Part shown: in pieces, positions 1-64,000 of the stretch
Position numbering within the stretch: the first letter of the stretch is position 1
How the letters are laid out: every line of letters starts with the position of its first letter
Assembly (NCBI RefSeq): GCF_000746255.1
Contig: NZ_JQKW01000008.1
Coordinates: 1-64,000, forward strand
Length of the DNA stretch: 64,000 bases
Source of the DNA: Thermodesulfobacterium hydrogeniphilum
Lineage (GTDB): Bacteria; Desulfobacterota; Thermodesulfobacteria; Thermodesulfobacteriales; Thermodesulfobacteriaceae
Reading direction: 5' to 3'
The notes under the pieces: generated by a model
What the model was told of the DNA's origin: nothing
Databases searched by the model: none
Seen by the model: only the letters and a program-made list of their open reading frames with translations
Translations under genes and position numbers: made by a program

Positions 1-383
1 ACATTAACCTGTCTTGCTAACAACACATGCTCCCTTGTCTGTGGCATAGGCCCATCTGTCGCTGCCACAACAAGAATAGCTCCATCCATCTGCGCCGCAC
101 CTGTTATCATGTTCTTTATATAATCCGCATGCCCTGGACAATCTATATGCGCATAGTGCCTCTTCTCCGTCTCATACTCAACATGCGCAAGCTGTATAGT
201 TATACCTCTTGCCTTCTCCTCAGGTGCCTTATCTATATTCTCAAATGGTATCCACTCTGCCCACCCCTTCGTAGATAATACCCTTGTCATTGCACTTGTT
301 AATGTGGTCTTACCATGATCAATATGCCCTATCGTCCCTACATTTAAATGCGGCTTCCTCCTCTCAAATTTCTGCTTAGCCAT
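1..383 (-). CDS. tuf: Elongation factor Tu, N-terminal part (cut by window edge)
   Basis: The 127 visible residues start [20 protein letters not shown] and contain the P-loop [10 protein letters not shown] (most EF-Tu proteins have V where this has I), the switch region with RGITIQ, and the G3 motif [10 protein letters not shown]-Tu is the GTPase that delivers aminoacyl-tRNA to the ribosome. The ATG at 383 follows a GGAGG-type ribosome binding site. The gene continues beyond the left edge. It lies directly downstream of tRNA-Tyr, tRNA-Gly and tRNA-Thr on the same strand, the same order as the well-known bacterial tRNA-tufB operon, so cotranscription is likely. Confidence 0.97.
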
Positions 384-439
384 TTCCCCTTCCTCCTAAT
401 AGCAATTTTTTAATTTTCAAATTTTTTATAAATCCAAAA

Positions 440-515
440 TGGAGCCCACGACCGGACTCGAACCGGTGACCACTTCCTTACCAAGGAAGTGCTCTACCTC
501 CTGAGCTACGTGGGC
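440..515 (-). tRNA. tRNA-Thr (GGT anticodon)
   Basis: Minus strand reads GCCCACG acceptor, D arm, anticodon loop TTGGTAA between ACTTCC and GGAAGT, T arm GGTTCGAGTCC, acceptor CGTGGGC, discriminator T and an encoded CCA. It is the only one of the three tRNAs here with an encoded CCA. It sits between tRNA-Gly and tuf. Confidence 0.95.
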
Positions 516-529
516 TTCTTAAAAACAAA

Positions 530-602
530 AGCGGGCGACGGGACTCGAACCCGCAACCCTCAGCTTGGAAGGCTGATGCTCTACCACTTGAGCTACGCCC
601 GC
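530..602 (-). tRNA. tRNA-Gly (TCC anticodon)
   Basis: Minus strand reads GCGGGCG acceptor, anticodon loop CTTCCAA closed by TCAGC and GCTGA, T arm GGTTCGAGTCC and acceptor CGCCCGC. The discriminator is T and no CCA is encoded. Middle gene of the Tyr-Gly-Thr cluster. Confidence 0.95.
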
Positions 603-624
603 TTCTTTGTCTAAAATTTAAAAA

Positions 625-707
625 TGGAGGGGGGAGGATTTGAACCTCCGAAGGCAAAAGCCACCGGGTTTACAGCCCGGCCCCTTTGGCCGCTCGGGTA
701 CCCCTCC
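625..707 (-). tRNA. tRNA-Tyr (GTA anticodon)
   Basis: A class II tRNA of 83 nt with a long variable arm. Acceptor GGAGGGG/CCCCTCC, anticodon loop CTGTAAA between CCGGG and CCCGG. No CCA is encoded. First gene of the tRNA-tuf operon. Confidence 0.95.
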
Positions 708-719
708 AGTTTTCTTATA

Positions 720-747
720 AAATTAACTTAAATTTAATTTTTGTCAA
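720..747 (-). promoter_or_regulatory. Likely promoter of the tRNA-Tyr/Gly/Thr-tuf operon
   Basis: Minus strand TTGACA (742-747), a 16-bp spacer and TAATTT (720-725), just upstream of tRNA-Tyr. The -35 box is consensus and the -10 box is weak. Confidence 0.45.
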
Positions 748-758
748 GAGACCTTAAA

Positions 759-1946
759 TTATTTTGACATCTTTTGAACAACATCCTTAAAGTATAAATC
801 AAACACTACAGCTGTAGTTCTAAATGCTAAATGAGCAAATTTGGAATAAACAACTCCTAAAAATAACATAAAAACTATAACTAAATGTGCAAGATAAACC
901 AAAGAAGTTATATTTTTCAAACCAGGAATAGAACGGATAATTTCTATACCAAAACCTGTTAAACCTAAAAACAAAATCAAATAAATTAAAAAGCTATCAG
1001 GATAGCTTGTTCTTAAACTCTTTTCTGCCTCAGCCTGACTCCTACCAACCATTATATCAATAATTCCATAAAGAAGTAAAATACCTCCAATATTACCCAA
1101 CCATTTTACAGGATGAGTTAAAGGATTCCAAGGAGTATGAAATCCTAAAATATCAGCCATTACAAATACTATAGCTGTAGTTAAAGCTAATATAATAAAA
1201 GAATAAAGCAAAAATTTATGAGGATTTGCTCTCCAATTATTAGCATTACATTTCACAAATCTACTGTGAGATAAAATTTCACTAATAGCTGGAATAAAAT
1301 AAGTTTTTAATATAGTCCACATTCCATATCTGTAAGCCTGAGGAATTTTATAAGTTTCTACATAAGCATTCCACATTCTGTTAATAGCTGAAAATAAAAT
1401 AATAACTACAAAAGCTGCTAAAGGCAAAAATACCACATCTATCATTAATACTCTGGCAGGCAAGTGGAAAATCCATATATCATAGTGAGGTCCACCATAA
1501 GGAAAAGAGTTAGCATCAAAAAGATTGGGCATTCCTTGAAAAGTAGCTATCATACCAAGAAAAATGAAAAATAAAGCTATAAGTGGCAAAACAATCAATC
1601 CTAAGGGTCTGTTATAAAAAGTATGCAAGAACTTAAAAGGCACAGCTTCTTTTATAACTAAAAGCCTTAAAGCTGCCATAACATCACCAGGATTAGCTCC
1701 TCTTGGACAATACTTACTACAATCTCCACACTGATGACATAACCATACCGCAGGATCATTTAGTAATTTGTCCTTAAAACCCCATTGTGCTAAAATCATC
1801 TGTTTTCTGGGAAAAGGAGCTTCATCAGAAGATAAAGGACAAACTGTAGCACAAGTAGCACACTGATAACATTTCTTTAAAGTGTCACCACCTACTTCTT
1901 GTATCTCTTTAATAACATTTAAATTAGGATCTACCTTTATAGCCAT
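759..1946 (-). CDS. qmoC: QmoC, membrane subunit of the Qmo electron-transfer complex
   Basis: 395 residues. The N-terminal soluble HdrC-like part carries two [4Fe-4S] motifs, CX2CX2CX3CP at C26/29/32/36 and C70/73/76/80. From about residue 105 onward several hydrophobic helices form the cytochrome b / quinone-reacting membrane domain. Qmo links the menaquinone pool to APS reductase in sulfate reducers. I chose the ATG at 1946 (MAIKVDPN) because GGGAGGAG precedes it and it lies 13 nt after the qmoB stop; the longer open frame would run into qmoB. Last gene of qmoABC. I see no clear terminator before the tRNA operon. Confidence 0.95.
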   Translation of the reverse strand: MAIKVDPNLNVIKEIQEVGGDTLKKCYQCATCATVCPLSSDEAPFPRKQMILAQWGFKDKLLNDPAVWLCHQCGDCSKYCPRGANPGDVMAALRLLVIKEAVPFKFLHTFYNRPLGLIVLPLIALFFIFLGMIATFQGMPNLFDANSFPYGGPHYDIWIFHLPARVLMIDVVFLPLAAFVVIILFSAINRMWNAYVETYKIPQAYRYGMWTILKTYFIPAISEILSHSRFVKCNANNWRANPHKFLLYSFIILALTTAIVFVMADILGFHTPWNPLTHPVKWLGNIGGILLLYGIIDIMVGRSQAEAEKSLRTSYPDSFLIYLILFLGLTGFGIEIIRSIPGLKNITSLVYLAHLVIVFMLFLGVVYSKFAHLAFRTTAVVFDLYFKDVVQKMSK

Positions 1947-1959
1947 AGTTCTCCTCCCT

Positions 1960-4167
1960 TTACCATCCTTTAAATGGATTTTCTTCAAACCCTTTTATTT
2001 CTTCATTAAATTCTTTCATTTTATTAACAGCTTCGTCAACTTCATCTATAGCTACTGTATGTAATGTAACTCTTTCTGACTCTAATGCAAGTTGTTGTAA
2101 TGTCTCAGCTACATTTTCCATACGTCTGTTAGCCAATTCACTACCTTTTATAAAATGACACTGATAATTTTCTCCAAATTTACAACCCAATAAAAGAATA
2201 CCATCATACCCTTTACTCATAGCATCTTTTACAAAAGAAACATTAACTGATCCTAAACATCTTACAGGTATAATTCTAAAACTAACAGGAAGGCTCTTCT
2301 TTTGATAAGCAGCCATATCTAATGCTGGTAAAGCATCATTTTCACATACAAAAGCCATCAGTCTATATAATCCATAGCCTTGTTCAGGCATCTCAGTAGC
2401 TTTTATCATATTGGTTATCATATCTATAGAGTAGTCTTTAAAACTAATAATTCTCTGAGGACAAGCACCAAAACAAGTTCCACATCTTCTACATCTGGTT
2501 ACAAATTGAATTGGAAAGCCCTTTTCATCTTCATTTAAAGCACCAAAAGGACATTCTTCTGTACATCTCTTACACTGAGTACACATTTTTAAATCAAATT
2601 CTGGATAAGCATAATCCCAGGTTCTTGGATGTACAGCATGTCCTTCTTCAATAGCAACCAAGCATTGTATAGCCTTAAGAGTAGCACCACGAGCATCTTC
2701 TATGGCCTGCTGTATAGTCATAGGCTGATGAATAGCTCCCGCTGCATAGATTCCTGTTCTTCTTGTTTCATAAGGAAAACATATAAAATTAGAATCTGCA
2801 TACCCGTAAAAGAGATTTAATTCCTCTTCTGGAAGACCTGGTCCCTGTCTGTATTCTAAATTAAGAACAGGTTCTTCTGCAGTAACAGGCACCATTCCTG
2901 TAGCAAGAACAACCACATCAACTTCAATTTCTAATCTCTCTCCTAATAAAGTCTCATCTACTACAACTTTTACTTTGCCATTTTCTCCTTCAGAAACACT
3001 TACCACCTTGCCTTTAGTTAAAAATATTCCTGGATCATCCTGTAAAGTTTTATAGAAGTTCTCAAAAATTCCCATGGTTCTCATATGATCATAAATTATA
3101 AAAGCCTTTGCTTCAGGATCAGCTTCCCTAATATATTTTGCCTGTTTTAAAGATGCTAAACAACAAAAACCAGAACAATAAGGCAAATGATTCTCATCAC
3201 GCTGACCTGCACATTGAATAAAAAGAACACTCTTAATAGGTGCCCCATCAGAAGGTCTTACTAATTTATCCTCTTTTGCCATCTGTTCAAATTGAACATT
3301 AGTAACCACATTCTTAATTGTTCCATATCCTAAATCAGAAAGCTTACTTGCATCATAAGGCTTAAAACCAGCAGCTAAAACTATAGCTCCTATTTTCTCT
3401 TCTATCTCTTTACCACCCTGTTTAATTTTCACATTAAATAAACCTGGAGCTCCAGAAATTTGAGCTACTGTAGCTCCTTTATATACCTTTATTTTGTCAT
3501 TGCTTTCTACTTGAGAAATTAGATCATTTACAATAGGGGGAACTATGTTTTTATAAGGAGGTTTTATTTCACAATGAGCTTTCATTTTAGCCACAAAACC
3601 ACCGAGTTCTTTTTCTTTTTCAACCAAAACCACATCATGTCCAGCTTTAGCAGCTTCTAAAGCTGCAGTAAGACCTGCTACACCTCCACCAATTACTAAT
3701 ATGGTCTTAGAAATCTCCTCTTCAGGTTTATAAGGTTGTGGAAAATTATAGCTCTGAAGTTTAGCTACACCCATTCTAACATAATCCTTAGCTAAAGCCA
3801 TAAGCTCATCTTTAAAAGTTACACCTTCTACATATTCAGCAGAATCATCTAAAACTTCTCCTTCTTCTCCTAAAGGAAATCTACTCCAAACAACTCCCTC
3901 TCTTAAACTTGTTCTATCTACAGCAACATTATCAAAATTAAAAACATCATAATTCACTCTTTGTGAACAGGCACAAATTGAAACAGCTTCCAAACCATCT
4001 TCTTTAATTTTCTGTTCTATAAATGCTCTTCCCTCTTTAGAACATAAAGCCTCTCTACTATATACTACCGCAGCTCCCTGCTCCTTAGCTGCATTTTCCA
4101 ATTCTGCTATATCTAAACGCTCTCCTATATTACATGAGGTACATATAAATACACCTATTTTCTGCAT
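1960..4167 (-). CDS. qmoB: QmoB, HdrA/MvhD-like flavoprotein subunit of the Qmo complex
   Basis: 735 residues with three parts. The N-terminal ~150 residues (ICTSCNIGERLD, CSKEG, ICACSQR) are of the HdrA N-terminal type. Next comes an FAD domain beginning ILVIGGGVAGLTAALEA near residue 155. Then come two ferredoxin motifs, CTQCKRCTEECP and CRRCGTCFGACP, followed by a C-terminal MvhD-like domain with VRCLGS and GCKFGENYQCHF. It passes electrons within Qmo between QmoC and QmoA/AprBA. The start is 4 nt after qmoA, with GGGGG upstream as ribosome binding site. No selenocysteine codon or broken motif was seen. Confidence 0.95.
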   Translation of the reverse strand: MQKIGVFICTSCNIGERLDIAELENAAKEQGAAVVYSREALCSKEGRAFIEQKIKEDGLEAVSICACSQRVNYDVFNFDNVAVDRTSLREGVVWSRFPLGEEGEVLDDSAEYVEGVTFKDELMALAKDYVRMGVAKLQSYNFPQPYKPEEEISKTILVIGGGVAGLTAALEAAKAGHDVVLVEKEKELGGFVAKMKAHCEIKPPYKNIVPPIVNDLISQVESNDKIKVYKGATVAQISGAPGLFNVKIKQGGKEIEEKIGAIVLAAGFKPYDASKLSDLGYGTIKNVVTNVQFEQMAKEDKLVRPSDGAPIKSVLFIQCAGQRDENHLPYCSGFCCLASLKQAKYIREADPEAKAFIIYDHMRTMGIFENFYKTLQDDPGIFLTKGKVVSVSEGENGKVKVVVDETLLGERLEIEVDVVVLATGMVPVTAEEPVLNLEYRQGPGLPEEELNLFYGYADSNFICFPYETRRTGIYAAGAIHQPMTIQQAIEDARGATLKAIQCLVAIEEGHAVHPRTWDYAYPEFDLKMCTQCKRCTEECPFGALNEDEKGFPIQFVTRCRRCGTCFGACPQRIISFKDYSIDMITNMIKATEMPEQGYGLYRLMAFVCENDALPALDMAAYQKKSLPVSFRIIPVRCLGSVNVSFVKDAMSKGYDGILLLGCKFGENYQCHFIKGSELANRRMENVAETLQQLALESERVTLHTVAIDEVDEAVNKMKEFNEEIKGFEENPFKGW

Positions 4168-4170
4168 TTT

Positions 4171-5412
4171 TTACCCCCTTTTTATAATTTGAATAGCTTT
4201 CAAAGCTGCCCCTGTTGCTGTCTCATTAGAAGTCATAACATCTAAAGGCATTTTAGCACATCCACATCCAATAATTCCTTCTTCATAGAAAACAAATCCG
4301 TTCTCATCCACTTTCAGACCAGGTATTTCCATTCCGGCAATACTTGGTTGCATACCAAGAGCTAATACTACCATATTAACTCTTTCATTTATTTTTTTAC
4401 CAGAAAGAGTATCTTCTGCTGTAACTATTAAATCCTTAGTCTCTGGATCTTCTTCAATTTTAGCAACTTTTCCTTTTATAAAAGTGATTCTTGCTTCTTC
4501 TTGAGCTCTTCTCAAAAATTTTTCATATCTTCCAGGTGTTCTAATATCAATATAAAAAATCAAAGCTTCAGCTTCAGGATCTTGTTCTGCTAAATAAAGA
4601 CTATGCTTTAAAGATGCCAAACAGCAAATATAAGAACAATAAGGTAAATGATTCTCATCACGAGATCCTGCACACTGAACAAAAGCAACCTTTTTAGGAG
4701 GTGTATTATCAGATGGTCTTAAAATTTTTCCTCCTGTAGGCCCCCAAGGAGAAGCTAACCTTTCCATCTGCATATTAGTAATTACATTAGTAAACTTTCC
4801 ATAACCTAAATTATCAAGTTTGGTTGCATCATAAGGTTTCCATCCTGTTGCCCAGATAATAGCTCCAACCTCAAATTCTTTTATTTCTTCTTTCATGTCG
4901 GGATCTATAGCATTATATTTACAAGCTGCCATTATTCTTTCCAAATCTCCGGGAGCTAATGCATCCTTGTCAAGAACATATTTCATTGGAAATGCCATAG
5001 GATAAGGTAAATAAATAGCTTTGGTTTTTCTTAATCCAAAATCAAAATCACTCACCCTTTCTCCTTCACAAACTTTTTCACATTCTCCACAAGCAGTACA
5101 ATTATCATTTACATAACGAGGTCTGATCTTGACTTTAACTTTATAATTTCCAGGCTCTCCAGAAATTTCCATTACCTCAGCCATAGTATAAACTTTGATA
5201 CGAGGATTGGATTTAATTCTTCTAAAATTTATCTCCAAACCACATGTAGGAGGACATAACTTAGGAAAATAATAACGAAGCTGAGCAACTCTACCTCCTA
5301 AACTCGGCTCTTTCTCTATCAAAATAACTTCTGCCCCTACTTCAGCAGCCTCAACAGCTGCTGTAATCCCACTAATGCCTCCACCTACTACTAATATAGG
5401 TAATTGTCCCAT
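4171..5412 (-). CDS. qmoA: QmoA, HdrA-like flavoprotein subunit of the Qmo complex
   Basis: 413 residues. FAD-binding start LVVGGGISGITAAVEA, then GGRVAQLRYYFPKLCPPTCG and a cysteine cluster CTACGECEKVCEGE near residue 125. The central segment AFVQCAGSRDENHLPYCS has a close counterpart in QmoB (LFIQCAGQRDENHLPYCS), as expected for the two HdrA-related subunits. First gene of qmoABC. The ATG follows GGGAGGGG. Upstream are 117 bp filled by a 21-bp hairpin and the aprA terminator, with no obvious -35/-10 pair. Confidence 0.95.
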   Translation of the reverse strand: MGQLPILVVGGGISGITAAVEAAEVGAEVILIEKEPSLGGRVAQLRYYFPKLCPPTCGLEINFRRIKSNPRIKVYTMAEVMEISGEPGNYKVKVKIRPRYVNDNCTACGECEKVCEGERVSDFDFGLRKTKAIYLPYPMAFPMKYVLDKDALAPGDLERIMAACKYNAIDPDMKEEIKEFEVGAIIWATGWKPYDATKLDNLGYGKFTNVITNMQMERLASPWGPTGGKILRPSDNTPPKKVAFVQCAGSRDENHLPYCSYICCLASLKHSLYLAEQDPEAEALIFYIDIRTPGRYEKFLRRAQEEARITFIKGKVAKIEEDPETKDLIVTAEDTLSGKKINERVNMVVLALGMQPSIAGMEIPGLKVDENGFVFYEEGIIGCGCAKMPLDVMTSNETATGAALKAIQIIKRG

Positions 5413-5431
5413 AATCCCCTCCCTAAGACAC

Positions 5432-5479
5432 TTTTTCAGAATAAATCTCCTTTTCCATAAGGAGATTTATTCTGAAAAA
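5432..5479. repeat. Perfect 21-bp inverted repeat between aprA and qmoA
   Basis: The arms 5432-5452 and 5459-5479 are exact reverse complements around a 6-nt loop (TTCCAT). In the direction of transcription (minus) it follows the aprA terminator and ends 19 bp before the qmoA ATG. As RNA it would form a very stable hairpin just ahead of the ribosome binding site. A second terminator or an mRNA-processing or stabilising element are the main options; its role is not known. Confidence 0.85.
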
Positions 5480-5480
5480 A

Positions 5481-5511
5481 ATAAAAAAGAGGGGGCTATT
5501 AGCCCCCTCTT
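5481..5511 (-). terminator. Rho-independent terminator after aprA
   Basis: 11-bp stem (5487-5497 with 5501-5511) containing GGGGGC/GCCCCC and a 3-nt loop. On the minus strand it is followed by an interrupted T tract. It lies 19 bp past the aprA stop. Confidence 0.85.
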
Positions 5512-5529
5512 AAATATTATTATTTAAAT

Positions 5530-7530
5530 TTACGGTCCAAGTGGATCAGGAATGATCTGAACATAAGGATATGTTTCTAAAGTCCACTCCTTGGTCTCAG
5601 GATCACAATGGGAAAGAGTAAAACATTTCCATTCATCATCTTTAAGTTCAGGAAAGTCTGTTCTATAGAAGTATCCAGGATAACGGGTTTCTTCACGGAA
5701 GAGAATATGCAAGAGATGAGCTTCAGCAGTCCATACACGATGAATATTTTCCCAAGCTCTCATAAGTTCATGAAGATCTCTGGCTGCAGCCATCTGCATA
5801 TCTTCTTTCAACATTCTAAGAAGTTCCAATCCTCTTTCAAGCATTACCTTGTTGGTTTTATAGAAAGTAGAAGTTCCAGCTACATATTCATCCATAAGTT
5901 TCATAAGTCTTGCCTGAATATGACGAGGAATTAGATAATTGGGGTTGATTTCATAATGTGTAGAAGCATTCTTGAATTGTTCAAATCTATACCAAGGTGC
6001 ATAAATTTCCTTCTTTAAATCTTCAGCATTTTCCTTAGGAGTAGGAGTATAATCTTTGTTATCAAGACAGAATTTAACCATAGCTTTTGCAGCAATTCTT
6101 CCTTCTACGTGAGAACCAGAAGAGAATTTATGTCCAGAAGCTCCTACAGTATCACCAGCGCAGAAAAGACCTTTTACTGTTGTCATTCTGTTATAAAGAC
6201 CTATCTCTTTCCAAGGAGCTTTATATTCTTCAGGTACCCAATCTTCATCAGGGCCACATACCCAAGCTCCAGCACATCCAGCATGAGATCCAAGGAGATA
6301 AGGTTCAGTAGGCATAATTTCAGAAGGAACTTTTTCAGGTTCAATATTTAAACAAGCCCAAAGTCCAGCCTGAGTTACACACATATCTAAGAAGTCTTCC
6401 CAAGCTTCAGCAATAAGATGCTTGAACTCTTTTTTATCCATATTCTTTGCTGCTTCCTGAAGTGCCCATTCAGTATGGATATAAATAGGACCACGACCAG
6501 CTTCCATTTCAATAAGCATAGCGTGGTTTCTTAAACAGGTTCCAATAACAGAAGCTTCACTATAAGGAGCAAATTTCTTAAGTTCATCTTTATGTTTAGC
6601 AATATAATCTTCACCAAAAGCATTGCTTGCTCTGGCTTTAAAGAGCAAGAACCAAGCACCAACTGGACCATAACCATCTTTAAAACGTGCAGGGATAAAT
6701 CTGTTTTCCATAAGAACAAGTTTAGCACCAGTCATAGCACACATAGCATAACCGGTTCCAGGATTCCATACAGGATACCAAGCACGTCCTTTACCTTCAT
6801 CAATGGATCTTGGACGGAAAATATTAACAGCACCACCTGTAGAAAGTAAAGTAGCTTTAGCTTTTATAATGAAAATCTTATTCTCTCTAACAGAAAATCC
6901 TACTGCTCCAGCACAACGATTGGGCTCATTAGCATCAAGTAAAGGCCTCACAATAAAACATCTTTCAATGTATTCAGCATTTTCATAGGATTCAATAGCA
7001 TTCTTAGCAGCTTCAGCTACAATTACCTTATAAGATTCTCCATTGATCATGATCTGCCAGCGTCCAGAACGAACAGGTTGAGCACCTCCCTTCAAAGTCA
7101 AACCTTTAGCCTTAGCCTCAGCTCCATCCAAGGTTTTTCCTGTATTAGGATCTTTTTTCCAGATAGGAAGACCCCATTCTTCAAAACAATGCACTGTATC
7201 ATCAACATGACGACCAACATCAAATACAAGATCTTCACGAACAATTCCCATTAAGTCGCAACGAACCATTCTTACATAGTCATCAGGCTTATTTTCTCCA
7301 ATATAAGTGTTAATAGCAGAAAGACCCATAGCAACAGCACCAGATCTTTCCATAGCAGCTTTATCACAAAGCAAAATTCTTAAACCATGAGGCTTAGCCC
7401 AACGAACAGCTTCTACCGCTGCTCCACAAGCAGCCATTCCACCACCAACAATTAAAATATCTGTTTCTTTTTCTACAATTTCAGGCTCTGCACATGGCAA
7501 ACCAGAATTATAAAACCAAATCTTAGGCAT
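5530..7530 (-). CDS. aprA: Adenylylsulfate (APS) reductase, alpha subunit
   Basis: 666 residues, normal length for dissimilatory AprA. It holds the FAD cofactor and reduces APS to sulfite and AMP. Seen: FAD fold ILIVGGGMAACGAAVEA near residue 30, RSGAVAMGLSAINTY, a GHKFSSGSHVEGRIAAKA flavin motif near residue 480, and the C-terminal aromatic-rich part. I took the ATG at 7530 because GGAGG lies 8 nt ahead; an in-frame GTG nine bases upstream overlaps that Shine-Dalgarno sequence. Cotranscribed with aprB 67 bp upstream. Confidence 0.97.
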   Translation of the reverse strand: MPKIWFYNSGLPCAEPEIVEKETDILIVGGGMAACGAAVEAVRWAKPHGLRILLCDKAAMERSGAVAMGLSAINTYIGENKPDDYVRMVRCDLMGIVREDLVFDVGRHVDDTVHCFEEWGLPIWKKDPNTGKTLDGAEAKAKGLTLKGGAQPVRSGRWQIMINGESYKVIVAEAAKNAIESYENAEYIERCFIVRPLLDANEPNRCAGAVGFSVRENKIFIIKAKATLLSTGGAVNIFRPRSIDEGKGRAWYPVWNPGTGYAMCAMTGAKLVLMENRFIPARFKDGYGPVGAWFLLFKARASNAFGEDYIAKHKDELKKFAPYSEASVIGTCLRNHAMLIEMEAGRGPIYIHTEWALQEAAKNMDKKEFKHLIAEAWEDFLDMCVTQAGLWACLNIEPEKVPSEIMPTEPYLLGSHAGCAGAWVCGPDEDWVPEEYKAPWKEIGLYNRMTTVKGLFCAGDTVGASGHKFSSGSHVEGRIAAKAMVKFCLDNKDYTPTPKENAEDLKKEIYAPWYRFEQFKNASTHYEINPNYLIPRHIQARLMKLMDEYVAGTSTFYKTNKVMLERGLELLRMLKEDMQMAAARDLHELMRAWENIHRVWTAEAHLLHILFREETRYPGYFYRTDFPELKDDEWKCFTLSHCDPETKEWTLETYPYVQIIPDPLGP

Positions 7531-7597
7531 AACTGCCACCTCCTTTTAAAATTTTAAAATTTTTTTCATTATTACACCAACCATTTAATTACACTAT

Positions 7598-8089
7598 TTA
7601 AAACTTAGCAGTTTTACCAAGAGCAGCAACTTCAAACTTCTTGTTCAATACTGCTTCAGGTTTAGCAGGTTCTACACCATCTGCAGCCTCAGTAAAAAGC
7701 TGGTTGTTATTAATTAAAGATGGATCAGGATCAGGTTTCCCAACTGTAGGATCAGCAGAACCCTCAGGTGTAGTTCTAATCGGGAACTTAAATCTTACAA
7801 CAACACCATTTCTAAACTTGATAGTCCACATAATGTCTGTGGTTCCACGCATAGGCTGGCAAGTTCCATTCAAAGGAGCAAAATCAGCATAATGTCTAAC
7901 TGAAATAGCCCCCTGAGGACAACTCTTTACACAGCTATAACACTCCCAGCACTGATCAGGTTCCTGGTTATAAGCCTTCATAGCTTCAGGATCAAGAATC
8001 ATAAGGTCATTAGGACAAATGTACATACATACAGTTCTGTCACCACCCTTACAACCATCACACTTTTCAGGGTTTACATAACTTGGCAT
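7598..8089 (-). CDS. aprB: Adenylylsulfate (APS) reductase, beta subunit
   Basis: 163 residues. Two [4Fe-4S] clusters are formed from C10, C13, C21, C25 and C47, C50, C53, C57, with the long CX2CX7CX3C first motif typical of AprB. The C-terminal tail is the part that wraps AprA in known structures. It carries electrons from Qmo to the AprA flavin. The ATG at 8089 (MPSYVNPEKC) follows GGAGGTTGG; an in-frame TTG 6 bases upstream is less likely. Confidence 0.97.
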   Translation of the reverse strand: MPSYVNPEKCDGCKGGDRTVCMYICPNDLMILDPEAMKAYNQEPDQCWECYSCVKSCPQGAISVRHYADFAPLNGTCQPMRGTTDIMWTIKFRNGVVVRFKFPIRTTPEGSADPTVGKPDPDPSLINNNQLFTEAADGVEPAKPEAVLNKKFEVAALGKTAKF

Positions 8090-8142
8090 AGCCAACCTCC
8101 TTTTTTGATTTTTATTCTACTATTTAAAAAATTTTTAAGATA

Positions 8143-8170
8143 TTTATATAATTTTCAACCAATAAGTCAA
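8143..8170 (-). promoter_or_regulatory. Likely aprBA promoter
   Basis: Minus strand TTGACT (8165-8170), 16-bp spacer, TATAAA (8143-8148), about 55 bp before aprB. The sat promoter candidate has the same -35 box and spacing. Confidence 0.5.
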
Positions 8171-8252
8171 TTTCTATTTTAACTTATTTATCTTTAAATT
8201 ATCCGAAATTATCAAATTTTTTCTCATTTTTTCTTTCATTTTTACATTTTTA

Positions 8253-8287
8253 AATTCTTAAAGGGGGAAACACCCCCTTTAAGAATT
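8253..8287 (-). terminator. Perfect 15-bp hairpin between the sat unit and aprB
   Basis: Arms 8253-8267 and 8273-8287 are exact reverse complements (core GGGGG/CCCCC) with a 5-nt loop. It begins within the stop codon of the gene at 8286. The tail on the minus strand has no clean T tract, so termination may be partial, or the hairpin may protect a 3' end. Confidence 0.6.
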
Positions 8288-8654
8288 AATCAATATCACT
8301 AATATCAATATCAGGAGCAGGTAAAAATTCTGCTTCTTTAGCTGCAGCTTCTTTAATTTCGTCAATTCTACTAAGAACTCCTTTTACAACCTCCTCTCCT
8401 AATGTTTTCTGCTTAGCGATTTCCTCAAAAAGAGCTCTTTTAAAAGCTACAGGAGTATCTGTAATACAGGCACGTGAATCAATACGAGCAGTTTCAAAAG
8501 CTTTTAAAATTTCATCTTTCAACTCCTCACCAATCTTTACTCTTAAAACCTTTAACTCTCCACCAAACACAGCTTCAATTTGAGATTCAACCGGACTCCC
8601 TTTTATTTTGTTCAATCTATTTTCGTCTAAAAATACTTCTAAAATGTATTCCAT
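8286..8654 (-). CDS. Small conserved protein between sat and aprBA, function unknown
   Basis: 122 residues starting MEYILEVFLDENRLNKIKGS. It is soluble and acidic, has a single cysteine (in DSRACITDTP), no signal peptide and no motif I recognise. It lies 30 bp after the sat stop and shares its strand. A small unknown gene at this sat-apr position is also known from the Archaeoglobus sat operon, as far as I recall; homology to that gene is not tested here. The position suggests a role with sulfate activation, perhaps in assembly or electron transfer. That is inference. Confidence 0.8.
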   Translation of the reverse strand: MEYILEVFLDENRLNKIKGSPVESQIEAVFGGELKVLRVKIGEELKDEILKAFETARIDSRACITDTPVAFKRALFEEIAKQKTLGEEVVKGVLSRIDEIKEAAAKEAEFLPAPDIDISDID

Positions 8655-8684
8655 GTTATCACCTCCTATATTTTTAAAAATTTG

Positions 8685-10061
8685 TTAGTCTAAATCAGGT
8701 AAATCAACTTCTAATTCTTGTTCTTTATAAAGGACGTATTTTTCATTTACAAATGGATAGTTAAATTTTCTCCACCATTTTACAATCACTTTAAATATCT
8801 CAGGTCTCATAATAATTGCTGGGGGCTGAACTCCTTCAGCTACCAATCCTCTAATTAAACTACCACTGAGTTTCTGCTTTTCTTTGTCATGACCACAGCT
8901 TTCACTATAAGCCATTTCCTTACAATGTGGACAATACCAAAATTCTCTCATATTTTGTGGTCTGATCTGCAATCCTCCTTCTACTTCATTGATAGGTTTG
9001 TCAAAACCATAGCTGGGAATACCTTTTAACCAAAGAATCTGTGTAGCAAATTTATCATAATATTCTCCTACTGCAGCGTGATCACGGCCAAACATATGAT
9101 GAGTACAACCCATATTCTGTCTAATAATTCCATGAAGAATACTTTCTAAAGGATTACCATATCTCATATCCCAAAGAGTAAAGCTAACCAAATGACGAGT
9201 AGGCTTAATATATCCAGCTTTATTCACCATTTCATGAGCTTCTAAGATTGCTTCATCAGGATAATCTCCTCTTCTTTTAACACCAATAATAGCATTAACT
9301 AAAATTCCATGACAAGGCTCTACATCACCAGTAAAAGCTGCAGCTTTCATAAGCATCTCATGTCCAACATGAGGGACATTTCTGGTCTGGTGAGCAATAA
9401 CTGTTCTCCAATTTCTTTCTTCAAAAATTTCCCTTGCTTTTCTTGGAGGAATCCAGAATCTATCAAATGGTGGCTTAAATACAGGTTCATTAATAATAGT
9501 ATATTTACCAGCCAAAATGATAGGTTGATAACTTCTATAAATAACCCAACCAGGATGTTTATCATCAAATTTTTCTCTTACTACTTCAGGATTAGTTTCA
9601 GGAGTTCCAAAAGTTCTATTAGCTAATTCTTCAGGATCAATCTCATAAATTTCTTCTATATCTAACATGGCAAAAGGCTTTCCTTTAAGTCTAAGAATAA
9701 GTCTATCCCCCTCAGAAACTCCAAGCTGCTGAAAATCTTCTTTGGAAATATCAAATAAAATAGGATAAGGGAATACCCAGCCGCTTAATAATCTCCTCTT
9801 GGAAAGCACAGACTCTAACTCTGCAGAAGTCATGGAACCTTCTACAGGACTAAAAAATCCATAACATACAGACATAATCTCACGGTAAACATTTCTTACA
9901 GGAACTCCTCTTTTGTAATGAAGAGTGGGTTTGATGTCATAAAATTTACAATACTTTGTACAAGCTTTCAAATACTTCTTAGCAACCTTCCTATCCTTGA
10001 TAACTCTTTCTACTAACTTCCCGCCATGAGGCATAGGTCTTTTAAAATACAACTCAGACAT
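8685..10061 (-). CDS. sat: Sulfate adenylyltransferase (ATP sulfurylase)
   Basis: 458 residues, single-domain ATP sulfurylase that makes APS and pyrophosphate from sulfate and ATP, the first step of dissimilatory sulfate reduction. Active-site motif HQTRNVPHVGHEM near residue 223 and GRDHAAVG near residue 325. Two cysteine/histidine pairs (YCPHC, SCGHD) near residue 380 could bind zinc, as in some thermophile enzymes. The C-terminal APS-kinase domain of bifunctional forms is absent. GGAGG lies 8 nt upstream of the ATG. Confidence 0.97.
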   Translation of the reverse strand: MSELYFKRPMPHGGKLVERVIKDRKVAKKYLKACTKYCKFYDIKPTLHYKRGVPVRNVYREIMSVCYGFFSPVEGSMTSAELESVLSKRRLLSGWVFPYPILFDISKEDFQQLGVSEGDRLILRLKGKPFAMLDIEEIYEIDPEELANRTFGTPETNPEVVREKFDDKHPGWVIYRSYQPIILAGKYTIINEPVFKPPFDRFWIPPRKAREIFEERNWRTVIAHQTRNVPHVGHEMLMKAAAFTGDVEPCHGILVNAIIGVKRRGDYPDEAILEAHEMVNKAGYIKPTRHLVSFTLWDMRYGNPLESILHGIIRQNMGCTHHMFGRDHAAVGEYYDKFATQILWLKGIPSYGFDKPINEVEGGLQIRPQNMREFWYCPHCKEMAYSESCGHDKEKQKLSGSLIRGLVAEGVQPPAIIMRPEIFKVIVKWWRKFNYPFVNEKYVLYKEQELEVDLPDLD

Positions 10062-10114
10062 AGGGAACCTCCTTTAACATAATTTGTTTTACCTATTATT
10101 TATTTATTTTCAAA

Positions 10115-10142
10115 TTATTAAACAATTAACCTCTAAAGTCAA
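10115..10142 (-). promoter_or_regulatory. Likely sat promoter
   Basis: Minus strand TTGACT (10137-10142), 16-bp spacer, TAATAA (10115-10120), in the 262-bp divergent gap between sat and the prenyl synthase gene. Same -35 and spacing as the aprBA candidate. Confidence 0.45.
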
Positions 10143-10323
10143 AACCTATTAAAAAGTTTTATTTATAATTAAAAGCAAATAATGAGGGAAAAATAAGTTT
10201 TATACCTATTTTTTGTAAAAATTTTTTTAATTTTTTTATTTTTTATTGATTTATCTCTCTATAATTTTTATACTTTTCAAAATAAAAATTTTATTTTATA
10301 ATGCAAAAAGAGGATTTTAAAAA

Positions 10324-11298
10324 ATGAAAGTAATAACACCCTTAGAGTATTTAAAAACTGAACTTGAAAATATTGAAAAATATTTACAAACTTACTTAGA
10401 CGCTCAGCATCCCTTTATTAACCAAGTTAGTGAGTATATAATTTTTTCTGGTGGAAAAAGAATTAGACCTTTATTAACTGTTCTTTCTGCTAAACTATTC
10501 AATGATAATTCTGATCTTACAAGTGTTTATAAAATTTCTATTCTTTTTGAGTATTTACACGCTGCTACTCTGCTTCATGATGATGTAGTAGATGAAGCCC
10601 AATTTAGAAGAGGAAGAAAAGCAGCAAGAAATCTCTGGGGTAATCAAGCTACTATTTTGGTAGGAGATTATCTTTATGCAAAGTCTCTTAAAATTGCAAG
10701 TTCTTTAAGAAATCCTGAAATTATGGAAGTTATTACTAACACCACTCTTCTTATGAGTGAAGGAGAAGTTTTGCAGCTTTTAAATCTGGATAACACCGAG
10801 CTTACAGAAAAAGACTATGAAGATGTCATTTTTAGAAAAACAGCTGTATTAATCTCTGCCTGCTGTGAAACCGGGGCAATTTTGGGAGGAGCAAATTCTG
10901 AACAAAGACTTTCTCTTAAAAACTTCGGCAAATATTTAGGTTTAGCCTTTCAAATTGTGGATGATCTCCTTGATTATCTTAGCACTGAAACAGGTAAAGA
11001 TTTAGGAAAAGATTTTCAAGAAGGGAAAATAACTTTACCTGTTATTTATGCCCTTGAAAATGCTCCACCTTCTGAAAAAGAAAGACTTTTATATCTTCTT
11101 AAAACTCCTGAAACCACAAAAAAAGATTTTGAAGAAGCCAAAGCTATTATAGAAAAAAATCAGGGATTTCAAAAAGCTAAATTAAAAGCTAAAGAATATA
11201 TTAATTTAGCTAAAAGTTCATTAAATAATCTACCCGCTAATTTCTATAAAGACCTTCTTTTATTTATTACAGATTATCTTTTAGAAAGAAAAAAATAA
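10324..11298 (+). CDS. Polyprenyl diphosphate synthase (trans-prenyltransferase, IspB/HepT type)
   Basis: 324 residues. It extends allylic diphosphates with isopentenyl diphosphate. The first Asp-rich motif is LLHDDVVDEA (about residue 84) and the second is FQIVDDLLDY (about residue 214). GGKRIRP near residue 45 binds substrate. The residues before the first motif (ATLLHDD) suggest a long-chain product, such as a menaquinone side chain, which would fit a quinone-dependent Qmo complex. Exact chain length is not decidable by eye. A TATAAT at 10297-10302 lies just upstream. Confidence 0.93.
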   Translation: MKVITPLEYLKTELENIEKYLQTYLDAQHPFINQVSEYIIFSGGKRIRPLLTVLSAKLFNDNSDLTSVYKISILFEYLHAATLLHDDVVDEAQFRRGRKAARNLWGNQATILVGDYLYAKSLKIASSLRNPEIMEVITNTTLLMSEGEVLQLLNLDNTELTEKDYEDVIFRKTAVLISACCETGAILGGANSEQRLSLKNFGKYLGLAFQIVDDLLDYLSTETGKDLGKDFQEGKITLPVIYALENAPPSEKERLLYLLKTPETTKKDFEEAKAIIEKNQGFQKAKLKAKEYINLAKSSLNNLPANFYKDLLLFITDYLLERKK

Positions 11299-11299
11299 T

Positions 11300-11941
11300 A
11301 TGAGGTATAATTTAAAACTTTTGGTATTTGATTGTGATGGTGTGCTTTTTGACTCTAAATTAGCCAATACTTATTTTTACAATTATATCTTAGAAAAGAT
11401 CGGAAGAAAACCCATGACTGAAGAAGAAATAGAGTTTATTCATATGCATTCTGTAAATGAATGCATAGAATTCTTGCTAAGAAATCATCCTGAAAAATTA
11501 GAATTAGCTAAAAAAATTCAAAAAGAAACTCCTTATACTCTATTTTTTAAATATATGGTTATGGAAGAAGGGTTAAAAGAATTCTTAGAATGGGCTAAAA
11601 ACTATTTTTTTATTGCTCTTTGCACCAATAGAACTACCTCCACCTACCCTTTAATAAAACACTTCCAATTAGAAAAATATTTTGATTTTATAATGAGCGC
11701 AGATAAAATACCCAAAAATAATCCTTCTGCTCTTTCTACTATTTTAGAGTATTTTAAAGTTGAACCAGAAGAAGCTCTTTATATAGGAGATTCTAAAGTA
11801 GACGAAGCCTTATGTAAAAACTGTAAAGTAAAACTGGTAGCTTTTAAAAATCCTAAACTATCAGCTGATTTTTATGTAAATAGCTATAAAGAATTAAAAG
11901 AATTTATTGAAAAATCTTTCTCTTTCTCCAGAAAAGCATAA
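11300..11941 (+). CDS. HAD-family phosphatase
   Basis: 213 residues. Motif I is FDCDGVLFDS, motif II is CTNRTT (Thr position), and motifs III/IV are YIGDSKVDEAL. A cap-1 helical domain lies between. It resembles phosphoglycolate phosphatase or pyrophosphatase-like HAD enzymes; the substrate is not predictable. It starts 1 nt after the prenyl synthase stop, so the two are an operon. Its 3' end overlaps the convergent helicase gene by 58 bp. Confidence 0.9.
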   Translation: MRYNLKLLVFDCDGVLFDSKLANTYFYNYILEKIGRKPMTEEEIEFIHMHSVNECIEFLLRNHPEKLELAKKIQKETPYTLFFKYMVMEEGLKEFLEWAKNYFFIALCTNRTTSTYPLIKHFQLEKYFDFIMSADKIPKNNPSALSTILEYFKVEPEEALYIGDSKVDEALCKNCKVKLVAFKNPKLSADFYVNSYKELKEFIEKSFSFSRKA

Positions 11942-14208
11942 ACTTTTCTAAAAATCTTAAAACCTTCCATTTTGAAATTTTTTAATTCCTCTTCTGGAAG
12001 AATTATATATAAGTTTTTTATAGCTCTTGTAAATGCTACATAAAGCAGATTAAAAATCTCAAGTTTTTGTTTAGCCTTATCTAAATACCATCCTATAATA
12101 GCCTCTTCTGGAAGTTCTTCCTTTTTGCCTTTATAGATCTTTCCATTATAAAATATCAAACCCAAATCAGCAGTATATTCCTTTTCTTCCCAGGTTAAAG
12201 GTAAAATAACATGTTTAAATTCTAATCCTTTAGCAAGATGAATGGTTAAAATTTTTATAGCCTCCTTATCTTTTGGAATTTCTAATTCATCTTCAGAATA
12301 CTTTTCCCAATATTCTAAAAAGTCTTCTAAATCTCCACCCTTAGAAGATAAATCAAGTATTATACTCAAAAATTTGTATAAATAAGAAACTTCTTCTTTC
12401 TCTTTTAATCTAAAAACATTGGAAATATACTGACAAAGCTCATAAAAAGATAGAATTTTGCTTTTATTTAATAAATCCTCTATATAAACTTTCCAGAAGT
12501 CTTTAAATTCGGTTTTAACAAAATCTATCAAATTCAGATTAATTCCTCTTAATTTTGCTTCACAATAGCTCTTAAAAATATCCTCACCTTTTTGAGTAAA
12601 TCCTCCATTTAAAAATCCTGCTAAAGCTATGTTATCTTCGGGATAGTTCAAAAATTTTAGCAAAGAAACAAAAGAATTTACAAGTTTAGATTCTTTCAAT
12701 TTTAAAAAAGAGGTTCCTATTACTTTAAATCCTTGAGTTAATAAAAATGAGGAAAGTTCAGTAATTTCTTCATTTTTTCTGACTAAAATTGCTACATCCT
12801 CAAAATTTTCTCTATTTTTTAGTTCTTCTAATATGTTTAAAATTTCATCTTTTATCAAATCATTTAATCTGATTTTATTATACTTTTTAGAATCTGAAGA
12901 ATTTATGGAATCTAATTTTATAAATCTTAAATTAACCTCTCCATCAAGATTTTGAGTTGGTTCTTGCTGAATATGTCTAAAATTTCTATCAAATTCTTCC
13001 AAAACTTTTTGTAAAACCTCTTCTTTTCTTTCAAATTTATCATTTTTACCAAAAATAATCTCAGCTAAAATTTCCTTTTTAAGTTCTTTGTTATTTTTAA
13101 GCACTGAGAAGAAAAGATTGTTGAAATTTACAAGATTGGAACAACTTCTATAATTTTTATTTAAAACTTCAACCTTCACAGAATAATTGGAAAATTTATT
13201 AAGAATTTCTTGCAAAAGAAAAGGATCACCGCCTCTCCATTGGAAAATAGATTGCTTAGGATCTCCTGCACATATTAAAAATTTATTTCTGCTTATCAGA
13301 TCTTCCACAATAGGCAAAATAGCCTCCCACTGTAGTCTATCTGTATCCTGAAATTCATCTATAATTATTCCCTCTAAACTACCGAGTTTTACATAAATCC
13401 AAGGAATAAATCCATCTTGAGAAGAAATAAACTCAGATAATTTTTCCTTCCAAAGACCTATAAATAAAGTTTTTTCTTTATAAAAAATCTCTTCCAATTT
13501 ATCTTTTACCAAAGAATAAAGGGTTAAATAATAGTCCTTGGAGTATTGAGATAAATCTTCCTGATTTACAAATTGGGCTATTTCTTTTAGATCTCTTTCT
13601 TTATAAATATTTATAGCTTCTATAAGTTCTTTTTTGTAAGTGATCTTATGTAAAATTGTTTCTAAGGATTTAACAAGCTTATTTTTGATATCTATTTTTA
13701 ATTGCTTCTGGGTTTTTAAAAGATGCTCTACAAAACTTTCTAAAAAAAGAAACAGATTTTTATTTTGATAAGCCTCTTCAAAGACTCTTTCCAGAGCTTT
13801 TTCTATAAGGGATTCATCTATATATCTTTTTATTTGAAAATCAGAAATAAGATTCAATTCATAAGCCAATGCCTTATAAAGATTTAAAAGAAAACTATCT
13901 ATGGTTTTTACCTGAAAATTATCGTAATTTAAGAAAATTTCTTCTAAAAGTGCTTCTGCTTCTTTTTCACTGAAGTTAAGCTCCTTTTTTAAGGCTTTAC
14001 CTCTTTCTGTATTCTTTATAATTTCTTTTAAAAATTGAATTACTCTTTCTTTCATTTCAAAAGCAGCTTTATTAGTAAAGGTAATGGCTAAAAGATTTTT
14101 AAGATTGTTATTTGAAAGATCTTTTAAAAGTTTAAGATAATTAAGGGATAATTGATAGGTCTTACCGCTTCCAGCACTGGCATTATAAATAACTATATTG
14201 GCAGACAT
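11884..14208 (-). CDS. UvrD/RecB/AddA-family DNA helicase without a nuclease domain
   Basis: 774 residues from MSANIVIYNASAGSGKT. Superfamily 1A motifs in order: I ASAGSGKTYQL, Ia ITFTNKAAFEMKER, II IIIDEFQDTD, III GDPKQSIFQWRGGDP, IV NYRSCSNLV, V ILTIHLAKGLEFKHVI, VI LLYVAFTRAIKNLYI. The spacing of insertions and the phrase NASAGSGKT resemble RecB/AddA more than UvrD. The protein ends about 35 residues after motif VI, so the C-terminal PD-(D/E)XK nuclease of AddA/RecB is missing. The ATG at 14208 fits the P-loop position; the open frame extends 35 codons further upstream into the divergent rsmE gene. Confidence 0.88.
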   Translation of the reverse strand: MSANIVIYNASAGSGKTYQLSLNYLKLLKDLSNNNLKNLLAITFTNKAAFEMKERVIQFLKEIIKNTERGKALKKELNFSEKEAEALLEEIFLNYDNFQVKTIDSFLLNLYKALAYELNLISDFQIKRYIDESLIEKALERVFEEAYQNKNLFLFLESFVEHLLKTQKQLKIDIKNKLVKSLETILHKITYKKELIEAINIYKERDLKEIAQFVNQEDLSQYSKDYYLTLYSLVKDKLEEIFYKEKTLFIGLWKEKLSEFISSQDGFIPWIYVKLGSLEGIIIDEFQDTDRLQWEAILPIVEDLISRNKFLICAGDPKQSIFQWRGGDPFLLQEILNKFSNYSVKVEVLNKNYRSCSNLVNFNNLFFSVLKNNKELKKEILAEIIFGKNDKFERKEEVLQKVLEEFDRNFRHIQQEPTQNLDGEVNLRFIKLDSINSSDSKKYNKIRLNDLIKDEILNILEELKNRENFEDVAILVRKNEEITELSSFLLTQGFKVIGTSFLKLKESKLVNSFVSLLKFLNYPEDNIALAGFLNGGFTQKGEDIFKSYCEAKLRGINLNLIDFVKTEFKDFWKVYIEDLLNKSKILSFYELCQYISNVFRLKEKEEVSYLYKFLSIILDLSSKGGDLEDFLEYWEKYSEDELEIPKDKEAIKILTIHLAKGLEFKHVILPLTWEEKEYTADLGLIFYNGKIYKGKKEELPEEAIIGWYLDKAKQKLEIFNLLYVAFTRAIKNLYIILPEEELKNFKMEGFKIFRKVYAFLEKEKDFSINSFNSL

Positions 14209-14229
14209 TAATTTTAATTGTATTATAAT
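14198..14229 (+). promoter_or_regulatory. Candidate rsmE promoter giving a leaderless mRNA
   Basis: TTGGCA (14198-14203), 17-bp spacer, TATTATAAT (14221-14229), with the rsmE ATG at 14233. A start site 6-8 nt after the -10 would fall on the ATG itself. The -35 overlaps the helicase start codon. Confidence 0.35.
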
Positions 14230-14232
14230 CCT

Positions 14233-14976
14233 ATGGATCTTCAAGGTGGAAATAGATTCTTCTTTGATTTTGAAGGAGATGAAGGATTTCTTTCTGAAGA
14301 AGAGAGTCATCATTTATTAAAGGTCTTGAGAAAAAAGAAAAGAGATAAAATAAAATTAATAAACGGTAAAGGATTTGAATTTGAAGGAGAAATCACAGAT
14401 ATTTTTAAAAAAGGAAAAGTTTGGCAGGCTAAAGTAAAAATCTGCTCTGTTTTAAGAACAGAAAAACCTCATTTGAAAAAAATTTTAGCTTTTATACCTA
14501 TTCTAAAAGGTGATAAAACAGAATTTTTAGTAGAAAAAGGAACTGAATTAGGAATTGGTAAATTTATACCTTTTTATAGTGACTTTTCCGTAGTAAAACC
14601 CTCAGAAAAATTGCAAGAACGTTTGAGGAAAAAAGCTATAAATGCTTTAAAACAATCTGGAAGACTTTTTTTACCTGAAATTTCTCCTGTGGTTAATCTT
14701 ACAGAATTTTTATTAAAGAATGACTTTAATGATAGTTTAAAATTTTTTGGTTCTTCAGGAAAAAAAACGAGTTTAAAAGATTTAATGCAAAAATTGGAAA
14801 AAGCTCAGGAAATAATTTTAATATCAGGACCAGAAGGTGGCTTTAGTAAAAAAGAGGAAGAGCTTTTACTAAAAAAAACATTTTATCCTATTACTATTTC
14901 ACCTTATATTCTAAAAGCAGAAACAGCTTCTTTAAGCCTTATGAGTATTTTTAGTTTCCTGGTTTTTGGAATTTAA
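14233..14976 (+). CDS. rsmE: 16S rRNA (uracil-1498-N3) methyltransferase RsmE
   Basis: 248 residues. An N-terminal PUA-like barrel (HHLLKVLRKKKRDKI) precedes a SPOUT-fold domain with EKGTELGIGKFIPF, the SAM-knot motif LISGPEGGFSKKEEELL and YILKAETASL at the C-terminus, all typical of RsmE. It methylates N3 of U1498 in the ribosomal decoding centre. I use the ATG at 14233 rather than the TTG five codons earlier. Divergent from the helicase, with only 24 bp between starts. Confidence 0.95.
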   Translation: MDLQGGNRFFFDFEGDEGFLSEEESHHLLKVLRKKKRDKIKLINGKGFEFEGEITDIFKKGKVWQAKVKICSVLRTEKPHLKKILAFIPILKGDKTEFLVEKGTELGIGKFIPFYSDFSVVKPSEKLQERLRKKAINALKQSGRLFLPEISPVVNLTEFLLKNDFNDSLKFFGSSGKKTSLKDLMQKLEKAQEIILISGPEGGFSKKEEELLLKKTFYPITISPYILKAETASLSLMSIFSFLVFGI

Positions 14977-15047
14977 AAAATTTTACTTGAAAATTTATAA
15001 AAGTATGATTTTATTATAAGAGTATAAATTTCAAAAAGAGGGGTTTT

Positions 15048-15539
15048 ATGGGCGGACGTTCTCGTAAATCTATTTTAAAACAAAAGTTAGCTAAATATTA
15101 TAGAGAAAGAGAAAATCCGTTAGCTTTATTAGCTCTTCAAGATGAGATTATAAAATTAAATCGAGAAAAATTAAATGCTTTAGAAAAAAATCTGGATTAT
15201 TTAAGAAGTTTGGCAATTTCTGAAGAAGAAGAACAACCTATTAGTGTTTCTAAACTTAGTATTAGAAGATTTACAAATGAACCTGAAAAGAAGTTTGCTA
15301 CCAGAGCTTTTTATGAGGCTTTATATCCTATTACTTTAGAATATAGATTTATGCCTCTTCAAGCCATTTTTATATGGTATCTTAGAGCTTTAGAAATGAT
15401 TTATGGAGAAAAAATTCCCAAAATCCATTTAAATAGACTTCAGAAATGGATTAAATACTGGCTTTCAAGTCTTACTCCGGAACAGGAATTACAACTTAAA
15501 AGTGCTATTATCTCATGGATTTTAAATAGATTTACTTAA
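15048..15539 (+). CDS. Hypothetical protein, 163 residues
   Basis: Starts MGGRSRKSILKQKLAKYYRE. Basic N-terminus, a probable coiled coil at about residues 20-55 (LALQDEIIKLNREKLNALEK), then a helical part with two tryptophans near the end. No signal peptide or known motif. It is 3 nt upstream of the secreted DUF4198-like gene, so they are probably cotranscribed. I do not recognise the family. Confidence 0.75.
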   Translation: MGGRSRKSILKQKLAKYYRERENPLALLALQDEIIKLNREKLNALEKNLDYLRSLAISEEEEQPISVSKLSIRRFTNEPEKKFATRAFYEALYPITLEYRFMPLQAIFIWYLRALEMIYGEKIPKIHLNRLQKWIKYWLSSLTPEQELQLKSAIISWILNRFT

Positions 15540-15542
15540 AAA

Positions 15543-16370
15543 ATGTTTTTTATATTTTTATTCATCTTTTTTATATTAAATCCTTATTTAAGTTTTGCTT
15601 ATGAAGTTTTTTCTATTTCTGTTCCTGATAATTATGGTTTGACAGGTAAAGAGAAAGTTTTTTACATAGGGGCTGGAGAACCAGCCTTTGGTCTTATTTA
15701 TGACCTAAAACCCCCTGAAAAAGTTTTTCTCCTTTCTCCTAATGGAACCTTTAATAAATTAACTCTTCTTAGAGAGGAATTTATTGATAAAGCTCTGAAT
15801 ACTAAAAGAATAGGGTATAAAATAAAGATTATTCCTAAAATAAAAGGCGATTATTATATTTGTATTGAAAGTGATTATACCCTTACCAGAGATGGTATTT
15901 TAAATAAATTCCTGGTAAAAACCCCTTTTCATGTTGGAATTGAAAAGGGGTGGGATAATTCCTGTGGTTTTGATTTAGAAATAAAGCCTTATACCAGACC
16001 TTATGGTTTTAGAAAAAATGGAATTTTCTGGGGACAGGTATTTTATAAAAATAAACCATTAGAAAATGGAACTGTAGAAGCTGAAAGATTTAGTCCTGTC
16101 TTTTTAAGACTTGAAGATCTTCCTAAGGATTCTTATGGAGAAATAAATTATCCTTATCTTAAAAAGACTGTTAAAATTACCAAAAATGGCTTTTTTATAA
16201 TGTCCTTAGAAGAACCTGGATGGTGGATCCTTACAGTAAAAGTTAAAAATGGTAAAAAATTTTATGCTAATAATATATACCCTGTAGAATTAATTCATCA
16301 TTTTTGGATATATGTATTTGGCTATAAAAAAGAAATCCCTATTTATGAATACTTTCCCATCCCTAAATAA
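15543..16370 (+). CDS. Secreted DUF4198-like protein
   Basis: 275 residues with an N-terminal signal peptide (MFFIFLFIFFILNPYLSFAY). The pattern resembles DUF4198 / CbtA-CbiK-associated periplasmic proteins, which have a carboxypeptidase-regulatory-like beta sandwich. Seen: GEPAFGLIYDLKPPE, WGQVFYKNKPLENGTVEAE (a classic sandwich strand pair) and GWWILTVKVKNGKKFY. Such proteins are often linked to nickel or cobalt uptake, but no transporter is adjacent here, so function is open. Confidence 0.7.
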   Translation: MFFIFLFIFFILNPYLSFAYEVFSISVPDNYGLTGKEKVFYIGAGEPAFGLIYDLKPPEKVFLLSPNGTFNKLTLLREEFIDKALNTKRIGYKIKIIPKIKGDYYICIESDYTLTRDGILNKFLVKTPFHVGIEKGWDNSCGFDLEIKPYTRPYGFRKNGIFWGQVFYKNKPLENGTVEAERFSPVFLRLEDLPKDSYGEINYPYLKKTVKITKNGFFIMSLEEPGWWILTVKVKNGKKFYANNIYPVELIHHFWIYVFGYKKEIPIYEYFPIPK

Positions 16371-16450
16371 TTTGCATTTTAAAAATTTTTGGTTTAAATT
16401 AAAAATCCAAATCAAAAACATGTAACTAAATTGCAAATTTCAAAGTTTAG

Positions 16451-17779
16451 ATGACTTTTGATTTTCTTCTTCTTAATCCCTGGATTTATGATTTTGCAGC
16501 TTATGATTTCTGGCTTAAACCTTATGGACTTCTTTTTATCGGAGGCAAACTAAGAAAACTTGGATATTCTATTTATTATTTAGACCTTTTAGATCCTTTT
16601 CATCCAGAACTTCCTAAAAAACCTAAAAGAAAAAGTTTTGGGACAGGACATTTTTACAAAGAATTCTTCCCAAAGCCTGTTTATTTTCAAGATGTTCCAA
16701 GAAAGTTTTATCGCTATGGACTACCTCTTAAGATTTTAAAAAACATTCTAAAATCTATAAAATTTAAAGCTATTCTTATAACCTGCACCCTTACTTACTG
16801 GTATCCAGGACTTATAGCACTTATAAAGTTTTTAACTTCTCATTATCCTGAAACCCCTATTTATATAGGAGGCATTTATGCCAAACTCTGTTATAATCAC
16901 TTAAAAAGTTTGATAGAAAATCATTACTCTGATTATCCTATCTTTATTGTAACAGAGCATCATGAGGATTTTCTAAATCAACTATTAAAATTGTATCCTC
17001 CTTCTAAAGAACCCCATAAGCATGACTATCCCATTTTTGATTTACAGAGCTGTATCCCTTATGTAATAATAATGACAAGTTTAGGATGCCCTTTTAATTG
17101 TCCCTATTGTGCTTCTAAAAGACTTTATCCTAAATTTGAACCAAGAAATCCTGAAGAAATTTTTAAGGAGATTTTATTCTGGCATAAAACTTATAAAGTA
17201 GTTGATTTCGCCTTTTATGATGATGCCCTTTTATTTAACTTTGAGAATCATCTCAGATTAATTCTTGAAAATATTATAAACCATAATTTAATCCTTCGTT
17301 TTCATACTCCTAATGCTATTCATGCCAGATTTGTTAATAAAGAGGTAGCTCATCTTTTAAAAAAGGCAGGTTTTAAAACTATTAGAATTGGGCTTGAAAG
17401 GGTGGAAAACCGTTTTGATAACAAAGTAAGCATTGAAGAATTTTTGCAAGCTGTAGCTTATTTAAAAGAAGCTGGCTTTAAAGAAAAGGAATTAGGGGCG
17501 TATTTTCTTTATGGTATTCCAGAGGAAAATTTTGAAGAGGTGAAAAAAGGACTTTTATTTTTGGCAGAAAAGAGAGTTCCTCCTTATTTAGCTGAATTTT
17601 CTCCAATTCCAGGGACTCCTTTTTTTGAAAAAGCCAAAATTACTTCCCGTTATCCTATAGATGAAGATCCTATTTTCCATAACAATACTATTTTCCCTGC
17701 TTTAAAAAGACCTGACTGGCAAAAAATACAAGAAATTAAAGCCTTGGCAAGAAAAATACGCCATTCTTTGTGTAATTAA
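16451..17779 (+). CDS. B12-binding-type radical SAM protein
   Basis: 442 residues. The N-terminal part (LLNPWIYDFAAYDFWLKPYGLLFIGGKL) is a cobalamin-binding-like Rossmann domain with degenerate cobalamin motifs. The radical SAM cluster CPFNCPYC lies near residue 214, followed by YDDALLFN and IGLERVENRFDNK as in the BchE/P-methylase-like group. Substrate unknown. Its stop overlaps the convergent prmA stop by 4 bp. The 80-bp AT-rich gap upstream holds no evident terminator. Confidence 0.88.
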   Translation: MTFDFLLLNPWIYDFAAYDFWLKPYGLLFIGGKLRKLGYSIYYLDLLDPFHPELPKKPKRKSFGTGHFYKEFFPKPVYFQDVPRKFYRYGLPLKILKNILKSIKFKAILITCTLTYWYPGLIALIKFLTSHYPETPIYIGGIYAKLCYNHLKSLIENHYSDYPIFIVTEHHEDFLNQLLKLYPPSKEPHKHDYPIFDLQSCIPYVIIMTSLGCPFNCPYCASKRLYPKFEPRNPEEIFKEILFWHKTYKVVDFAFYDDALLFNFENHLRLILENIINHNLILRFHTPNAIHARFVNKEVAHLLKKAGFKTIRIGLERVENRFDNKVSIEEFLQAVAYLKEAGFKEKELGAYFLYGIPEENFEEVKKGLLFLAEKRVPPYLAEFSPIPGTPFFEKAKITSRYPIDEDPIFHNNTIFPALKRPDWQKIQEIKALARKIRHSLCN

Positions 17780-18618
17780 AGCTTCATCCAGAGAAAAGCC
17801 CATTCTTTTTCGCTTTGTTTTTTTACTAATTGATATCCTAAATTTCTATAAAGTTTTTCTATTTTCTCTGCATCCTCATTTAAAATACCTGTTAAAAATA
17901 CATGAGTTCTATCTTTTTTAGAATGCTTTTTTATTGAGGAAGCTAAATTTTTAAGCTCCCTATATCCTATATTTGCTAAAATAAGATCAAACTTCTCTTC
18001 AGGAATCTCTTTTTGAATGAAAAATTTTTCCTGCACCTGATTTAATTTTACATTATATTTACATGCTTTTATAGCTTCTTCATCTATATCCACAGCCCAT
18101 ATTTTGCAATTTGATATAAGTTTAGCACAGGCTATTCCAAGAATACCTGTTCCACATCCCAAATCCAGTATTTTTAAAAATCCTTTACCAAATTTTTCTG
18201 CATAATTTTCTATATTTTCAAGCATCATCTGGGTTGTGGGATGATGTCCGGTTCCAAAAGCTTGAGCAGGTTCTATAATTATAACTATTTCTTCAGAATA
18301 AGACTCATATTTTTCCCAAGGAGGAATAACTACCAGATTTTTCCCTAATTTAATAGGTCTAAAATTGGCTTTCCAAACCTCTGCCCAATTTTCTTCTTTA
18401 ATAAGTCTATATTCTACCTCTATATCTAAATGTTTTGCTAAAAATTTTTCCAAATTATCTATTTCAGGGTCTCTTTCTTTTGCATAAATCTTAAAAATTA
18501 TCATATTTTTTTCCTCTGTGATTTCCCAACCCTGAGTAAAATGTTCATATAAAAATTCTTCTATTAATTCTCCTAAATTATTTTTATTAGGTACCTTTAA
18601 AACAATTTCATAATACAA
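17776..18618 (-). CDS. prmA: Ribosomal protein L11 methyltransferase PrmA
   Basis: 280 residues. N-terminal substrate-recognition region, linker with PAQAFGTGHHPTTQMMLE, SAM motif I ILDLGCGTGILGIACAKL and motif IV FDLILANIGYREL, all diagnostic for PrmA. It trimethylates L11. Divergent from the MFS gene, with a 101-bp shared promoter gap. Confidence 0.93.
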   Translation of the reverse strand: MYYEIVLKVPNKNNLGELIEEFLYEHFTQGWEITEEKNMIIFKIYAKERDPEIDNLEKFLAKHLDIEVEYRLIKEENWAEVWKANFRPIKLGKNLVVIPPWEKYESYSEEIVIIIEPAQAFGTGHHPTTQMMLENIENYAEKFGKGFLKILDLGCGTGILGIACAKLISNCKIWAVDIDEEAIKACKYNVKLNQVQEKFFIQKEIPEEKFDLILANIGYRELKNLASSIKKHSKKDRTHVFLTGILNEDAEKIEKLYRNLGYQLVKKQSEKEWAFLWMKL

Positions 18619-18719
18619 TTTTCTCCTCCTGCAAAATTAGTAAACTTAAAATTATTTTTTTCAAAAAATGTATTATAATGTCTTTTTTAAATTATTTTAG
18701 CGGATTTTTAAATTAAAAA

Positions 18720-19901
18720 ATGTCTGAAAAATTTAATAAAAAACTTTTTTATATAAGCTTTATTTATTTCTTTTCAGGGCTTCCTTTTGGTTTTTTTTAT
18801 ACTTTTATACCTGTCTTTTTAAGAACCAAGGGGGTATCTCTTGCCACTATAGGTTTTTTTTCTATAGCAGGACTTCCTTGGAGTTTAAGACTTCTTTTTG
18901 CTCCTCTTATAGACAGATATTTTTATAAAAATTTTTGGATGGGAATTTCTTTAATAGGAATTTCTTTAAATATTTTAGCCCTTTCTTTTTTTTCTCCTGC
19001 TGAGCATTTATTCTTCCTTTTTCTCTTGGGGTTAACCTTTTTTTCTACTTTATTTGATACCTCAGCTGATGGTTTTGTAGTAGAATGGATACCTCCCAAA
19101 TTCTTTGGAAAAGCCAATGGTTTTCGTATTTCTGCCTATAGAGTATCTCTCATTATTTGTGGAGGAGGTGCTGTTGCTCTGAGTCATTATTTAGGATTTA
19201 AACCCATTTTTTATATAATCAGTATTACTGCTTTTTTAGCTGGTATTTTTTTAATTTTAAACAGTTTTTTAAAAACCCAAGCTAATAAAGGTGATCTTTC
19301 TTTAAAAGCTCAATTTATAGAACCTTTTAAAGAGATTTTAAAAAGAGAAAAGGCTTTTTACCTTCTTCTTTTTGTGTTTACTTATAAAATAGGAGATGCC
19401 CTTCTTGGAGCCATGGTTTATCCTTTTTGGGTAGATAAAGGATTTAGCAGGCTTGAAATAGGATTTATATCTGGAATGATAGGAAGTGTGTTAACAATTT
19501 TAGGTTCTCTTTTAGGAGGTTATCTTTCAAGTCTCTGGAGTATAAGGAAGTCTCTTTTTATCCTCGGATTTTTGCAATCTTTATCCAACTTAGGCTATGC
19601 TTTGGCGTCTCTGCCTCAATTTCCTAAGGAAACAGTTTATTTTGCTTCTTTTTTTGAAAGCTTTACAGGTGGACTTGGCACTGCTGCTTTTTTAACTTTT
19701 TTAACTGGTCTTTGTAAAAAAGAATTTTCCTCTACTCAATATGCGGTTTTTTCTACTCTTTTCAGCTTATCTCTTACCTTATCAAGAAGTTTAGCAGGAT
19801 TAGGAGCTACTTACTTGGGATATACCTGGTTTTTTACCTTTACTTTTTTTGTTTCTTTACCAGCTTTTTTACTTATACCTATAATTACCAAGAATCAATA
19901 A
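18720..19901 (+). CDS. MFS transporter, AmpG-like
   Basis: 393 residues, about 12 hydrophobic helices, opening FYISFIYFFSGLPFGFFYTF. The GLPFGF signature and the pattern LPWSLRLLFAPLIDRY after helix 2 match the AmpG muropeptide permease / acetyl-CoA transporter branch. Likely uptake of peptidoglycan fragments or a related solute; specificity uncertain. The stop overlaps the convergent diguanylate cyclase stop by 7 bp. Confidence 0.85.
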   Translation: MSEKFNKKLFYISFIYFFSGLPFGFFYTFIPVFLRTKGVSLATIGFFSIAGLPWSLRLLFAPLIDRYFYKNFWMGISLIGISLNILALSFFSPAEHLFFLFLLGLTFFSTLFDTSADGFVVEWIPPKFFGKANGFRISAYRVSLIICGGGAVALSHYLGFKPIFYIISITAFLAGIFLILNSFLKTQANKGDLSLKAQFIEPFKEILKREKAFYLLLFVFTYKIGDALLGAMVYPFWVDKGFSRLEIGFISGMIGSVLTILGSLLGGYLSSLWSIRKSLFILGFLQSLSNLGYALASLPQFPKETVYFASFFESFTGGLGTAAFLTFLTGLCKKEFSSTQYAVFSTLFSLSLTLSRSLAGLGATYLGYTWFFTFTFFVSLPAFLLIPIITKNQ

Positions 19902-21646
19902 TTTTCATCAGTCCAGAATTCTTTTTTAAATCTTACAACCCTGTTTCTTCCAAGTTCTTTAGCTTTATAAAGGGCAACATCTGCATATTTTATTGCTTCC
20001 CATATAGCCGAGGTATCTACAGGAAATTCTGATACTCCTATAGAAATAGTCCTTTTTATTACACCTTGAGGTATTTTAAAATCGGTAGTTTCTATAATTT
20101 TTCTCAATTTTTCAGCTATTTTTACACTTTCTCCTTCTTTAACATCTACTAAAAGTATTAAAAATTCTTCTCCTCCAAATCTAACCACTATATCTGATTT
20201 TCTTACATTAGAAGCTAAAAGCCTGGCAGTTTCTTTTAAAATTATATCTCCTGCATCATGCCCATATTTATCGTTTACAGACTTAAAATAATCCAAATCA
20301 CACATAAGAATACCCAAGGTTGTTCGTCTTCTTAAAACCTGAGCCACTAAATTTTCTAAAGTAGCTTCCAGAAAATGTCTGTTGTATAACCCTGTGAGTG
20401 CATCTTTGAAACTTTGTTCTTTCAAACTCTGAGCATATCTTTTAGCTTCTATTACAGGAATAGCTTCTTTTATAAATGCTTTAACCTTCCTTAGTTTTTC
20501 TTTTAACTGATTTTTCTCTTCTAAGGACTTGTTCTTGGGAATGTGAATTTCTATTATACCTATACATTGTCCTCCATACATCATGGGAATACAATAATAA
20601 TCAAATTCATCTTTAAATGGAAAAATCTTGCAAATATCAGGAAATTCTAAAGAGGTTACTGTTTGTCCTGTCCTTTTGGCTCTACATCTATTAGCATTAA
20701 AAAGCTTTTCTGAGGGATAATCCAGATCTTCACGAGAAACATATACAGGTCGCATAGTATTTTGAGAATTGGAAACCTCGTAAATAATAACTGAATCAAT
20801 ATTTAATATATGTTGCAAATAATAACCCAATCTTTCATAAACCAGATCTGGAGTTTCATCATTTTCAATAGTATGCTTAAACAAAGCAAGTGTTCTAAAA
20901 TTTTTAATAATCTCATTCACCTTGGTTATTAATTTCCCTATTTCATCTTGAGCTGGATATTCAAATATACAAGATTGAGCATCTTCTATCCAAAAATCTT
21001 CTTTTTCTTCCATCAAATTGTCCAGTCTCTCTGAAATCCTGTCTAAGGGTTTTTTCACCATATAATAAAATGCCCAAGTTCCCCATGTTAAAAATACAAT
21101 CATTACAAAAAACATAATATATTTTAGATAGTTTAATATCTTTCTATACTTTTCTATACGTTTCTCAAAAGTGATTCTTCTATTGTTGAAAAATTTATTT
21201 ATTTCTAAAAAATCCTTTTCTAAAGTTTTTAAATCATTTAAATCATAGGAAGATGTTTTTTGAGATAAGATGTTCCTTATTTCTCTAATATGAGATTCAA
21301 GCTGAGGATATTCATAAATAGCTTTATCCAAAACTGGTAAAAATTTTTTTAAATTCTCTTTAAGAGTAAAAAAATTACGGGAAGTTTTTTGTTGATTAAT
21401 ATAAATTAAAGCCTTAGTTGTTAAAAGTTCGTATTCGTAGGGAACTTGTTTTTGTAAATTTGTAGTTTTATAAAGTAAAAAATAAAAATAAAAAGCAATA
21501 AAAAGATTTATAAAAAAACAGGATCCAATAATAAACCCTACTTTCCAGTACAAAGATAAATTTAAAAACCAGCGATATATAGGATATATTTTAAATTTAA
21601 GTCTTGTCCAAGTTTTTGAAAAATCTTTAATTATATTTTTTTCCAT
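19895..21646 (-). CDS. Membrane-anchored GAF-GGDEF diguanylate cyclase
   Basis: 583 residues. A helix near residues 30-55 and another near 190-210 flank a ~130-residue extracytoplasmic helical sensor. A HAMP-like segment follows, then a GAF domain (about 270-420) and a C-terminal GGDEF domain with FKSVNDKYGHDAGD and GGEEF. The inhibitory I-site RKSD sits five residues before GGEEF, so product feedback is expected. It makes cyclic di-GMP, a signal that commonly controls polysaccharide production, a plausible but unproven link to the nearby locus. Confidence 0.92.
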   Translation of the reverse strand: MEKNIIKDFSKTWTRLKFKIYPIYRWFLNLSLYWKVGFIIGSCFFINLFIAFYFYFLLYKTTNLQKQVPYEYELLTTKALIYINQQKTSRNFFTLKENLKKFLPVLDKAIYEYPQLESHIREIRNILSQKTSSYDLNDLKTLEKDFLEINKFFNNRRITFEKRIEKYRKILNYLKYIMFFVMIVFLTWGTWAFYYMVKKPLDRISERLDNLMEEKEDFWIEDAQSCIFEYPAQDEIGKLITKVNEIIKNFRTLALFKHTIENDETPDLVYERLGYYLQHILNIDSVIIYEVSNSQNTMRPVYVSREDLDYPSEKLFNANRCRAKRTGQTVTSLEFPDICKIFPFKDEFDYYCIPMMYGGQCIGIIEIHIPKNKSLEEKNQLKEKLRKVKAFIKEAIPVIEAKRYAQSLKEQSFKDALTGLYNRHFLEATLENLVAQVLRRRTTLGILMCDLDYFKSVNDKYGHDAGDIILKETARLLASNVRKSDIVVRFGGEEFLILLVDVKEGESVKIAEKLRKIIETTDFKIPQGVIKRTISIGVSEFPVDTSAIWEAIKYADVALYKAKELGRNRVVRFKKEFWTDENY

Positions 21647-21703
21647 AATTTTGGCATTTTAAAGCTATAATTTAAAAATTTCAAGAAGCATAACGTATTT
21701 TTT

Positions 21704-22267
21704 TTATTTTATATATTTCACCATTTTTTTAAACTCTTCTGTTCCTGCTCTTTCCAATACCTGGAAAATCAAGGTTTCTGTATCAGCTACCACTCCTCCT
21801 GCTAAAGATACAAGCATAAGCCCGGTTTCCCAATTTTGTTTTTTTCTACTACAAACAGCATCCTTGGGAAGATAAACTATATAATCTTTATTTAATAAAT
21901 CTAAGGCAGTTTGATAAACGCAGATATGTGTTTCTATACCTGTTAAAATTACTTTTTTTCTGTTATTTTTCTCCAACTTTTCCATAAATTTAGGCTCTAA
22001 ACAGGAATTAAAAGTTATTTTTTCTATGGGTTCATATTCGGGTAAAACTCTTTTGATTTCTTCAACAGTTTGACCTAATCCTTTGGGATACTGCTCTGTA
22101 AGCAAAATAGGAATATTGTAAATTTTGCAAAGTTCTATAAGAATAATATTGTTTTGTATTACTATTTTCGCTATATCTTCAGGCATAGCTTTTACAAGTT
22201 TTTCTTGAATATCTATTATAACCAAAATTACTTCTTCAGGTTTTAAAAAGTATTTAAATGGCTCCAT
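21704..22267 (-). CDS. Isochorismatase-family cysteine hydrolase
   Basis: 187 residues. Catalytic Asp in VIIDIQEKL, a Lys in the middle third, and the nucleophile Cys in TGIETHICVYQTALDLL near residue 112. That TGxExxxCVxxT context places it in the YcaC/nicotinamidase-like superfamily. Substrate unknown. It lies 13 bp downstream of ruvA and may be the tail of the yebC-ruvC-ruvA operon. Confidence 0.85.
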   Translation of the reverse strand: MEPFKYFLKPEEVILVIIDIQEKLVKAMPEDIAKIVIQNNIILIELCKIYNIPILLTEQYPKGLGQTVEEIKRVLPEYEPIEKITFNSCLEPKFMEKLEKNNRKKVILTGIETHICVYQTALDLLNKDYIVYLPKDAVCSRKKQNWETGLMLVSLAGGVVADTETLIFQVLERAGTEEFKKMVKYIK

Positions 22268-22280
22268 AAATTCCTCCTCT

Positions 22281-22904
22281 TTATTTAAAAGTCTCTTCTT
22301 TTAATTTGGGTGCAAGTTCTTTTAAAGCTTTTTTAATCAATGTATCCAAAGTATCATCTTCGGTAAAGACTTTGTATAAAATTTTTTCAATCTCTCTACT
22401 ATTAAAACCTAAACTAATAAGACAACCCTTAGCCTCTTCCAAAAGCATTTCTTTTTCAACAGGCAAGGTTATCCCTTTGAAAGGAGTTTTTATAAAAAGA
22501 TTTTTAAGTTCTAAATAGAGTTTTTCTGCTCTTTTAGGGCCTATTCCTGGAACCTTAGCCAGTTCTTGAATATTTTTTTCCAGAATCAATCTTCTTAAAG
22601 TTTCAGGAGAAAAAACAGAAAGCATATTTAAAGCAAGCTTAGGTCCTATTTTGGAAATAGTATTTAGTTTAAGAAATAATTCTCTTTCTTCTTTTTCTAA
22701 GAAGCCATAAAGTTCTATATATTCATTTTTTCTTATTATGGGAACTATATAAAGCTCTATTTCCTTTTCTAAAAAATTATTTCTTATTAATTCTACTATA
22801 TTTAAAGGAAGTAAAATTTCCCATGTTAAAAAACTCTGAGTTTGAAGAAGAAGTTTGTTAGGAGGATTTACCGCTCTAACATAGCCTTTAATAGCATAAA
22901 ACAT
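22281..22904 (-). CDS. ruvA: Holliday junction branch-migration protein RuvA
   Basis: 207 residues. N-terminal OB fold, then two helix-hairpin-helix motifs (LNTISKIGPKLALNML and LAKVPGIGPKRAEKLYLEL), then the flexible domain III that contacts RuvB. Binds four-way junctions. It starts 1 nt after ruvC; ruvB is not in this window. Confidence 0.95.
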   Translation of the reverse strand: MFYAIKGYVRAVNPPNKLLLQTQSFLTWEILLPLNIVELIRNNFLEKEIELYIVPIIRKNEYIELYGFLEKEERELFLKLNTISKIGPKLALNMLSVFSPETLRRLILEKNIQELAKVPGIGPKRAEKLYLELKNLFIKTPFKGITLPVEKEMLLEEAKGCLISLGFNSREIEKILYKVFTEDDTLDTLIKKALKELAPKLKEETFK

Positions 22905-22905
22905 T

Positions 22906-23397
22906 TTAACCTCTCAACTCTAAAGCTAAAAGCAAAGCCAGGGCTAAGGCATCTATCTTATGATCATCCTCTTTTTGTAAAGTTTCCACTTCAAGGATTC
23001 CATTTTTAAAAAACAGATTAAAAACTCTGGAAATAGCATCTTTTTTAGCTTTTCCATTTTGAGTAAAAATTTTTTTAATCTCAGAAGGGTGATAAATTTT
23101 AACCGGTATTTTATATAAACCTGCAATCAGCAAAACTATAGCCTGAGCCTGTGCCAGTTTGGCTGAAGCAGTGGGATAAGTTTTAGCAAAAACCTCCTCT
23201 AAAGCTATATAATCAGGCTGATAATTTTCTATTATATTTTTTAAACCATTATACAAATAAACTAACTTATCACTTATATTTTTCAAATTTTTTGTATTAA
23301 AGGTTTGCCAATCTTTTAATTTATAAAAACTTTTTTCTACTTCTAAAAATGCATAAGCCAGATTGTTAAGACCTGGATCTATGCCTAAAATTTTCAT
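22906..23397 (-). CDS. ruvC: Crossover junction endonuclease RuvC
   Basis: 163 residues. Acidic catalytic tetrad visible as GIDPGLNN (D7), [20 protein letters not shown] (Glu) and [14 protein letters not shown] (two Asp). Resolves Holliday junctions. Its ATG overlaps the yebC stop by 4 nt, indicating translational coupling. Confidence 0.95.
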
Positions 23398-24143
23398 TTA
23401 TTTAAATTTTCCATTATATTTTCAGGGATATCAAAATTAGCATAAACTTGTTGCACATCATCATGTTCTTCTAAAGCTTCCATTAATTTTAAAAGTGTAC
23501 CTGCTGTGGATTCATCCTGCACAGGAACGGTTGTCTTAGGAACCATGGTAACCTTAGCAGAAATTATTTTAATTCCAGCATCCTCTAAGGATTTTTTAAT
23601 TTCTTCAAATTGAGAAGGTTCAGTGATTATTTCTATTTCACTTTCATATTCTTTAGTATCTTCAGCACCTTTTTCTATAGCAATTTCCAAAACTTTTTCT
23701 TCATCTTCCTTAGGAACCACTATAAGACCCTTCTGTTCAAAAATCCAGGCTACTGCACCTGGTTCAGCCAGGTTTCCACCGTGTTTACTAAAAAGGTGTC
23801 TTAATTCAGAAACTGTTCTTCTTCTGTTATCTGTAATGGCCTTAATTAAAATAGCTACTCCACCAGGACCATATCCTTCAAAAGTAGCTTCTTCATAATG
23901 AGTTCCTTCTTCTAAACCAAGAGCTTTTTTAATAGCCCTTTCTATATTTTCCTTAGGCATATTAACCGCACGAGCTGATTGAATGGCAGCTCTAAGTCTG
24001 GGGTTTAGTTCTGGATCTCCACCACCTCCTGTTCTAACAGCTACTATAATTTCTCTAATAAGCTTAGTAAAAAGCTGACCTCTTTTAGCATCTTGAGCTG
24101 CTTTTTTTCTTTTAATTTGTGCCCAATGGGAATGTCCTGCCAT
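23394..24143 (-). CDS. yebC: YebC/PmpR-family protein
   Basis: 249 residues starting with the family hallmark [20 protein letters not shown], followed by [24 protein letters not shown]. The family includes transcriptional regulators and, by more recent work, ribosome-associated factors for difficult peptide motifs. Placement before ruvC-ruvA is conserved in many bacteria. Confidence 0.95.
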
Positions 24144-24254
24144 AAAATCACCCCTTTATAAAAATTTTTATTTTCTGAGAATTTTCTATAAGTATAATAG
24201 GTCTTGCTAAAATTTCAAATTTTATTAAAATATTAAAATGTATATTGTAAAATA

Positions 24255-24342
24255 GCCGAGGTGGCGGAACTGGAAGACGCGGCGGACTCAAAATCCGCTG
24301 GGGGATGACCCCGTGCGGGTTCGACTCCCGCCCTCGGCACCA
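24255..24342 (+). tRNA. tRNA-Leu (CAA anticodon)
   Basis: 88-nt class II tRNA: acceptor GCCGAGG/CCTCGGC, anticodon loop CTCAAAA between GCGGA and TCCGC, long variable arm, T arm GGGTTCGACTCCC, and encoded ACCA. It stands alone on the plus strand between yebC and the polysaccharide locus. Confidence 0.96.
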
Positions 24343-24403
24343 GAAACAATCAGTATATTCAATCTTAAGAGTAAATTTTTATTCTCTAAATTCTATTATT
24401 TTT

Positions 24404-25240
24404 CTAACTTATATTATGGTACTTCCTTGCTTCTGAAAGCCATTCCATAAATAAAGCAAGAAAAACTGCCATAAAAAGAGAAGAAATAAATGTTACAGCA
24501 ATTATGAGAACTCTTTTAGGCTTGTAAGGTTTATCAGGGATAATAGGATCATTCAGGGGCACAAGAACCTTCCTTACAAACTCCTTTTCCAATTTTAACC
24601 GCTCAATTCTTGCCTGTAAATCTATAATTTTCTCTTCAATTTCCACAGGATTAAAGCCAAGATACAGCTCTCTTTTATTCTCAAACTTATTATATAAAAT
24701 TGTTCGTAATTTTTTTAGCTTCTCAATATTTCCTTCTATATTTTTTATACGTGTGTCTATCTCTCTCAACCGTTGATTTGTAACCATTTGAGTATATGGA
24801 TTTTCCTTTATGTAAGATAGTACACTATTTATAACTTGTGGAATCAAAGTTCTATCATAGGTATATACTTCAAGAGAAAAAACATTTTTAGATTTATTTC
24901 TTCTATCAACCTTTAATTTTATCTCTTTTATCTTTTTAACATTTTCCAAAGATAGTTTCAACTCTTTACTAATTTCTTCGTATTCTTTATCTTTTAAAAG
25001 ATTGTTTAAATAATTTACCATTGCCTTTATCTCTTCAAAACTAATACTTCCAGATCTTCTAAGAGCTATCTCTGATTTATATACAGGAGAAAGAAAAAAA
25101 CTTATTATTCCAGCCAAAAATGTCACAATTACAACAAATCCCACTATGAATTTAAAATGTTTTTTAAGCTTTAAATATATTTCATAAAGATCTATTTCAT
25201 CTTCCATGTAGGTTTCAAATTTGTTCTTCTCCTGCACCAC
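24404..25240 (-). CDS. Wzz-type polysaccharide chain-length determinant / copolymerase
   Basis: 278 residues. An N-terminal helix (FKFIVGFVVIVTFLAGIISF, about 30-50) and a C-terminal helix (about 250-270) flank a periplasmic coiled-coil region. The proline-rich PDKPYKPKR before the second helix is the classic Wzz signature. There is no C-terminal tyrosine kinase domain. It would set polymer length for the Wzx/Wzy pathway encoded here. Confidence 0.9.
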   Translation of the reverse strand: MVQEKNKFETYMEDEIDLYEIYLKLKKHFKFIVGFVVIVTFLAGIISFFLSPVYKSEIALRRSGSISFEEIKAMVNYLNNLLKDKEYEEISKELKLSLENVKKIKEIKLKVDRRNKSKNVFSLEVYTYDRTLIPQVINSVLSYIKENPYTQMVTNQRLREIDTRIKNIEGNIEKLKKLRTILYNKFENKRELYLGFNPVEIEEKIIDLQARIERLKLEKEFVRKVLVPLNDPIIPDKPYKPKRVLIIAVTFISSLFMAVFLALFMEWLSEARKYHNIS

Positions 25241-25616
25241 TTATTCTCCTTAAAAAAATTAAATATTTTTTTATATTGGTTTTTTATACATCCATTCAAG
25301 AATCTTTTAAGTTAATTGTTTTTAAATATAACACATATTATTCATAAAACAAAATGCCACACCAAGATGTGCTTACAAATTTAAAATGTCACACTTGATT
25401 ACTATTTTAGAATGTCACATTTGGAGTAAATTCTTCCTCCTAAAAAATGAATTAGCAGGAGGGGAAGTAAAAATGGAAATAGGACTGTCCCATTGAAACA
25501 AATGTTTCATTTAAAATTCCAGACACAATTCTCTTGACAACTGCCTTATAAGGGGGCTTGTTCCCCAGGAGGTTACTCCAATTTTTACCTTACACAAGAT
25601 ATTGTACACTACTTAC
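25241..25616. other. 376-bp gap with short repeats and insertion-sequence-like ends
   Basis: No gene seen. AATGYCACA occurs three times (25353, 25385, 25411), and AGGACTGTCC at 25486 matches the outer end of the IS256-type remnants at 27073, 33844 and 35837. An inverted repeat (CTTCCTCC with GGAGGGGAAG) spans 25433-25467. I read this as decayed insertion-sequence ends, possibly IS21-like for the first set; assignment is tentative. Confidence 0.4.
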
Positions 25617-27044
25617 TTAATAAGCTCCTTCTCTTTTCAAAACTACTTTGATAGTTTTAAAAAGTATAATTATATCAAGCCAGAGGGACCAATTAAGAAC
25701 ATACCAGGTATCAAGTTTTACACGAAAATTATAATCCGTATTACTTCTACCACTAACCTGCCACAAACCAGTAATACCAGGTTTAACCATATAATAAAAT
25801 TCCGCGAATTCTTTATAATATTTATCCAGCTCTTCTTTAACCACAGGCCTTGGACCAACAAAACTCATATCTCCTATTAACACATTAATCACCTGGGGTA
25901 GCTCATCTAAGGAAGTTTTTCTTAAAAATTTTCCAACCCGAGTTACTCTCGGATCGTTTTTTAATTTAAAATAAGTTTCCCATTCTTTTTTTGCTTGTGG
26001 ATCAGTTTCCAAAATTTTTTTTAATCTTTCTTCTGCATCTACATACATAGTTCTAAATTTTATTACTTTAATTTCTTTGCCACCTTTACCAATTCTTCTA
26101 TGAACAAAAAACACAGGCCCTTCAGAGTCAAGTTTTATTAAAATACCTATTGCTAAACAAAAAGGAATAAAAATAGGCAAAATTAACAACCCCAAAGTTA
26201 AGTCAAAAATTCTTTTAATCATCTGATTTAATTTTGATTGTAAATTGTTATTTATTTTCAACAAAAACAATTGTTCCATAAAAAGATAGTAAATTTTGCT
26301 ATTCATTAAGGCTATCCCTTTTAATTCTGGCACAACGAAAACCTCTTTTACATACCTTTGAACGAAGTTAACGAGCTTACAGAGATCTTCTTTAGAAAGC
26401 GAGGGAATGGCAATTATTACTTTTTGAACCTTGTCTTTTTCAATTATTTGCGGCAATTCTCTTATTTTTCCTAAAATTTTATAAACTTTATCGTTTACTT
26501 TTACATCTCTTTCTCCATTTTCCACTTTATCGTCAATAAAACCCACCAATTGATAGCCTAAATACCGATCTCCTTCTATCTCTCGAGCAACAGCTTTTCC
26601 AGCATTTCCAGCACCAATTATTAAAATTTCTTCTCTCCCAATTTTTAACTTACTCAACAGGATTTTTTCAATGTACCTAAAAAATGGAAATACAAATAAT
26701 GCATAAAACCAAAGAAAAACTAATACCAATCTTGAAATTTTATCTGACATTTTTCCCAAAGATACTATAGCAAAGGTAACGATAGCTGCAATGGTTGTTG
26801 CCTTAACTATCTGACGCGCCTCTTCCCAAAAAGGTAATCGCTTAGTATAAAGTCCTTCATATCCTATAAAAAAAATATAAATTAATGGGATCCACCAAAG
26901 CTTTACGAAGTAAAACAGATGTAATGTAAAACTAACTTTAATATATTTTGATAAAGATAAATCTAAAACTTTCCTGGTGTAATAAGCCAAAAGAAGAGAA
27001 ATATAGAAAGCCAAAGTATCAATTATTAAAAGGAGTAAACTCAT
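25617..27044 (-). CDS. Initiating sugar-phosphate transferase (WbaP/WcaJ-type)
   Basis: 475 residues. Four to five N-terminal helices, a Rossmann-like CoA-binding domain (LIIGAGNAGKAVAREIEG, about 135) and a C-terminal bacterial sugar transferase domain: a re-entrant helix (about 280-300), then IKFRTMYVDAEERL, TRVGKFLRKTSLDELPQ, MSFVGPRPV and KPGITGLWQVSGR. It attaches the first sugar-1-phosphate to undecaprenyl phosphate, starting the repeat unit. A second possible initiator (WecA-like) lies at 36096. Confidence 0.93.
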   Translation of the reverse strand: MSLLLLIIDTLAFYISLLLAYYTRKVLDLSLSKYIKVSFTLHLFYFVKLWWIPLIYIFFIGYEGLYTKRLPFWEEARQIVKATTIAAIVTFAIVSLGKMSDKISRLVLVFLWFYALFVFPFFRYIEKILLSKLKIGREEILIIGAGNAGKAVAREIEGDRYLGYQLVGFIDDKVENGERDVKVNDKVYKILGKIRELPQIIEKDKVQKVIIAIPSLSKEDLCKLVNFVQRYVKEVFVVPELKGIALMNSKIYYLFMEQLFLLKINNNLQSKLNQMIKRIFDLTLGLLILPIFIPFCLAIGILIKLDSEGPVFFVHRRIGKGGKEIKVIKFRTMYVDAEERLKKILETDPQAKKEWETYFKLKNDPRVTRVGKFLRKTSLDELPQVINVLIGDMSFVGPRPVVKEELDKYYKEFAEFYYMVKPGITGLWQVSGRSNTDYNFRVKLDTWYVLNWSLWLDIIILFKTIKVVLKREGAY

Positions 27045-27072
27045 TATCCCTCTCCTTTACTCACTTTCTCTA

Positions 27073-27340
27073 GGACTGTCCATCCATTTGTGTAAATTTT
27101 ATTATAGCCTATCTTCAAATAAAATCACTATCTGGCTGTAGATATGTGGCCAATCCTTAATCTTGGTCCATTTACGTTCCAGCTCCATAGCTGCCATATA
27201 TCTTCTGCTGCTTTCCTAAATTTGCTATTTACACTCTCTATAATATTTGTAGTATACATAACCCGCCTTATCTCTAACGGATATCTGAAAAATGCTGTAA
27301 GTGTATTCCAGTTTGTCTCCCAACTCTTTACCACATGTGA
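27073..27340 (-). pseudogene. IS256-type transposase remnant A, C-terminal part with internal deletion
   Basis: Begins at the terminal sequence GGACTGTCCATCC. Read on the minus strand: WETNWNTLTAFFRYPLEIRR, then YTTNIIESVNSKFRKAAE, typical of the IS256/Mutator C-terminus. A junction after RKAAE shifts frame; in the other frame the real C-terminal sequence continues as MAAMELERKWTKIKDWPHIY and ILFEDRL. The same junction occurs in copies B (33844) and C (35837). Confidence 0.85.
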
Positions 27341-27429
27341 ATAAGGAACAGGAAAAAAAATTGTGTAAAGGGGGAAGAAAGAGTAAATTGAATAAAAAAA
27401 TTAAAAAAATAAAGTTTTAATAACGGGGG

Positions 27430-27783
27430 TTAAAAATACCTAAAAAATACTCCTATCCTTTCTCCGAAGACTGGTTAGAAGAAATTGTTAAATCTATTCA
27501 ACAGCAAAAATCTCAAGGACTTAAGCCCATCCTTCTTTATCTCCTTCAGTGCCTTCTAAACTCCATCATGCTTAAAGAAAAAGAACTTTTCCTTAAATCT
27601 CACCTAGAAAACTCCTCAAATGGCTTCTACCACAGAAACCTTTACCTCTCCTTCGGTAACCTTAATCTTGAAATCTCTCGTGTCAGATTCGGCAACTCCT
27701 TCCGACCCTCTATCCTTCCCCAGGTTTTGAATTTATATTTTTTGATAATACTTTTCAACCTCTTGCCCAGAGGGTATAATTAG
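27430..27783 (+). pseudogene. IS256-type transposase remnant, N-terminal part, opposite orientation
   Basis: The plus-strand frame gives YPFSEDWLEEIVKS, then LKEKELFLKSHLE, NGFYHRNLYLSFGNLNLEIS and RFGNSFRPSILPQ, the usual IS256-family N-terminal pattern (RNGYYxR...G.L.L..PRDR...F.P.I.P). No ATG lies in frame at the true start, and the reading loses homology after ILPQ (about 27725). It is oriented opposite to remnant A, so two copies or an inversion are involved. Confidence 0.75.
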
Positions 27784-28203
27784 TGAAACACTATGCCTGA
27801 ATCTCTTTTCTCATTCAAGAAACATCTTCAATAATTTATTAACTTCATTTCTCGCTTAATATCACTATCTATAAATAAACAAATCTTCTCAATCATACCA
27901 ACATAAGGCAAAAATTTCGTCATATAAATACTCAGTTAATAACTTTTTCCGTCTATTTTAAGACTTCTTAGCTCCTGTCTTTTGATTATGAAAAAAAGAA
28001 TATAGGTATTCATTTTCCATAATCTTATGAGGTTTAACTTAGGGCAAATATTCGCAAAGGAGCTTTATTTTTTCTTTTAAAAATCCGAAGTTTTGTTATA
28101 ATATTTTACGTGTAAGAGTTTAGGCATAAGTAAAAAAGATTAGCAAGGGTTTAGACATTAAAATAACGGAGCGGAAAGAAGAATTAAGAACATTTGTTGA
28201 TTT
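27784..28203. other. 420-bp gap upstream of the flippase gene
   Basis: No intact gene. On the minus strand a broken frame (MENEYLYSFFHNQKTGAKKS, then after a stop KKLLTEYLYDEIFALCWYD) may be a gene fossil of unknown family. A plus-strand TATAAT at 28097-28102 could be the -10 of the following operon; the -35 is poor. Confidence 0.35.
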
Positions 28204-29619
28204 ATGAGAATGTTTCAAGAGGGTATTGAAATTTTGATCAGAAATCGGGGTAGCTCTGGAACGAAAATTATAGAAAAAATAAAGACCAAATTATCTGGAG
28301 ATATACATTTCAAAGAACTTGTCCAGGGTGGGTTAACTTTTCTTATTTTACGAATTCTTGGAATGGGGGTAGCTTATGCTTTTACTTTAACAGTAACAAG
28401 AAATCTTGGGGCTTCTGCCTGGGGTATATTTGCTTTAAATTTTACCGTTCTCCAGATAACATCTGTAATAGGAAGGCTTGGACTTGATACGGCACTCCTA
28501 AGATTTATAGCCGAGTATAACGCTCAAGGTAAAGGAAAAACCGCAAAATATGTATACTTTAAATCAATAAGCCTGGTTATTCCATTTTCCTTAACCCTTT
28601 CGGTAACTCTTTATTTTTTAGCACCTATATTGGCTGAAAGTGTTTTTAATAAGAAGTATTTAAATCCTTATATAAGACTGATGGCTTTTGGAGTCTTACC
28701 TTTCACATTGCTTTTTATAAACTCTGAGAGCTTGAGGGCGTTTAAGAAAATAAAAGAGTACACTACTTTTCAAAATTTATTTCCTTTCTTGGTAGCTCTA
28801 TTTGTAGTTTGGACAAGTTTTACATTTCTAAACTTTAAGAAGACTGAACTTGTTCTGATTGCTTTTATACTTGGTATAGTTACATCCCTTATTTTTAGCT
28901 CAGTATTCCTCTGGAAGGAATTAAAGAAACTCAGCGGAAAGAAGGAAAATATTAACATAAGATATATACTTTCAGTTTCTTTTCCTATGCTCATGTCAAG
29001 CTCTTTAGCTTTTATAATGGCCTGGACAGATACTATAATGCTGGGTATTTTTAGAACAGAAGAGGAAGTGGGAATTTACAATGTAGCTGTTAGACTGTCC
29101 ATGATTACAAGCTTTACTCTTGTAGCTATAAACTCCATTGCCGCTCCCAAATTTGCCGAGTTTTGGGGGAAGAAAGACATCAAAGGTCTTGCAAGAGTTG
29201 CCCAGCAATCAACAAAGCTGATATTTTGGACTTCTTTTCCGGTATTACTAATTTTTTTAATCTTTCCGAAACCGATACTTTACATATTTGGAGAGGAATT
29301 TAAAACTGGAGCATTAGCATTGATGATTTTAACAATTGGACAATTTGTAAATGCAGCTGCCGGGAGTGTAGGGTATATACTACAGATGACGGGTCATCAA
29401 AAATTTCATCAAAATGTTGTGCTGATAGGAACATTGTTGAATATACTACTAAATTGGATGCTTATTCCAGCATATGGAATTGTGGGTGCAGCTATTGCAA
29501 GTGCTATAAGTATGATTTTTTGGAATATAGTTTTTAGTGTAAAGGTTGCTTCTATATTGAACAAATCAATTTTTTATATCCCTTTTTATAGGGAAAAGTT
29601 CGATGACCAGTATAGTTGA
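28204..29619 (+). CDS. Wzx-type flippase (MOP superfamily)
   Basis: 471 residues with about 12-14 hydrophobic helices after a 45-residue cytoplasmic N-terminus. LTVTRNLGASAWGIFALNFT and LLRFIAEYNAQGKGK fit the RfbX/Wzx group. It should flip lipid-linked repeat units across the inner membrane. First gene of a five-gene plus-strand block, opposite to the rest of the locus. The start lacks a clear ribosome binding site; the ATG at 28210 is an alternative. Confidence 0.88.
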   Translation: MRMFQEGIEILIRNRGSSGTKIIEKIKTKLSGDIHFKELVQGGLTFLILRILGMGVAYAFTLTVTRNLGASAWGIFALNFTVLQITSVIGRLGLDTALLRFIAEYNAQGKGKTAKYVYFKSISLVIPFSLTLSVTLYFLAPILAESVFNKKYLNPYIRLMAFGVLPFTLLFINSESLRAFKKIKEYTTFQNLFPFLVALFVVWTSFTFLNFKKTELVLIAFILGIVTSLIFSSVFLWKELKKLSGKKENINIRYILSVSFPMLMSSSLAFIMAWTDTIMLGIFRTEEEVGIYNVAVRLSMITSFTLVAINSIAAPKFAEFWGKKDIKGLARVAQQSTKLIFWTSFPVLLIFLIFPKPILYIFGEEFKTGALALMILTIGQFVNAAAGSVGYILQMTGHQKFHQNVVLIGTLLNILLNWMLIPAYGIVGAAIASAISMIFWNIVFSVKVASILNKSIFYIPFYREKFDDQYS

Positions 29620-30547
29620 AAAACAAACAAAAGCAATTCAAAATAATGGAAGGGTTAAAGTAATCTATATTGCTGGTGAAGGGAGAAGTGGAAGTACTTT
29701 ACTAGAAAGAATATTAGGACAACATCCCAAAATATTTGCTGCTGGGGAACTTAAACATATATGGGAGAGAAGCTTTATAGAGAATCAACTTTGTAGTTGC
29801 GGAAAAAGCTTTTACGATTGTGATTTTTGGAAGCTTGTGAGAAAGAGATTCCATGAATATTATGGTGAAATTGATTATAAAAGCGTCATAGAAGCTTTTA
29901 AAAAGACCTGCAGAATTAGGCATTACTTGTTTAGAAAAAATCTCAACAATAAACATTCAAAATTTATAAATGGAGTTTATCTGGCATTGTATAAAGCTAT
30001 ATCAGATGTTTCAGGGAAGGAGTTTGTTATAGATGCTTCTAAACACCCTGTATTTGCTCATATATTGGCTCAAAATCCAGCAATAAAGTTATATGTAATC
30101 CATTTAATAAGAGATCCCCGAGCAGTAGCATATTCGTGGCAAAAGAAAAAGATTAGACCCGAAATAACAGATAGGGTTGAGTATATGCCCAGGTATTCTA
30201 TAGTTAGAAGTGCGGTTTCATGGGGTATTGTTAATAAAATAAGTTATAATCTTTCAGAGTTTGATAATATCAAATATATCTTAATTAAATATAAAGATTT
30301 AATTTTTGATCCTAAAAATACATTATTGAAACTTTATAAGTTTTTAAACATTAAAGAAAATTTTGAGAGTTTATTTTTAGATGAAAAAACGATCTTTTTC
30401 TCGAAAAATCATACAGTAGCAGGGAATCCAATAAGATTTAAGGTAGGAAGAATACAATTAGAAATGGATAATGAATGGAAAGAAAAAATGCCGAGATATA
30501 AACAGCTTTTAGTATATTTATTAGTAGGGTTAATGTTTTCTCCCTGA
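29603..30547 (+). CDS. PAPS-dependent sulfotransferase family protein
   Basis: 314 residues. The 5'-phosphosulfate loop YIAGEGRSGSTLLERILGQHP is near residue 26 and the 3'-phosphate motif HLIRDPRAVAYSW near residue 170, both diagnostic of the Sulfotransfer family. FAAGELKHIW and CSCG follow the first motif, as is common in this group. It probably adds sulfate from PAPS to a sugar of the surface polysaccharide. Overlaps the flippase gene by 17 bp. The donor could come from CysC at 54724. Confidence 0.9.
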   Translation: MTSIVEKQTKAIQNNGRVKVIYIAGEGRSGSTLLERILGQHPKIFAAGELKHIWERSFIENQLCSCGKSFYDCDFWKLVRKRFHEYYGEIDYKSVIEAFKKTCRIRHYLFRKNLNNKHSKFINGVYLALYKAISDVSGKEFVIDASKHPVFAHILAQNPAIKLYVIHLIRDPRAVAYSWQKKKIRPEITDRVEYMPRYSIVRSAVSWGIVNKISYNLSEFDNIKYILIKYKDLIFDPKNTLLKLYKFLNIKENFESLFLDEKTIFFSKNHTVAGNPIRFKVGRIQLEMDNEWKEKMPRYKQLLVYLLVGLMFSP

Positions 30548-30571
30548 ATCAAAAAATTTTTATGAGATATT

Positions 30572-31855
30572 ATGCAATTATTTGTAATTTTGATTAGCCT
30601 TTTTTATATTTTATATCCTTATCAAGATATATACATTTTAGCTAAACATATAAAACTATATTATTTAGTTTATGTTATATTGGGATACTTCATTTTGCTA
30701 TTAACGATTTCAAATATAAAAATTTTTTTATTAGCAAAAAAATATTTTCAATTTTCAATTATTTATTTTTTGTTAATGATCTGGTTTATGCTTAGTATTA
30801 CTTGGAGTGTAGATCCAAATAGGTCTATTTTTGTTTGGATAAAATATTTTATCTATTTTACAATAGGTTTTATCTTATTTATATTGTTGAGTATTAACTT
30901 TACGAAAACTATTGCTATTATTGCGAAATCAACATTTGTTTCGTCTATAATTATTTCTTTTGCTTATCTTTTAAAATTTGCTAAGTATGGAATTTTAATT
31001 TTAACTTCAGGAAAGGCTACAATGGCCAATATTGCTTCAATTGCATCTATAAATGTGGGTTTTGGTGGAGGAAGAAATCTTTTAGCATCTTGGATAACTT
31101 TTTCTCTCACATTTGCATTTCCTATATTGTACACTCAGGTATCAAAAAAAATTAAAATCGTGTTATTATTTGGAGTATTAGTCAATTTTATTGTAATTAT
31201 ACTTACTCTTTCTAGAACTTCTCAGTTAGCATTGTTAATATTTGCATTGTTACTAATTTTTTATAACGAAAAAAATATTTTAAAAAATTTATCTATAAAG
31301 ATGCTATCTAGTTTATTTGGTTTGCTAATTATTATTATCTTCAATCCTATCAATTTAAGAAATTTTCTATTCAACAGATTTATCCTTGCTATAAAATCAT
31401 TAGCAGGAGAGATAGAAGATTATGGAGTACTTGGAAGAATAGAGTTATGGACTTATGCAATTAAAAGCATAGAAGAAAAATTTTTTACAGGAACAGGAAT
31501 CGGGACTTTGTATGGAGGATTGAATGAAATAGGAGGTGTTCAAAACTATCATAATGTATTTTTGCAATTTTTTGCTCAAATAGGATTTATAGGATTTATA
31601 TTATTTGTAATTTGGACATTATGGCTATTTATTATGGCTTATAAACTTCATAAATTTTACTTTTTTAATTTTAGATTAAAGCTTATAGCTTACATAATAT
31701 TGCTTAATTTTATTGTATATTATTTTAAATCATTGTTAATGTTTCAATATTTTGACTTAGAGATTTGGACAATTATACCAACTATTTTCGCACTTTATTA
31801 TTTGAAAGAAAAAGTTCAAAATGAAAAGTATATGTGTTCTAATTCCTCATTTTAA
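30572..31855 (+). CDS. O-antigen/exopolysaccharide polymerase (Wzy/O-antigen ligase family)
   Basis: 427 residues, 10-12 hydrophobic helices. The periplasmic loop with FTGTGIGTLYGGLNE and QNYHNVFLQFFAQIGFIG is the Wzy_C signature. It polymerises or ligates repeat units. Very AT-rich codon use, like its neighbours in this block. Its 3' end overlaps the next gene by 35 bp. Confidence 0.87.
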   Translation: MQLFVILISLFYILYPYQDIYILAKHIKLYYLVYVILGYFILLLTISNIKIFLLAKKYFQFSIIYFLLMIWFMLSITWSVDPNRSIFVWIKYFIYFTIGFILFILLSINFTKTIAIIAKSTFVSSIIISFAYLLKFAKYGILILTSGKATMANIASIASINVGFGGGRNLLASWITFSLTFAFPILYTQVSKKIKIVLLFGVLVNFIVIILTLSRTSQLALLIFALLLIFYNEKNILKNLSIKMLSSLFGLLIIIIFNPINLRNFLFNRFILAIKSLAGEIEDYGVLGRIELWTYAIKSIEEKFFTGTGIGTLYGGLNEIGGVQNYHNVFLQFFAQIGFIGFILFVIWTLWLFIMAYKLHKFYFFNFRLKLIAYIILLNFIVYYFKSLLMFQYFDLEIWTIIPTIFALYYLKEKVQNEKYMCSNSSF

Positions 31856-32609
31856 TGATATAGAAGGATTAGAAAAATCATTAGCTTCCATATCTGATTT
31901 AGAACCAGTAGATGTTGTAATTGTAGATGATGGAAGTAAGATCAAGCCTAATTTAGAGAATTTGCGAAATAAGTATAAACAAATAAATAATATCTACATA
32001 TTAAACAACAAAAAAAATAGAGGGATAGAATACGTTTTAAATCAAGGTTTGCAATTTATCAAAGAAAGAAGATACAAATATGTAGCAAGGCTTGACTGTA
32101 GGGATATTTGTCATCCCGAGAGGTTTAAGATACAAAAGCAGCTTTTAGAAGAGAATCCAGATATATATCTTGTAGGAACATGGGTTGAGTTTGTTAATAA
32201 AAATGGTAAAAGAATTTTTTTCTTTACCCCCCCCACCGAACATGAGGAAATTAAAAAGAAAATGTTTATAAATAATATGTTTATCCATCCTTCAGTGATG
32301 TTTAGAACACAAGCAATTGATATTATTGGGTACTATCCAACAGATAGAAAAAATGCAGAAGATTATGCTTATTTTTTTAGATTTGTAAGGAATTTTAAAA
32401 CAGCAAATATAGACAAGATTCTTTTAAAATGTGAGGTTAATCCTGCAGGACTTTCATTAAGTAAAAGGAGACTTCAGATAAAGAGTAGAATCAAAGTAAT
32501 ACTGGATAATTTTGATTTGTCTTTTTACGCTTTTTATGGGCTGTTTAGAAATTTGTTACTTTTGTTTATTCCGTATAAATTAGTAGAACTTTTAAAGAGG
32601 CAAAAATGA
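31821..32609 (+). CDS. Glycosyltransferase family 2
   Basis: 262 residues, GT-A fold: CVLIPHFNDIEGLEKSLASI, VDVVIVDDGSKIKP, KNRGIEYVLNQGL, and RLDCRDICHPERFKIQ in place of the usual DxD region. Adds one sugar of the repeat unit. Overlaps the genes on both sides (35 and 4 bp). Confidence 0.88.
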   Translation: MKSICVLIPHFNDIEGLEKSLASISDLEPVDVVIVDDGSKIKPNLENLRNKYKQINNIYILNNKKNRGIEYVLNQGLQFIKERRYKYVARLDCRDICHPERFKIQKQLLEENPDIYLVGTWVEFVNKNGKRIFFFTPPTEHEEIKKKMFINNMFIHPSVMFRTQAIDIIGYYPTDRKNAEDYAYFFRFVRNFKTANIDKILLKCEVNPAGLSLSKRRLQIKSRIKVILDNFDLSFYAFYGLFRNLLLLFIPYKLVELLKRQK

Positions 32610-33691
32610 AAATCGTTCATATTGTTGAACCATTTGCTGGTGGTACTTATGATTTTTTAGTAGATTTAACTAATAATCTTTCTGAATATAGACATATAAT
32701 TATTCATGGTAAACGGGAAAATACACCTGAAAATTTTGAAAAAGATTTCCCTCCGGGAACAGAATTTATATATTGGCAAAATGCTACAAGAGAAATAAAC
32801 CCTAAAAAAGATTTAAATGCCTTATTTGAATTATTGAGTATTTTAAAGAAAATAAACGATATAGATATAATACATCTACATTCTTCCAAAGCAGGTTTTT
32901 TGGGGAGGCTTGTTGCAAGGATTTTGGGTTTATCAGATAAGATTATTTATACATCTCATGGAGTTTCTTTTCTTAGGAAAGATGTTTCTAAATTAAAACA
33001 GAGAATGTTTGTATATCTTGAAAAATTTGCTACAAAATTAGGTGGTAGAGTTGTTGCATGTTCAAGGTCAGAGGCAGAAGAGTTCAGAAAATACGGGATA
33101 AATGCAGAATACATTTACAATGGAGTTGATTGCGGATTTGTAAACTATAGAAGAGATCAAAATAAAAATATAATTATAATAGGAACCATCGGAAGAATAA
33201 CCTATCAAAAAAATCCAATTTTATTTAATGAGATTGCTGAATATTTTTCTAATAAAAAGAATGTTAAATTTTTATGGATTGGAGACGGGGAATCAAAAGA
33301 AGAATTAAAATCCAAAAATATAGAAATAACTGGTTGGCTACCTAAAGAAAAGGTTAGCAATTATTTGAATAGCATTGATATTTATCTCTCAACATCACTA
33401 TGGGAAGGATTGCCTTTATCAGTATTACAAGCAATGTGTAAAGGAAAACCTTTGGTTCTTTCTGATTGTGTTGGGAATAGAGATTTAGTTAAAAATAATG
33501 TTAACGGTTTTCTATATAAGACGAAAGAAGAAGCTATTAAAAATCTTGAAAAACTAATTTGTGATAGTACCCTTAGGTTAAAATTTGGACAGGCATCTTT
33601 AAATATTGTTAAAAAAGATTTTTCTGTTAAAAATACAGTAAGTAGGTATAAAGAGCTATATAAAAAGGTTAAAAATAGTAAAGATAGTTAA
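32606..33691 (+). CDS. Glycosyltransferase family 4 (GT-B)
   Basis: 361 residues. Nucleotide-sugar domain motifs IGTIGRITYQKNP, TGWLPKEKV and TSLWEGLPLSVLQAMCKGKP (the EX7E region) place it in GT4/GT1-like GT-B enzymes. Last gene of the plus-strand polysaccharide block. Confidence 0.88.
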   Translation: MKIVHIVEPFAGGTYDFLVDLTNNLSEYRHIIIHGKRENTPENFEKDFPPGTEFIYWQNATREINPKKDLNALFELLSILKKINDIDIIHLHSSKAGFLGRLVARILGLSDKIIYTSHGVSFLRKDVSKLKQRMFVYLEKFATKLGGRVVACSRSEAEEFRKYGINAEYIYNGVDCGFVNYRRDQNKNIIIIGTIGRITYQKNPILFNEIAEYFSNKKNVKFLWIGDGESKEELKSKNIEITGWLPKEKVSNYLNSIDIYLSTSLWEGLPLSVLQAMCKGKPLVLSDCVGNRDLVKNNVNGFLYKTKEEAIKNLEKLICDSTLRLKFGQASLNIVKKDFSVKNTVSRYKELYKKVKNSKDS

Positions 33692-34176
33692 CCAAAGAAA
33701 ATTGAATTATCGTGATATTTCGTTAATTATGTCTTAAAAATATTTTATCATACTATCCCTTGTAACCAATAGATCAAAAAGTTTGCCGAAACAGATAAAT
33801 TGAAAATTTGGATGTTGTTTGGAAGGAAGAAGTCTCTCCTATAGGACTGTACACCTATTTGTGTAAATTTTATTATAGCCTATCCTCAAATAAAATCACT
33901 ATCTGGCTGTAGACATGTGGCCAATCCTTAATCTTGGTCCATTTACGTTCCAGCTCCATAGCTGCTATATATCTGCTGTTGCTTTCCTAAATTTGCTATT
34001 CACACTCTCTATTGTGTTCTTCGTATACATTGAAAGTGCTCTCTTGTTTGTGCAATTTTTTATAATCTACCTCACAAAGTAAAGCTATATGTGTATCCAC
34101 AAATGCTCAACATTTAATAAGCTAACAACATTTATTCCCAAACTTCAATCCTATAATATATAGCCTTCACCTATCC
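33692..34176. other. 485-bp gap carrying IS256-type remnant B
   Basis: Unremarkable AT-rich sequence to 33843. Remnant B (33844-34031) follows, then about 145 bp of non-coding sequence before the ATPase stop. Confidence 0.7.
33844..34031 (-). pseudogene. IS256-type transposase remnant B
   Basis: Same outer end (GGACTGTACACC variant) and the same internal-deletion junction as copies A and C. The minus strand retains MYTKNTIESVNSKFRK and, out of frame, the ELERKWTKIKDW C-terminal segment. It has several point differences from A, and inner homology ends near 34031. Confidence 0.82.
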
Positions 34177-35223
34177 TCATACTACCTCCTTTATCGCCCT
34201 CCATAAAAGCCTGCTCTGGGGTCTAACTGTCCCCTCCATCGGATTGTAAAAAAGTACATTTTCCTCTATCCAAAAAAGTAGCTTATCAAAATGTTCTTCA
34301 AACTGATTCTTTGTTGTCTCCCAATGCTCCTTAAAATTTAAAAGAAGGCTCCAGATCTCTTTGCCATCCTCTCTTTTTTTGAGTTTCTTAAGCTTAATCC
34401 ACTCAAGCCTTGCCCTTTCATTCTTAAGCATCCTCTTTAAAGCCTCTTCCTCCTTATAGCTCCTTTTCTTCTCCTCAAACAAACTTACCATATCCCCTAT
34501 CTTCCCACCTATATAATCCCACACAAGCTCTTTATTTCCAAAACCAAATTCTTCATACACCCTAAAAGCCTCCTCCTTCCCCAAATCATCCACAAGAATG
34601 TACTTTGCCCTACCCTCAAGCCGAGCATTACTATACACATCCTCTATAAACAAACAATCACTCGTCGCACACAAACAGTGACATAAATGCGTTTCCTTTG
34701 TCATTCCTACTAAAAAATTAAACAACTCATGAATCACAGGTTTCCCTACAGTGTTTATCACCTCCTTTATACTCTGCATCTCATCAAGCACAAACACAGG
34801 CACATCTCCACACTCTCTTATACCCTCAAATATTCCCTCTAAATACTTAAATATATTCTCCACCTTTTTCTCACCAAAAATTACATCAAATATCCTTTCA
34901 GGAATAGGTATCCCCTTAAATCTTTTCACCGCCCGTGCGCTCTCCTTAAAAAACTCCGTTATTATCTCCCGTATATCTTCCTGATACTCACCCCTCCTTA
35001 TATCAAAAAGCACCTGTAATAAATTGTTAATATCTGCTACATACCTCCACCTAAAATTTATGTAAAACACCCTATAATTTTCAGGGAGTTCCTCAAATAC
35101 CTTTATAAGAAGGGCTGTTTTTCCACTATTTATCGGCCCATACACAAAATAAACAAAATTCGGCTCCCCGCTCAAAACTGCTTTCATCTCCTTTATATAT
35201 CTCTCTCGATTGTAAAATGGCAT
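34177..35223 (-). CDS. Archaeal-type AAA ATPase
   Basis: 348 residues. Opening MPFYNRERYIKEM, Walker A YGPINSGKTALL near residue 30, Walker B PVFVLDEMQS near residue 145, then a winged-helix-like C-terminal half with VWDYIGGKIGDMV. This is the ATPase family common in archaea and thermophiles, which often multiplies and sits near insertion sequences. Cellular role unknown. Sandwiched between IS remnants B and C together with a truncated paralogue. Confidence 0.85.
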   Translation of the reverse strand: MPFYNRERYIKEMKAVLSGEPNFVYFVYGPINSGKTALLIKVFEELPENYRVFYINFRWRYVADINNLLQVLFDIRRGEYQEDIREIITEFFKESARAVKRFKGIPIPERIFDVIFGEKKVENIFKYLEGIFEGIRECGDVPVFVLDEMQSIKEVINTVGKPVIHELFNFLVGMTKETHLCHCLCATSDCLFIEDVYSNARLEGRAKYILVDDLGKEEAFRVYEEFGFGNKELVWDYIGGKIGDMVSLFEEKKRSYKEEEALKRMLKNERARLEWIKLKKLKKREDGKEIWSLLLNFKEHWETTKNQFEEHFDKLLFWIEENVLFYNPMEGTVRPQSRLLWRAIKEVV

Positions 35224-35254
35224 GACTTTACTCCTCTAAATTCTTTTTAATAAG

Positions 35255-35746
35255 TTACACCCTTTCAAGTAAAAGTTCTATCCCTTTTTCGTATATCCGG
35301 CTATTCCCTGTCACCCTTAGTTCAAGAGGATAGTAAAATAAAATCTCCCTCTCCGCCCACTTCTGTAGAAATTTCCTCTTATCCTCTTTTAATCCTCTAA
35401 TACTATAATAGCCTTTTTCTACTATTTCTTTTACCACTTTTCTAAAAAATTCGTCTATCTCCGTATATGCAAGCCATGCTTCATGCTCTAAAAACTCTTT
35501 CAAATTCACTCCTTTTTTACACACCTCTAAAACCTTTAAAATATCCGCTATACACCCTCCATAATAATCCCATATTAATTCTATCTCCTTTTCGCTAAAT
35601 CCTTCAATCTTTAACCACTCCTCTACTTTTCCTTTTGATAAATGATCAATCTTGTAAAATGAAGAAGTCTTCTTAAGCTTCGCACCATTATATATCCTCT
35701 CTATAAACACTGTGTTTAAGGTTAGGATCACTGTCTTTATCCACAT
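35255..35746 (-). pseudogene. Truncated paralogue of the adjacent AAA ATPase (C-terminal half)
   Basis: 163 residues. FIERIYNGAKLKK and LIWDYYGGCIADILK align with FIEDVYSNARLEG and LVWDYIGGKIGDMV of the full-length neighbour. The P-loop and Walker B halves are missing, so it cannot hydrolyse ATP. The break lies about 90 bp from IS remnant C. A functional short protein is possible but unlikely. Confidence 0.75.
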
Positions 35747-36095
35747 CTAAAACAACTTCTTCCCTTTAAATAGTTTTTCTATTCCTTGGTAATATTATTT
35801 TAACCAGCTTCTACACTCTTTTCAACTAAAATTTTAGGACTGTCCATCCATTTGTGTAAATTTTATTATACTTTATCTTCAAATAAAATCACTATCTGGC
35901 TGTAGATATGTGGCCAATCCTTAATCTTAATCCATTTACGTTCCAGCTCCATAGCTGCCATATATCTTCTGCTGCTTTCCTAAATTTGCTATTTACACTC
36001 TCGAATTGTACTAAAATTTTAAATAAAGCATTTAGAGTGCCCAAAATTTGGGGGTATTGTACCACTATCAGCTACCAGTACAAACAGAATAAGTT
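35747..36095. other. 349-bp gap carrying IS256-type remnant C
   Basis: Apart from remnant C (35837-36002) I see no gene or strong signal here. Confidence 0.6.
35837..36002 (-). pseudogene. IS256-type transposase remnant C
   Basis: About 165 bp nearly identical to remnant A, from GGACTGTCCATCC to the ESVNSKF codons. It has the same deletion junction and stops abruptly at CACTCTC. Confidence 0.82.
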
Positions 36096-38182
<2,087 letters not shown>

Positions 38183-38189
38183 TTAAAAA

Positions 38190-38393
38190 TTATTCATGTC
38201 TCCCATAAATATCATCAATTCTTATTATATCATTTTTTTTCTAAATATTCTACGCTTTGCACCTCAATTATTTCTGAAGGAATCTTACCTGGATTCTCAA
38301 AGCGATGCGAAACTGTATAGCTCCCCCAGGGTCTAAGAAACTGTTTTATACTTAAGCACACTTGGATGTCCGTCTTTCTTAAGCAAATTCACT
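38190..38393 (-). pseudogene. manC remnant with internal deletion
   Basis: Matches the 3' end of the intact manC (45099-46526) in two blocks. One encodes HRFENPGKIPSEIIEVQS (against HRIENPGRIPLEIIEVQS) followed by a frameshifted DDIYGRHE. The other covers the segment around AAGCACACTTGGATGTCCGT, with a run of about 40 identical bases. Roughly 185 bp between the blocks (45232-45418 in manC) is deleted. The remnant abuts the truncated PIN toxin at 38389. Confidence 0.88.
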
Positions 38394-38568
38394 TGATTTT
38401 ATTTAATTCTCTCTTGTTAAGTGTGCCATAATATAATTCCATTAGTGTAATAGCACTTAATGCTATATTTGTCCTTTCTAATTTATCAAAAATCTTTTTT
38501 GTAGTTTCGTTGCCCTTTAAGTATTCTATAATTACATCTGTATCACATAAAATTTTTACATTCTCCAT
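38389..38568 (-). pseudogene. Truncated PIN-domain (VapC-type) toxin
   Basis: 59 residues, MENVKILCDTDVIIEYLKGN then ITLMELYYGTLN, the N-terminal half of a VapC ribonuclease with the first catalytic Asp and Glu. The rest, with the later acidic residues, is replaced by the manC remnant; the stop TGA lies at the join. Its start overlaps the antitoxin gene by 13 bp, as in intact vapBC pairs. The attC site that should follow is lost. Confidence 0.85.
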
Positions 38569-38750
38569 GCTTTTTCTCTTAATCTTTCTTTAGTAATATC
38601 TCTATCTTTCCAAATACCAAAAATTTCCTCCAATTTGTGTCCTTTTTTAGATTTTTGAGATTCTCGTATTTTAACGAAAGGTAATCGTTTTAAAAAGCTT
38701 ATTAAAGCTCTTCCTTCTTTATTATTTTCAACTTCTAAAATAACTCGCAT
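38556..38750 (-). CDS. Antitoxin of the truncated PIN toxin
   Basis: 64 residues (MRVILEVENNKEGRALISFL ...). Small basic protein immediately upstream of, and overlapping, the PIN toxin fragment. Last gene of the cassette array. The RVILEVE start and the size fit short antitoxins found with PIN toxins. Confidence 0.7.
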   Translation of the reverse strand: MRVILEVENNKEGRALISFLKRLPFVKIRESQKSKKGHKLEEIFGIWKDRDITKERLREKAWRM

Positions 38751-38822
38751 AATTTTCTCCTTTTTTATCTCTTAAGTTTTAAATTTCTTGCTATCTTCAT
38801 TTTAGCATATTCTTTAAACTTT

Positions 38823-38880
38823 TCTACCGTCAAAACTCAGCAGCAGGCGGGAAGGTCGTCTGCTGAAGGGGATTGTTAGA
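38823..38880 (-). other. attC1, integron recombination site (R' core mutated)
   Basis: 58 bp. Minus strand begins TCTAACAATCCCC and ends GACGGTAGA; the usual end in this array is GTTAGA, so GTT has become GGT in the R' core. The central part is close to attC2. Confidence 0.85.
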
Positions 38881-38901
38881 GGTTATTTCTATTATATATC
38901 T

Positions 38902-39267
38902 TTATCCCTTTAATTCGTTTAAATGTGCTTCATTCAATGTTATTATTGGGAACTTCATTTCTAAAGCTGTTGCTCCTATAAAAATATCTCTAAACTCTAT
39001 TAGTTGATTATTAAGCTTCAGTTCTTTATAAATCTCAGCAGAACATTGAGCTATCTCATTTGTAAACGGTATTATTTCCAATCACTTCAGTAATTTTTCT
39101 AAATCTTCCTTGTGCCTCTTGGTGATAGCTCCGGCGTATAACTCAAACACAGTTATAGTTGAAATAAAACAATTAAAATCTAACTCTTTTAGTTTCCATA
39201 AATAACTATTTTGTTTCTTTTGTTTCCGCAAAAATTCTATTATTATGCTGGTATCAACTAGGAAGTA
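38902..39267 (-). pseudogene. PIN-domain toxin with in-frame stop and no start codon
   Basis: The minus strand reads YFLVDTSIIIEFLRKQ, then ISTITVFELYAGAITKRHKE, then TGA (39082-39084) where a Trp codon would fit, then LEIIPFTNEIAQ and IEFRDIFIGATALEMK to a TAA at 38902. All PIN acidic residues remain, but the frame begins directly after a stop with no ATG/GTG/TTG. Toxin inactivated while its antitoxin is intact. Confidence 0.85.
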
Positions 39268-39271
39268 TTAT

Positions 39272-39493
39272 TTAAATTGTTTCTATTTTCAATTTATCTA
39301 TTCTTACTTCAACCTCATTTTCTAAATGATCCCATACTGAAATACTTAAAAAATCTTTTTTCCAATCCTCAGATCTTTTTTCTTTAATTTTTTTCTTTAA
39401 TATTTTCACTATCTTTTCTTCAAGCTCTAATAATTCTTCTATAGTAAGATTTGACAGTCTTTGTTCTATGTTATTTAAGGATAATCCAAGCAT
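39272..39493 (-). CDS. Antitoxin partner of the decayed PIN toxin
   Basis: 73 residues (MLGLSLNNIEQRLSNLTIEE ...), helical with a lysine-rich middle. Ends just upstream of the toxin frame. Preceded by the cassette promoter at 39523-39550. Confidence 0.72.
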   Translation of the reverse strand: MLGLSLNNIEQRLSNLTIEELLELEEKIVKILKKKIKEKRSEDWKKDFLSISVWDHLENEVEVRIDKLKIETI

Positions 39494-39522
39494 AATTTTT
39501 TCTCCAAAGCTTTTTGATTTTC

Positions 39523-39550
39523 ATTTTAAGACTTTTTGATAATTTTTCAA
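39523..39550 (-). promoter_or_regulatory. Cassette promoter next to attC2
   Basis: TTGAAA directly after the R' core, a 16-bp spacer, TAAAAT. Drives the antitoxin/PIN cassette. Confidence 0.6.
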
Positions 39551-39608
39551 TCTAACGCCAAAACTCAGCAGCAGGCGGGAAGGTCGTCTGCTGGAGAGGG
39601 TTGTTAAA
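39551..39608 (-). other. attC2, integron recombination site
   Basis: 58 bp. Minus strand begins TTTAACAACCC and ends GGCGTTAGA, with arms around GCAGACGACC / GCTGCTGAG that pair imperfectly. Sister of attC1. Confidence 0.9.
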
Positions 39609-39610
39609 GG

Positions 39611-39847
39611 TTAATCTGTTTCAAATTCTTCTCTTGGTAGCCCGGACTGTCTTATAATAGACATTAACGTCCCTTTTTTAATTTCTTTATGGTCTGGGAC
39701 AGGAACTGTAATAGTACTTTTTCCAATTTGTTTTTGCATTACTATATGACTTCCCTTTTTTCTTACCTCTTTAAACCCATATTTTTGAAGTATCTTACAA
39801 ACTTCTCTGCCAGAAAGGACTTTCAGCTTCGACAATTGATACCTCAA
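39611..39847 (-). CDS. hicA: HicA-type mRNA interferase toxin
   Basis: 78 residues. LSGREVCKILQKYGFKEVRKKGSHIVMQ carries the double-stranded RNA-binding-like fold and the catalytic GSH; ITVPVPDHKEIKKGTLMSI and IRQSGLPREEF complete the family pattern. The usual PVH reads PVP-D-H here. The frame overlaps hicB by 53 bp if the ATG at 39847 is used; a later GTG or TTG start is possible. Confidence 0.88.
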   Translation of the reverse strand: MRYQLSKLKVLSGREVCKILQKYGFKEVRKKGSHIVMQKQIGKSTITVPVPDHKEIKKGTLMSIIRQSGLPREEFETD

Positions 39848-40049
39848 AAGGAGATATATATATTTCCTCTTTTAATCTTTCTTTTATTTCTTCAGGTGAT
39901 GCACACTCAAAAAAAAGAGTTACAGCTTCTTCTAAATTCTTTTTTGCTTCTTCAATTGTATAACCCTGACTTGCTATATCCAATTCAGGACATAACGCTA
40001 CAAACATATCATCTTCTTTTTGAATTATAGCTGTAAGTTTATATTTCAT
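39795..40049 (-). CDS. hicB: HicB-type antitoxin
   Basis: 84 residues. MKYKLTAIIQKEDDMFVALC, CPELDIASQGYTIEEAKKNL and LEEAVTLFFE are the HicB partial RNase-H-like fold. Gene order antitoxin-toxin. Same cassette as hicA at 39611. Confidence 0.88.
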   Translation of the reverse strand: MKYKLTAIIQKEDDMFVALCPELDIASQGYTIEEAKKNLEEAVTLFFECASPEEIKERLKEEIYISPFEVSIVEAESPFWQRSL

Positions 40050-40076
40050 ACTTAAATAATAAACTACAAATTCCTT

Positions 40077-40104
40077 ATTTTACAAGTATTTTTTAATGAA
40101 TTTT
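40077..40104 (-). promoter_or_regulatory. Cassette promoter next to attC3 (weak -35)
   Basis: -10 TAAAAT at the same offset from the R' core as in other cassettes; the -35 position reads AAAATT. Confidence 0.4.
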
Positions 40105-40162
40105 TTTAACGCTCAAACTCAACAATGGCGTGTGACACCGTCCGCTGAAGTGGGTTGTTAGG
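40105..40162 (-). other. attC3, integron recombination site
   Basis: 58 bp. Minus strand begins CCTAACAACCC and ends GCGTTAAA. The inner arms share the GGACGG/TGTCAC type centre seen in attC5, 9 and 10. Confidence 0.88.
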
Positions 40163-40163
40163 A

Positions 40164-40272
40164 TTATAAAAGTTGCAAAAATTCTTCCATACTTAATCCT
40201 GCCTGTTTTAGTATATGAGACAAAGTTGATCTTTTAATCGGTTTGTGGGCAGGTACTATTAATATAATTTAA
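40164..40272 (-). pseudogene. Truncated hicA, C-terminal remnant
   Basis: The minus strand gives IVPAHKPIKRSTLSHILKQA then GLSMEEFLQLL and a stop, the C-terminal third of a HicA toxin. An in-frame TAA precedes it and the catalytic GSH half is missing. Follows an intact hicB, so this cassette keeps only the antitoxin. Confidence 0.85.
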
Positions 40273-40286
40273 ACTGGGAATTTTAC

Positions 40287-40496
40287 TCATAAAGTTAACT
40301 CAATTATTTCGGCTTTTTTTTCTGCAAAAGGAATTAAATCATCTTCTACTGGTTCAAGATATAACTCTATTGCTTCTTTGATGTTTTTAATAGCCTCTTC
40401 TACAGTATCACCTTCACTAATACATCCTGGCAAACTCGGAACATATACAGTATATCCACCATCTTCACTTGGTTCTAAAACGATTTTAAGTTTCAT
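40287..40496 (-). CDS. hicB: HicB-type antitoxin, orphaned
   Basis: 69 residues: MKLKIVLEPSEDGGYTVYVP, SLPGCISEGDTVEEAIKNIK, EAIELYLE. Typical short HicB without a DNA-binding tail. Its toxin is truncated. Confidence 0.9.
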   Translation of the reverse strand: MKLKIVLEPSEDGGYTVYVPSLPGCISEGDTVEEAIKNIKEAIELYLEPVEDDLIPFAEKKAEIIELTL

Positions 40497-40531
40497 TTTT
40501 TTACCTCGACTGGGTTATGTGCTTATTTAAA

Positions 40532-40559
40532 ATTCTAATCTTTTTTAAAAATTTTTCAA
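40532..40559 (-). promoter_or_regulatory. Cassette promoter next to attC4
   Basis: TTGAAA, 16-bp spacer, TAGAAT, directly after the R' core. Confidence 0.6.
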
Positions 40560-40617
40560 TCTAACGCCTAAGCTCAGTAGCGGGCAATTATCCCGTCTGC
40601 TGAAGAGGGTTGTTAGA
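40560..40617 (-). other. attC4, integron recombination site
   Basis: 58 bp. Minus strand TCTAACAACCC ... GGCGTTAGA with the centre GACGGGATAATTGCCCGC. Identical over all 58 bp to attC7. Its first TAA is the stop codon of the hicA gene at 40613. Confidence 0.92.
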
Positions 40618-40825
40618 GTAAATTTTCTTTTCCTTTATCAATAATTTCAAATAATTGCTTTACAATTTTAGGATGTAATGTCTTTCCGCTATGGAAAGGT
40701 AAAACAAAGCGTTTATTTCCTTTTATATAAATTCTATGACTTCCTTTGCTTCTAATTAATTTAAAACCAGCCTGTAATAATAACTTTTCGGCTTCAACAG
40801 CAGTTAATCTTGGTAGTTTAGGCAA
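40613..40825 (-). CDS. hicA: HicA-type mRNA interferase toxin
   Basis: 70 residues. LTAVEAEKLLLQAGFKLIRS, KGSHRIYIKGNKRFVLPFHS (catalytic GSH), then GKTLHPKIVKQLFEIID. Intact. The stop codon lies inside attC4. Overlaps hicB by 8 bp. Confidence 0.92.
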   Translation of the reverse strand: MPKLPRLTAVEAEKLLLQAGFKLIRSKGSHRIYIKGNKRFVLPFHSGKTLHPKIVKQLFEIIDKGKENLL

Positions 40826-41036
40826 CTTTTACCTCTAAAGAAGTGGTTAAAATCTCCTTGTTTAATAAAACTTTCTTTTCTTCTTCGTCTAAAGTTTCTA
40901 AATATAATTCTACAGCTTCTTTGATATTTTGTAGAACTTCATCTAAAGTATCTCCCTGTGTATGACAGCCTTTTAGTTCAGGACAGTAAGCATAGTATCC
41001 AAACTCATCTTTTTCTATTATTACCGTAACTTTCAT
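40818..41036 (-). CDS. hicB: HicB-type antitoxin
   Basis: 72 residues: MKVTVIIEKDEFGYYAYCPE, LKGCHTQGDTLDEVLQNIKE, AVELYLETL. Intact partner of hicA at 40613. Starts only 26 nt after the attC5 core, with no room for its own promoter, so it may be read from upstream. Confidence 0.92.
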   Translation of the reverse strand: MKVTVIIEKDEFGYYAYCPELKGCHTQGDTLDEVLQNIKEAVELYLETLDEEEKKVLLNKEILTTSLEVKVA

Positions 41037-41062
41037 TTTCTTCCCTCACAAATTTAATTTTT

Positions 41063-41120
41063 TCTAACGTCAAAACTCAGCGGCAACGTGTAACGCCGTC
41101 CGCTGAAGTGGGTTGTTAGG
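41063..41120 (-). other. attC5, integron recombination site
   Basis: 58 bp. Minus strand CCTAACAACCC ... GACGTTAGA, centre GGACGGCGTTACACGTTGCC. Its TAA is the stop of the gene at 41116. Confidence 0.92.
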
Positions 41121-41385
41121 TTTTTATAATCTTTTCATATTCTGAATGTTTTCCTATCCAAAACCAAATAATACCTTCATCAATTTCTATACCGATAGCT
41201 CTATATTTTTTGCCCACTTGAACTGACCAATATCTACCGACCTTCTTTAAATGTAATGAGGGATAATATGGGTTTTCCTTTAAAAGTTCGAAGTTTTTAT
41301 CTGCTAATTTTTTTATATTTTCAGGCAATTTTTCGTATTCTTCCCAAAAAGACGGACTTGCATAATGTTTTAGAGCTCCCGACAT
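41116..41385 (-). CDS. RelE/ParE-superfamily toxin
   Basis: 89 residues: SPSFWEEYEKLPENIKKLAD, NFELLKENPYYPSLHLKKVG, YWSVQVGKKYRAIGIEID, IIWFWIGKHSEYEKI. The arrangement of helices, HLKK and the YRA..... strand followed by WIGKHxEYE is typical of RelE-fold toxins. Overlaps its antitoxin by 16 bp; the stop lies in attC5. Confidence 0.85.
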   Translation of the reverse strand: MSGALKHYASPSFWEEYEKLPENIKKLADKNFELLKENPYYPSLHLKKVGRYWSVQVGKKYRAIGIEIDEGIIWFWIGKHSEYEKIIKT

Positions 41386-41567
41386 TTACCTGCTTGGAAA
41401 TCTTTAATAGCTTGTTCTGCTAATTTATCCAGTTTGCCTAATCTAACATCTCTCTCAAATTCTTGATCCCAAAGTTTTTGTTCGTAATCCTCTATCCATT
41501 TTAAAAGAATTTTTAAATCTTTTTCTGGTAATTTTTTAATATTTTCAATTATTTCATAAACTTGCAT
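41370..41567 (-). CDS. Antitoxin of the RelE/ParE-type pair
   Basis: 65 residues, MQVYEIIENIKKLPEKDLKI then LLKWIEDYEQKLWDQEFERD, acidic and helical. Sits upstream of and overlaps the toxin gene. GGAGT precedes the ATG. Confidence 0.78.
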   Translation of the reverse strand: MQVYEIIENIKKLPEKDLKILLKWIEDYEQKLWDQEFERDVRLGKLDKLAEQAIKDFQAGKCREL

Positions 41568-41596
41568 AGGATACTCCTTAAAATTTTTTATTTTTT

Positions 41597-41624
41597 ATTT
41601 TAAAACTTTTCAGAATTTTTTCAA
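41597..41624 (-). promoter_or_regulatory. Cassette promoter next to attC6
   Basis: TTGAAA, 16-bp spacer, TAAAAT, directly after the R' core. Confidence 0.6.
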
Positions 41625-41683
41625 TCTAACGGCTAAGCTCAGCGGCGGACGGATACGCCGGTCCGCTGAAATGAGTTGTTAGG
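41625..41683 (-). other. attC6, integron recombination site
   Basis: 59 bp, the only site not 58 bp long. Minus strand CCTAACAACTC ... GCCGTTAGA with the strongly pairing centre GCGGACCGGCG / TCCGCCGC. Its TAA ends the gene at 41679. Confidence 0.92.
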
Positions 41684-41972
41684 TTCTAAATCTTTTCTCA
41701 ATTTTTTTAGGATCTTGCCTACAATCTAAAATTGCATATACTATAACTTCATCCTTTTCAAGTTTATAATATATTGCATAAGGAAACCTTTTGGATAACA
41801 TTCTATAGAATCCCCAAAACTTTTGATGAACTCCTGCATATAAATGTAGAGATTCAATGTCAGAAAATAATGAATTTAAGAAATAATCACCTAATCCTTC
41901 CTTTTGTTTTTCATAAAAAGCATAACCTTCCAATAAATCCTGTTTAGCAGATTCAAGAATTTTTATTTTCAT
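41679..41972 (-). CDS. ParE/RelE-type toxin
   Basis: 97 residues from the second ATG (MKIKILESAKQDLLEGYAFY). EGLGDYFLNSLFSDIESLHL, FYRMLSKRFPYAIYYKLE and AILDCRQDPKKI are the ParE-like pattern. Start choice: the ATG at 41978 is also possible. Stop in attC6; overlaps the antitoxin gene. Confidence 0.88.
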   Translation of the reverse strand: MKIKILESAKQDLLEGYAFYEKQKEGLGDYFLNSLFSDIESLHLYAGVHQKFWGFYRMLSKRFPYAIYYKLEKDEVIVYAILDCRQDPKKIEKRFRT

Positions 41973-42180
41973 CAACAATTTTCAAAATGTCTTTTTTAGC
42001 TTCCTGCCAGCTTAAAATTTTTTCTTTATTTTCTTTTACTCTTTTTTCTCTTACTAATAATTCATCTTTATGCCAGTCTGGTGATGGAACATCTTTTTCT
42101 GTTTTTAATAAATCATTCCATATAAATTCTATTAGTTTAAGTTTGTCTTCAACTGTTAAATTGTTAAGTTGAATCTGCAT
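41953..42180 (-). CDS. Addiction-module antitoxin (CHP02574-like)
   Basis: 75 residues. LTVEDKLKLIEFIWNDLLKT and LSWQEAKKDI match the short putative addiction-module component family that pairs with ParE/RelE toxins. AGGAGG lies 4 nt before the ATG. Confidence 0.87.
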   Translation of the reverse strand: MQIQLNNLTVEDKLKLIEFIWNDLLKTEKDVPSPDWHKDELLVREKRVKENKEKILSWQEAKKDILKIVDENKNS

Positions 42181-42227
42181 TTTACCTCCTGAGTTAAATT
42201 TTGTACTTATTTATGTGCTTATTTAAA

Positions 42228-42255
42228 ATTCTAATCTTTTTCAAAAATTTTTCAA
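42228..42255 (-). promoter_or_regulatory. Cassette promoter next to attC7
   Basis: TTGAAA, 16-bp spacer, TAGAAT. Part of a 103-bp stretch (42211-42313) matching 40515-40617 with one mismatch. Confidence 0.6.
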
Positions 42256-42313
42256 TCTAACGCCTAAGCTCAGTAGCGGGCAATTATCCCGTCTGCTGAA
42301 GAGGGTTGTTAGA
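42256..42313 (-). other. attC7, integron recombination site
   Basis: 58 bp, identical to attC4. Its TAA ends the gene at 42309. Confidence 0.92.
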
Positions 42314-42593
42314 TATATTTCCACTCTTTAAATTTCGGCTTTAGATCTTTACGATCTTTAAAAGCTAAGAAATAAAGATATTCAGGAGCTAAATCTGCTC
42401 CATTTTCCCATACAATAGTTCCTAATTCTTCATCTACTTTAAATTTCATAAAATTTTTTTTGTCTTTTAAACTTTCAAAAATTTTGCCTTTTAAAGTGTT
42501 AAATAAATCTACAACTCCTTCACTTCCATCACTAAAAGTTACTTTTAGTTTATAATCTCCGATATATTTGGCTTTTTTTATTTTTATAAACAT
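42309..42593 (-). CDS. DUF2442-family protein
   Basis: 94 residues: IKIKKAKYIGDYKLKVTFSD, GSEGVVDLFNTL, GTIVWENGADLAPEYLYF. This WxNGxDLxPExL pattern is DUF2442, often encoded next to DUF4160 and predicted to act as a toxin-antitoxin-like pair. Stop in attC7. Confidence 0.88.
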   Translation of the reverse strand: MFIKIKKAKYIGDYKLKVTFSDGSEGVVDLFNTLKGKIFESLKDKKNFMKFKVDEELGTIVWENGADLAPEYLYFLAFKDRKDLKPKFKEWKYI

Positions 42594-42597
42594 ACTC

Positions 42598-42855
42598 TTA
42601 CTCCAAAGGTGGTATAGGATCCGGAGGATCTCCCTTCTGCATTTTTTCCCAATTTTTTAATAACTCCTCTTTATGTAATTCATACCACTCTAAAACTAAT
42701 CGTAAAGCTCTTTTGGGAAACTTTCCTTCTACAACTCCAGAGTTAATATCTACAATAATTTCGTATTCACCATATTTAGCGTGAAAGTGGGGTGGTAAGT
42801 GATCTTTGTAATACATCATAATAAGAATTCCAAGAAATCTGCTTATTATTGGTAT
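42598..42855 (-). CDS. DUF4160-family protein, possible non-standard start
   Basis: The ATG-initiated form at 42819 has 73 residues (MMYYKDHLPPHFHAKYGEYE ...). The frame continues 12 codons upstream as PIISRFLGILI, matching the usual DUF4160 N-terminus (MPTISRFFGIxIxM), but the expected ATG at 42853-42855 is ATA. Either ATA is the start, or the gene now starts inside. The LPPHFHAKYG histidine motif is intact. Followed by DUF2442 after 4 nt. Confidence 0.8.
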   Translation of the reverse strand: MPIISRFLGILIMMYYKDHLPPHFHAKYGEYEIIVDINSGVVEGKFPKRALRLVLEWYELHKEELLKNWEKMQKGDPPDPIPPLE

Positions 42856-42869
42856 ACTTGATTTAAATT

Positions 42870-42897
42870 ATTTTAGAATGCTTTAAAAATTTTTCAA
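42870..42897 (-). promoter_or_regulatory. Cassette promoter next to attC8
   Basis: TTGAAA, 16-bp spacer, TAAAAT. The expected transcription start lies only a few bases before the ATA codon of the DUF4160 frame. Confidence 0.6.
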
Positions 42898-42955
42898 TCT
42901 AACGCTCAAGCTCAGTGACGGACAATTATCCCGTCTGCTGAAGAGGGTTGTTAGG
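42898..42955 (-). other. attC8, integron recombination site
   Basis: 58 bp. Minus strand CCTAACAACCC ... GCGTTAGA; differs from attC4/7 at a few positions only. Confidence 0.92.
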
Positions 42956-42961
42956 ATTAGA

Positions 42962-43309
42962 TTATATTCTTCTTATCTCCTCTCGTAACTGTTTTAACTC
43001 TTCTAAAACTTCTATATCTAAACTGCTCTCTTCTAAAAATTTCTCTGCTAACTTAATAGCTTCTTCTATCAAAAATAGTGCCTCTTCTAATCTTCCTTTC
43101 CTCATATAAACTCTTGCTAAACCTTCATATCCATCATGATGTTCAGGTTGAGATAATATTAATTCCTTAAATTTCTTTTCAGCTTTTTCTAATTCTCCTC
43201 TTTCAAGGAATTTTATTCCTTCATTATACCAATCCCAGTCATCTTCTTCATGGGCTTTAATATATGGAATTTCTTGCCGTAACTTTTTTAAAAACTTTTC
43301 AAGAGTCAT
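42962..43309 (-). CDS. TPR-repeat protein (non-toxin cassette)
   Basis: 115 residues. WYNEGIKFLERGELEKAEKK and GYEGLARVYMRKGRLEEALF are tetratricopeptide repeats; no signal peptide. The only single-gene cassette here. It starts 26 nt after the attC9 core, with no promoter seen. Confidence 0.85.
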   Translation of the reverse strand: MTLEKFLKKLRQEIPYIKAHEEDDWDWYNEGIKFLERGELEKAEKKFKELILSQPEHHDGYEGLARVYMRKGRLEEALFLIEEAIKLAEKFLEESSLDIEVLEELKQLREEIRRI

Positions 43310-43335
43310 CTTTTGTAATATCTTTTTTATTTTTT

Positions 43336-43393
43336 TCTAACACCCAAGCTCAGCAGCGGCGTGTAATGCCGTCTGCTGAAGTGGGTTGTTAGT
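43336..43393 (-). other. attC9, integron recombination site
   Basis: 58 bp. Minus strand ACTAACAACCC ... GGTGTTAGA, centre GACGGCATTACACGCCGC. Confidence 0.92.
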
Positions 43394-43395
43394 TT

Positions 43396-43665
43396 TCATG
43401 GAAAATATTTATAAATCTCTTTCCGAGGTAAAATTCGAACAAAAATTAAAATATTACCTTCAATTTCTAATCCTATCCTATAATCTCCTATCCTTATTCT
43501 CCAAAAATTCTTCCCACTTCGCAATTTCTTCAGATCTCCTCTGAACTCTTTCAATTCTTTAATTTTTTCTAACTCTTCAATTAGCTTTTTAATCTCTTCT
43601 AAAATATCTTTATCTTTTATTTTCTTTAAGTCTCTTTTAAAACTATTTTCAAACTTTAAGTCCAT
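43396..43665 (-). CDS. RelE-type mRNA interferase toxin
   Basis: 89 residues: FENSFKRDLKKIKDKDILEE, FRGDLKKLRSGKNFWRIRIG, DYRIGLEIEGNILIFVRILP, RKEIYKYFP. Classic RelE features: KLxG-like segment, WRIRIGDYRI strand and RxxIY tail. Overlaps its antitoxin by 17 bp. Confidence 0.92.
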   Translation of the reverse strand: MDLKFENSFKRDLKKIKDKDILEEIKKLIEELEKIKELKEFRGDLKKLRSGKNFWRIRIGDYRIGLEIEGNILIFVRILPRKEIYKYFP

Positions 43666-43861
43666 TTTCGATTATATCCATAATCTCATTTTTACTAACA
43701 AATTCATTTTTTCTTCCCTCTTCAATAGCTTTACTTAGGGCAATATCTTCTATAACTTCCTCTATAATCTCTTTTAGCATTTCCCGCTTTTCTGTAAAAA
43801 TCTTAAAAATTATTTCTTCTAACAGTTGCTTAAGTTCCTGCTCTTTTAAAATTATTTCCAT
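43649..43861 (-). CDS. Antitoxin of the RelE pair
   Basis: 70 residues, very acidic and helical (EQELKQLLEEIIFKIFTEKR, LSKAIEEGRKNEFVSKNEIM). Similar in plan to other RelE partners. First gene of the cassette that ends at attC9. Confidence 0.82.
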   Translation of the reverse strand: MEIILKEQELKQLLEEIIFKIFTEKREMLKEIIEEVIEDIALSKAIEEGRKNEFVSKNEIMDIIENGLKV

Positions 43862-43893
43862 CTTGTTCCCCTATAAATTTAGTTTCAATTTTA

Positions 43894-43921
43894 ATTTTGA
43901 CACTTTTCAAAAATTTTTCAA
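43894..43921 (-). promoter_or_regulatory. Cassette promoter next to attC10
   Basis: TTGAAA, 16-bp spacer, CAAAAT, directly after the R' core. Confidence 0.5.
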
Positions 43922-43979
43922 CCTAACGCCTAAACTCAGCAGCAGCGTGTAACGCCGTCCGCTGGAGGGGTTTGTTAGA
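43922..43979 (-). other. attC10, integron recombination site
   Basis: 58 bp. Minus strand TCTAACAAACCCC ... GGCGTTAGG, centre GGACGGCGTTACACGCTGC. Upstream-most recognised site of the array. Confidence 0.9.
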
Positions 43980-44133
43980 AATTAGTGGCATATCCCTCCC
44001 GGTAGGGCGCTGTCAACCGTCCCAATGTAGCGATGCTTATTTGTTAGCATTAATTACAAGCTCTTTCCGTGTGTTCTTACCATAAGGCTATATACCATCG
44101 TAATTCAAAAATCAAGACCTACCCGCAACTGTT
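43980..44133. other. 154-bp structured non-coding segment
   Basis: Between attC10 and the PIN toxin stop. It contains CCCTCCCGGTAGGG (4-bp stem) and GATGCTTATTTGTTAGCATT (GCTAACAAATAAGC on the minus strand), and is richer in GC than its surroundings. No reading frame. It could be the end of a decayed insertion sequence or a structured RNA; I cannot identify it. Confidence 0.3.
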
Positions 44134-44586
44134 TTATTCAATTTCTTGCAAGTCCTTTACAACAATCACATCTGTAAATTTTTTAAAATCTTTTAAATTT
44201 TCTGTATAAAGAATTGATATTCCATTCTCTAACATAGTAGCTATTATTACGACATCCCAAAAATTTACACCTTTTATACCTTTCTTAGAAGAAAGGATGA
44301 GGCTTCTTCTCAAAGCAAGTTCTGTGACAGGAAGGACAATGAATATACCAGAGAATAACATTTGTTCAATTTCTTCCTTTGCTTCTTTTGGAGTTAATGG
44401 TGCTTTTATACCTCTAAAGATTCGCGTAAGAGAAACATAAAACTCACCCACAATTTGGGTTGAAATAAATCCCTGAAGTTCCTTTCTCTTGATTTTCTCT
44501 ATCAACCGAAGAGCCTTTTTATGATTTGTCCTTGTTGTATCAATTGAAGAAACAAGAACATTTGTATCCAAAAATATCTTATTCAT
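44134..44586 (-). CDS. PIN-domain (VapC-type) toxin
   Basis: 150 residues, intact: IFLDTNVLVSSIDTTRTNHK (Asp), QIVGEFYVSLTR (Glu), GVNFWDVVIIATMLENGISI (Asp) and LYTENLKDF. A tRNA- or rRNA-cutting ribonuclease is expected. Overlaps its antitoxin by 8 bp. It either belongs to the cassette that ends at attC10 or is a chromosomal neighbour. Confidence 0.92.
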   Translation of the reverse strand: MNKIFLDTNVLVSSIDTTRTNHKKALRLIEKIKRKELQGFISTQIVGEFYVSLTRIFRGIKAPLTPKEAKEEIEQMLFSGIFIVLPVTELALRRSLILSSKKGIKGVNFWDVVIIATMLENGISILYTENLKDFKKFTDVIVVKDLQEIE

Positions 44587-44818
44587 AAAGGTCTTTTCTT
44601 GTAAATTCTCTTATCCCTAAAGCCCTTGGTCTTGGCCACTGTGTAGTTTTCTTTTGAATCCCTATTGTCTCTTGGAGCGCCCTTCTAATCAATTCTGTAA
44701 CCGTGATATTCTTTCTTTTTGCCTCCTCTACTAAAGCGATTTTTTCCCTTAAAGGAATTCGTATGGTAATAGTAACCTTCGGTTCTATTTCCTCGTTAAT
44801 CTTTGCTCTTGTTTTCAT
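44579..44818 (-). CDS. Ribbon-helix-helix antitoxin (CopG/VapB type)
   Basis: 79 residues. PKVTITIRIPLREKIALVEE with KRKNITVTELIRRALQETIG is a ribbon-helix-helix DNA-binding fold; the C-terminal tail would bind the PIN toxin. It probably represses its own promoter. AGGAGG precedes the ATG. Confidence 0.9.
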   Translation of the reverse strand: MKTRAKINEEIEPKVTITIRIPLREKIALVEEAKRKNITVTELIRRALQETIGIQKKTTQWPRPRALGIREFTRKDLYE

Positions 44819-44848
44819 TTTTTTTTACCTCCTAAAAATTGCACTTTT

Positions 44849-44876
44849 AGTATAATACAATTTTACATAAAATCAA
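44849..44876 (-). promoter_or_regulatory. Promoter of the CopG/PIN operon
   Basis: Minus strand TTGATT (44871-44876), 16-bp spacer, TATACT (44849-44854), about 30 bp before the ATG. Confidence 0.5.
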
Positions 44877-44913
44877 GCTTTTAAATCTATAAAAATATAA
44901 AAAAAGAAAAATA

Positions 44914-45045
44914 GGGTCAGATCTTAAATTGTGAATTTTGTTCTTATCTCTTTATTTTATTTTTATTGCTTTACTTCCTTAAGAGCATAATCATGAAACC
45001 AAATACTATAAAATAAATTAAAACCTGACCTCCAACTGTTGACCC
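44914..45045. other. Possible mobile-element relic with GGGTCAG/CTGACC ends
   Basis: AGGGTCAGATCTTA starts near 44913 and CTGACC plus TGACCC lie at 45025-45045 in inverted orientation. These are the kind of ends seen with REP/Y1-transposase-associated elements. No coding sequence is left. Tentative. Confidence 0.3.
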
Positions 45046-45098
45046 GAAACTTTTTATCTTTTTTTTCATCTATTTTTATACCAAAAATGGATTGATTA

Positions 45099-46526
45099 TC
45101 AATTTTTGGTATTTTCATTGTTTCTTCCGTAAACATCATCAAAACGCACTATATCATCTTCTTCTAAATACTCCCCACTTTGAACTTCAATTATTTCAAG
45201 AGGAATCCTACCTGGATTTTCAATGCGATGCAGAGTAGTTGGGGGAACAAATACAGATTCATTTTCATGCACAAAAATCTCTTTATCTCCAACAGTTACT
45301 TTAGCAGTTCCTCTTACCACAATCCAGTGTTCAGAACGATGATAATGCATCTGTAAACTAAGTTTAGCACCTGGATTTACCACAACCTTTTTTATTTTAT
45401 ATCTTGCTCCTTCTTCTAAAACTGTATAGCTTCCCCAGGGTCTAAAAACTGTTTTATGCTCAAGCACACTTGGATGTCCGTCTTTCTTAAGCAAATTCAC
45501 TATATCCTTTACCCTCTGAGACATATCCTTTTTAAGGATTAAAATAGCATCATCTGTATCAATAATTGCTAAATCTTCCACTCCGCAAGCTACAACAAGT
45601 CTTTTATTACCAAGTATAAGAGAATTTTTAGTATCTACCGAAATAACCTCTCCAGTTTTTACATTTTGAGCCTCATCTTTATCCAAAGCTTCATAAACTG
45701 CAGCCCATGAACCAATATCACTCCAGTAAATATCAAGTGGTAAAACTACAGCTTTATTTGTTTTTTCCATTACTGCATAATCTATGGAAATTTCAGGGAG
45801 TTCTGAAAATTTTTTAACTGTTTCTTCAAAACTCAGATCAAAAATTTTGGCAATTTCAAGCTCAAATTTAGCAAATTCTTCCTGCATAGTTTTTATACCA
45901 AAACAAAACATTCCTGAATTCCAAAAATAATTTCCTTCAGAAAGGTATTTTTTTGCAGTCCTTAAATCTGGTTTTTCTGTAAACTTTTCCACAGGGAAAG
46001 CATTTAATTCCTTAATTTCATCAATTTGTTCATTATTTTTAGCCTTAATATAGCCATATCCTGTCTCTGGTTTCTCGGGTTTTATTCCAAAAGTAACTAT
46101 ATAGCCTTTTTTAGCCAATGTTTCTGCTTTTTCAAGATATTTTAAAAATTTGTCCTCAGGTTTTATAATGTGGTCTGAAGGTGACACAAAAAGAACATCT
46201 TCTTGATTTGATTCCATTTTTTCTAAAGCAAATTTCATAGCAAGTGCAATAGCAGGAGCAGTATTTTTTATAGCAGGCTCAAGAACAATATTCTTTTCAG
46301 GGATATTAAAACCTGCGTTTTTGAGTTCTGCTAAAACCAAAAATTTGTAATCTTTATTGGTCATAATAATTATATCTTCAGAGTTAACTACTTTTAAAAA
46401 TCTTTCTACTGTTTTCTGAAGAAGTGATTTATTTCCATTTAATTTTAAAAACTGTTTAGGAAAAGTTCTTCTTGAAAGAGGCCAGAGCCTTGTTCCAGAG
46501 CCACCTGCAAGGATTACTGCTTTCAT
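45099..46526 (-). CDS. manC: Mannose-1-phosphate guanylyltransferase / mannose-6-phosphate isomerase
   Basis: 475 residues, bifunctional ManC (type II). Pyrophosphorylase start LAGGSGTRLWPLSRRTFPKQ, FVSPSDHII, KPETGYGYI, EKFTEKPD, NSGMFCFG and YWSDIGSW. The C-terminal cupin (about 360-465) has RPWGSYTVLEEG, QMHYHRSEHWIVVRG and ENESVFVPPTTLHRIENPG. Makes GDP-mannose for the polysaccharide. An internally deleted partial copy lies at 38190, on the other side of the cassette array. Confidence 0.95.
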   Translation of the reverse strand: MKAVILAGGSGTRLWPLSRRTFPKQFLKLNGNKSLLQKTVERFLKVVNSEDIIIMTNKDYKFLVLAELKNAGFNIPEKNIVLEPAIKNTAPAIALAMKFALEKMESNQEDVLFVSPSDHIIKPEDKFLKYLEKAETLAKKGYIVTFGIKPEKPETGYGYIKAKNNEQIDEIKELNAFPVEKFTEKPDLRTAKKYLSEGNYFWNSGMFCFGIKTMQEEFAKFELEIAKIFDLSFEETVKKFSELPEISIDYAVMEKTNKAVVLPLDIYWSDIGSWAAVYEALDKDEAQNVKTGEVISVDTKNSLILGNKRLVVACGVEDLAIIDTDDAILILKKDMSQRVKDIVNLLKKDGHPSVLEHKTVFRPWGSYTVLEEGARYKIKKVVVNPGAKLSLQMHYHRSEHWIVVRGTAKVTVGDKEIFVHENESVFVPPTTLHRIENPGRIPLEIIEVQSGEYLEEDDIVRFDDVYGRNNENTKN

Positions 46527-46529
46527 TTT

Positions 46530-47666
46530 TTATCCTCCAAAAAGTTTATTATAAATTTCTAAAATCTTTAAAATTTCTTTTTCTATAGTAAATTTTTCTT
46601 CAAATCTTTTTAGAGCATTATTAGACATTTTAATATAAATTTCTGGATTTTCACAAATAAATCTAATTGCATCTGCCAGAGCTTTAGGATTTTTAGGTTC
46701 TACATTTAAACCGGTAACACCATCTTGATTTACCCAGCTAACTCCTGAACCTTTTATATTTGTAGCAACTACCGGTTTTCCAAAGCTCATAGCTTCAACT
46801 ATTACCAATCCAAAAGCTTCTGATTTTTCAATAGACGGAAGACAAAATAGATCACATGCTTTATAATAACTTCCTAAATGACTTTGAGGAATTTTACCTA
46901 CAAAAAAAACTTTGTTTAAAAGGTTATTGTTCATTATCAATTTTTCATATTTTTCTCTCAGTTCGCCATCTCCACCTATGATTATAACATAGTTATCTGG
47001 TAAATATTTAGATGATTCTATAAGATATTCAAAACCTTTATAATATATAAATCTACCAAGAGAAAAAATAATTTTTTTGTTTTTAAATTTTTTTTTAATT
47101 TCTCTTATTTTTTCTTCGTCTACTTTCAAATCCTCTTTTTTTATACCAAGAGGTATAGCTATACATTTATTTTTAAAATCTTTTAACTGTTCTGATTCTT
47201 CTATATATTTTGGGGAAGTTCCTATAATTACATCTGCTTTTTTTAACATCCAGTTAAGTAAAGGCCTGTAAAATTTCAATGCAAATTTTTGCTTAATAAT
47301 ATCGCTATGCCAATGTATCACTATCCTCTGCTTTTTGGGATTTACAAGAAATAGAGCCAAATTTGCCATAGGATCTGGATGATGGAGATGAATTATATCA
47401 TAATTTTCAATTATTTCTTTAAGTTTAAAAATTATTTGAGGAGTTATCGAGGTTGAAACAATTTTCCCATAGCTTTTTGTTCTGTAAACTATATATTTAT
47501 AACTTCCTCTGTCTATTATTTCTTTTTTATACTCGCGCTTACTGTTAGAACAAAGCACATCACATTTTATTCCTCTTTTATTTAATTCTTCTGTTATATT
47601 ATAAATTGCGGTTTCTATACCACCAATATCTGGTGGATAAAATTTGCCGAATTGAAGAATTTTCAT
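46530..47666 (-). CDS. Glycosyltransferase family 4
   Basis: 378 residues: FYPPDIGGIETAIYNITEEL, FSLGRFIYYKGFEYLIESS, SIEKSEAFGLVIVEAMSFGK. GDP-mannose-type GT4 pattern, consistent with the adjacent manC. Overlaps the next gene upstream by 4 bp. Confidence 0.9.
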   Translation of the reverse strand: MKILQFGKFYPPDIGGIETAIYNITEELNKRGIKCDVLCSNSKREYKKEIIDRGSYKYIVYRTKSYGKIVSTSITPQIIFKLKEIIENYDIIHLHHPDPMANLALFLVNPKKQRIVIHWHSDIIKQKFALKFYRPLLNWMLKKADVIIGTSPKYIEESEQLKDFKNKCIAIPLGIKKEDLKVDEEKIREIKKKFKNKKIIFSLGRFIYYKGFEYLIESSKYLPDNYVIIIGGDGELREKYEKLIMNNNLLNKVFFVGKIPQSHLGSYYKACDLFCLPSIEKSEAFGLVIVEAMSFGKPVVATNIKGSGVSWVNQDGVTGLNVEPKNPKALADAIRFICENPEIYIKMSNNALKRFEEKFTIEKEILKILEIYNKLFGG

Positions 47667-48781
47667 GATTTAGTTACTTCATAAAATAATTCGATATATT
47701 GAGCAATTATTTTATCTTTAGAATACAACTTTAATCTCTTTTTACCTTCTTCTAATAATGTTTTTCTTTTTTTTTCATTTACTAACACATCAACTATCTT
47801 ATCTGCCATATTATCCACAGAATAAGGATTAAAACAAGCAATATTTTCTCCTAAAATTTCTTTTAATACAGGAATGTTTGAAGTAATGGCAGGGCAACCA
47901 CAAGCTATAGCTTCAAGTGGTGGAAGACCAAAACCTTCATAAAAAGAAGGAAAAATAAAAAGTTTAGCATACTTATACAAATTGATAATTTCTTCATCAC
48001 TAGGAGAAATAATTTCTATTATTTTTTCTTCTAAATTCAGTTTATTCTTTAATAAATCAATTTCATCTATTTTACTATCTTTTTTACCTGCTATAACAAG
48101 CTTCAAATTAGGAAAAATATTTTTAACTTGATCGAAGACAAGAATCAGGCGGAATAAATTTTTGTGTTTTTTTCTATTACCTACAAATAAAATATACTCA
48201 TCTTTGATCAATCTTTCTTTATTATGATGATTTTTAATTCTTAAAAATTTTTCATCTACAAATTCATAAATTACCTTGATTTTAGCATTACAAGCAGGGC
48301 AAATATTACCAATTTCTTCCTTACTACTTTCTGAAATTGCTATTATTCTCTTTGCTTTTTTAATCGCTCTTTTAAAATACCACTCAAATACTTTTCTTTT
48401 AAAATAACTCCTATCCCAGAATTCTGTAAATGGTCTTAAATCATGAATGGTTACAACAAGGTTCTCAGGGACATAAATTGGAAGATTTATGTGCGGGAAA
48501 TGGAACACAGAGATTTCTTTTTCAAGCTTTTTTAATATCTTGCCTTGCTCCCAAAAACCTTTAACCGAAAATTTCCTGTAGTTTACATAAATTGGCAGTA
48601 TATTTTTGGAATATTGTTTAAAATCGTGCTCAAAATCCTTTTTGAATTCCATAGAAACACAAGTATAAATCTTCATTCCCTTTTGTGCCAATTCCTTAAC
48701 CAAAGACTCGTAATACCTGCCTATCCCAGTACCTTTATAAAAAAGCCCGTCAATGTAAAGTTTATTCGGAATATAACTCAT
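47663..48781 (-). CDS. Glycosyltransferase family 4 (mannosyltransferase-like)
   Basis: 372 residues. GTGIGRYYESLVKEL, VVTIHDLRPF, LFVGNRKKHKNLFRLI, FPSFYEGFGLPPLEAIACGC. The TIHD and FYEGFGLPPLEA motifs are common in mannosyl- and rhamnosyltransferases of O-antigen loci. Its start overlaps the end of the decayed polymerase gene. Confidence 0.9.
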   Translation of the reverse strand: MSYIPNKLYIDGLFYKGTGIGRYYESLVKELAQKGMKIYTCVSMEFKKDFEHDFKQYSKNILPIYVNYRKFSVKGFWEQGKILKKLEKEISVFHFPHINLPIYVPENLVVTIHDLRPFTEFWDRSYFKRKVFEWYFKRAIKKAKRIIAISESSKEEIGNICPACNAKIKVIYEFVDEKFLRIKNHHNKERLIKDEYILFVGNRKKHKNLFRLILVFDQVKNIFPNLKLVIAGKKDSKIDEIDLLKNKLNLEEKIIEIISPSDEEIINLYKYAKLFIFPSFYEGFGLPPLEAIACGCPAITSNIPVLKEILGENIACFNPYSVDNMADKIVDVLVNEKKRKTLLEEGKKRLKLYSKDKIIAQYIELFYEVTKS

Positions 48782-49912
48782 AATTTCCTCCTAAGTATCC
48801 TCTATAGGGAAGGAAGATTTTATAACCAAAGGGGGATATGTGATTTAATCCGTAAATAAATTGTAAAAAGTAAAAACAGACCATGATTAAAAATACAATA
48901 TTTTTCGGTTCAATTTTCTTGATAATGGAAGGAATAGTTAAAAGTTGAAAAATTTGAAAATAAAAAACACTCCTTGTCAACAGGCTCAAGAAAGAAAATA
49001 GATTAATAAAAATTACCCCATAAACAAATAAACCAATCAAATTTTTATACTTAGTTTCTTTAATATCAACTTTTTTTAATCTAAAGATCGCTAAAATATG
49101 TAACATACTTAACATATTATAGATTATACACTTTATCCAACTGATTGGCTCTACACTTTGAAAGTATCCAGCATATTTTAGTAAAAAAGACAATCTAATT
49201 AATGAAACCAACCTTAAATATAAATCGGTAAGTATTTTTGTTACTAGTTCTTGTGTCAGCAAAATGGTTAAAGAAAATATGTATAATGCTAAAATAACAT
49301 ATCGACTCTTAAGGAATGTTGTTTTGTAAAACAATAGTAAAAAAAGAAAAACAAAAATTACTAAAAAATACATAAAAAAAGATATAGCAAAAAAAATTAT
49401 ATACATCCTTATATTACGCTCAAAAATCAATTTCAGGGCACCGTATAAAAATACCAGAAAGGCCAGAACTTATCTAAGCTCAACTCCAAAAGCATTTAAA
49501 AAAAGAAAAAGTACACATATAAATATAAACATCGAAAAGGCATAATTAACAGAATATCTTTTAATTATCAAATATAGAAAACTAGTTATTAATAAAGCAT
49601 ACCACAAAAAAATAATTAAACAATTTTTTTCAAAAAGGCCAAAAAATTTTGAACTTATAATAAAAAATAGTGCAATTGCAACGATATATCCATTGTTTTA
49701 TATCCCGAAACATACCGCAATAATTTTTTAAATCCCAACTGAAAGGTGGTTTTAAACCTATAAATAAAGTCAATGTTACAACTATTAAAAAGCCTGATAT
49801 CCATTTAATCTGACGAGTTCCTTTCTCAAACAGAATAGATTAGAGAAAGAATTGTTAATAGAAGTAAAAAATAAGGAATATATAAGCCTAACTCAAATTC
49901 TATAGATCGCAT
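48762..49912 (-). pseudogene. EpsG/Wzy-type polysaccharide polymerase, decayed
   Basis: Read from an ATG at 49912: MRSIEFELGLYIPYFLLLLT, then a frameshift into LIVVTLTLFIGLKPPFSWDL and MFRDIKQW. A second frameshift leads into GYIVAIALFFIISSKFFGLF and FLFLNAFGVELR. A nonsense TAA (49470-49472) stands where the family has RQ, then VLAFLVFLYGALKLIFERNI continues open to 48762. The hydrophobic helices and the LRx-LA context match EpsG-type polymerases. At least three lesions make it non-functional. Confidence 0.82.
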
Positions 49913-49972
49913 TTTTGCTTTTATTTAATAAAGATTTTATAATTTTAAGTTTTTTTAAAAAACATTATAAAT

Positions 49973-51151
49973 TTAAGCATTTTTAACTAACAAAATTTTA
50001 TAAAGTCTTATATAGGCATTTAAAATCTTTTCTTTCTTGAAATTTTCAGAATATTTTAAACAATTAGGAGACAATTTTAAAACTAATTCAGGTTCATCAA
50101 TAAACATTTTTATATATTTTAACAAATCATCTTCTTTATCAGCATTGAAAATAAATCCTGTTTCTCCATGTCTAATAATCTCGGGTATTCCCCCCCGATT
50201 AGAACCAATCACTGGCAATCCATGAGAATTCGCCTCTATTACAATTCTACCAAATGGTTCATTCCATAATGAGGGAACAATAACCACATCTACTTTTGGA
50301 TAAATATTTTCTGGTTTTACAAAGCCCAAAAATTTTATATTTTTACTAATACTTTCTTTATAATTTCCTCTTCCTCCCACCCATAATTCCCAATTATTAT
50401 TTACTTTTTCTAATTTTGAAAACGTATTCATTAAAAAGTAAAAACCTTTATGTCTAAAAACACCACCCAAATATAGAAATCTTAAAGGCTTATTAACATA
50501 TGTCTTGGGTGAAGAAAGAGGTTCAGAAAACAATGGATTGGGAATTACTACTTTTTTTGTGTCTTTAAATAAGCCATATTCTAAATGTTTTTTTAAAACA
50601 TAATTACTTATCCCTACAACAACATTGATTTTCTTAGAAAGACGCTTCTTAGTTAAAGTTAATATTTTACATTCTAAACATTGTTTTTTACATAACTTAT
50701 GCTTTTTAAACATTACTCCTCGAGCACATATAAGCTGATAATCACGTAAAGTGTGCACTAAAGGAATCTTTATTTTTTTTGTTTTTCCCCAAATTATTGG
50801 TGATAAACCATAGATGTTATTTGTATGTACTATATCTGGTTTTTCTGTGTTTAGTATATTATTGAAAGCTTTCCCAATCCAAGGATTATACAAATCAATC
50901 AAATGATTTAATGGTTTTAACACATTATCTAAAAAATTTCTTTTCTTAAATCTAAAGTATACATTTCTATGATAAAGATAGTAAATTTTAACACCATTAT
51001 GATATTTTATAGAATCTTTATAGGAATGGATACAAACAACTACAACCTTAAATCCTCTATTAGCAAGCCCTTCAGCAAGCAACTGTGTGGATTTCTCAGC
51101 CCCACCCGTTGAATTTGGATAGTATAAACTGTTTACTAATAATATTTTCAT
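49973..51151 (-). CDS. Glycosyltransferase family 4
   Basis: 392 residues: SLYYPNSTGGAEKSTQLLAE, VHTNNIYGLSPIIWGKTKKI, a cysteine group CKKQCLEC near residue 155, LGGVFRHKGFYFLMNTFSKL, VPSLWNEPFGRIVIEANSHG (EX7E). The cysteine insert is found in a subset of GT4 enzymes; it may bind metal. Confidence 0.9.
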   Translation of the reverse strand: MKILLVNSLYYPNSTGGAEKSTQLLAEGLANRGFKVVVVCIHSYKDSIKYHNGVKIYYLYHRNVYFRFKKRNFLDNVLKPLNHLIDLYNPWIGKAFNNILNTEKPDIVHTNNIYGLSPIIWGKTKKIKIPLVHTLRDYQLICARGVMFKKHKLCKKQCLECKILTLTKKRLSKKINVVVGISNYVLKKHLEYGLFKDTKKVVIPNPLFSEPLSSPKTYVNKPLRFLYLGGVFRHKGFYFLMNTFSKLEKVNNNWELWVGGRGNYKESISKNIKFLGFVKPENIYPKVDVVIVPSLWNEPFGRIVIEANSHGLPVIGSNRGGIPEIIRHGETGFIFNADKEDDLLKYIKMFIDEPELVLKLSPNCLKYSENFKKEKILNAYIRLYKILLVKNA

Positions 51152-51315
51152 TTTTTATTTAAATTATTTCTTCATTCTAACAGATCTATCGGCTTCTTCA
51201 TTTTTTTCTTAAGTCCATCTTAACTACTTTTAAAACAAGACTTATTAGGTCTAATTTATAATAATCCCAAATTAATACTCTTAAACTTTCATTTTTTTTT
51301 TTGAAATTTTTCAAA
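51152..51315 (-). pseudogene. Possible C-terminal fossil of a family-2 glycosyltransferase
   Basis: One minus-strand frame reads NESLRVLIWDYYKLDLISLV then LKVVKMDLRKK before a stop. It directly follows the truncated GT2 at 51316 and would fit its C-terminus after a large internal deletion. Weak evidence. Confidence 0.3.
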
Positions 51316-51471
51316 TTACTTTTCTGTTTTATCTATAAAACCATCATCAACTACAATAACCTCAAAATCTTGATATGTCTGATTTAATACACTTTGAATA
51401 ACCCGCCCTATTAAATGCGCTCGGTTATAAGTTGGTATTATTACGCTAACAGTTGGATTTTTTTCTGGCAT
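51316..51471 (-). pseudogene. Truncated glycosyltransferase family 2 (N-terminal 51 residues)
   Basis: [51 protein letters not shown] then TAA. Unmistakable GT2 N-terminus (VSVIIPTYN ... VVDDGS) cut after the nucleotide-binding strand. Cannot be active. Confidence 0.88.
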
Positions 51472-51475
51472 AGTC

Positions 51476-52102
51476 TTATTCCCTCCTTCTCAATATAAAG
51501 AATCTATGATAAGGATTTTCAAATATTCTATAAGTTTTCTCAATCTTAAATCCTGCTTTTTGAATCTCATTAATGATTTTATTTAATGGATACTCTGCTT
51601 TTCCTATTTCCCAATAATGCTCGCCATCAAATTTATGAGTCGGGGGTTTAAATCTTGGTAGCGGGATTAGTCTTTTAAATATTCCGATCTTTGGAATGTG
51701 TATATAAATGCGATAAACTCTACTTGCATCTGGCAATGACAAAATTGCATAAGACTTAGAAACTCGGAATATTTCAGAAAGAGCTTTAGAAAAATTTTCA
51801 AAAGGCAGGTGCTCTAAAACCTCATAACACGCCACAACATCAAATAATTCATCTGAGAATGGCATATTTAAAACACTACCAACTACATCAGGATTTAATT
51901 TTTTATCTATATCTAAAGTTAAAATATTTACTTTCCTTTCTTTTAAATATTTTGAGACAAATCCATTCCCAATACCTATTTCGAGCACTGTTTTAGGATT
52001 TAATTTAATGATTTCGTTAATCTGATGCCAGTAGCTAATGAAGCGTTCTTTGGAATCATAAGACTCATTGAAATAATGATTTGGTTCCACTTGTGGTTTC
52101 AT
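51476..52102 (-). CDS. SAM-dependent methyltransferase (type 11)
   Basis: 208 residues. Motif [17 protein letters not shown], then [15 protein letters not shown] and [15 protein letters not shown] (motif IV region), [14 protein letters not shown]. Likely methylates a sugar or a lipid-linked glycan. Overlaps the next methyltransferase gene by 4 bp. Confidence 0.85.
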
Positions 52103-52659
52103 TTTTTAACCACCACCCATGTAACAATCGGATATTTTTTCTCATTATAAGTAATAATTAAACGCCGTATGCTCCATTTAGTTTCGGGAATTTTCATGAA
52201 TCTAAATTTATTACTTATGAAGCAGAGTAAAATCGCAATGCGATTTTCCCAACCTTCACACTGAAGTATTTCAGAAAAATCCTTACAAAGGTATCTTAAA
52301 GCATCAGGTGAAAAACGCCAATAACCTTTTGGACAATAATGGATATAATTTATAAAGCATGTGGTATGTATCGCTATCCCACCCTTTTTTAGAATCCAAT
52401 ATGACTCCTCTATCGTTTTTTTTGGGTTTTTAAGATGTTTAATTATTTGATCATTTATTACGAAATCAAAACTTATTATCTTCATATGGTAACTTTGTAT
52501 ATCTACTTCAGGATAACGAACATCTAAAACTTCAGCATTTTTACCAATTAATGAACGAAAATCCTCGATACCACTTATACCTAAAATTTTCCTATTTATT
52601 ACTTCATTAAAGCATCCCTTGATTCTTTTATCCATATAATATCTTGTTAAGTGTGCCAT
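52099..52659 (-). CDS. Methyltransferase-like protein with degenerate SAM site
   Basis: 186 residues. AEVLDVRYPEVDIQSYHMKI, FDFVINDQIIKHLKNPKKTI and YWILKKGGIAIHTTCFINYI match the back half of class I methyltransferases (DxVxxxxVxEHxxxP..L.E..RVLKPGG), but no GxGxG motif I is visible and E-H is replaced by K-H. May be inactive or a partner of the adjacent enzyme. Confidence 0.72.
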   Translation of the reverse strand: MAHLTRYYMDKRIKGCFNEVINRKILGISGIEDFRSLIGKNAEVLDVRYPEVDIQSYHMKIISFDFVINDQIIKHLKNPKKTIEESYWILKKGGIAIHTTCFINYIHYCPKGYWRFSPDALRYLCKDFSEILQCEGWENRIAILLCFISNKFRFMKIPETKWSIRRLIITYNEKKYPIVTWVVVKK

Positions 52660-52665
52660 GTTTTT

Positions 52666-54159
52666 TTAAGTACCTCTAAGCAAGTGTATACTTTCTTTTA
52701 TAAGCGCTTGCATTCCATAGTTAAAGAACTTATCTAATAAATAGATTATAATAAGATATATTAAAATTTCCATACAACTCAATATAATAAATCCCCATAT
52801 TTCACTATTTATAATATTTTTTAATCCTGATACAACTGATATTGATATAGCACTACCTAAAAAAGATGGTAACATCGCATTGACAAAATCTTTCATTTCA
52901 CATTTTGTGATTTTTATAACTTTGAAACAAAACCCAATATTTGAAACAAAAATGCTTAAAAATACCACAATTGATGCTCCTAATATTCCCCATTTAATAG
53001 TAAACGGATAAATTAAAGCAGCTAACACTGATAAACGAACTATTTGCCATTGTGTATCTATTTTTGGTTTTCCAACAGCATGAAATATAGGACCTGTTGT
53101 CGCTGCTATCGATCTTACTAAACCAGCAAAGACCAATACCTGCATTGCAGGTACCATTAGCATCCATTTTTCTCCTAAGAATATTTTAGTGAAATCAGGA
53201 GCTAAAACAAAAATTAACCCAGCAATGGGAAAAGATAAAAATGCTGTAATCTGCAAAACTTTTAAATATGCTTCTCTCAACTTCGGAATGTTATCTTGAA
53301 GTTTTGAATAAGCAGGAAATGTCACCTGTGAAATTACATGGGTTATCTCCGTTGCTGGTATATTTGAAATTCTATAAGCCATTTGATAAAAACCTAATGC
53401 AGTGGCACCGAGCAGCTTCCCAACAAAAATATCGTCTCCTTGAGTAAGTAAAAAAACTAAAATACTTGAGCCCAAAACCCATTTACCAAATCTAAATAAT
53501 TCTTTTGCTTTTCTTAAATCAAAAATTAAATGAGGTCTATAAGAATGTATTAAGTAGCTTACCACAAATCTTACAAAATTTCCAGCAAGTAAGCCAAATA
53601 CAAGAGCCCAGACACTTTTTAGTATCAAAGCAGCCGAAATTGCTACAATAAAATCGGCTAATGTTCCGCTAATCTGATATATAAATTGTTTGTTAAATTC
53701 AAGCTCTTTCTGAAAATAAACAACTCCAATATTGGTAAATGCCTGAAAAAGCACCGCAAATCCAATAACCTGAATTATAGGTTTTGCTTCTGGTACATTA
53801 AAAAAACTTGCTACGTAAGGTGCTATAAAAAAAAGGATTGTAAATAGGATAAATCCTCGTAGAATCAGCACACTCCAAGCAGAATCAAGATAAGGTTTTA
53901 TATCTTCTTTCTTTTGAATCAATGCCTGTTGAAAACCTGTTTGCGAGAAAGTATCTAAGGTTGCCATTGTCAGAAGAGCAATACCCATCAAACCAAAATC
54001 ATTTGGCGAAAGAATGCGAGCTAAGATTACAAGCCTTACAAAATTAAACAGTTGCTGGGTTATCCTGAGTAAAAATACCCAAAAACCTCCTCTAACTACA
54101 CGCTGTGAAAGGTTTTTACCTGAATCATTAAAATTGCCTATTAGCTTTTTTATTTTCAT
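52666..54159 (-). CDS. Lipopolysaccharide/polysaccharide flippase (WzxC/MOP type)
   Basis: 497 residues, about 14 helices. VRGGFWVFLLRITQQLFNFV, RILSPNDFGLMGIALLTMAT, TGFQQALIQKKEDI and GDDIFVGKLLGATALGFYQM are hallmarks of the WzxC-like branch, different from the RfbX-like flippase at 28204. Overlaps the upstream truncated flippase fragment by 4 bp. Confidence 0.92.
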   Translation of the reverse strand: MKIKKLIGNFNDSGKNLSQRVVRGGFWVFLLRITQQLFNFVRLVILARILSPNDFGLMGIALLTMATLDTFSQTGFQQALIQKKEDIKPYLDSAWSVLILRGFILFTILFFIAPYVASFFNVPEAKPIIQVIGFAVLFQAFTNIGVVYFQKELEFNKQFIYQISGTLADFIVAISAALILKSVWALVFGLLAGNFVRFVVSYLIHSYRPHLIFDLRKAKELFRFGKWVLGSSILVFLLTQGDDIFVGKLLGATALGFYQMAYRISNIPATEITHVISQVTFPAYSKLQDNIPKLREAYLKVLQITAFLSFPIAGLIFVLAPDFTKIFLGEKWMLMVPAMQVLVFAGLVRSIAATTGPIFHAVGKPKIDTQWQIVRLSVLAALIYPFTIKWGILGASIVVFLSIFVSNIGFCFKVIKITKCEMKDFVNAMLPSFLGSAISISVVSGLKNIINSEIWGFIILSCMEILIYLIIIYLLDKFFNYGMQALIKESIHLLRGT

Positions 54160-54509
54160 ATTTTGGTTCTCAAGCGAAAAGATCTATGATAATCCAAAAC
54201 TAATACCACCATCACTGAGCTAAAAATCTCTGAAACCTTTTCTTTATTATCCCTATAAATAGATATTTCTCTTGTAGCAGACAGGTTAAAGCCATAATCA
54301 GTCAGGATATTAAAATATTGAATAAAGCTTTGGGCAAAGGCAATCAAACCAAACTTTTCTGGTCCTAAAATCCTGACCAAATAGGGTAGGGTGATTAAAG
54401 GTAAGATATAATTTGCGCCCTGCAAAACTGACAAAGAAAGAAAATTTTCAAGCAACCGCTTTCTATCTTCTGATTGAAATTTTTGCTCGATTTTGTTTAG
54501 CACTAACAT
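54156..54509 (-). pseudogene. Truncated RfbX-type flippase (N-terminal 110 residues)
   Basis: LSVLQGANYILPLITLPYLV, RILGPEKFGLIAFAQSFIQY, FNILTDYGFNLSATREISIY and EKVSEIFSSVMVV are the RfbX/Wzx N-terminus; after VMVV the frame shifts into unrelated residues and stops. The normal length is above 400. Confidence 0.88.
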
Positions 54510-54723
54510 TACCCATAAGCCATCGTTTTACCATCTCTTAACAGTTATTAACAAACTCCCTTAATTCTTCTTCCCACTCCTTTATTTCAATATAAAAACA
54601 TATCCTACAATCATTCCAAGAATTCGTAAAATAAAAAGGTTAAGCTACCTTGTATGAGTTCTTTGAAATGAATGTCTTCAGCTATTTTTAGCTTTATTCT
54701 GTCTATCATTAATTTAATCAAGA

Positions 54724-55326
54724 TTAGAACCAACCTTTTATTTTAAGATAATTATAAATCTCTTGAACAGCTTTTTCTATTGAAATTTTATGACTTTCAA
54801 TAATTAAGTCTGGATTTTCTGGCTCTTCATAGGGTGCAGAAATTCCTGTATATTCTTTTATCAATCCTTCACGAGCTTTTTTATACATTCCCTTTGGATC
54901 CCTCTTTTCACAAACCTCTACAGGACATTTCATATAAACTTCTATAAAGTCTTCTCTCCCTATAATTTGTTTTATAAATTCTCTATCCTTTTTATGAGGA
55001 GATACAAAAGCACAGAGAACTATCAAACCTGCATCTACAAAAAGCTTTGCTACTTCTGCAATTCTTCTCAAATTTTCTTTCCTATCTTCAGAAGAAAACC
55101 CCAGATCTGAATTTAATCCATGTCTAATATTATCTCCATCAAAAACATAAACCTTTATCCCTTTTTCAAAAAGAACTTTTTCAAGGGTATGAGCAATAGT
55201 TGATTTTCCAGAAGAAGGAAGCCCTGTAAACCAGACTACACCACTTTTATGCCCATAAACCCTATTTCTGTCCTCTCTTTTTACAAAACCATCAAACCAA
55301 ACTATGTTATTATTCTTATCTTTCAT
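54724..55326 (-). CDS. cysC: Adenylylsulfate (APS) kinase
   Basis: 200 residues. Walker A VWFTGLPSSGKSTIAH, FDGDNIRHGLNSDLGFSSED, RKENLRRIAEVAKLFVDAGL and KGMYKKAREGLIKEYTGISA are full CysC motifs. Makes PAPS from APS and ATP. In a sulfate reducer APS goes mainly to AprBA; a CysC at the head of a surface-polysaccharide locus that also encodes a sulfotransferase points to PAPS supply for glycan sulfation. The 214 bp downstream hold no gene. Confidence 0.95.
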   Translation of the reverse strand: MKDKNNNIVWFDGFVKREDRNRVYGHKSGVVWFTGLPSSGKSTIAHTLEKVLFEKGIKVYVFDGDNIRHGLNSDLGFSSEDRKENLRRIAEVAKLFVDAGLIVLCAFVSPHKKDREFIKQIIGREDFIEVYMKCPVEVCEKRDPKGMYKKAREGLIKEYTGISAPYEEPENPDLIIESHKISIEKAVQEIYNYLKIKGWF

Positions 55327-55404
55327 TTTTTTTTAAATTCTAAAAAGTTTTATTATAAATTTACCTTATTTAAAAACTTGTGCAACTCTTAAACTCCCGT
55401 GATT

Positions 55405-55698
55405 TTAGAAGTTTCTCTTTTTACTCCAATAAGTAAACACAATAAGAATTCCTATTAAAGTAAAAATTGCTGAAAGAAGAGCAGTAAAAATGAATGTTTG
55501 TCTATCTATTTTCTTTTGCAAATTGTCAAATCGTTTTACAAGAACCTCTTGATTTTTCTCAATCTTGATAAGTTTTTCAGTTGTTTTATTATTTTTAAGC
55601 TCTGATGAAACGTTTACAGCATTCGTAAATTTTGGAAATAAACAAATGCTGAATATAAATACAATTAGTAAAATTAAAATATTCTTTAACCTGTTCAT
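55405..55698 (-). CDS. Small membrane protein with coiled coil
   Basis: 97 residues: signal-anchor or signal peptide (LILLIVFIFSICLFPKF, about 7-24), a coiled coil (LIKIEKNQEVLVKRFDNLQK), then a second helix (FTALLSAIFTLIGILIVFTY, 70-90) and a basic tail. Likely periplasmic helix between two membrane anchors, or a cleaved signal plus one anchor. Function unknown. Confidence 0.75.
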   Translation of the reverse strand: MNRLKNILILLIVFIFSICLFPKFTNAVNVSSELKNNKTTEKLIKIEKNQEVLVKRFDNLQKKIDRQTFIFTALLSAIFTLIGILIVFTYWSKKRNF

Positions 55699-55845
55699 TT
55701 TAATCTCCTATAATTTTGAAATTGTTTTACACATAATTGTAGAATCTATTTTAACAATTTACAAGAGACTAATTGCAAAAATAAAAAGATGATTAAAAAT
55801 AATCCTAAAAATTTTAAAAAATTGAAATATTTTCAAAAAATTAAA

Positions 55846-56769
55846 ATGAAAAATAAAGAAAAACATCTTTTAAAAGTAACTGATGAAGATGCGGGAAAAA
55901 GACTTGATGTATTTATTAAAGAAAAACTTACTGAACTCAGCAGAAATAGAATCAAAAATCTTATAGAAGAAAAATTTATTCTTGTTAATCAAAAAGATTC
56001 TAAACCAAGTTATAAAGTGAAAATTGGAGATGAAATTAAAGTTGAGATTCCACCTGAAAGTGAATTAGAAATAAAACCCAAGGAGGTTCCTTTTGAAATT
56101 ATATATGAAGATGATGATATTGCGGTTATAAATAAACCTGCAGGAATAGTGGTTCATCCTGCTCCCGGACATCATAATGATACTCTGGTGCATGGATTAC
56201 TTTTAAAACTTAAAAATCTCTCAGGTATAGGTGGTAAAATAAGACCGGGTATAGTTCATCGTTTAGATAAAGATACCTCTGGAATTATGTTAGTTGCTAA
56301 AAATGACTTTTCTCATAAAAAGTTGGTAGAAGCTTTTAAAGAAAGAAAAATAAGTAAAACTTATCTGGCTATAGTTTATAAAAACCTGGAAAACAAAAAA
56401 GGTAAAATAGAAAGTTTTATAGGAAGACATCCTGTGCATAGAAAAAAAATGGCTGTTTTAAAGGAAGGAAGGTTAGCTATAACCCTTTATGAAGTAAAAG
56501 AATTCTTATACAAAGCTACAGTAGTTTTTGCTAAACCTGTTACAGGAAGAACTCACCAGCTTAGAGTTCATTTTTCTCATATAGGACATCCTATTCTTGG
56601 AGACCCTGTTTATGGAGGATTAAAGTATGACATTCCTAAACCTCCCAGACTTATGCTTCATGCTTATAAAATTTTCTTTAAGCATCCCCGAACCTTAGAA
56701 AATATGGAATTTATAGCACCAATCCCTAAGGAATTTGAAAAATACATAGAACTTCTTAAAAAGGGGTAA
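55846..56769 (+). CDS. rluD: 23S rRNA pseudouridine synthase, RluD family
   Basis: 307 residues from MKNKEKHLLKVTDEDAGKRL. N-terminal S4 domain, then YEDDDIAVINKPAGIVVHPA and the catalytic RPGIVHRLDKDTSGIMLVAK, TGRTHQLRVHFSHIGHPILG. Isomerises uridines in helix 69 of 23S rRNA in the model enzyme. An upstream ATG at 55789 is in frame, but the extra 19 residues are not family-like. Confidence 0.92.
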   Translation: MKNKEKHLLKVTDEDAGKRLDVFIKEKLTELSRNRIKNLIEEKFILVNQKDSKPSYKVKIGDEIKVEIPPESELEIKPKEVPFEIIYEDDDIAVINKPAGIVVHPAPGHHNDTLVHGLLLKLKNLSGIGGKIRPGIVHRLDKDTSGIMLVAKNDFSHKKLVEAFKERKISKTYLAIVYKNLENKKGKIESFIGRHPVHRKKMAVLKEGRLAITLYEVKEFLYKATVVFAKPVTGRTHQLRVHFSHIGHPILGDPVYGGLKYDIPKPPRLMLHAYKIFFKHPRTLENMEFIAPIPKEFEKYIELLKKG

Positions 56770-56771
56770 AA

Positions 56772-57362
56772 TTGAAAAAAATTGGTATTACAGGCGGAAT
56801 TGCTACAGGAAAAACTACTTTTTTAAATATAATTAAATCTCTGGATTTCCCTGTTTTTTCAAGTGATGAAATTGTAAGAGAACTTTATAAAGAGCCTGAA
56901 ATCAAAGCTCAACTTTTAAAAATTTTTGGACAAGAAATCTTAAATTCTGATGGAGGTATTAATAAAAATAAAATTTTAAAAAAAATTTTAGAAAATTTAG
57001 AACTTAAAACAAAACTGGAAATGCTTTTTCATCCGATAGTAAAAAAGAAATTGTTAGAGTTTTTTAAAGATGCTGAGAAAAATCAGTATAAAATAGCATT
57101 TGCAGAAGTTCCTCTTCTTTTTGAAGCTGGCTGGCAATCTATATTTGATGAAATTTGGGTTATAACCTGTTCAAAAGAAACTCAAATTAAAAGAATAAAA
57201 GAAAAAGGTAATTATGCAGATTTATTTTTTCAGCTTTCTGAAAAGCAGATACCCCTTGAGGAAAAAGAAAAAAAAGCTCACAGAATTTTTTCTTCTGAAA
57301 AATTGCCAGATGAGTTAAAAAAAGAGCTTAAAATTCTCCTAAAGGAATATTTAAAAGGTTAA
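56772..57362 (+). CDS. coaE: Dephospho-CoA kinase
   Basis: 196 residues, TTG start 2 nt after rluD. KKIGITGGIATGKTTFLNII (P-loop), FSSDEIVRELYKEPE, EVPLLFEAGWQSIFDEIWVI (CoA-binding). Last step of CoA synthesis. Overlaps the convergent ribD by 35 bp. Confidence 0.93.
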   Translation: MKKIGITGGIATGKTTFLNIIKSLDFPVFSSDEIVRELYKEPEIKAQLLKIFGQEILNSDGGINKNKILKKILENLELKTKLEMLFHPIVKKKLLEFFKDAEKNQYKIAFAEVPLLFEAGWQSIFDEIWVITCSKETQIKRIKEKGNYADLFFQLSEKQIPLEEKEKKAHRIFSSEKLPDELKKELKILLKEYLKG

Positions 57363-58470
57363 GCCCTGTTTGGGTATAAGCATGAAATAAATAGGAATTG
57401 CCAAGTTTTTTGACATGCAAATCTTTAAGAAATAAAGCTTCATTTAACCGTGTTAAAGGTTCTCTTTCAATAGCCATAATCCCTTTTTTATCTCCTATGA
57501 TAACAGGGCCTACAAAATAAAAAATCTCATCAACCAAATTTTCCTCCAAAACACTTCCATGAATTTTAGCCCCTCCTTCAACCAACAAAGAGGAAATCCC
57601 TTTTTCATAACATTTTTCTAAAAGTGCTTTTAAATCTATTTTATTTCTTTTTAAAGGAAGTCTCCAAACCTCTATTCCTTTATTTTTAAAAACTTCTTCT
57701 TTTTTTAAAGATGCCTTTTCCCCGCAGGCTATAACAGTTTTTTTATCTTTATCTATTTTAAAAATTTTATAATCAGGACTCAAGCTGAGCTTGGTATCCA
57801 AAACAATTCTTACAGGATTTTTCCCTTTTACCAATCTACAAGTAAGTTCAGGATTATCTTTTATAACAGTGTTTTTACCAACTAATATAGCATCGCATAT
57901 ATGTCTTAATTTATGCCCATATTTTCTTGCCTCTTCTCCTGTAATCCATTTTGAGTCTCCTGTAGAGACTGCTATTTTGCCATCTAAGCTCGAAGCAACT
58001 TTCATAATAACCCAGGGCTGTTTCCTTAAAATATAACTCAAAAAAAATCTTGTTAAAATTTTAGCTTCTTTTTCCAAAACCCCTACTTTAACCTCCACAC
58101 CTTTAGATTTCAAAATTTCCAAACCACCTCTGGCTACAGGATTAGGGTCTCTTATAGCGCATATTACTTTAGAAATTCCTACTTCTAAAATTTTTTCTGT
58201 GCAAGGAGGAGTTTTCCCATAATGAGAACAGGGTTCTAAAGTAACATAAAGATGAGCTCCTTTTGTTTTTCCTCCTGCTTTGCAAATTGCTTCTACTTCA
58301 GCATGAGGATAACCATATCTTTTATGATAGCCTTTAGCAATGATTTCCTTAGTTAAAGGATTTACTAAAACAGCACCAACTGCAGGATTGGGAGAAGTAT
58401 AACCCAATCCCTTATATCCTTCTTTTATGGCAATTTTCATAAAATATTCATCAGAAAATTTAATAGACAT
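57328..58470 (-). CDS. ribD: Bifunctional riboflavin biosynthesis deaminase/reductase
   Basis: 380 residues from MSIKFSDEYFMKIAIKEGYK. Zinc deaminase part: HAEVEAICKAGGKTKGAHLY and TLEPCSHYGKTPPCTEKIL. NADPH reductase part: VIMKVASSLDGKIAVSTGDS, WITGEEARKYGHKLRHICDA, LLVEGGAKIHGSVL. The shorter start (ATG at 58470) is chosen; it overlaps the stop of the upstream gene by 1 bp. Confidence 0.94.
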   Translation of the reverse strand: MSIKFSDEYFMKIAIKEGYKGLGYTSPNPAVGAVLVNPLTKEIIAKGYHKRYGYPHAEVEAICKAGGKTKGAHLYVTLEPCSHYGKTPPCTEKILEVGISKVICAIRDPNPVARGGLEILKSKGVEVKVGVLEKEAKILTRFFLSYILRKQPWVIMKVASSLDGKIAVSTGDSKWITGEEARKYGHKLRHICDAILVGKNTVIKDNPELTCRLVKGKNPVRIVLDTKLSLSPDYKIFKIDKDKKTVIACGEKASLKKEEVFKNKGIEVWRLPLKRNKIDLKALLEKCYEKGISSLLVEGGAKIHGSVLEENLVDEIFYFVGPVIIGDKKGIMAIEREPLTRLNEALFLKDLHVKKLGNSYLFHAYTQTGLNLLNIPLGEF

Positions 58471-58925
58471 TATTTTCTTCTGGGACGTAATGATGATATA
58501 TAAAGAAAAGTTTGCAAACGAGACCAATTTATGTTTTTGGTTTCTTTTTTACCCTCTTTCTTAGCCAGTTTAATCTTTTCTGCAACCTTTGGAAAATATT
58601 CTTCCTGAATATTTATAGGTCCTCTGCGGATTTGATTTAAATGGAAAATTAAAGCATTTAACTTTTTAACCTTGCTATAGGCATCACCTACTTCTTCACC
58701 CAAAAGTTCTTCCAGCTTGGCAATTTCTTTTCTCAATTCTACTTCCTTTGGAACAAAACCTGCATTTTTAAGGATTCTGAAAACTATTTTTAATTCTTCC
58801 GGAACAAAGGGATCATCTTTTAAATCTAAAGACTTACCCTTACACTCAAGATTATCAAATTCTCCATTTTCTATAGCCTCTCTAATACGCTCTTCTGCAA
58901 TTTTCTTAAATATAAAGAGACTCAT
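58470..58925 (-). CDS. DUF1992 (DnaJ homologue subfamily C28-like) protein
   Basis: 151 residues: AEERIREAIENGEFDNLECK, GKSLDLKDDPFVPEELKIVF, RILKNAGFVPKEVELRKEI. The GEFDNLxGxGKxLxLDDDPFVPEELRxAYxILKNAG pattern is DUF1992. No J domain. Role unknown. Confidence 0.9.
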   Translation of the reverse strand: MSLFIFKKIAEERIREAIENGEFDNLECKGKSLDLKDDPFVPEELKIVFRILKNAGFVPKEVELRKEIAKLEELLGEEVGDAYSKVKKLNALIFHLNQIRRGPINIQEEYFPKVAEKIKLAKKEGKKETKNINWSRLQTFLYISSLRPRRK

Positions 58926-59536
58926 TTTTTTACAATAAGTTGTGATAATTTATATTCTACTAAACCTGCTTCTTCTGAAGGAAACTCTTTAAGATATTTT
59001 TTATAATATTTTTTAGCAAGAGCAAAGTTTCCGATTTTTTCAGCTGCCCGTGCTATATCCAAATAAGTTAAAAAGTTCAACTCTGGTTCTTTTTTAATAA
59101 CCTCTTTATAAGTTTTTAAAGACTCTTTCCATTTATTTTGATTTTCTAAAACCTTGGCCTCTCCATACAAAATGACACCTTTTATTTCTGCAGGGTATTC
59201 GCTTTTTAATTCCTTTAAAAGATCCTGCATTTTAGCATACTCTTTTTCCTGAAAATAATAATTCCATAATAGAAGAGAAGCTTGAAGTGCAGCTGAAGTG
59301 CCTTTATATTTGTCTTTAACTTCTTTTAAGGCTTTAACAATATTAGGGCTCTTAACTGCTTCCATAAGTTTAAGAGCTGCCCTTTTTTCTTTTTTAGAAT
59401 TATAATAAGTTATCCCTCCCCAGATAATTCCTATTCCAATTAAAGCAAAAATTGATAACAAAATAACACGAAGATTTCTATCAAAAAAAGCAGTTAGCTT
59501 TTCATGAAAAGACAAAAGTTTATCTTCATTTTCCAT
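58922..59536 (-). CDS. YfgM-like membrane-anchored TPR protein
   Basis: 204 residues. One helix (VILLSIFALIGIGIIWGGIT, about 20-40), then periplasmic tetratricopeptide repeats (YGEAKVLENQNKWKESLKTY, FLTYLDIARAAEKIGNFALA). Resembles YfgM/TPR_21 proteins linked to periplasmic chaperone trafficking. Overlaps the next gene by 4 bp. Confidence 0.82.
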   Translation of the reverse strand: MENEDKLLSFHEKLTAFFDRNLRVILLSIFALIGIGIIWGGITYYNSKKEKRAALKLMEAVKSPNIVKALKEVKDKYKGTSAALQASLLLWNYYFQEKEYAKMQDLLKELKSEYPAEIKGVILYGEAKVLENQNKWKESLKTYKEVIKKEPELNFLTYLDIARAAEKIGNFALAKKYYKKYLKEFPSEEAGLVEYKLSQLIVKK

Positions 59537-59552
59537 TTTAATAACTCCTTTT

Positions 59553-60032
59553 TTAATCTTCTACCCCACTAAAGAAATCATCCCATTTAAAAATAAGAGG
59601 TTCTTCTCCTTCTTTTAATACTTGATAATCTACAATTTCTCCTACAATTATCATATGATCCCCAGCTTTAAATTCATCCATAACTCTGCACTCAAAATAA
59701 GCAATAGCATCAAGAAGAACAGGACTTCCATTAAAAGCGGTTTTATAAGAAATGTTTTCAAATTTATTTACCTTTTTTCCGCTTTTAAAACCAAAATGTT
59801 TAGCAAGTTCTATTTGATTTTTGCTCAAAACATTTATACAGAAAATACCAGATTGTTTAATTAGTTCGTAAGTATACCTTTGAGGAGCAATAGCAACAGA
59901 GAGTAATCTCGGTTTAAAGGAAACCTGAGAAACCCATGCTGCAGTCATTCCATTAATTTTATCATTCCATTTTGAAGTGATAACAAAAACTCCCTGAGGA
60001 ATATAAGTAGTAATTAATTTTTGCAATCCCAT
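59553..60032 (-). CDS. Flavin reductase-like FMN-binding protein
   Basis: 159 residues: GVFVITSKWNDKINGMTAAW, VSQVSFKPRLLSVAIAPQRY, TYELIKQSGIFCINVLSKNQ, AGDHMIIVGEIVDYQVLKEG. Flavin_Reduct split-barrel fold. In anaerobes such proteins often serve as NAD(P)H:rubredoxin/flavin oxidoreductases in oxygen defence. Confidence 0.9.
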   Translation of the reverse strand: MGLQKLITTYIPQGVFVITSKWNDKINGMTAAWVSQVSFKPRLLSVAIAPQRYTYELIKQSGIFCINVLSKNQIELAKHFGFKSGKKVNKFENISYKTAFNGSPVLLDAIAYFECRVMDEFKAGDHMIIVGEIVDYQVLKEGEEPLIFKWDDFFSGVED

Positions 60033-60148
60033 AATTTTCTCCTTTAAAGTGATAATATTTTAAGCTATTTTTAAAAATTATTGTAAAGTATTATAAATAT
60101 ATTGTCAAGATGAGGCAGAGTTTGTGTTTATCTTGCTTCTCCAGACTC

Positions 60149-60176
60149 TTGACAAAAGTCAATAAATTGTTACATT
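60149..60176 (+). promoter_or_regulatory. Likely tRNA-Lys promoter
   Basis: TTGACA (60149-60154), 16-bp spacer, TACATT (60171-60176), 17 bp before the tRNA. Confidence 0.5.
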
Positions 60177-60192
60177 TAAAAATTGTATAAAT

Positions 60193-60265
60193 GGGCCGTT
60201 AGCTCAAGTGGTAGAGCAATGGACTCTTAATCCATAGGTTGGAGGTTCGAGTCCTCCACGGCCCA
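60193..60265 (+). tRNA. tRNA-Lys (CTT anticodon)
   Basis: 73 nt: acceptor GGGCCGT/ACGGCCC, anticodon loop CTCTTAA between ATGGA and TCCAT, T arm GGAGGTTCGAGTCCTCC, discriminator A. No CCA encoded. Confidence 0.95.
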
Positions 60266-60373
60266 CTGTTTATCAGAATCCCAAAACGTTGTTTCAAATT
60301 AAATTCTCTTTAGGGAACATTCTGAAGACAAATCTTAGAGATACAAGGAATAAAAGGTTTTAAAATTATTCTT

Positions 60374-61027
60374 ATGGAAGAAAAAGAAATGCTTGGAGAA
60401 CTATTTAAAATCTATAAAAGCATAAAACCACAAATAATTTTACGTTTAAAAGAATTTAAAAATCTGTGGCTAAATGGAAAAGAAGAGGATATTTTTAAAG
60501 AACTTATTTTTTGTTTACTTACACCTCAATCAAAAGCTGAAAAATGCTGGGAATGTGTAAAAAATCTTGAAATGAAAAACCTTTTATTTTCAGAAAATGA
60601 AGAAAAAATTGCAGAAGAGCTTAAAAATGTTCGTTTTAGATTTAATAAAGCAAAATATATTATTGAAGCAAAAAAGAAGTTTGTTATAAAAGATGAATTA
60701 AAAATAAAAAGTTGCATAGAAAATTTTGAAAATCCTATAAAAGCAAGAGATTACCTTGTAACAAATATAAAGGGGCTGGGTTATAAAGAAGCAAGTCATT
60801 TTTTAAGAAATATAGGCCTTGGAGAAAACTTGGCAATACTTGATAGGCATATTCTTAAAAATTTAAAACTACTTAAAATAATCCAAGAGATTCCAAAAAC
60901 CTTATCAAGAAAATGGTATATTGAAATTGAAAATAGAATGAAAAGATTTGCTAAATTTATAAATATTCCCTTATCGCATCTTGATTTTGTGCTATGGTAT
61001 AAAGAAACTGGTAAAATTTTTAAATAA
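60374..61027 (+). CDS. Archaeal-type 8-oxoguanine DNA glycosylase/lyase (Ogg2)
   Basis: 217 residues. ELIFCLLTPQSKAEKCWECV, the helix-hairpin-helix VTNIKGLGYKEASHFLRNIG with the catalytic Lys, and LAILDRHILKNL with the catalytic Asp. Length and motifs match the Ogg2 family of Methanocaldococcus and Thermotoga. Removes 8-oxoguanine from DNA, in keeping with the oxygen-defence genes downstream. Confidence 0.9.
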   Translation: MEEKEMLGELFKIYKSIKPQIILRLKEFKNLWLNGKEEDIFKELIFCLLTPQSKAEKCWECVKNLEMKNLLFSENEEKIAEELKNVRFRFNKAKYIIEAKKKFVIKDELKIKSCIENFENPIKARDYLVTNIKGLGYKEASHFLRNIGLGENLAILDRHILKNLKLLKIIQEIPKTLSRKWYIEIENRMKRFAKFINIPLSHLDFVLWYKETGKIFK

Positions 61028-61036
61028 GAAGTCAAT

Positions 61037-61200
61037 ATGAAATTGCATTATATTCAGCATGTTCCTTTTGAAGGATTGGGTTACATTGAAAATTGGGCAA
61101 AGAAAAAGCTTCAATCTTTATAACCAAAATGTATGAAAATCCTGATTTTTCAAAAACTGAAAGTTTTGATTTTTGGTTATCGGTGAATTTTAAGGTATTC
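61037..61200 (+). pseudogene. Fragment of a class I glutamine-amidotransferase-like protein
   Basis: MKLHYIQHVPFEGLGYIENW then AKKKLQSL and a stop; after a frameshift TKMYENPDFSKTESFDFW continues. This is the start of a GMP-synthase-like GATase-1 protein. The catalytic part is missing. Confidence 0.75.
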
Positions 61201-61212
61201 ATCCTTTTTTGC

Positions 61213-61380
61213 GGTAAAAGCTGAAACTACCTCAAAGATCACTTCAGGATTTTTTTAATAAAAATAGGTGTTTCTGGCTGTATTAATCAGTGTGCAGAAA
61301 ACTGCATTAAAGATCTGGGATTCCATGGATTGAGAAGTGGCTGGGTAGTTACTGTGTATAGATGTTATATGAATTTTTAA
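61213..61380 (+). pseudogene. Fragment of a nitrite/sulfite reductase-type iron-sulfur domain
   Basis: Frame with one TGA: CGKS, stop, NYLKDHFRIFLIKIGVSGCI then NQCAENCIKDLGFHGLRSGW and a stop at 61378. IKIGVSGCxNxCAxxxIxDxG is the siroheme-[4Fe-4S] binding segment of the nitrite/sulfite reductase family. Only about 55 codons remain. Confidence 0.78.
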
Positions 61381-61506
61381 AGTTAAAATAATTTTATAAA
61401 AATTTTAAAATTAACTTGAATTTTAATAACTAAGACTTATAATTTAAATTAATAAAAGAGTTCTATTTAATTGAAATTTTTAAATAATTTTTTTAGGAGA
61501 TAGGTT

Positions 61507-61917
61507 ATGCCTTTTATGGAGTGGAATGACAAATTATTAACAGGTGTAAAAGAATGTGATGAGCAACACAAAAAATTGGTAAATCTTATAAATGAACTCT
61601 ATGAAGCTATGAAACAAGGAAAAGGAAAAGAAATTATAGATAAAATTCTTAATGAATTAGCCAGTTATGCAGATTATCATTTTTCTACAGAAGAAAAGCT
61701 CATGACCAAATATGGGTATCCTGAGCTTTCCATTCATAAAAAGGAACATGAAAGTTTTAAAAAGAAAGTTAAGGAATTTATAGAGAGAAAAGCTAAAGGT
61801 GAGGTAACTCTTTCTGTAGAAATAATGAATTTTTTAAAGGATTGGTTATTTCATCATATTATGGAAACTGATAAGAAATATGGACCTTTTCTTTCTCAGA
61901 AATTGGGCATTAAGTAA
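61507..61917 (+). CDS. Bacteriohemerythrin
   Basis: 136 residues. Di-iron ligands visible: VKECDEQHKKLVNLINELYE (His), YADYHFSTEEKLM (His and Glu), HKKEHESFKK (two His) and WLFHHIMETDKKYG (His and Asp). Binds O2 reversibly; in microaerobic or anaerobic bacteria it stores or scavenges oxygen. First of three oxygen-defence genes on the plus strand. Confidence 0.95.
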   Translation: MPFMEWNDKLLTGVKECDEQHKKLVNLINELYEAMKQGKGKEIIDKILNELASYADYHFSTEEKLMTKYGYPELSIHKKEHESFKKKVKEFIERKAKGEVTLSVEIMNFLKDWLFHHIMETDKKYGPFLSQKLGIK

Positions 61918-61963
61918 ATAAAAAAAGATTTAAAATCAAAAAAATTTTTTAAAGGGGATTTCT

Positions 61964-62344
61964 ATGACAAAAAGATTTCAAATTTATAAATGTTTGGTAT
62001 GTGGCAACATAGTAGAGGTTTTACATGGAGGCAAGGGAGAGCTTGTTTGCTGCAATCAGCCAATGCATCTTTATCAAGAAAATACTACAGATGCAGCCAA
62101 GGAAAAACATGTTCCTGTAATAGAAAAAGTAGAAGGTGGATATAAAGTAAAGGTAGGGAGTGTTCCTCATCCTATGGAAGAAAAACATTATATTGAATGG
62201 ATTGAGCTTATTGCTGATGGAAAAGTTTATAGAAAATTTCTAAATCCCGGTGATATACCTGAGGCAATTTTTGAAATTAAAGCAAAAAAAGTTGCAGCCA
62301 GAGAATATTGCAATTTACATGGTTTATGGAAGGCAGAGGGTTAA
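61964..62344 (+). CDS. dfx: Desulfoferrodoxin (superoxide reductase, two-iron type)
   Basis: 126 residues. Centre I desulforedoxin-like ligands in YKCLVCGN and ELVCCNQPM. Centre II ligands in [23 protein letters not shown] and [10 protein letters not shown] (four His, one Cys). Reduces superoxide to peroxide without making O2. Its product is a substrate for the peroxiredoxin 27 bp downstream. The centre II cysteine is a normal TGC codon, not TGA. Confidence 0.96.
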
Positions 62345-62370
62345 AAATTATATAAAGGAGGAGGGAAATT

Positions 62371-62985
62371 ATGGCGATAAAAGTAGGATCACCAGCACCA
62401 GATTTTAAGGCAATGGCATTTGTAAATGGAAAGTTTAAAGAGATAAAACTTTCAGATTACAAAGGCAAATGGGTAATTTTATGCTTTTATCCAGCTGATT
62501 TTACATTTGTTTGACCTACAGAGATTACCGCAGTTGCGGTAAAGTATGACGAAATTAAAAAACTTGATGCAGAAGTATTGGCTATAAGCACAGATACTCA
62601 GTTTGTTCACAAAATCTGGCAAGAAGTTGAACTCAGCAAGATGGTAGAGGGTGGAGTGCCTTATCCTCTGGTTTCTGATCCAGGTGGAAAAATCGGAAGC
62701 ATGTATGGAGTTTATGATGAATCTGCTGGAATTAATGTAAGAGGAAGATTTATTATTGATCCAGATGGTATTATTCAAGCAATGGAAATTTTATCTCCAC
62801 CAGTTGGTAGAAATGTAAATGAGCTTATCAGACAATTACAAGCTTATCAGCATGTGCGTAAGACTGGAGGTAAAGAAGTATGTCCTGCTGGTTGGAGGCC
62901 AGGTAAAACTATTCTTAAACCAGGTCCTGATTTAGTGGGTAATGTCTGGAAAGTGTGGAAACCAAGCGAAGCTTTTGAAGAGTAA
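62371..62985 (+). CDS. Selenocysteine-containing peroxiredoxin (AhpC/Prx1 type)
   Basis: 204 residues if TGA 62512-62514 is read as selenocysteine (residue 48). [20 protein letters not shown], then [35 protein letters not shown]. The family reads FYPxDFTFVCPTE, so the TGA replaces exactly the peroxidatic Cys. Downstream: [36 protein letters not shown] and a C-terminal Cys171 in EVCPAGW, the resolving position. AGGAGG precedes the ATG by 7 nt. The frame stays open and fully family-like after the TGA, which argues against a pseudogene. Simple gene callers would begin inside, at 62578, and lose the active site. Confidence 0.93.
62512..62542 (+). promoter_or_regulatory. Selenocysteine UGA and candidate bacterial SECIS hairpin
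   Basis: TGA at 62512-62514. Perfect 8-bp inverted repeat TTACCGCA (62525-62532) and TGCGGTAA (62535-62542) around GT. With two pairs opened the apical loop is CAGTTG or AGTT with G at 62533, 19 nt after the UGA, inside the spacing described for bacterial SECIS elements, which need a stem and a G in the apical loop. Confidence 0.8.
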
Positions 62986-63000
62986 ACTTTTAAAGACTAT

Positions 63001-63031
63001 GCGGGAGAAATCCCCGCTTTTATTTATTTTT
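63001..63031 (+). terminator. Rho-independent terminator after the peroxiredoxin gene
   Basis: Stem GCGGG (63001-63005) with CCCGC (63013-63017), 7-nt loop, then TTTTATTTATTTTTT. Confidence 0.8.
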
Positions 63032-63188
63032 TAAATGTCCTTTTTAAAAAATCTGAAATGTTTGATCTACAGAAATTAAATAATCTTTTTATAAATTCTT
63101 AATAGAGTATTGCAAAATTCCGTTTTTGGGTATTATATTAACAATTAGTATTTAATATAAAAATTAGATATCCAAGGAGGGATCAAAA

Positions 63189-64000
63189 ATGATTATCATT
63201 ATGGAGCCTCATGTTACTCAAGAAAGTTCAGAATTCAAGTCTTTGTTAAAATATTTAGAACGATTTCCCCACTTGAAGATAAAAGTTATGGAAAGTAAAG
63301 GGGTTACGCGAAATGTTTTAGAAATTCATCTCATAGGAGAGGATTACATGGTGTCTCAAGAAGAAATAGAAAGTTTACCAGGCGTTGAAAAAGCTATAAA
63401 AGTAACCACTAAATATAGACTCATTGGAAGGCATGGAATATTAAGTGATTTTGGGTTTGAATATAAAGGTATCCAGTTTAATCAAGATACCTTTCATATT
63501 TTTCCTGGATTATGTGCTGTTGATACTTATGAAAATACAGAAGTTATTTTTAAAACATTAAAAGAAAACAATGTATATTGTGCTCGCATGGGAGCTTATA
63601 AACCCAGAACCTCTCCTTATGATTTCCAAGGGCATGGTAAAGAATGTTTGCCCTGGCTTTTTGATTTAGCAGGTAAATATGATATCAAAATAATTGTAAT
63701 GGAAGTCTTAGCACCTTATCATATAGATGAAATAAAAGAAGCTTTAGATCTTACTGGTCATCCCTGTGGAGTTATCCTCCAAATAGGAACCAGAAATGCT
63801 CAAAATTTTGAATTATTAAAAGCTGTTGGTAGGCAAAAAGAATTCCCAGTTCTTTATAAAAGGGGATACGGTTTAGCTTTAGAAGAAAGCCTTAATGCTG
63901 TAGAATATATAGCCTCAGAAGGAAATACTAATATAATATTTTGTTTAAGAGGTGTTAGAACCCATCTTGGAGATCCCCATAGAAATTTAGTAGATTTTGC
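63189..64000 (+). CDS. 3-deoxy-7-phosphoheptulonate (DAHP) synthase, cut by window edge
   Basis: First 270 residues visible: MIIIMEPHVTQESSEFKSLL, a ~65-residue ferredoxin-like regulatory domain (as in the Thermotoga-type enzyme), then the barrel with CARMGAYKPRTSPYDFQG, VILQIGTRNAQNFELL, PVLYKRGYGLALEE and CLRGVRTHLGDPHRN. First step of aromatic amino acid synthesis; the N-terminal domain usually gives tyrosine feedback. AAGGAGGG lies 7-8 nt before the ATG. Confidence 0.93.
   Translation, partial: MIIIMEPHVTQESSEFKSLLKYLERFPHLKIKVMESKGVTRNVLEIHLIGEDYMVSQEEIESLPGVEKAIKVTTKYRLIGRHGILSDFGFEYKGIQFNQDTFHIFPGLCAVDTYENTEVIFKTLKENNVYCARMGAYKPRTSPYDFQGHGKECLPWLFDLAGKYDIKIIVMEVLAPYHIDEIKEALDLTGHPCGVILQIGTRNAQNFELLKAVGRQKEFPVLYKRGYGLALEESLNAVEYIASEGNTNIIFCLRGVRTHLGDPHRNLVDF

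Follow-up and report, generated by a model that had tools for sequence, protein, structure and literature searches.

Gene content and probable origin of an inverted polysaccharide gene block in Thermodesulfobacterium hydrogeniphilum

Gene content of the block and its surroundings

The window, i.e. the 64,000 nucleotides of T. hydrogeniphilum analysed here (positions 1–64,000 of contig NZ_JQKW01000008.1), contains a plus-strand block of five intact, overlapping ORFs (28204–33691). In a profile search of the window, all of them scored above the Pfam cut-offs and correspond, as the original prediction stated, to a flippase, a sulfotransferase, a polymerase-type protein and two glycosyltransferases (Table 1). 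Neighbours overlap at 29603<29619, 31821<31855 and 32606<32609, an arrangement as in one operon. The further prediction that the block has its own Wzx and Wzy stands for the flippase, which is assigned by Pfam, but only partly for Wzy: PF04932 is described as O-antigen ligase and does not tell polymerases from ligases, and the best NCBIfam match lies far below its cut-off.

All other glycan genes at 24.4–55.3 kb lie on the minus strand, in agreement with the opposite orientation noted at the outset. They comprise wzz, WbaP-type and WecA-type transferases, galE, manC, three glycosyltransferases, two methyltransferases, a second flippase and cysC. Membership of the block in a Wzx/Wzy-dependent locus is indicated by a flippase of the Polysacc_synt/MATE kind and by the presence, inside the locus, of both an initiating sugar-phosphate transferase and Wzz. 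The minus strand also bears the damage predicted for it (a second Wzx, a Wzy pseudogene and truncated Wzx and GT2 genes): one flippase is intact, two are stumps, a family 2 glycosyltransferase is reduced to a stump and an EpsG-like gene is frameshifted, its upstream part being scattered over shifted frames.

Table 1. Features of the polysaccharide locus in the window (nt, nucleotide identity)
Feature	Coordinates	Strand	Evidence
Wzz chain-length protein (anchor)	24404–25240	-	PF02706
WbaP-type initiating sugar transferase (anchor)	25617–27044	-	TIGR03022, 483.7 bits (cut-off 403)
Mutator-family (presumably IS256-type) transposase, C-terminal remnant	27068–27340	-	PF00872 positions 306–350/379, above cut-off; direct repeat
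Probable mutator-family transposase, N-terminal remnant	27448–27783	+	PF00872, 16.5 bits, below cut-off of 21
rmlD tail before block flippase	28133–28205	+	RmlD residues 255–278; 82% nt over 55 nt to G008 rmlD
Block: Wzx flippase	28204–29619	+	PF01943 (Polysacc_synt), PF13440, PF01554 (MatE)
Block: sulfotransferase	29603–30547	+	PF13469 (Sulfotransfer_3), PF00685 (Sulfotransfer_1)
Block: O-antigen polymerase-type protein (Wzy, or ligase)	30572–31855	+	PF04932 (Wzy_C)
Block: family 2 glycosyltransferase (GT2)	31821–32609	+	PF00535 (Glycos_transf_2)
Block: GT4-type glycosyltransferase	32606–33691	+	PF00534 (Glycos_transf_1), PF13439
Transposase-end remnant	33839–34012	-	Direct repeat of 27068–27241, 94% nt
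Archaeal-type ATPase between two transposase ends	34177–35223	-	PF01637; composition foreign, 98th percentile codon distance
Third transposase-end remnant	35835–36002	-	97% nt to 27071–27238
WecA-type initiating transferase (anchor)	36096–37172	-	PF00953; TIGR02380 below its cut-off
galE	37169–38158	-	TIGR01179, 496.9 bits (cut-off 262.3)
Partial second manC copy, far side of cassette array	38196–38437	-	manC residues 329–360, 430–455, 455–469
Array of small-gene cassettes, toxin-antitoxin genes among them, with ten attC-like sites	38817–43981	-	
manC	45099–46526	-	PF01050, PF00483
EpsG-like polymerase pseudogene	48762–49970	-	PF14897, only positions 127–324/326, below cut-off; shifted frames
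Family 2 glycosyltransferase stump	51322–51480	-	PF00535 positions 1–41/168
Second flippase, intact	52666–54159	-	PF13440
Third flippase, stump (117 aa)	54156–54509	-	PF01943 positions 1–87/274
Second rmlD tail	54547–54593	-	96% over 48 nt to G008 rmlD
5' stump, flippase of the block's family	54593–54710	-	79% over 119 nt to 28266–28384
cysC, APS kinase (PAPS supply)	54724–55326	-	PF01583

Within 28204–33691 there is no initiating transferase, Wzz, sugar-nucleotide gene or PAPS gene, so that the block is not self-contained and would have to rely on its minus-strand neighbours. In the pathway that we propose, a minus-strand initiating transferase would load the first sugar onto the lipid carrier, the GT2 and GT4 of the block would extend the unit, and the block sulfotransferase would sulfate a sugar with PAPS made by CysC; the Wzx of the block would then flip the unit and its Wzy polymerise it under Wzz control. 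The locus holds both a sulfotransferase (29603–30547) and a PAPS-making gene (the APS kinase, 54724–55326), as a sulfated-polysaccharide locus should. Judging from the genes, the probable role of the block is the synthesis and export of a sulfated surface sugar; activity, sulfation and the division of labour between block and minus strand are what we infer from this gene content.

Remnants and scars at the module edges

As predicted, the block lies between insertion sequence remnants, namely ends of mutator-family transposases, the N-terminal piece scoring 16.5 bits against a cut-off of 21. The ends at 27068–27241, 33839–34012 and 35835–36002 are in direct orientation and 91–97% identical. The transposase family itself was tested by profile (PF00872); IS256-type is used here as a conventional label, as is RfbX-type. 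Two intact insertion sequences with terminal repeats, as in an IS256-type composite transposon, were not found, only transposase fragments in three copies here, and a composite transposon is unsupported as an explanation of the block. The transposase ends have two further matches in the genome (169 and 87 nt), with no transposase ORF of at least 80 aa nearby.

The conserved stretch upstream of the block flippase had been considered as left over from a toxin-antitoxin system or as a leader element. On comparison with G008, a genome of another species, it turned out to be the tail of rmlD, with a stop codon that overlaps the ATG of the flippase. An rmlD tail thus precedes the block and also a minus-strand flippase stump. 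Both tails are closer to the rmlD of G008 than to the genome's own rmlD, and both score above 300 of 300 shuffles, the margin being moderate for the short tail of the block (55 nt, 82%; 47.3 bits vs 41.7 for the best shuffle).

The region at 38–45 kb, which at first gave the impression of decayed genes, is a cassette array: ten attC-like sites lie between small genes at 38.8–44.0 kb. Four of these sites were folded, using RNA parameters as a stand-in. For a complete integron integrase, there is no TIGR02249 match above the cut-off in the genome; a 48-aa C-terminal stretch lies on contig C11. Toxin-antitoxin cassettes and attC-like sites are common to the window and another species, in shuffled order. 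Module swaps and toxin-antitoxin/attC insertions in such thermophile glycan loci would leave a common scar, in which an insert separates an intact gene from a partial repeat of its edge: the tail of rmlD (G008), manC (window) or the 5' end of a flippase (G019 and G023). A single, hitherto undescribed route of integration might underlie both, capturing circular DNA at gene edges, and toxin-antitoxin cassettes moving between species would help to fix newly imported glycan modules; we attach little probability to this speculation.

Origin of the block

The same arrangement fixed across the genus, which would speak against any exchange, is not what we found: the 31-kb locus is missing from this site in all seven same-genus genomes that are readable on both sides. 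In 13 same-genus genomes, close relatives were found neither for the block flippase nor for the second one, on the minus strand. The codon and k-mer comparison of the two modules that accompanied the original prediction was run; it cannot separate them and is uninformative. By codon and tetranucleotide use, the block is not marked as foreign, and only the neighbouring ATPase stands out. No donor carrying the whole five-gene block was found among the genomes compared. The nearest arrangements are loci of Thermodesulfatator-type genomes (L016, L025 and L026), where a flippase 62–64% identical to that of the block is followed by a sulfotransferase, as in the block, and where, in L016 and L026, the 5' end of the flippase is also present as stumps, as in the window; they differ from the window by other sulfotransferases, other neighbouring genes and the lack of an inverted block. 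The 5' repeats of the L026 flippase, considered as attC sites, are coding fragments of the flippase. A sulfotransferase lies downstream of the flippase in the four other full-length loci of this flippase family that were examined closely. It is also found downstream in 12 of the 17 nearer flippase loci vs 5 of the 20 farther ones; for strict adjacency, the difference (7/17 vs 3/20, p 0.14) is not significant.

Altogether, we consider it likely that the block forms the variable core of a surface-polysaccharide locus of the Wzx/Wzy type and came from another thermophilic lineage; it would have been inserted in inverted orientation between the genes for the WbaP-type and WecA-type transferases, in a stretch with decayed transposase ends. 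Module exchange is supported because the locus is absent from the site in relatives, the flippases have no close relatives in the genus and foreign-like rmlD tails lie at two edges. The single step from old to new that was originally envisaged, with an incoming serotype module replacing a resident one, fares less well. Behind cysC, the first layer is the stump of a block-family flippase; next comes an rmlD tail together with the third-flippase stump, followed by the intact second flippase and the dead polymerase. Since the stump next to cysC is of the same flippase family as the gene in the block, a module of that kind would have sat at the cysC end earlier; the minus-strand module, too, has the look of an import, and this stump separates it from cysC, suggesting several module layers stacked at the cysC end rather than a one-step replacement. 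The resident locus may thus be a pile of earlier imports. Exchange may have proceeded by recombination, with transposase repeats and common edge genes as the crossover sites; the layers suggest a tentative order of events, in which the block itself has no assigned place.

The cysC-adjacent stump also lends itself to another reading, in which no recent import took place: the block would be a former cysC-linked resident that lost its position behind the 54.6 kb stump and was put back in inverted orientation at 28 kb. The stump (79% over 119 nt to the block copy) has no DNA match at E 1e-3 among the other flippase loci compared, and stump and block make inverted arms. Yet rmlD, not cysC, supplies the tail that precedes the block flippase, block-family flippases are absent from the 13 same-genus genomes, and the two copies differ by 21%, part of which stump decay could account for; we therefore regard such an internal move as unlikely. 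An inversion via these arms (28.3 and 54.6 kb) would make cysC and the flippase neighbours again but would turn 26 kb of other genes, and is not favoured. That the block is a phase-variable invertible segment is extremely improbable: its opposite orientation and the inverted arms (28149–28384 and 54547–54710) would fit, but the repeats flanking the block itself are direct, and the arms share only 75–84% identity, with 26 kb between them.

Parallel use of two modules, with the block and the minus strand each making a glycan of its own, would agree with the intact second flippase and the several intact minus-strand glycosyltransferases; with the sole minus-strand polymerase candidate frameshifted, and one GT2 and two flippases reduced to stumps, we find this quite doubtful. 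As for an assembly artefact, the repeats on either side of the block measure about 170 nt and recur elsewhere in the genome, but the contig spans 200 kb, the repeats mutually differ by 3–9% and the composition of the block agrees with the host, leaving this explanation almost no credibility.

Significance and comparison with known systems

The locus is known polysaccharide-locus biology in a little-studied thermophile, and searches on Thermodesulfobacterium, O-antigen remnants, integrons and polysaccharides gave no title on this locus among the matches listed. Surface-glycan module exchange is documented mainly in pathogens; here, a thermophile would provide a layer-by-layer record, successive coat changes being legible from one chromosome and the variable coat being probably a sulfated glycan. 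For the variation of such coats in hot environments, the locus offers a genetic basis that can be tested, its flippase lineage is a candidate for being tied to sulfated units, and mobile toxin-antitoxin cassettes may be linked to unstable glycan loci.

The galactose-initiated O-antigen clusters of Salmonella, as described in PMC3715488, have modular Wzx/Wzy, wzy remnants, recombination junctions internal to rml genes and a remnant H-repeat at a recombinant cluster junction. The window resembles them in its modular layout of the Wzx/Wzy type, the remnant of a polymerase-type gene, mobile-element remnants and rml-gene junctions. In Salmonella, however, the core occupies a conserved chromosomal site, whereas that of the window is inverted, at a genome-specific site, with several flippase stumps stacked. 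In Vibrio sp. KMM 8419, according to the published account (PMC11641403), the sulfated capsule locus contains cysC and sulfotransferase genes with rml genes, and a Wzx-linked sulfotransferase is proposed for the O-antigen. Export of that capsule is ascribed to an ABC transporter and its structure is solved, whereas the window has flippase-type export and sulfation deduced from genes. Both have cysC and a sulfotransferase inside a polysaccharide locus, a pairing that the same account calls a hallmark of sulfated polysaccharide synthesis.

Organization of the block and its surroundings

The original prediction had described a flippase, a sulfotransferase, a polymerase and two glycosyltransferases running against the strand of all other polysaccharide genes, and this arrangement is borne out: five plus-strand ORFs, the polymerase-type one encoding a Wzy_C protein, lie head to tail, with overlaps in three gene pairs, and every other glycan gene between 24.4 and 55.3 kb is on the minus strand (the window spans bases 1–64000 of a contig of 200 kb; genome, 1.69 Mb). 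The predicted minus-strand Wzy pseudogene is an EpsG-like polymerase disrupted by frameshifts, and the second Wzx, an intact flippase, as well as the truncated Wzx (an N-terminal flippase stump) and GT2 genes are likewise present. The IS remnants expected around the block are ends of a mutator-family transposase; they form three direct repeats (91–97% over 168–175 nt) and have two further matches elsewhere in the genome. Since the block itself encodes neither an initiating transferase nor Wzz nor sugar-nucleotide enzymes, it would function together with the flanking minus-strand anchors (Wzz and the WbaP-type and WecA-type initiating transferases).

The proposed codon and k-mer comparison did not prove decisive. 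The five block genes fall between the 26th and 81st percentiles of length-matched host genes in codon distance (reference, 53 host genes). Tetranucleotide distances of 0.216 (block) and 0.177 (minus module) compare with 0.184 ± 0.048 across 62 host windows. The sole deviant is an ATPase gene (34177–35223), at the 98th percentile of length-matched host genes in codon distance.

Features of the window and of related loci (G008, another species of the genus)
Feature	Location	Coordinates	Strand	Remarks
yebC and rluD–ribD segment	window	18720–24143 and 55789–60032		segment inverted relative to yebC, compared with G001, G007, G010 and G013
Transposase ends	window	27.1, 33.8, 35.8 kb		direct repeats
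First rmlD tail	window	28133–28205		directly upstream of the block's flippase
Block	window	28204–33691	plus	in order: flippase, sulfotransferase, Wzy_C protein, GT2, GT4
Archaeal-type ATPase and partial second ATPase	window	34177–35746	minus	between two transposase ends
Partial second manC	window	38196–38437	minus	across the cassette array from manC
Cassette array	window	38817–43981	minus	ten attC-like sites between HicA, ParE-type, PIN and other small genes, including toxin-antitoxin genes
manC	window	45099–46526	minus	
Second rmlD tail	window	54547–54593	minus	precedes the third flippase's stump
attC-like cassettes	L029 (G008)	688–3820		toxin-antitoxin and other small genes
Repeated rmlD tail and insert	L029 (G008)	12931–17023		
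attC-like cassettes	L092	4121–5334		toxin-antitoxin and other small genes
Broken cysC, WecA-type gene	L079 (G008)	14139–16147		one partial attC-like match in the gap
Flippase 5'-end fragments	L026	8780–15330		next to intact flippase
Flippase 5'-end fragments	L016	8313–11311		next to intact flippase

Distribution across the genus

The arrangement is not fixed across the genus. In the window, the locus is bracketed by yebC and rluD; among 13 same-genus genomes, seven could be read on both sides, and the locus is missing at the site in 7/7, as yebC and rluD have housekeeping neighbors in all of them. In four (G001, G007, G010 and G013), a yebC–rluD gap of about 4–5 kb is filled with housekeeping genes, the far side of rluD also being read, and in three (G004, G008 and G009) each gene lies beside other housekeeping genes. 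G003 was readable on the rluD side only, and G002, G005, G006, G011 and G012 stand outside the count owing to a nearby contig end on one side or to not being read on both. Compared to the first four genomes, the rluD–ribD segment is reversed against yebC; the locus therefore also coincides with a point of rearrangement.

No flippase close to that of the block occurs among the 13 genomes, the two matches (G007 and G008) being at 23–24% identity, and the second flippase has no match in them at E 1e-20. The sulfotransferase has weak matches in 3/13 (best E 1.7e-8) and a second copy on another contig of the same genome (C8, 34%). Three genomes from a single other genus in the family, one of them a MAG titled Thermodesulfatator, contain relatives of the block's flippase at 64–67% identity, and further ones lie on contigs of MAGs titled Patescibacteria (56%) and Aquificaceae (64%). 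Neither the block nor the minus module looks resident in the genus.

Repeated gene edges, stacked stumps and cassettes

The DNA immediately preceding the block encodes the in-frame C-terminal end of RmlD, the stop codon of which overlaps the ATG of the flippase. Both window tails are nearer to the rmlD of G008 (82% over 55 nt for the first, 96% over 48 nt for the second) than to the intact rmlD of their own genome (contig C6); they score 47.3 and 76.8 bits against the window, above 300/300 dinucleotide shuffles (best shuffle, 41.7). In G008, the gene order is rmlA, rmlC, rmlB, rmlD, inserts, a repeated rmlD tail and a flippase. The repeated 3' tail (129 nt, 93%) directly precedes the flippase, and the insert comprises a PIN-like gene and an AAA_14/DUF4143 ATPase gene. 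Both window tails look like scars of imports out of rmlD–flippase loci of other lineages. Beside the minus-strand tail, a 119-nt stump of a block-family flippase (79%) adjoins cysC, so that the order behind cysC is block-family stump, rmlD tail with third-flippase stump, and second flippase with dead polymerase.

The cassette array adjoins glycan genes in both the window species and G008. Seven stretches of cassette DNA, differently ordered in the two species, are 94–98% identical between them (an eighth match, 85% over 102 nt, reflects cross-matching of the repeat and was left uncounted), against 68–82% DNA identity for 10/10 core genes compared. No integron integrase above the family cut-off, and no complete one, was found in the 14 genus genomes searched; the window genome has a 48-aa C-terminal integrase stretch with two attC-like sites at most 3 kb away. 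To judge by the manC copies, the array sits as if inserted at that gene. Several inserts are bordered by copies of gene edges: of manC in the window, of rmlD in G008 and of the flippase 5' end in L026 and L016, two loci with relatives of the block's flippase. In L026, toxin-antitoxin genes separate the repeated fragments. The cysC of G008 is broken across two frames and adjoins a WecA-type gene.

Flippase–sulfotransferase association and known counterparts

A sulfotransferase gene lies downstream of the flippase in 4/4 other full-length loci of this flippase family examined closely (L016, L017, L025 and L026), the sequence of a fifth relative, L018, ending within the flippase. L016 and L018 have cysC upstream; L025 and L026 have none nearby; L017 starts just ahead of the flippase. 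In a wider search of 395 genomes of the phylum (52 with a match), 37 further loci were read, excluding the search seeds. A sulfotransferase-like ORF was found in 12/17 loci with nearer flippases vs 5/20 with farther ones (Fisher p 0.009; 0.022 minus one weak match), counts in which the script missed the flippase ORF in one locus per group, contig ends cut some flanks and relatives are non-independent. Strict adjacency gave 7/17 vs 3/20 (p 0.14), the last of these by motif only. We infer that the block would make and export a sulfated glycan, with PAPS supplied by cysC.

The locus belongs to a known kind. For Salmonella O-antigen clusters, PMC3715488 describes wzy remnants, an H-repeat remnant at a recombinant-cluster junction and recombination inside rml genes; for a Vibrio sulfated-capsule locus, PMC11641403 describes cysC together with sulfotransferases. 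What is particular to the present locus is its inverted core, its stacked stumps and its host group.
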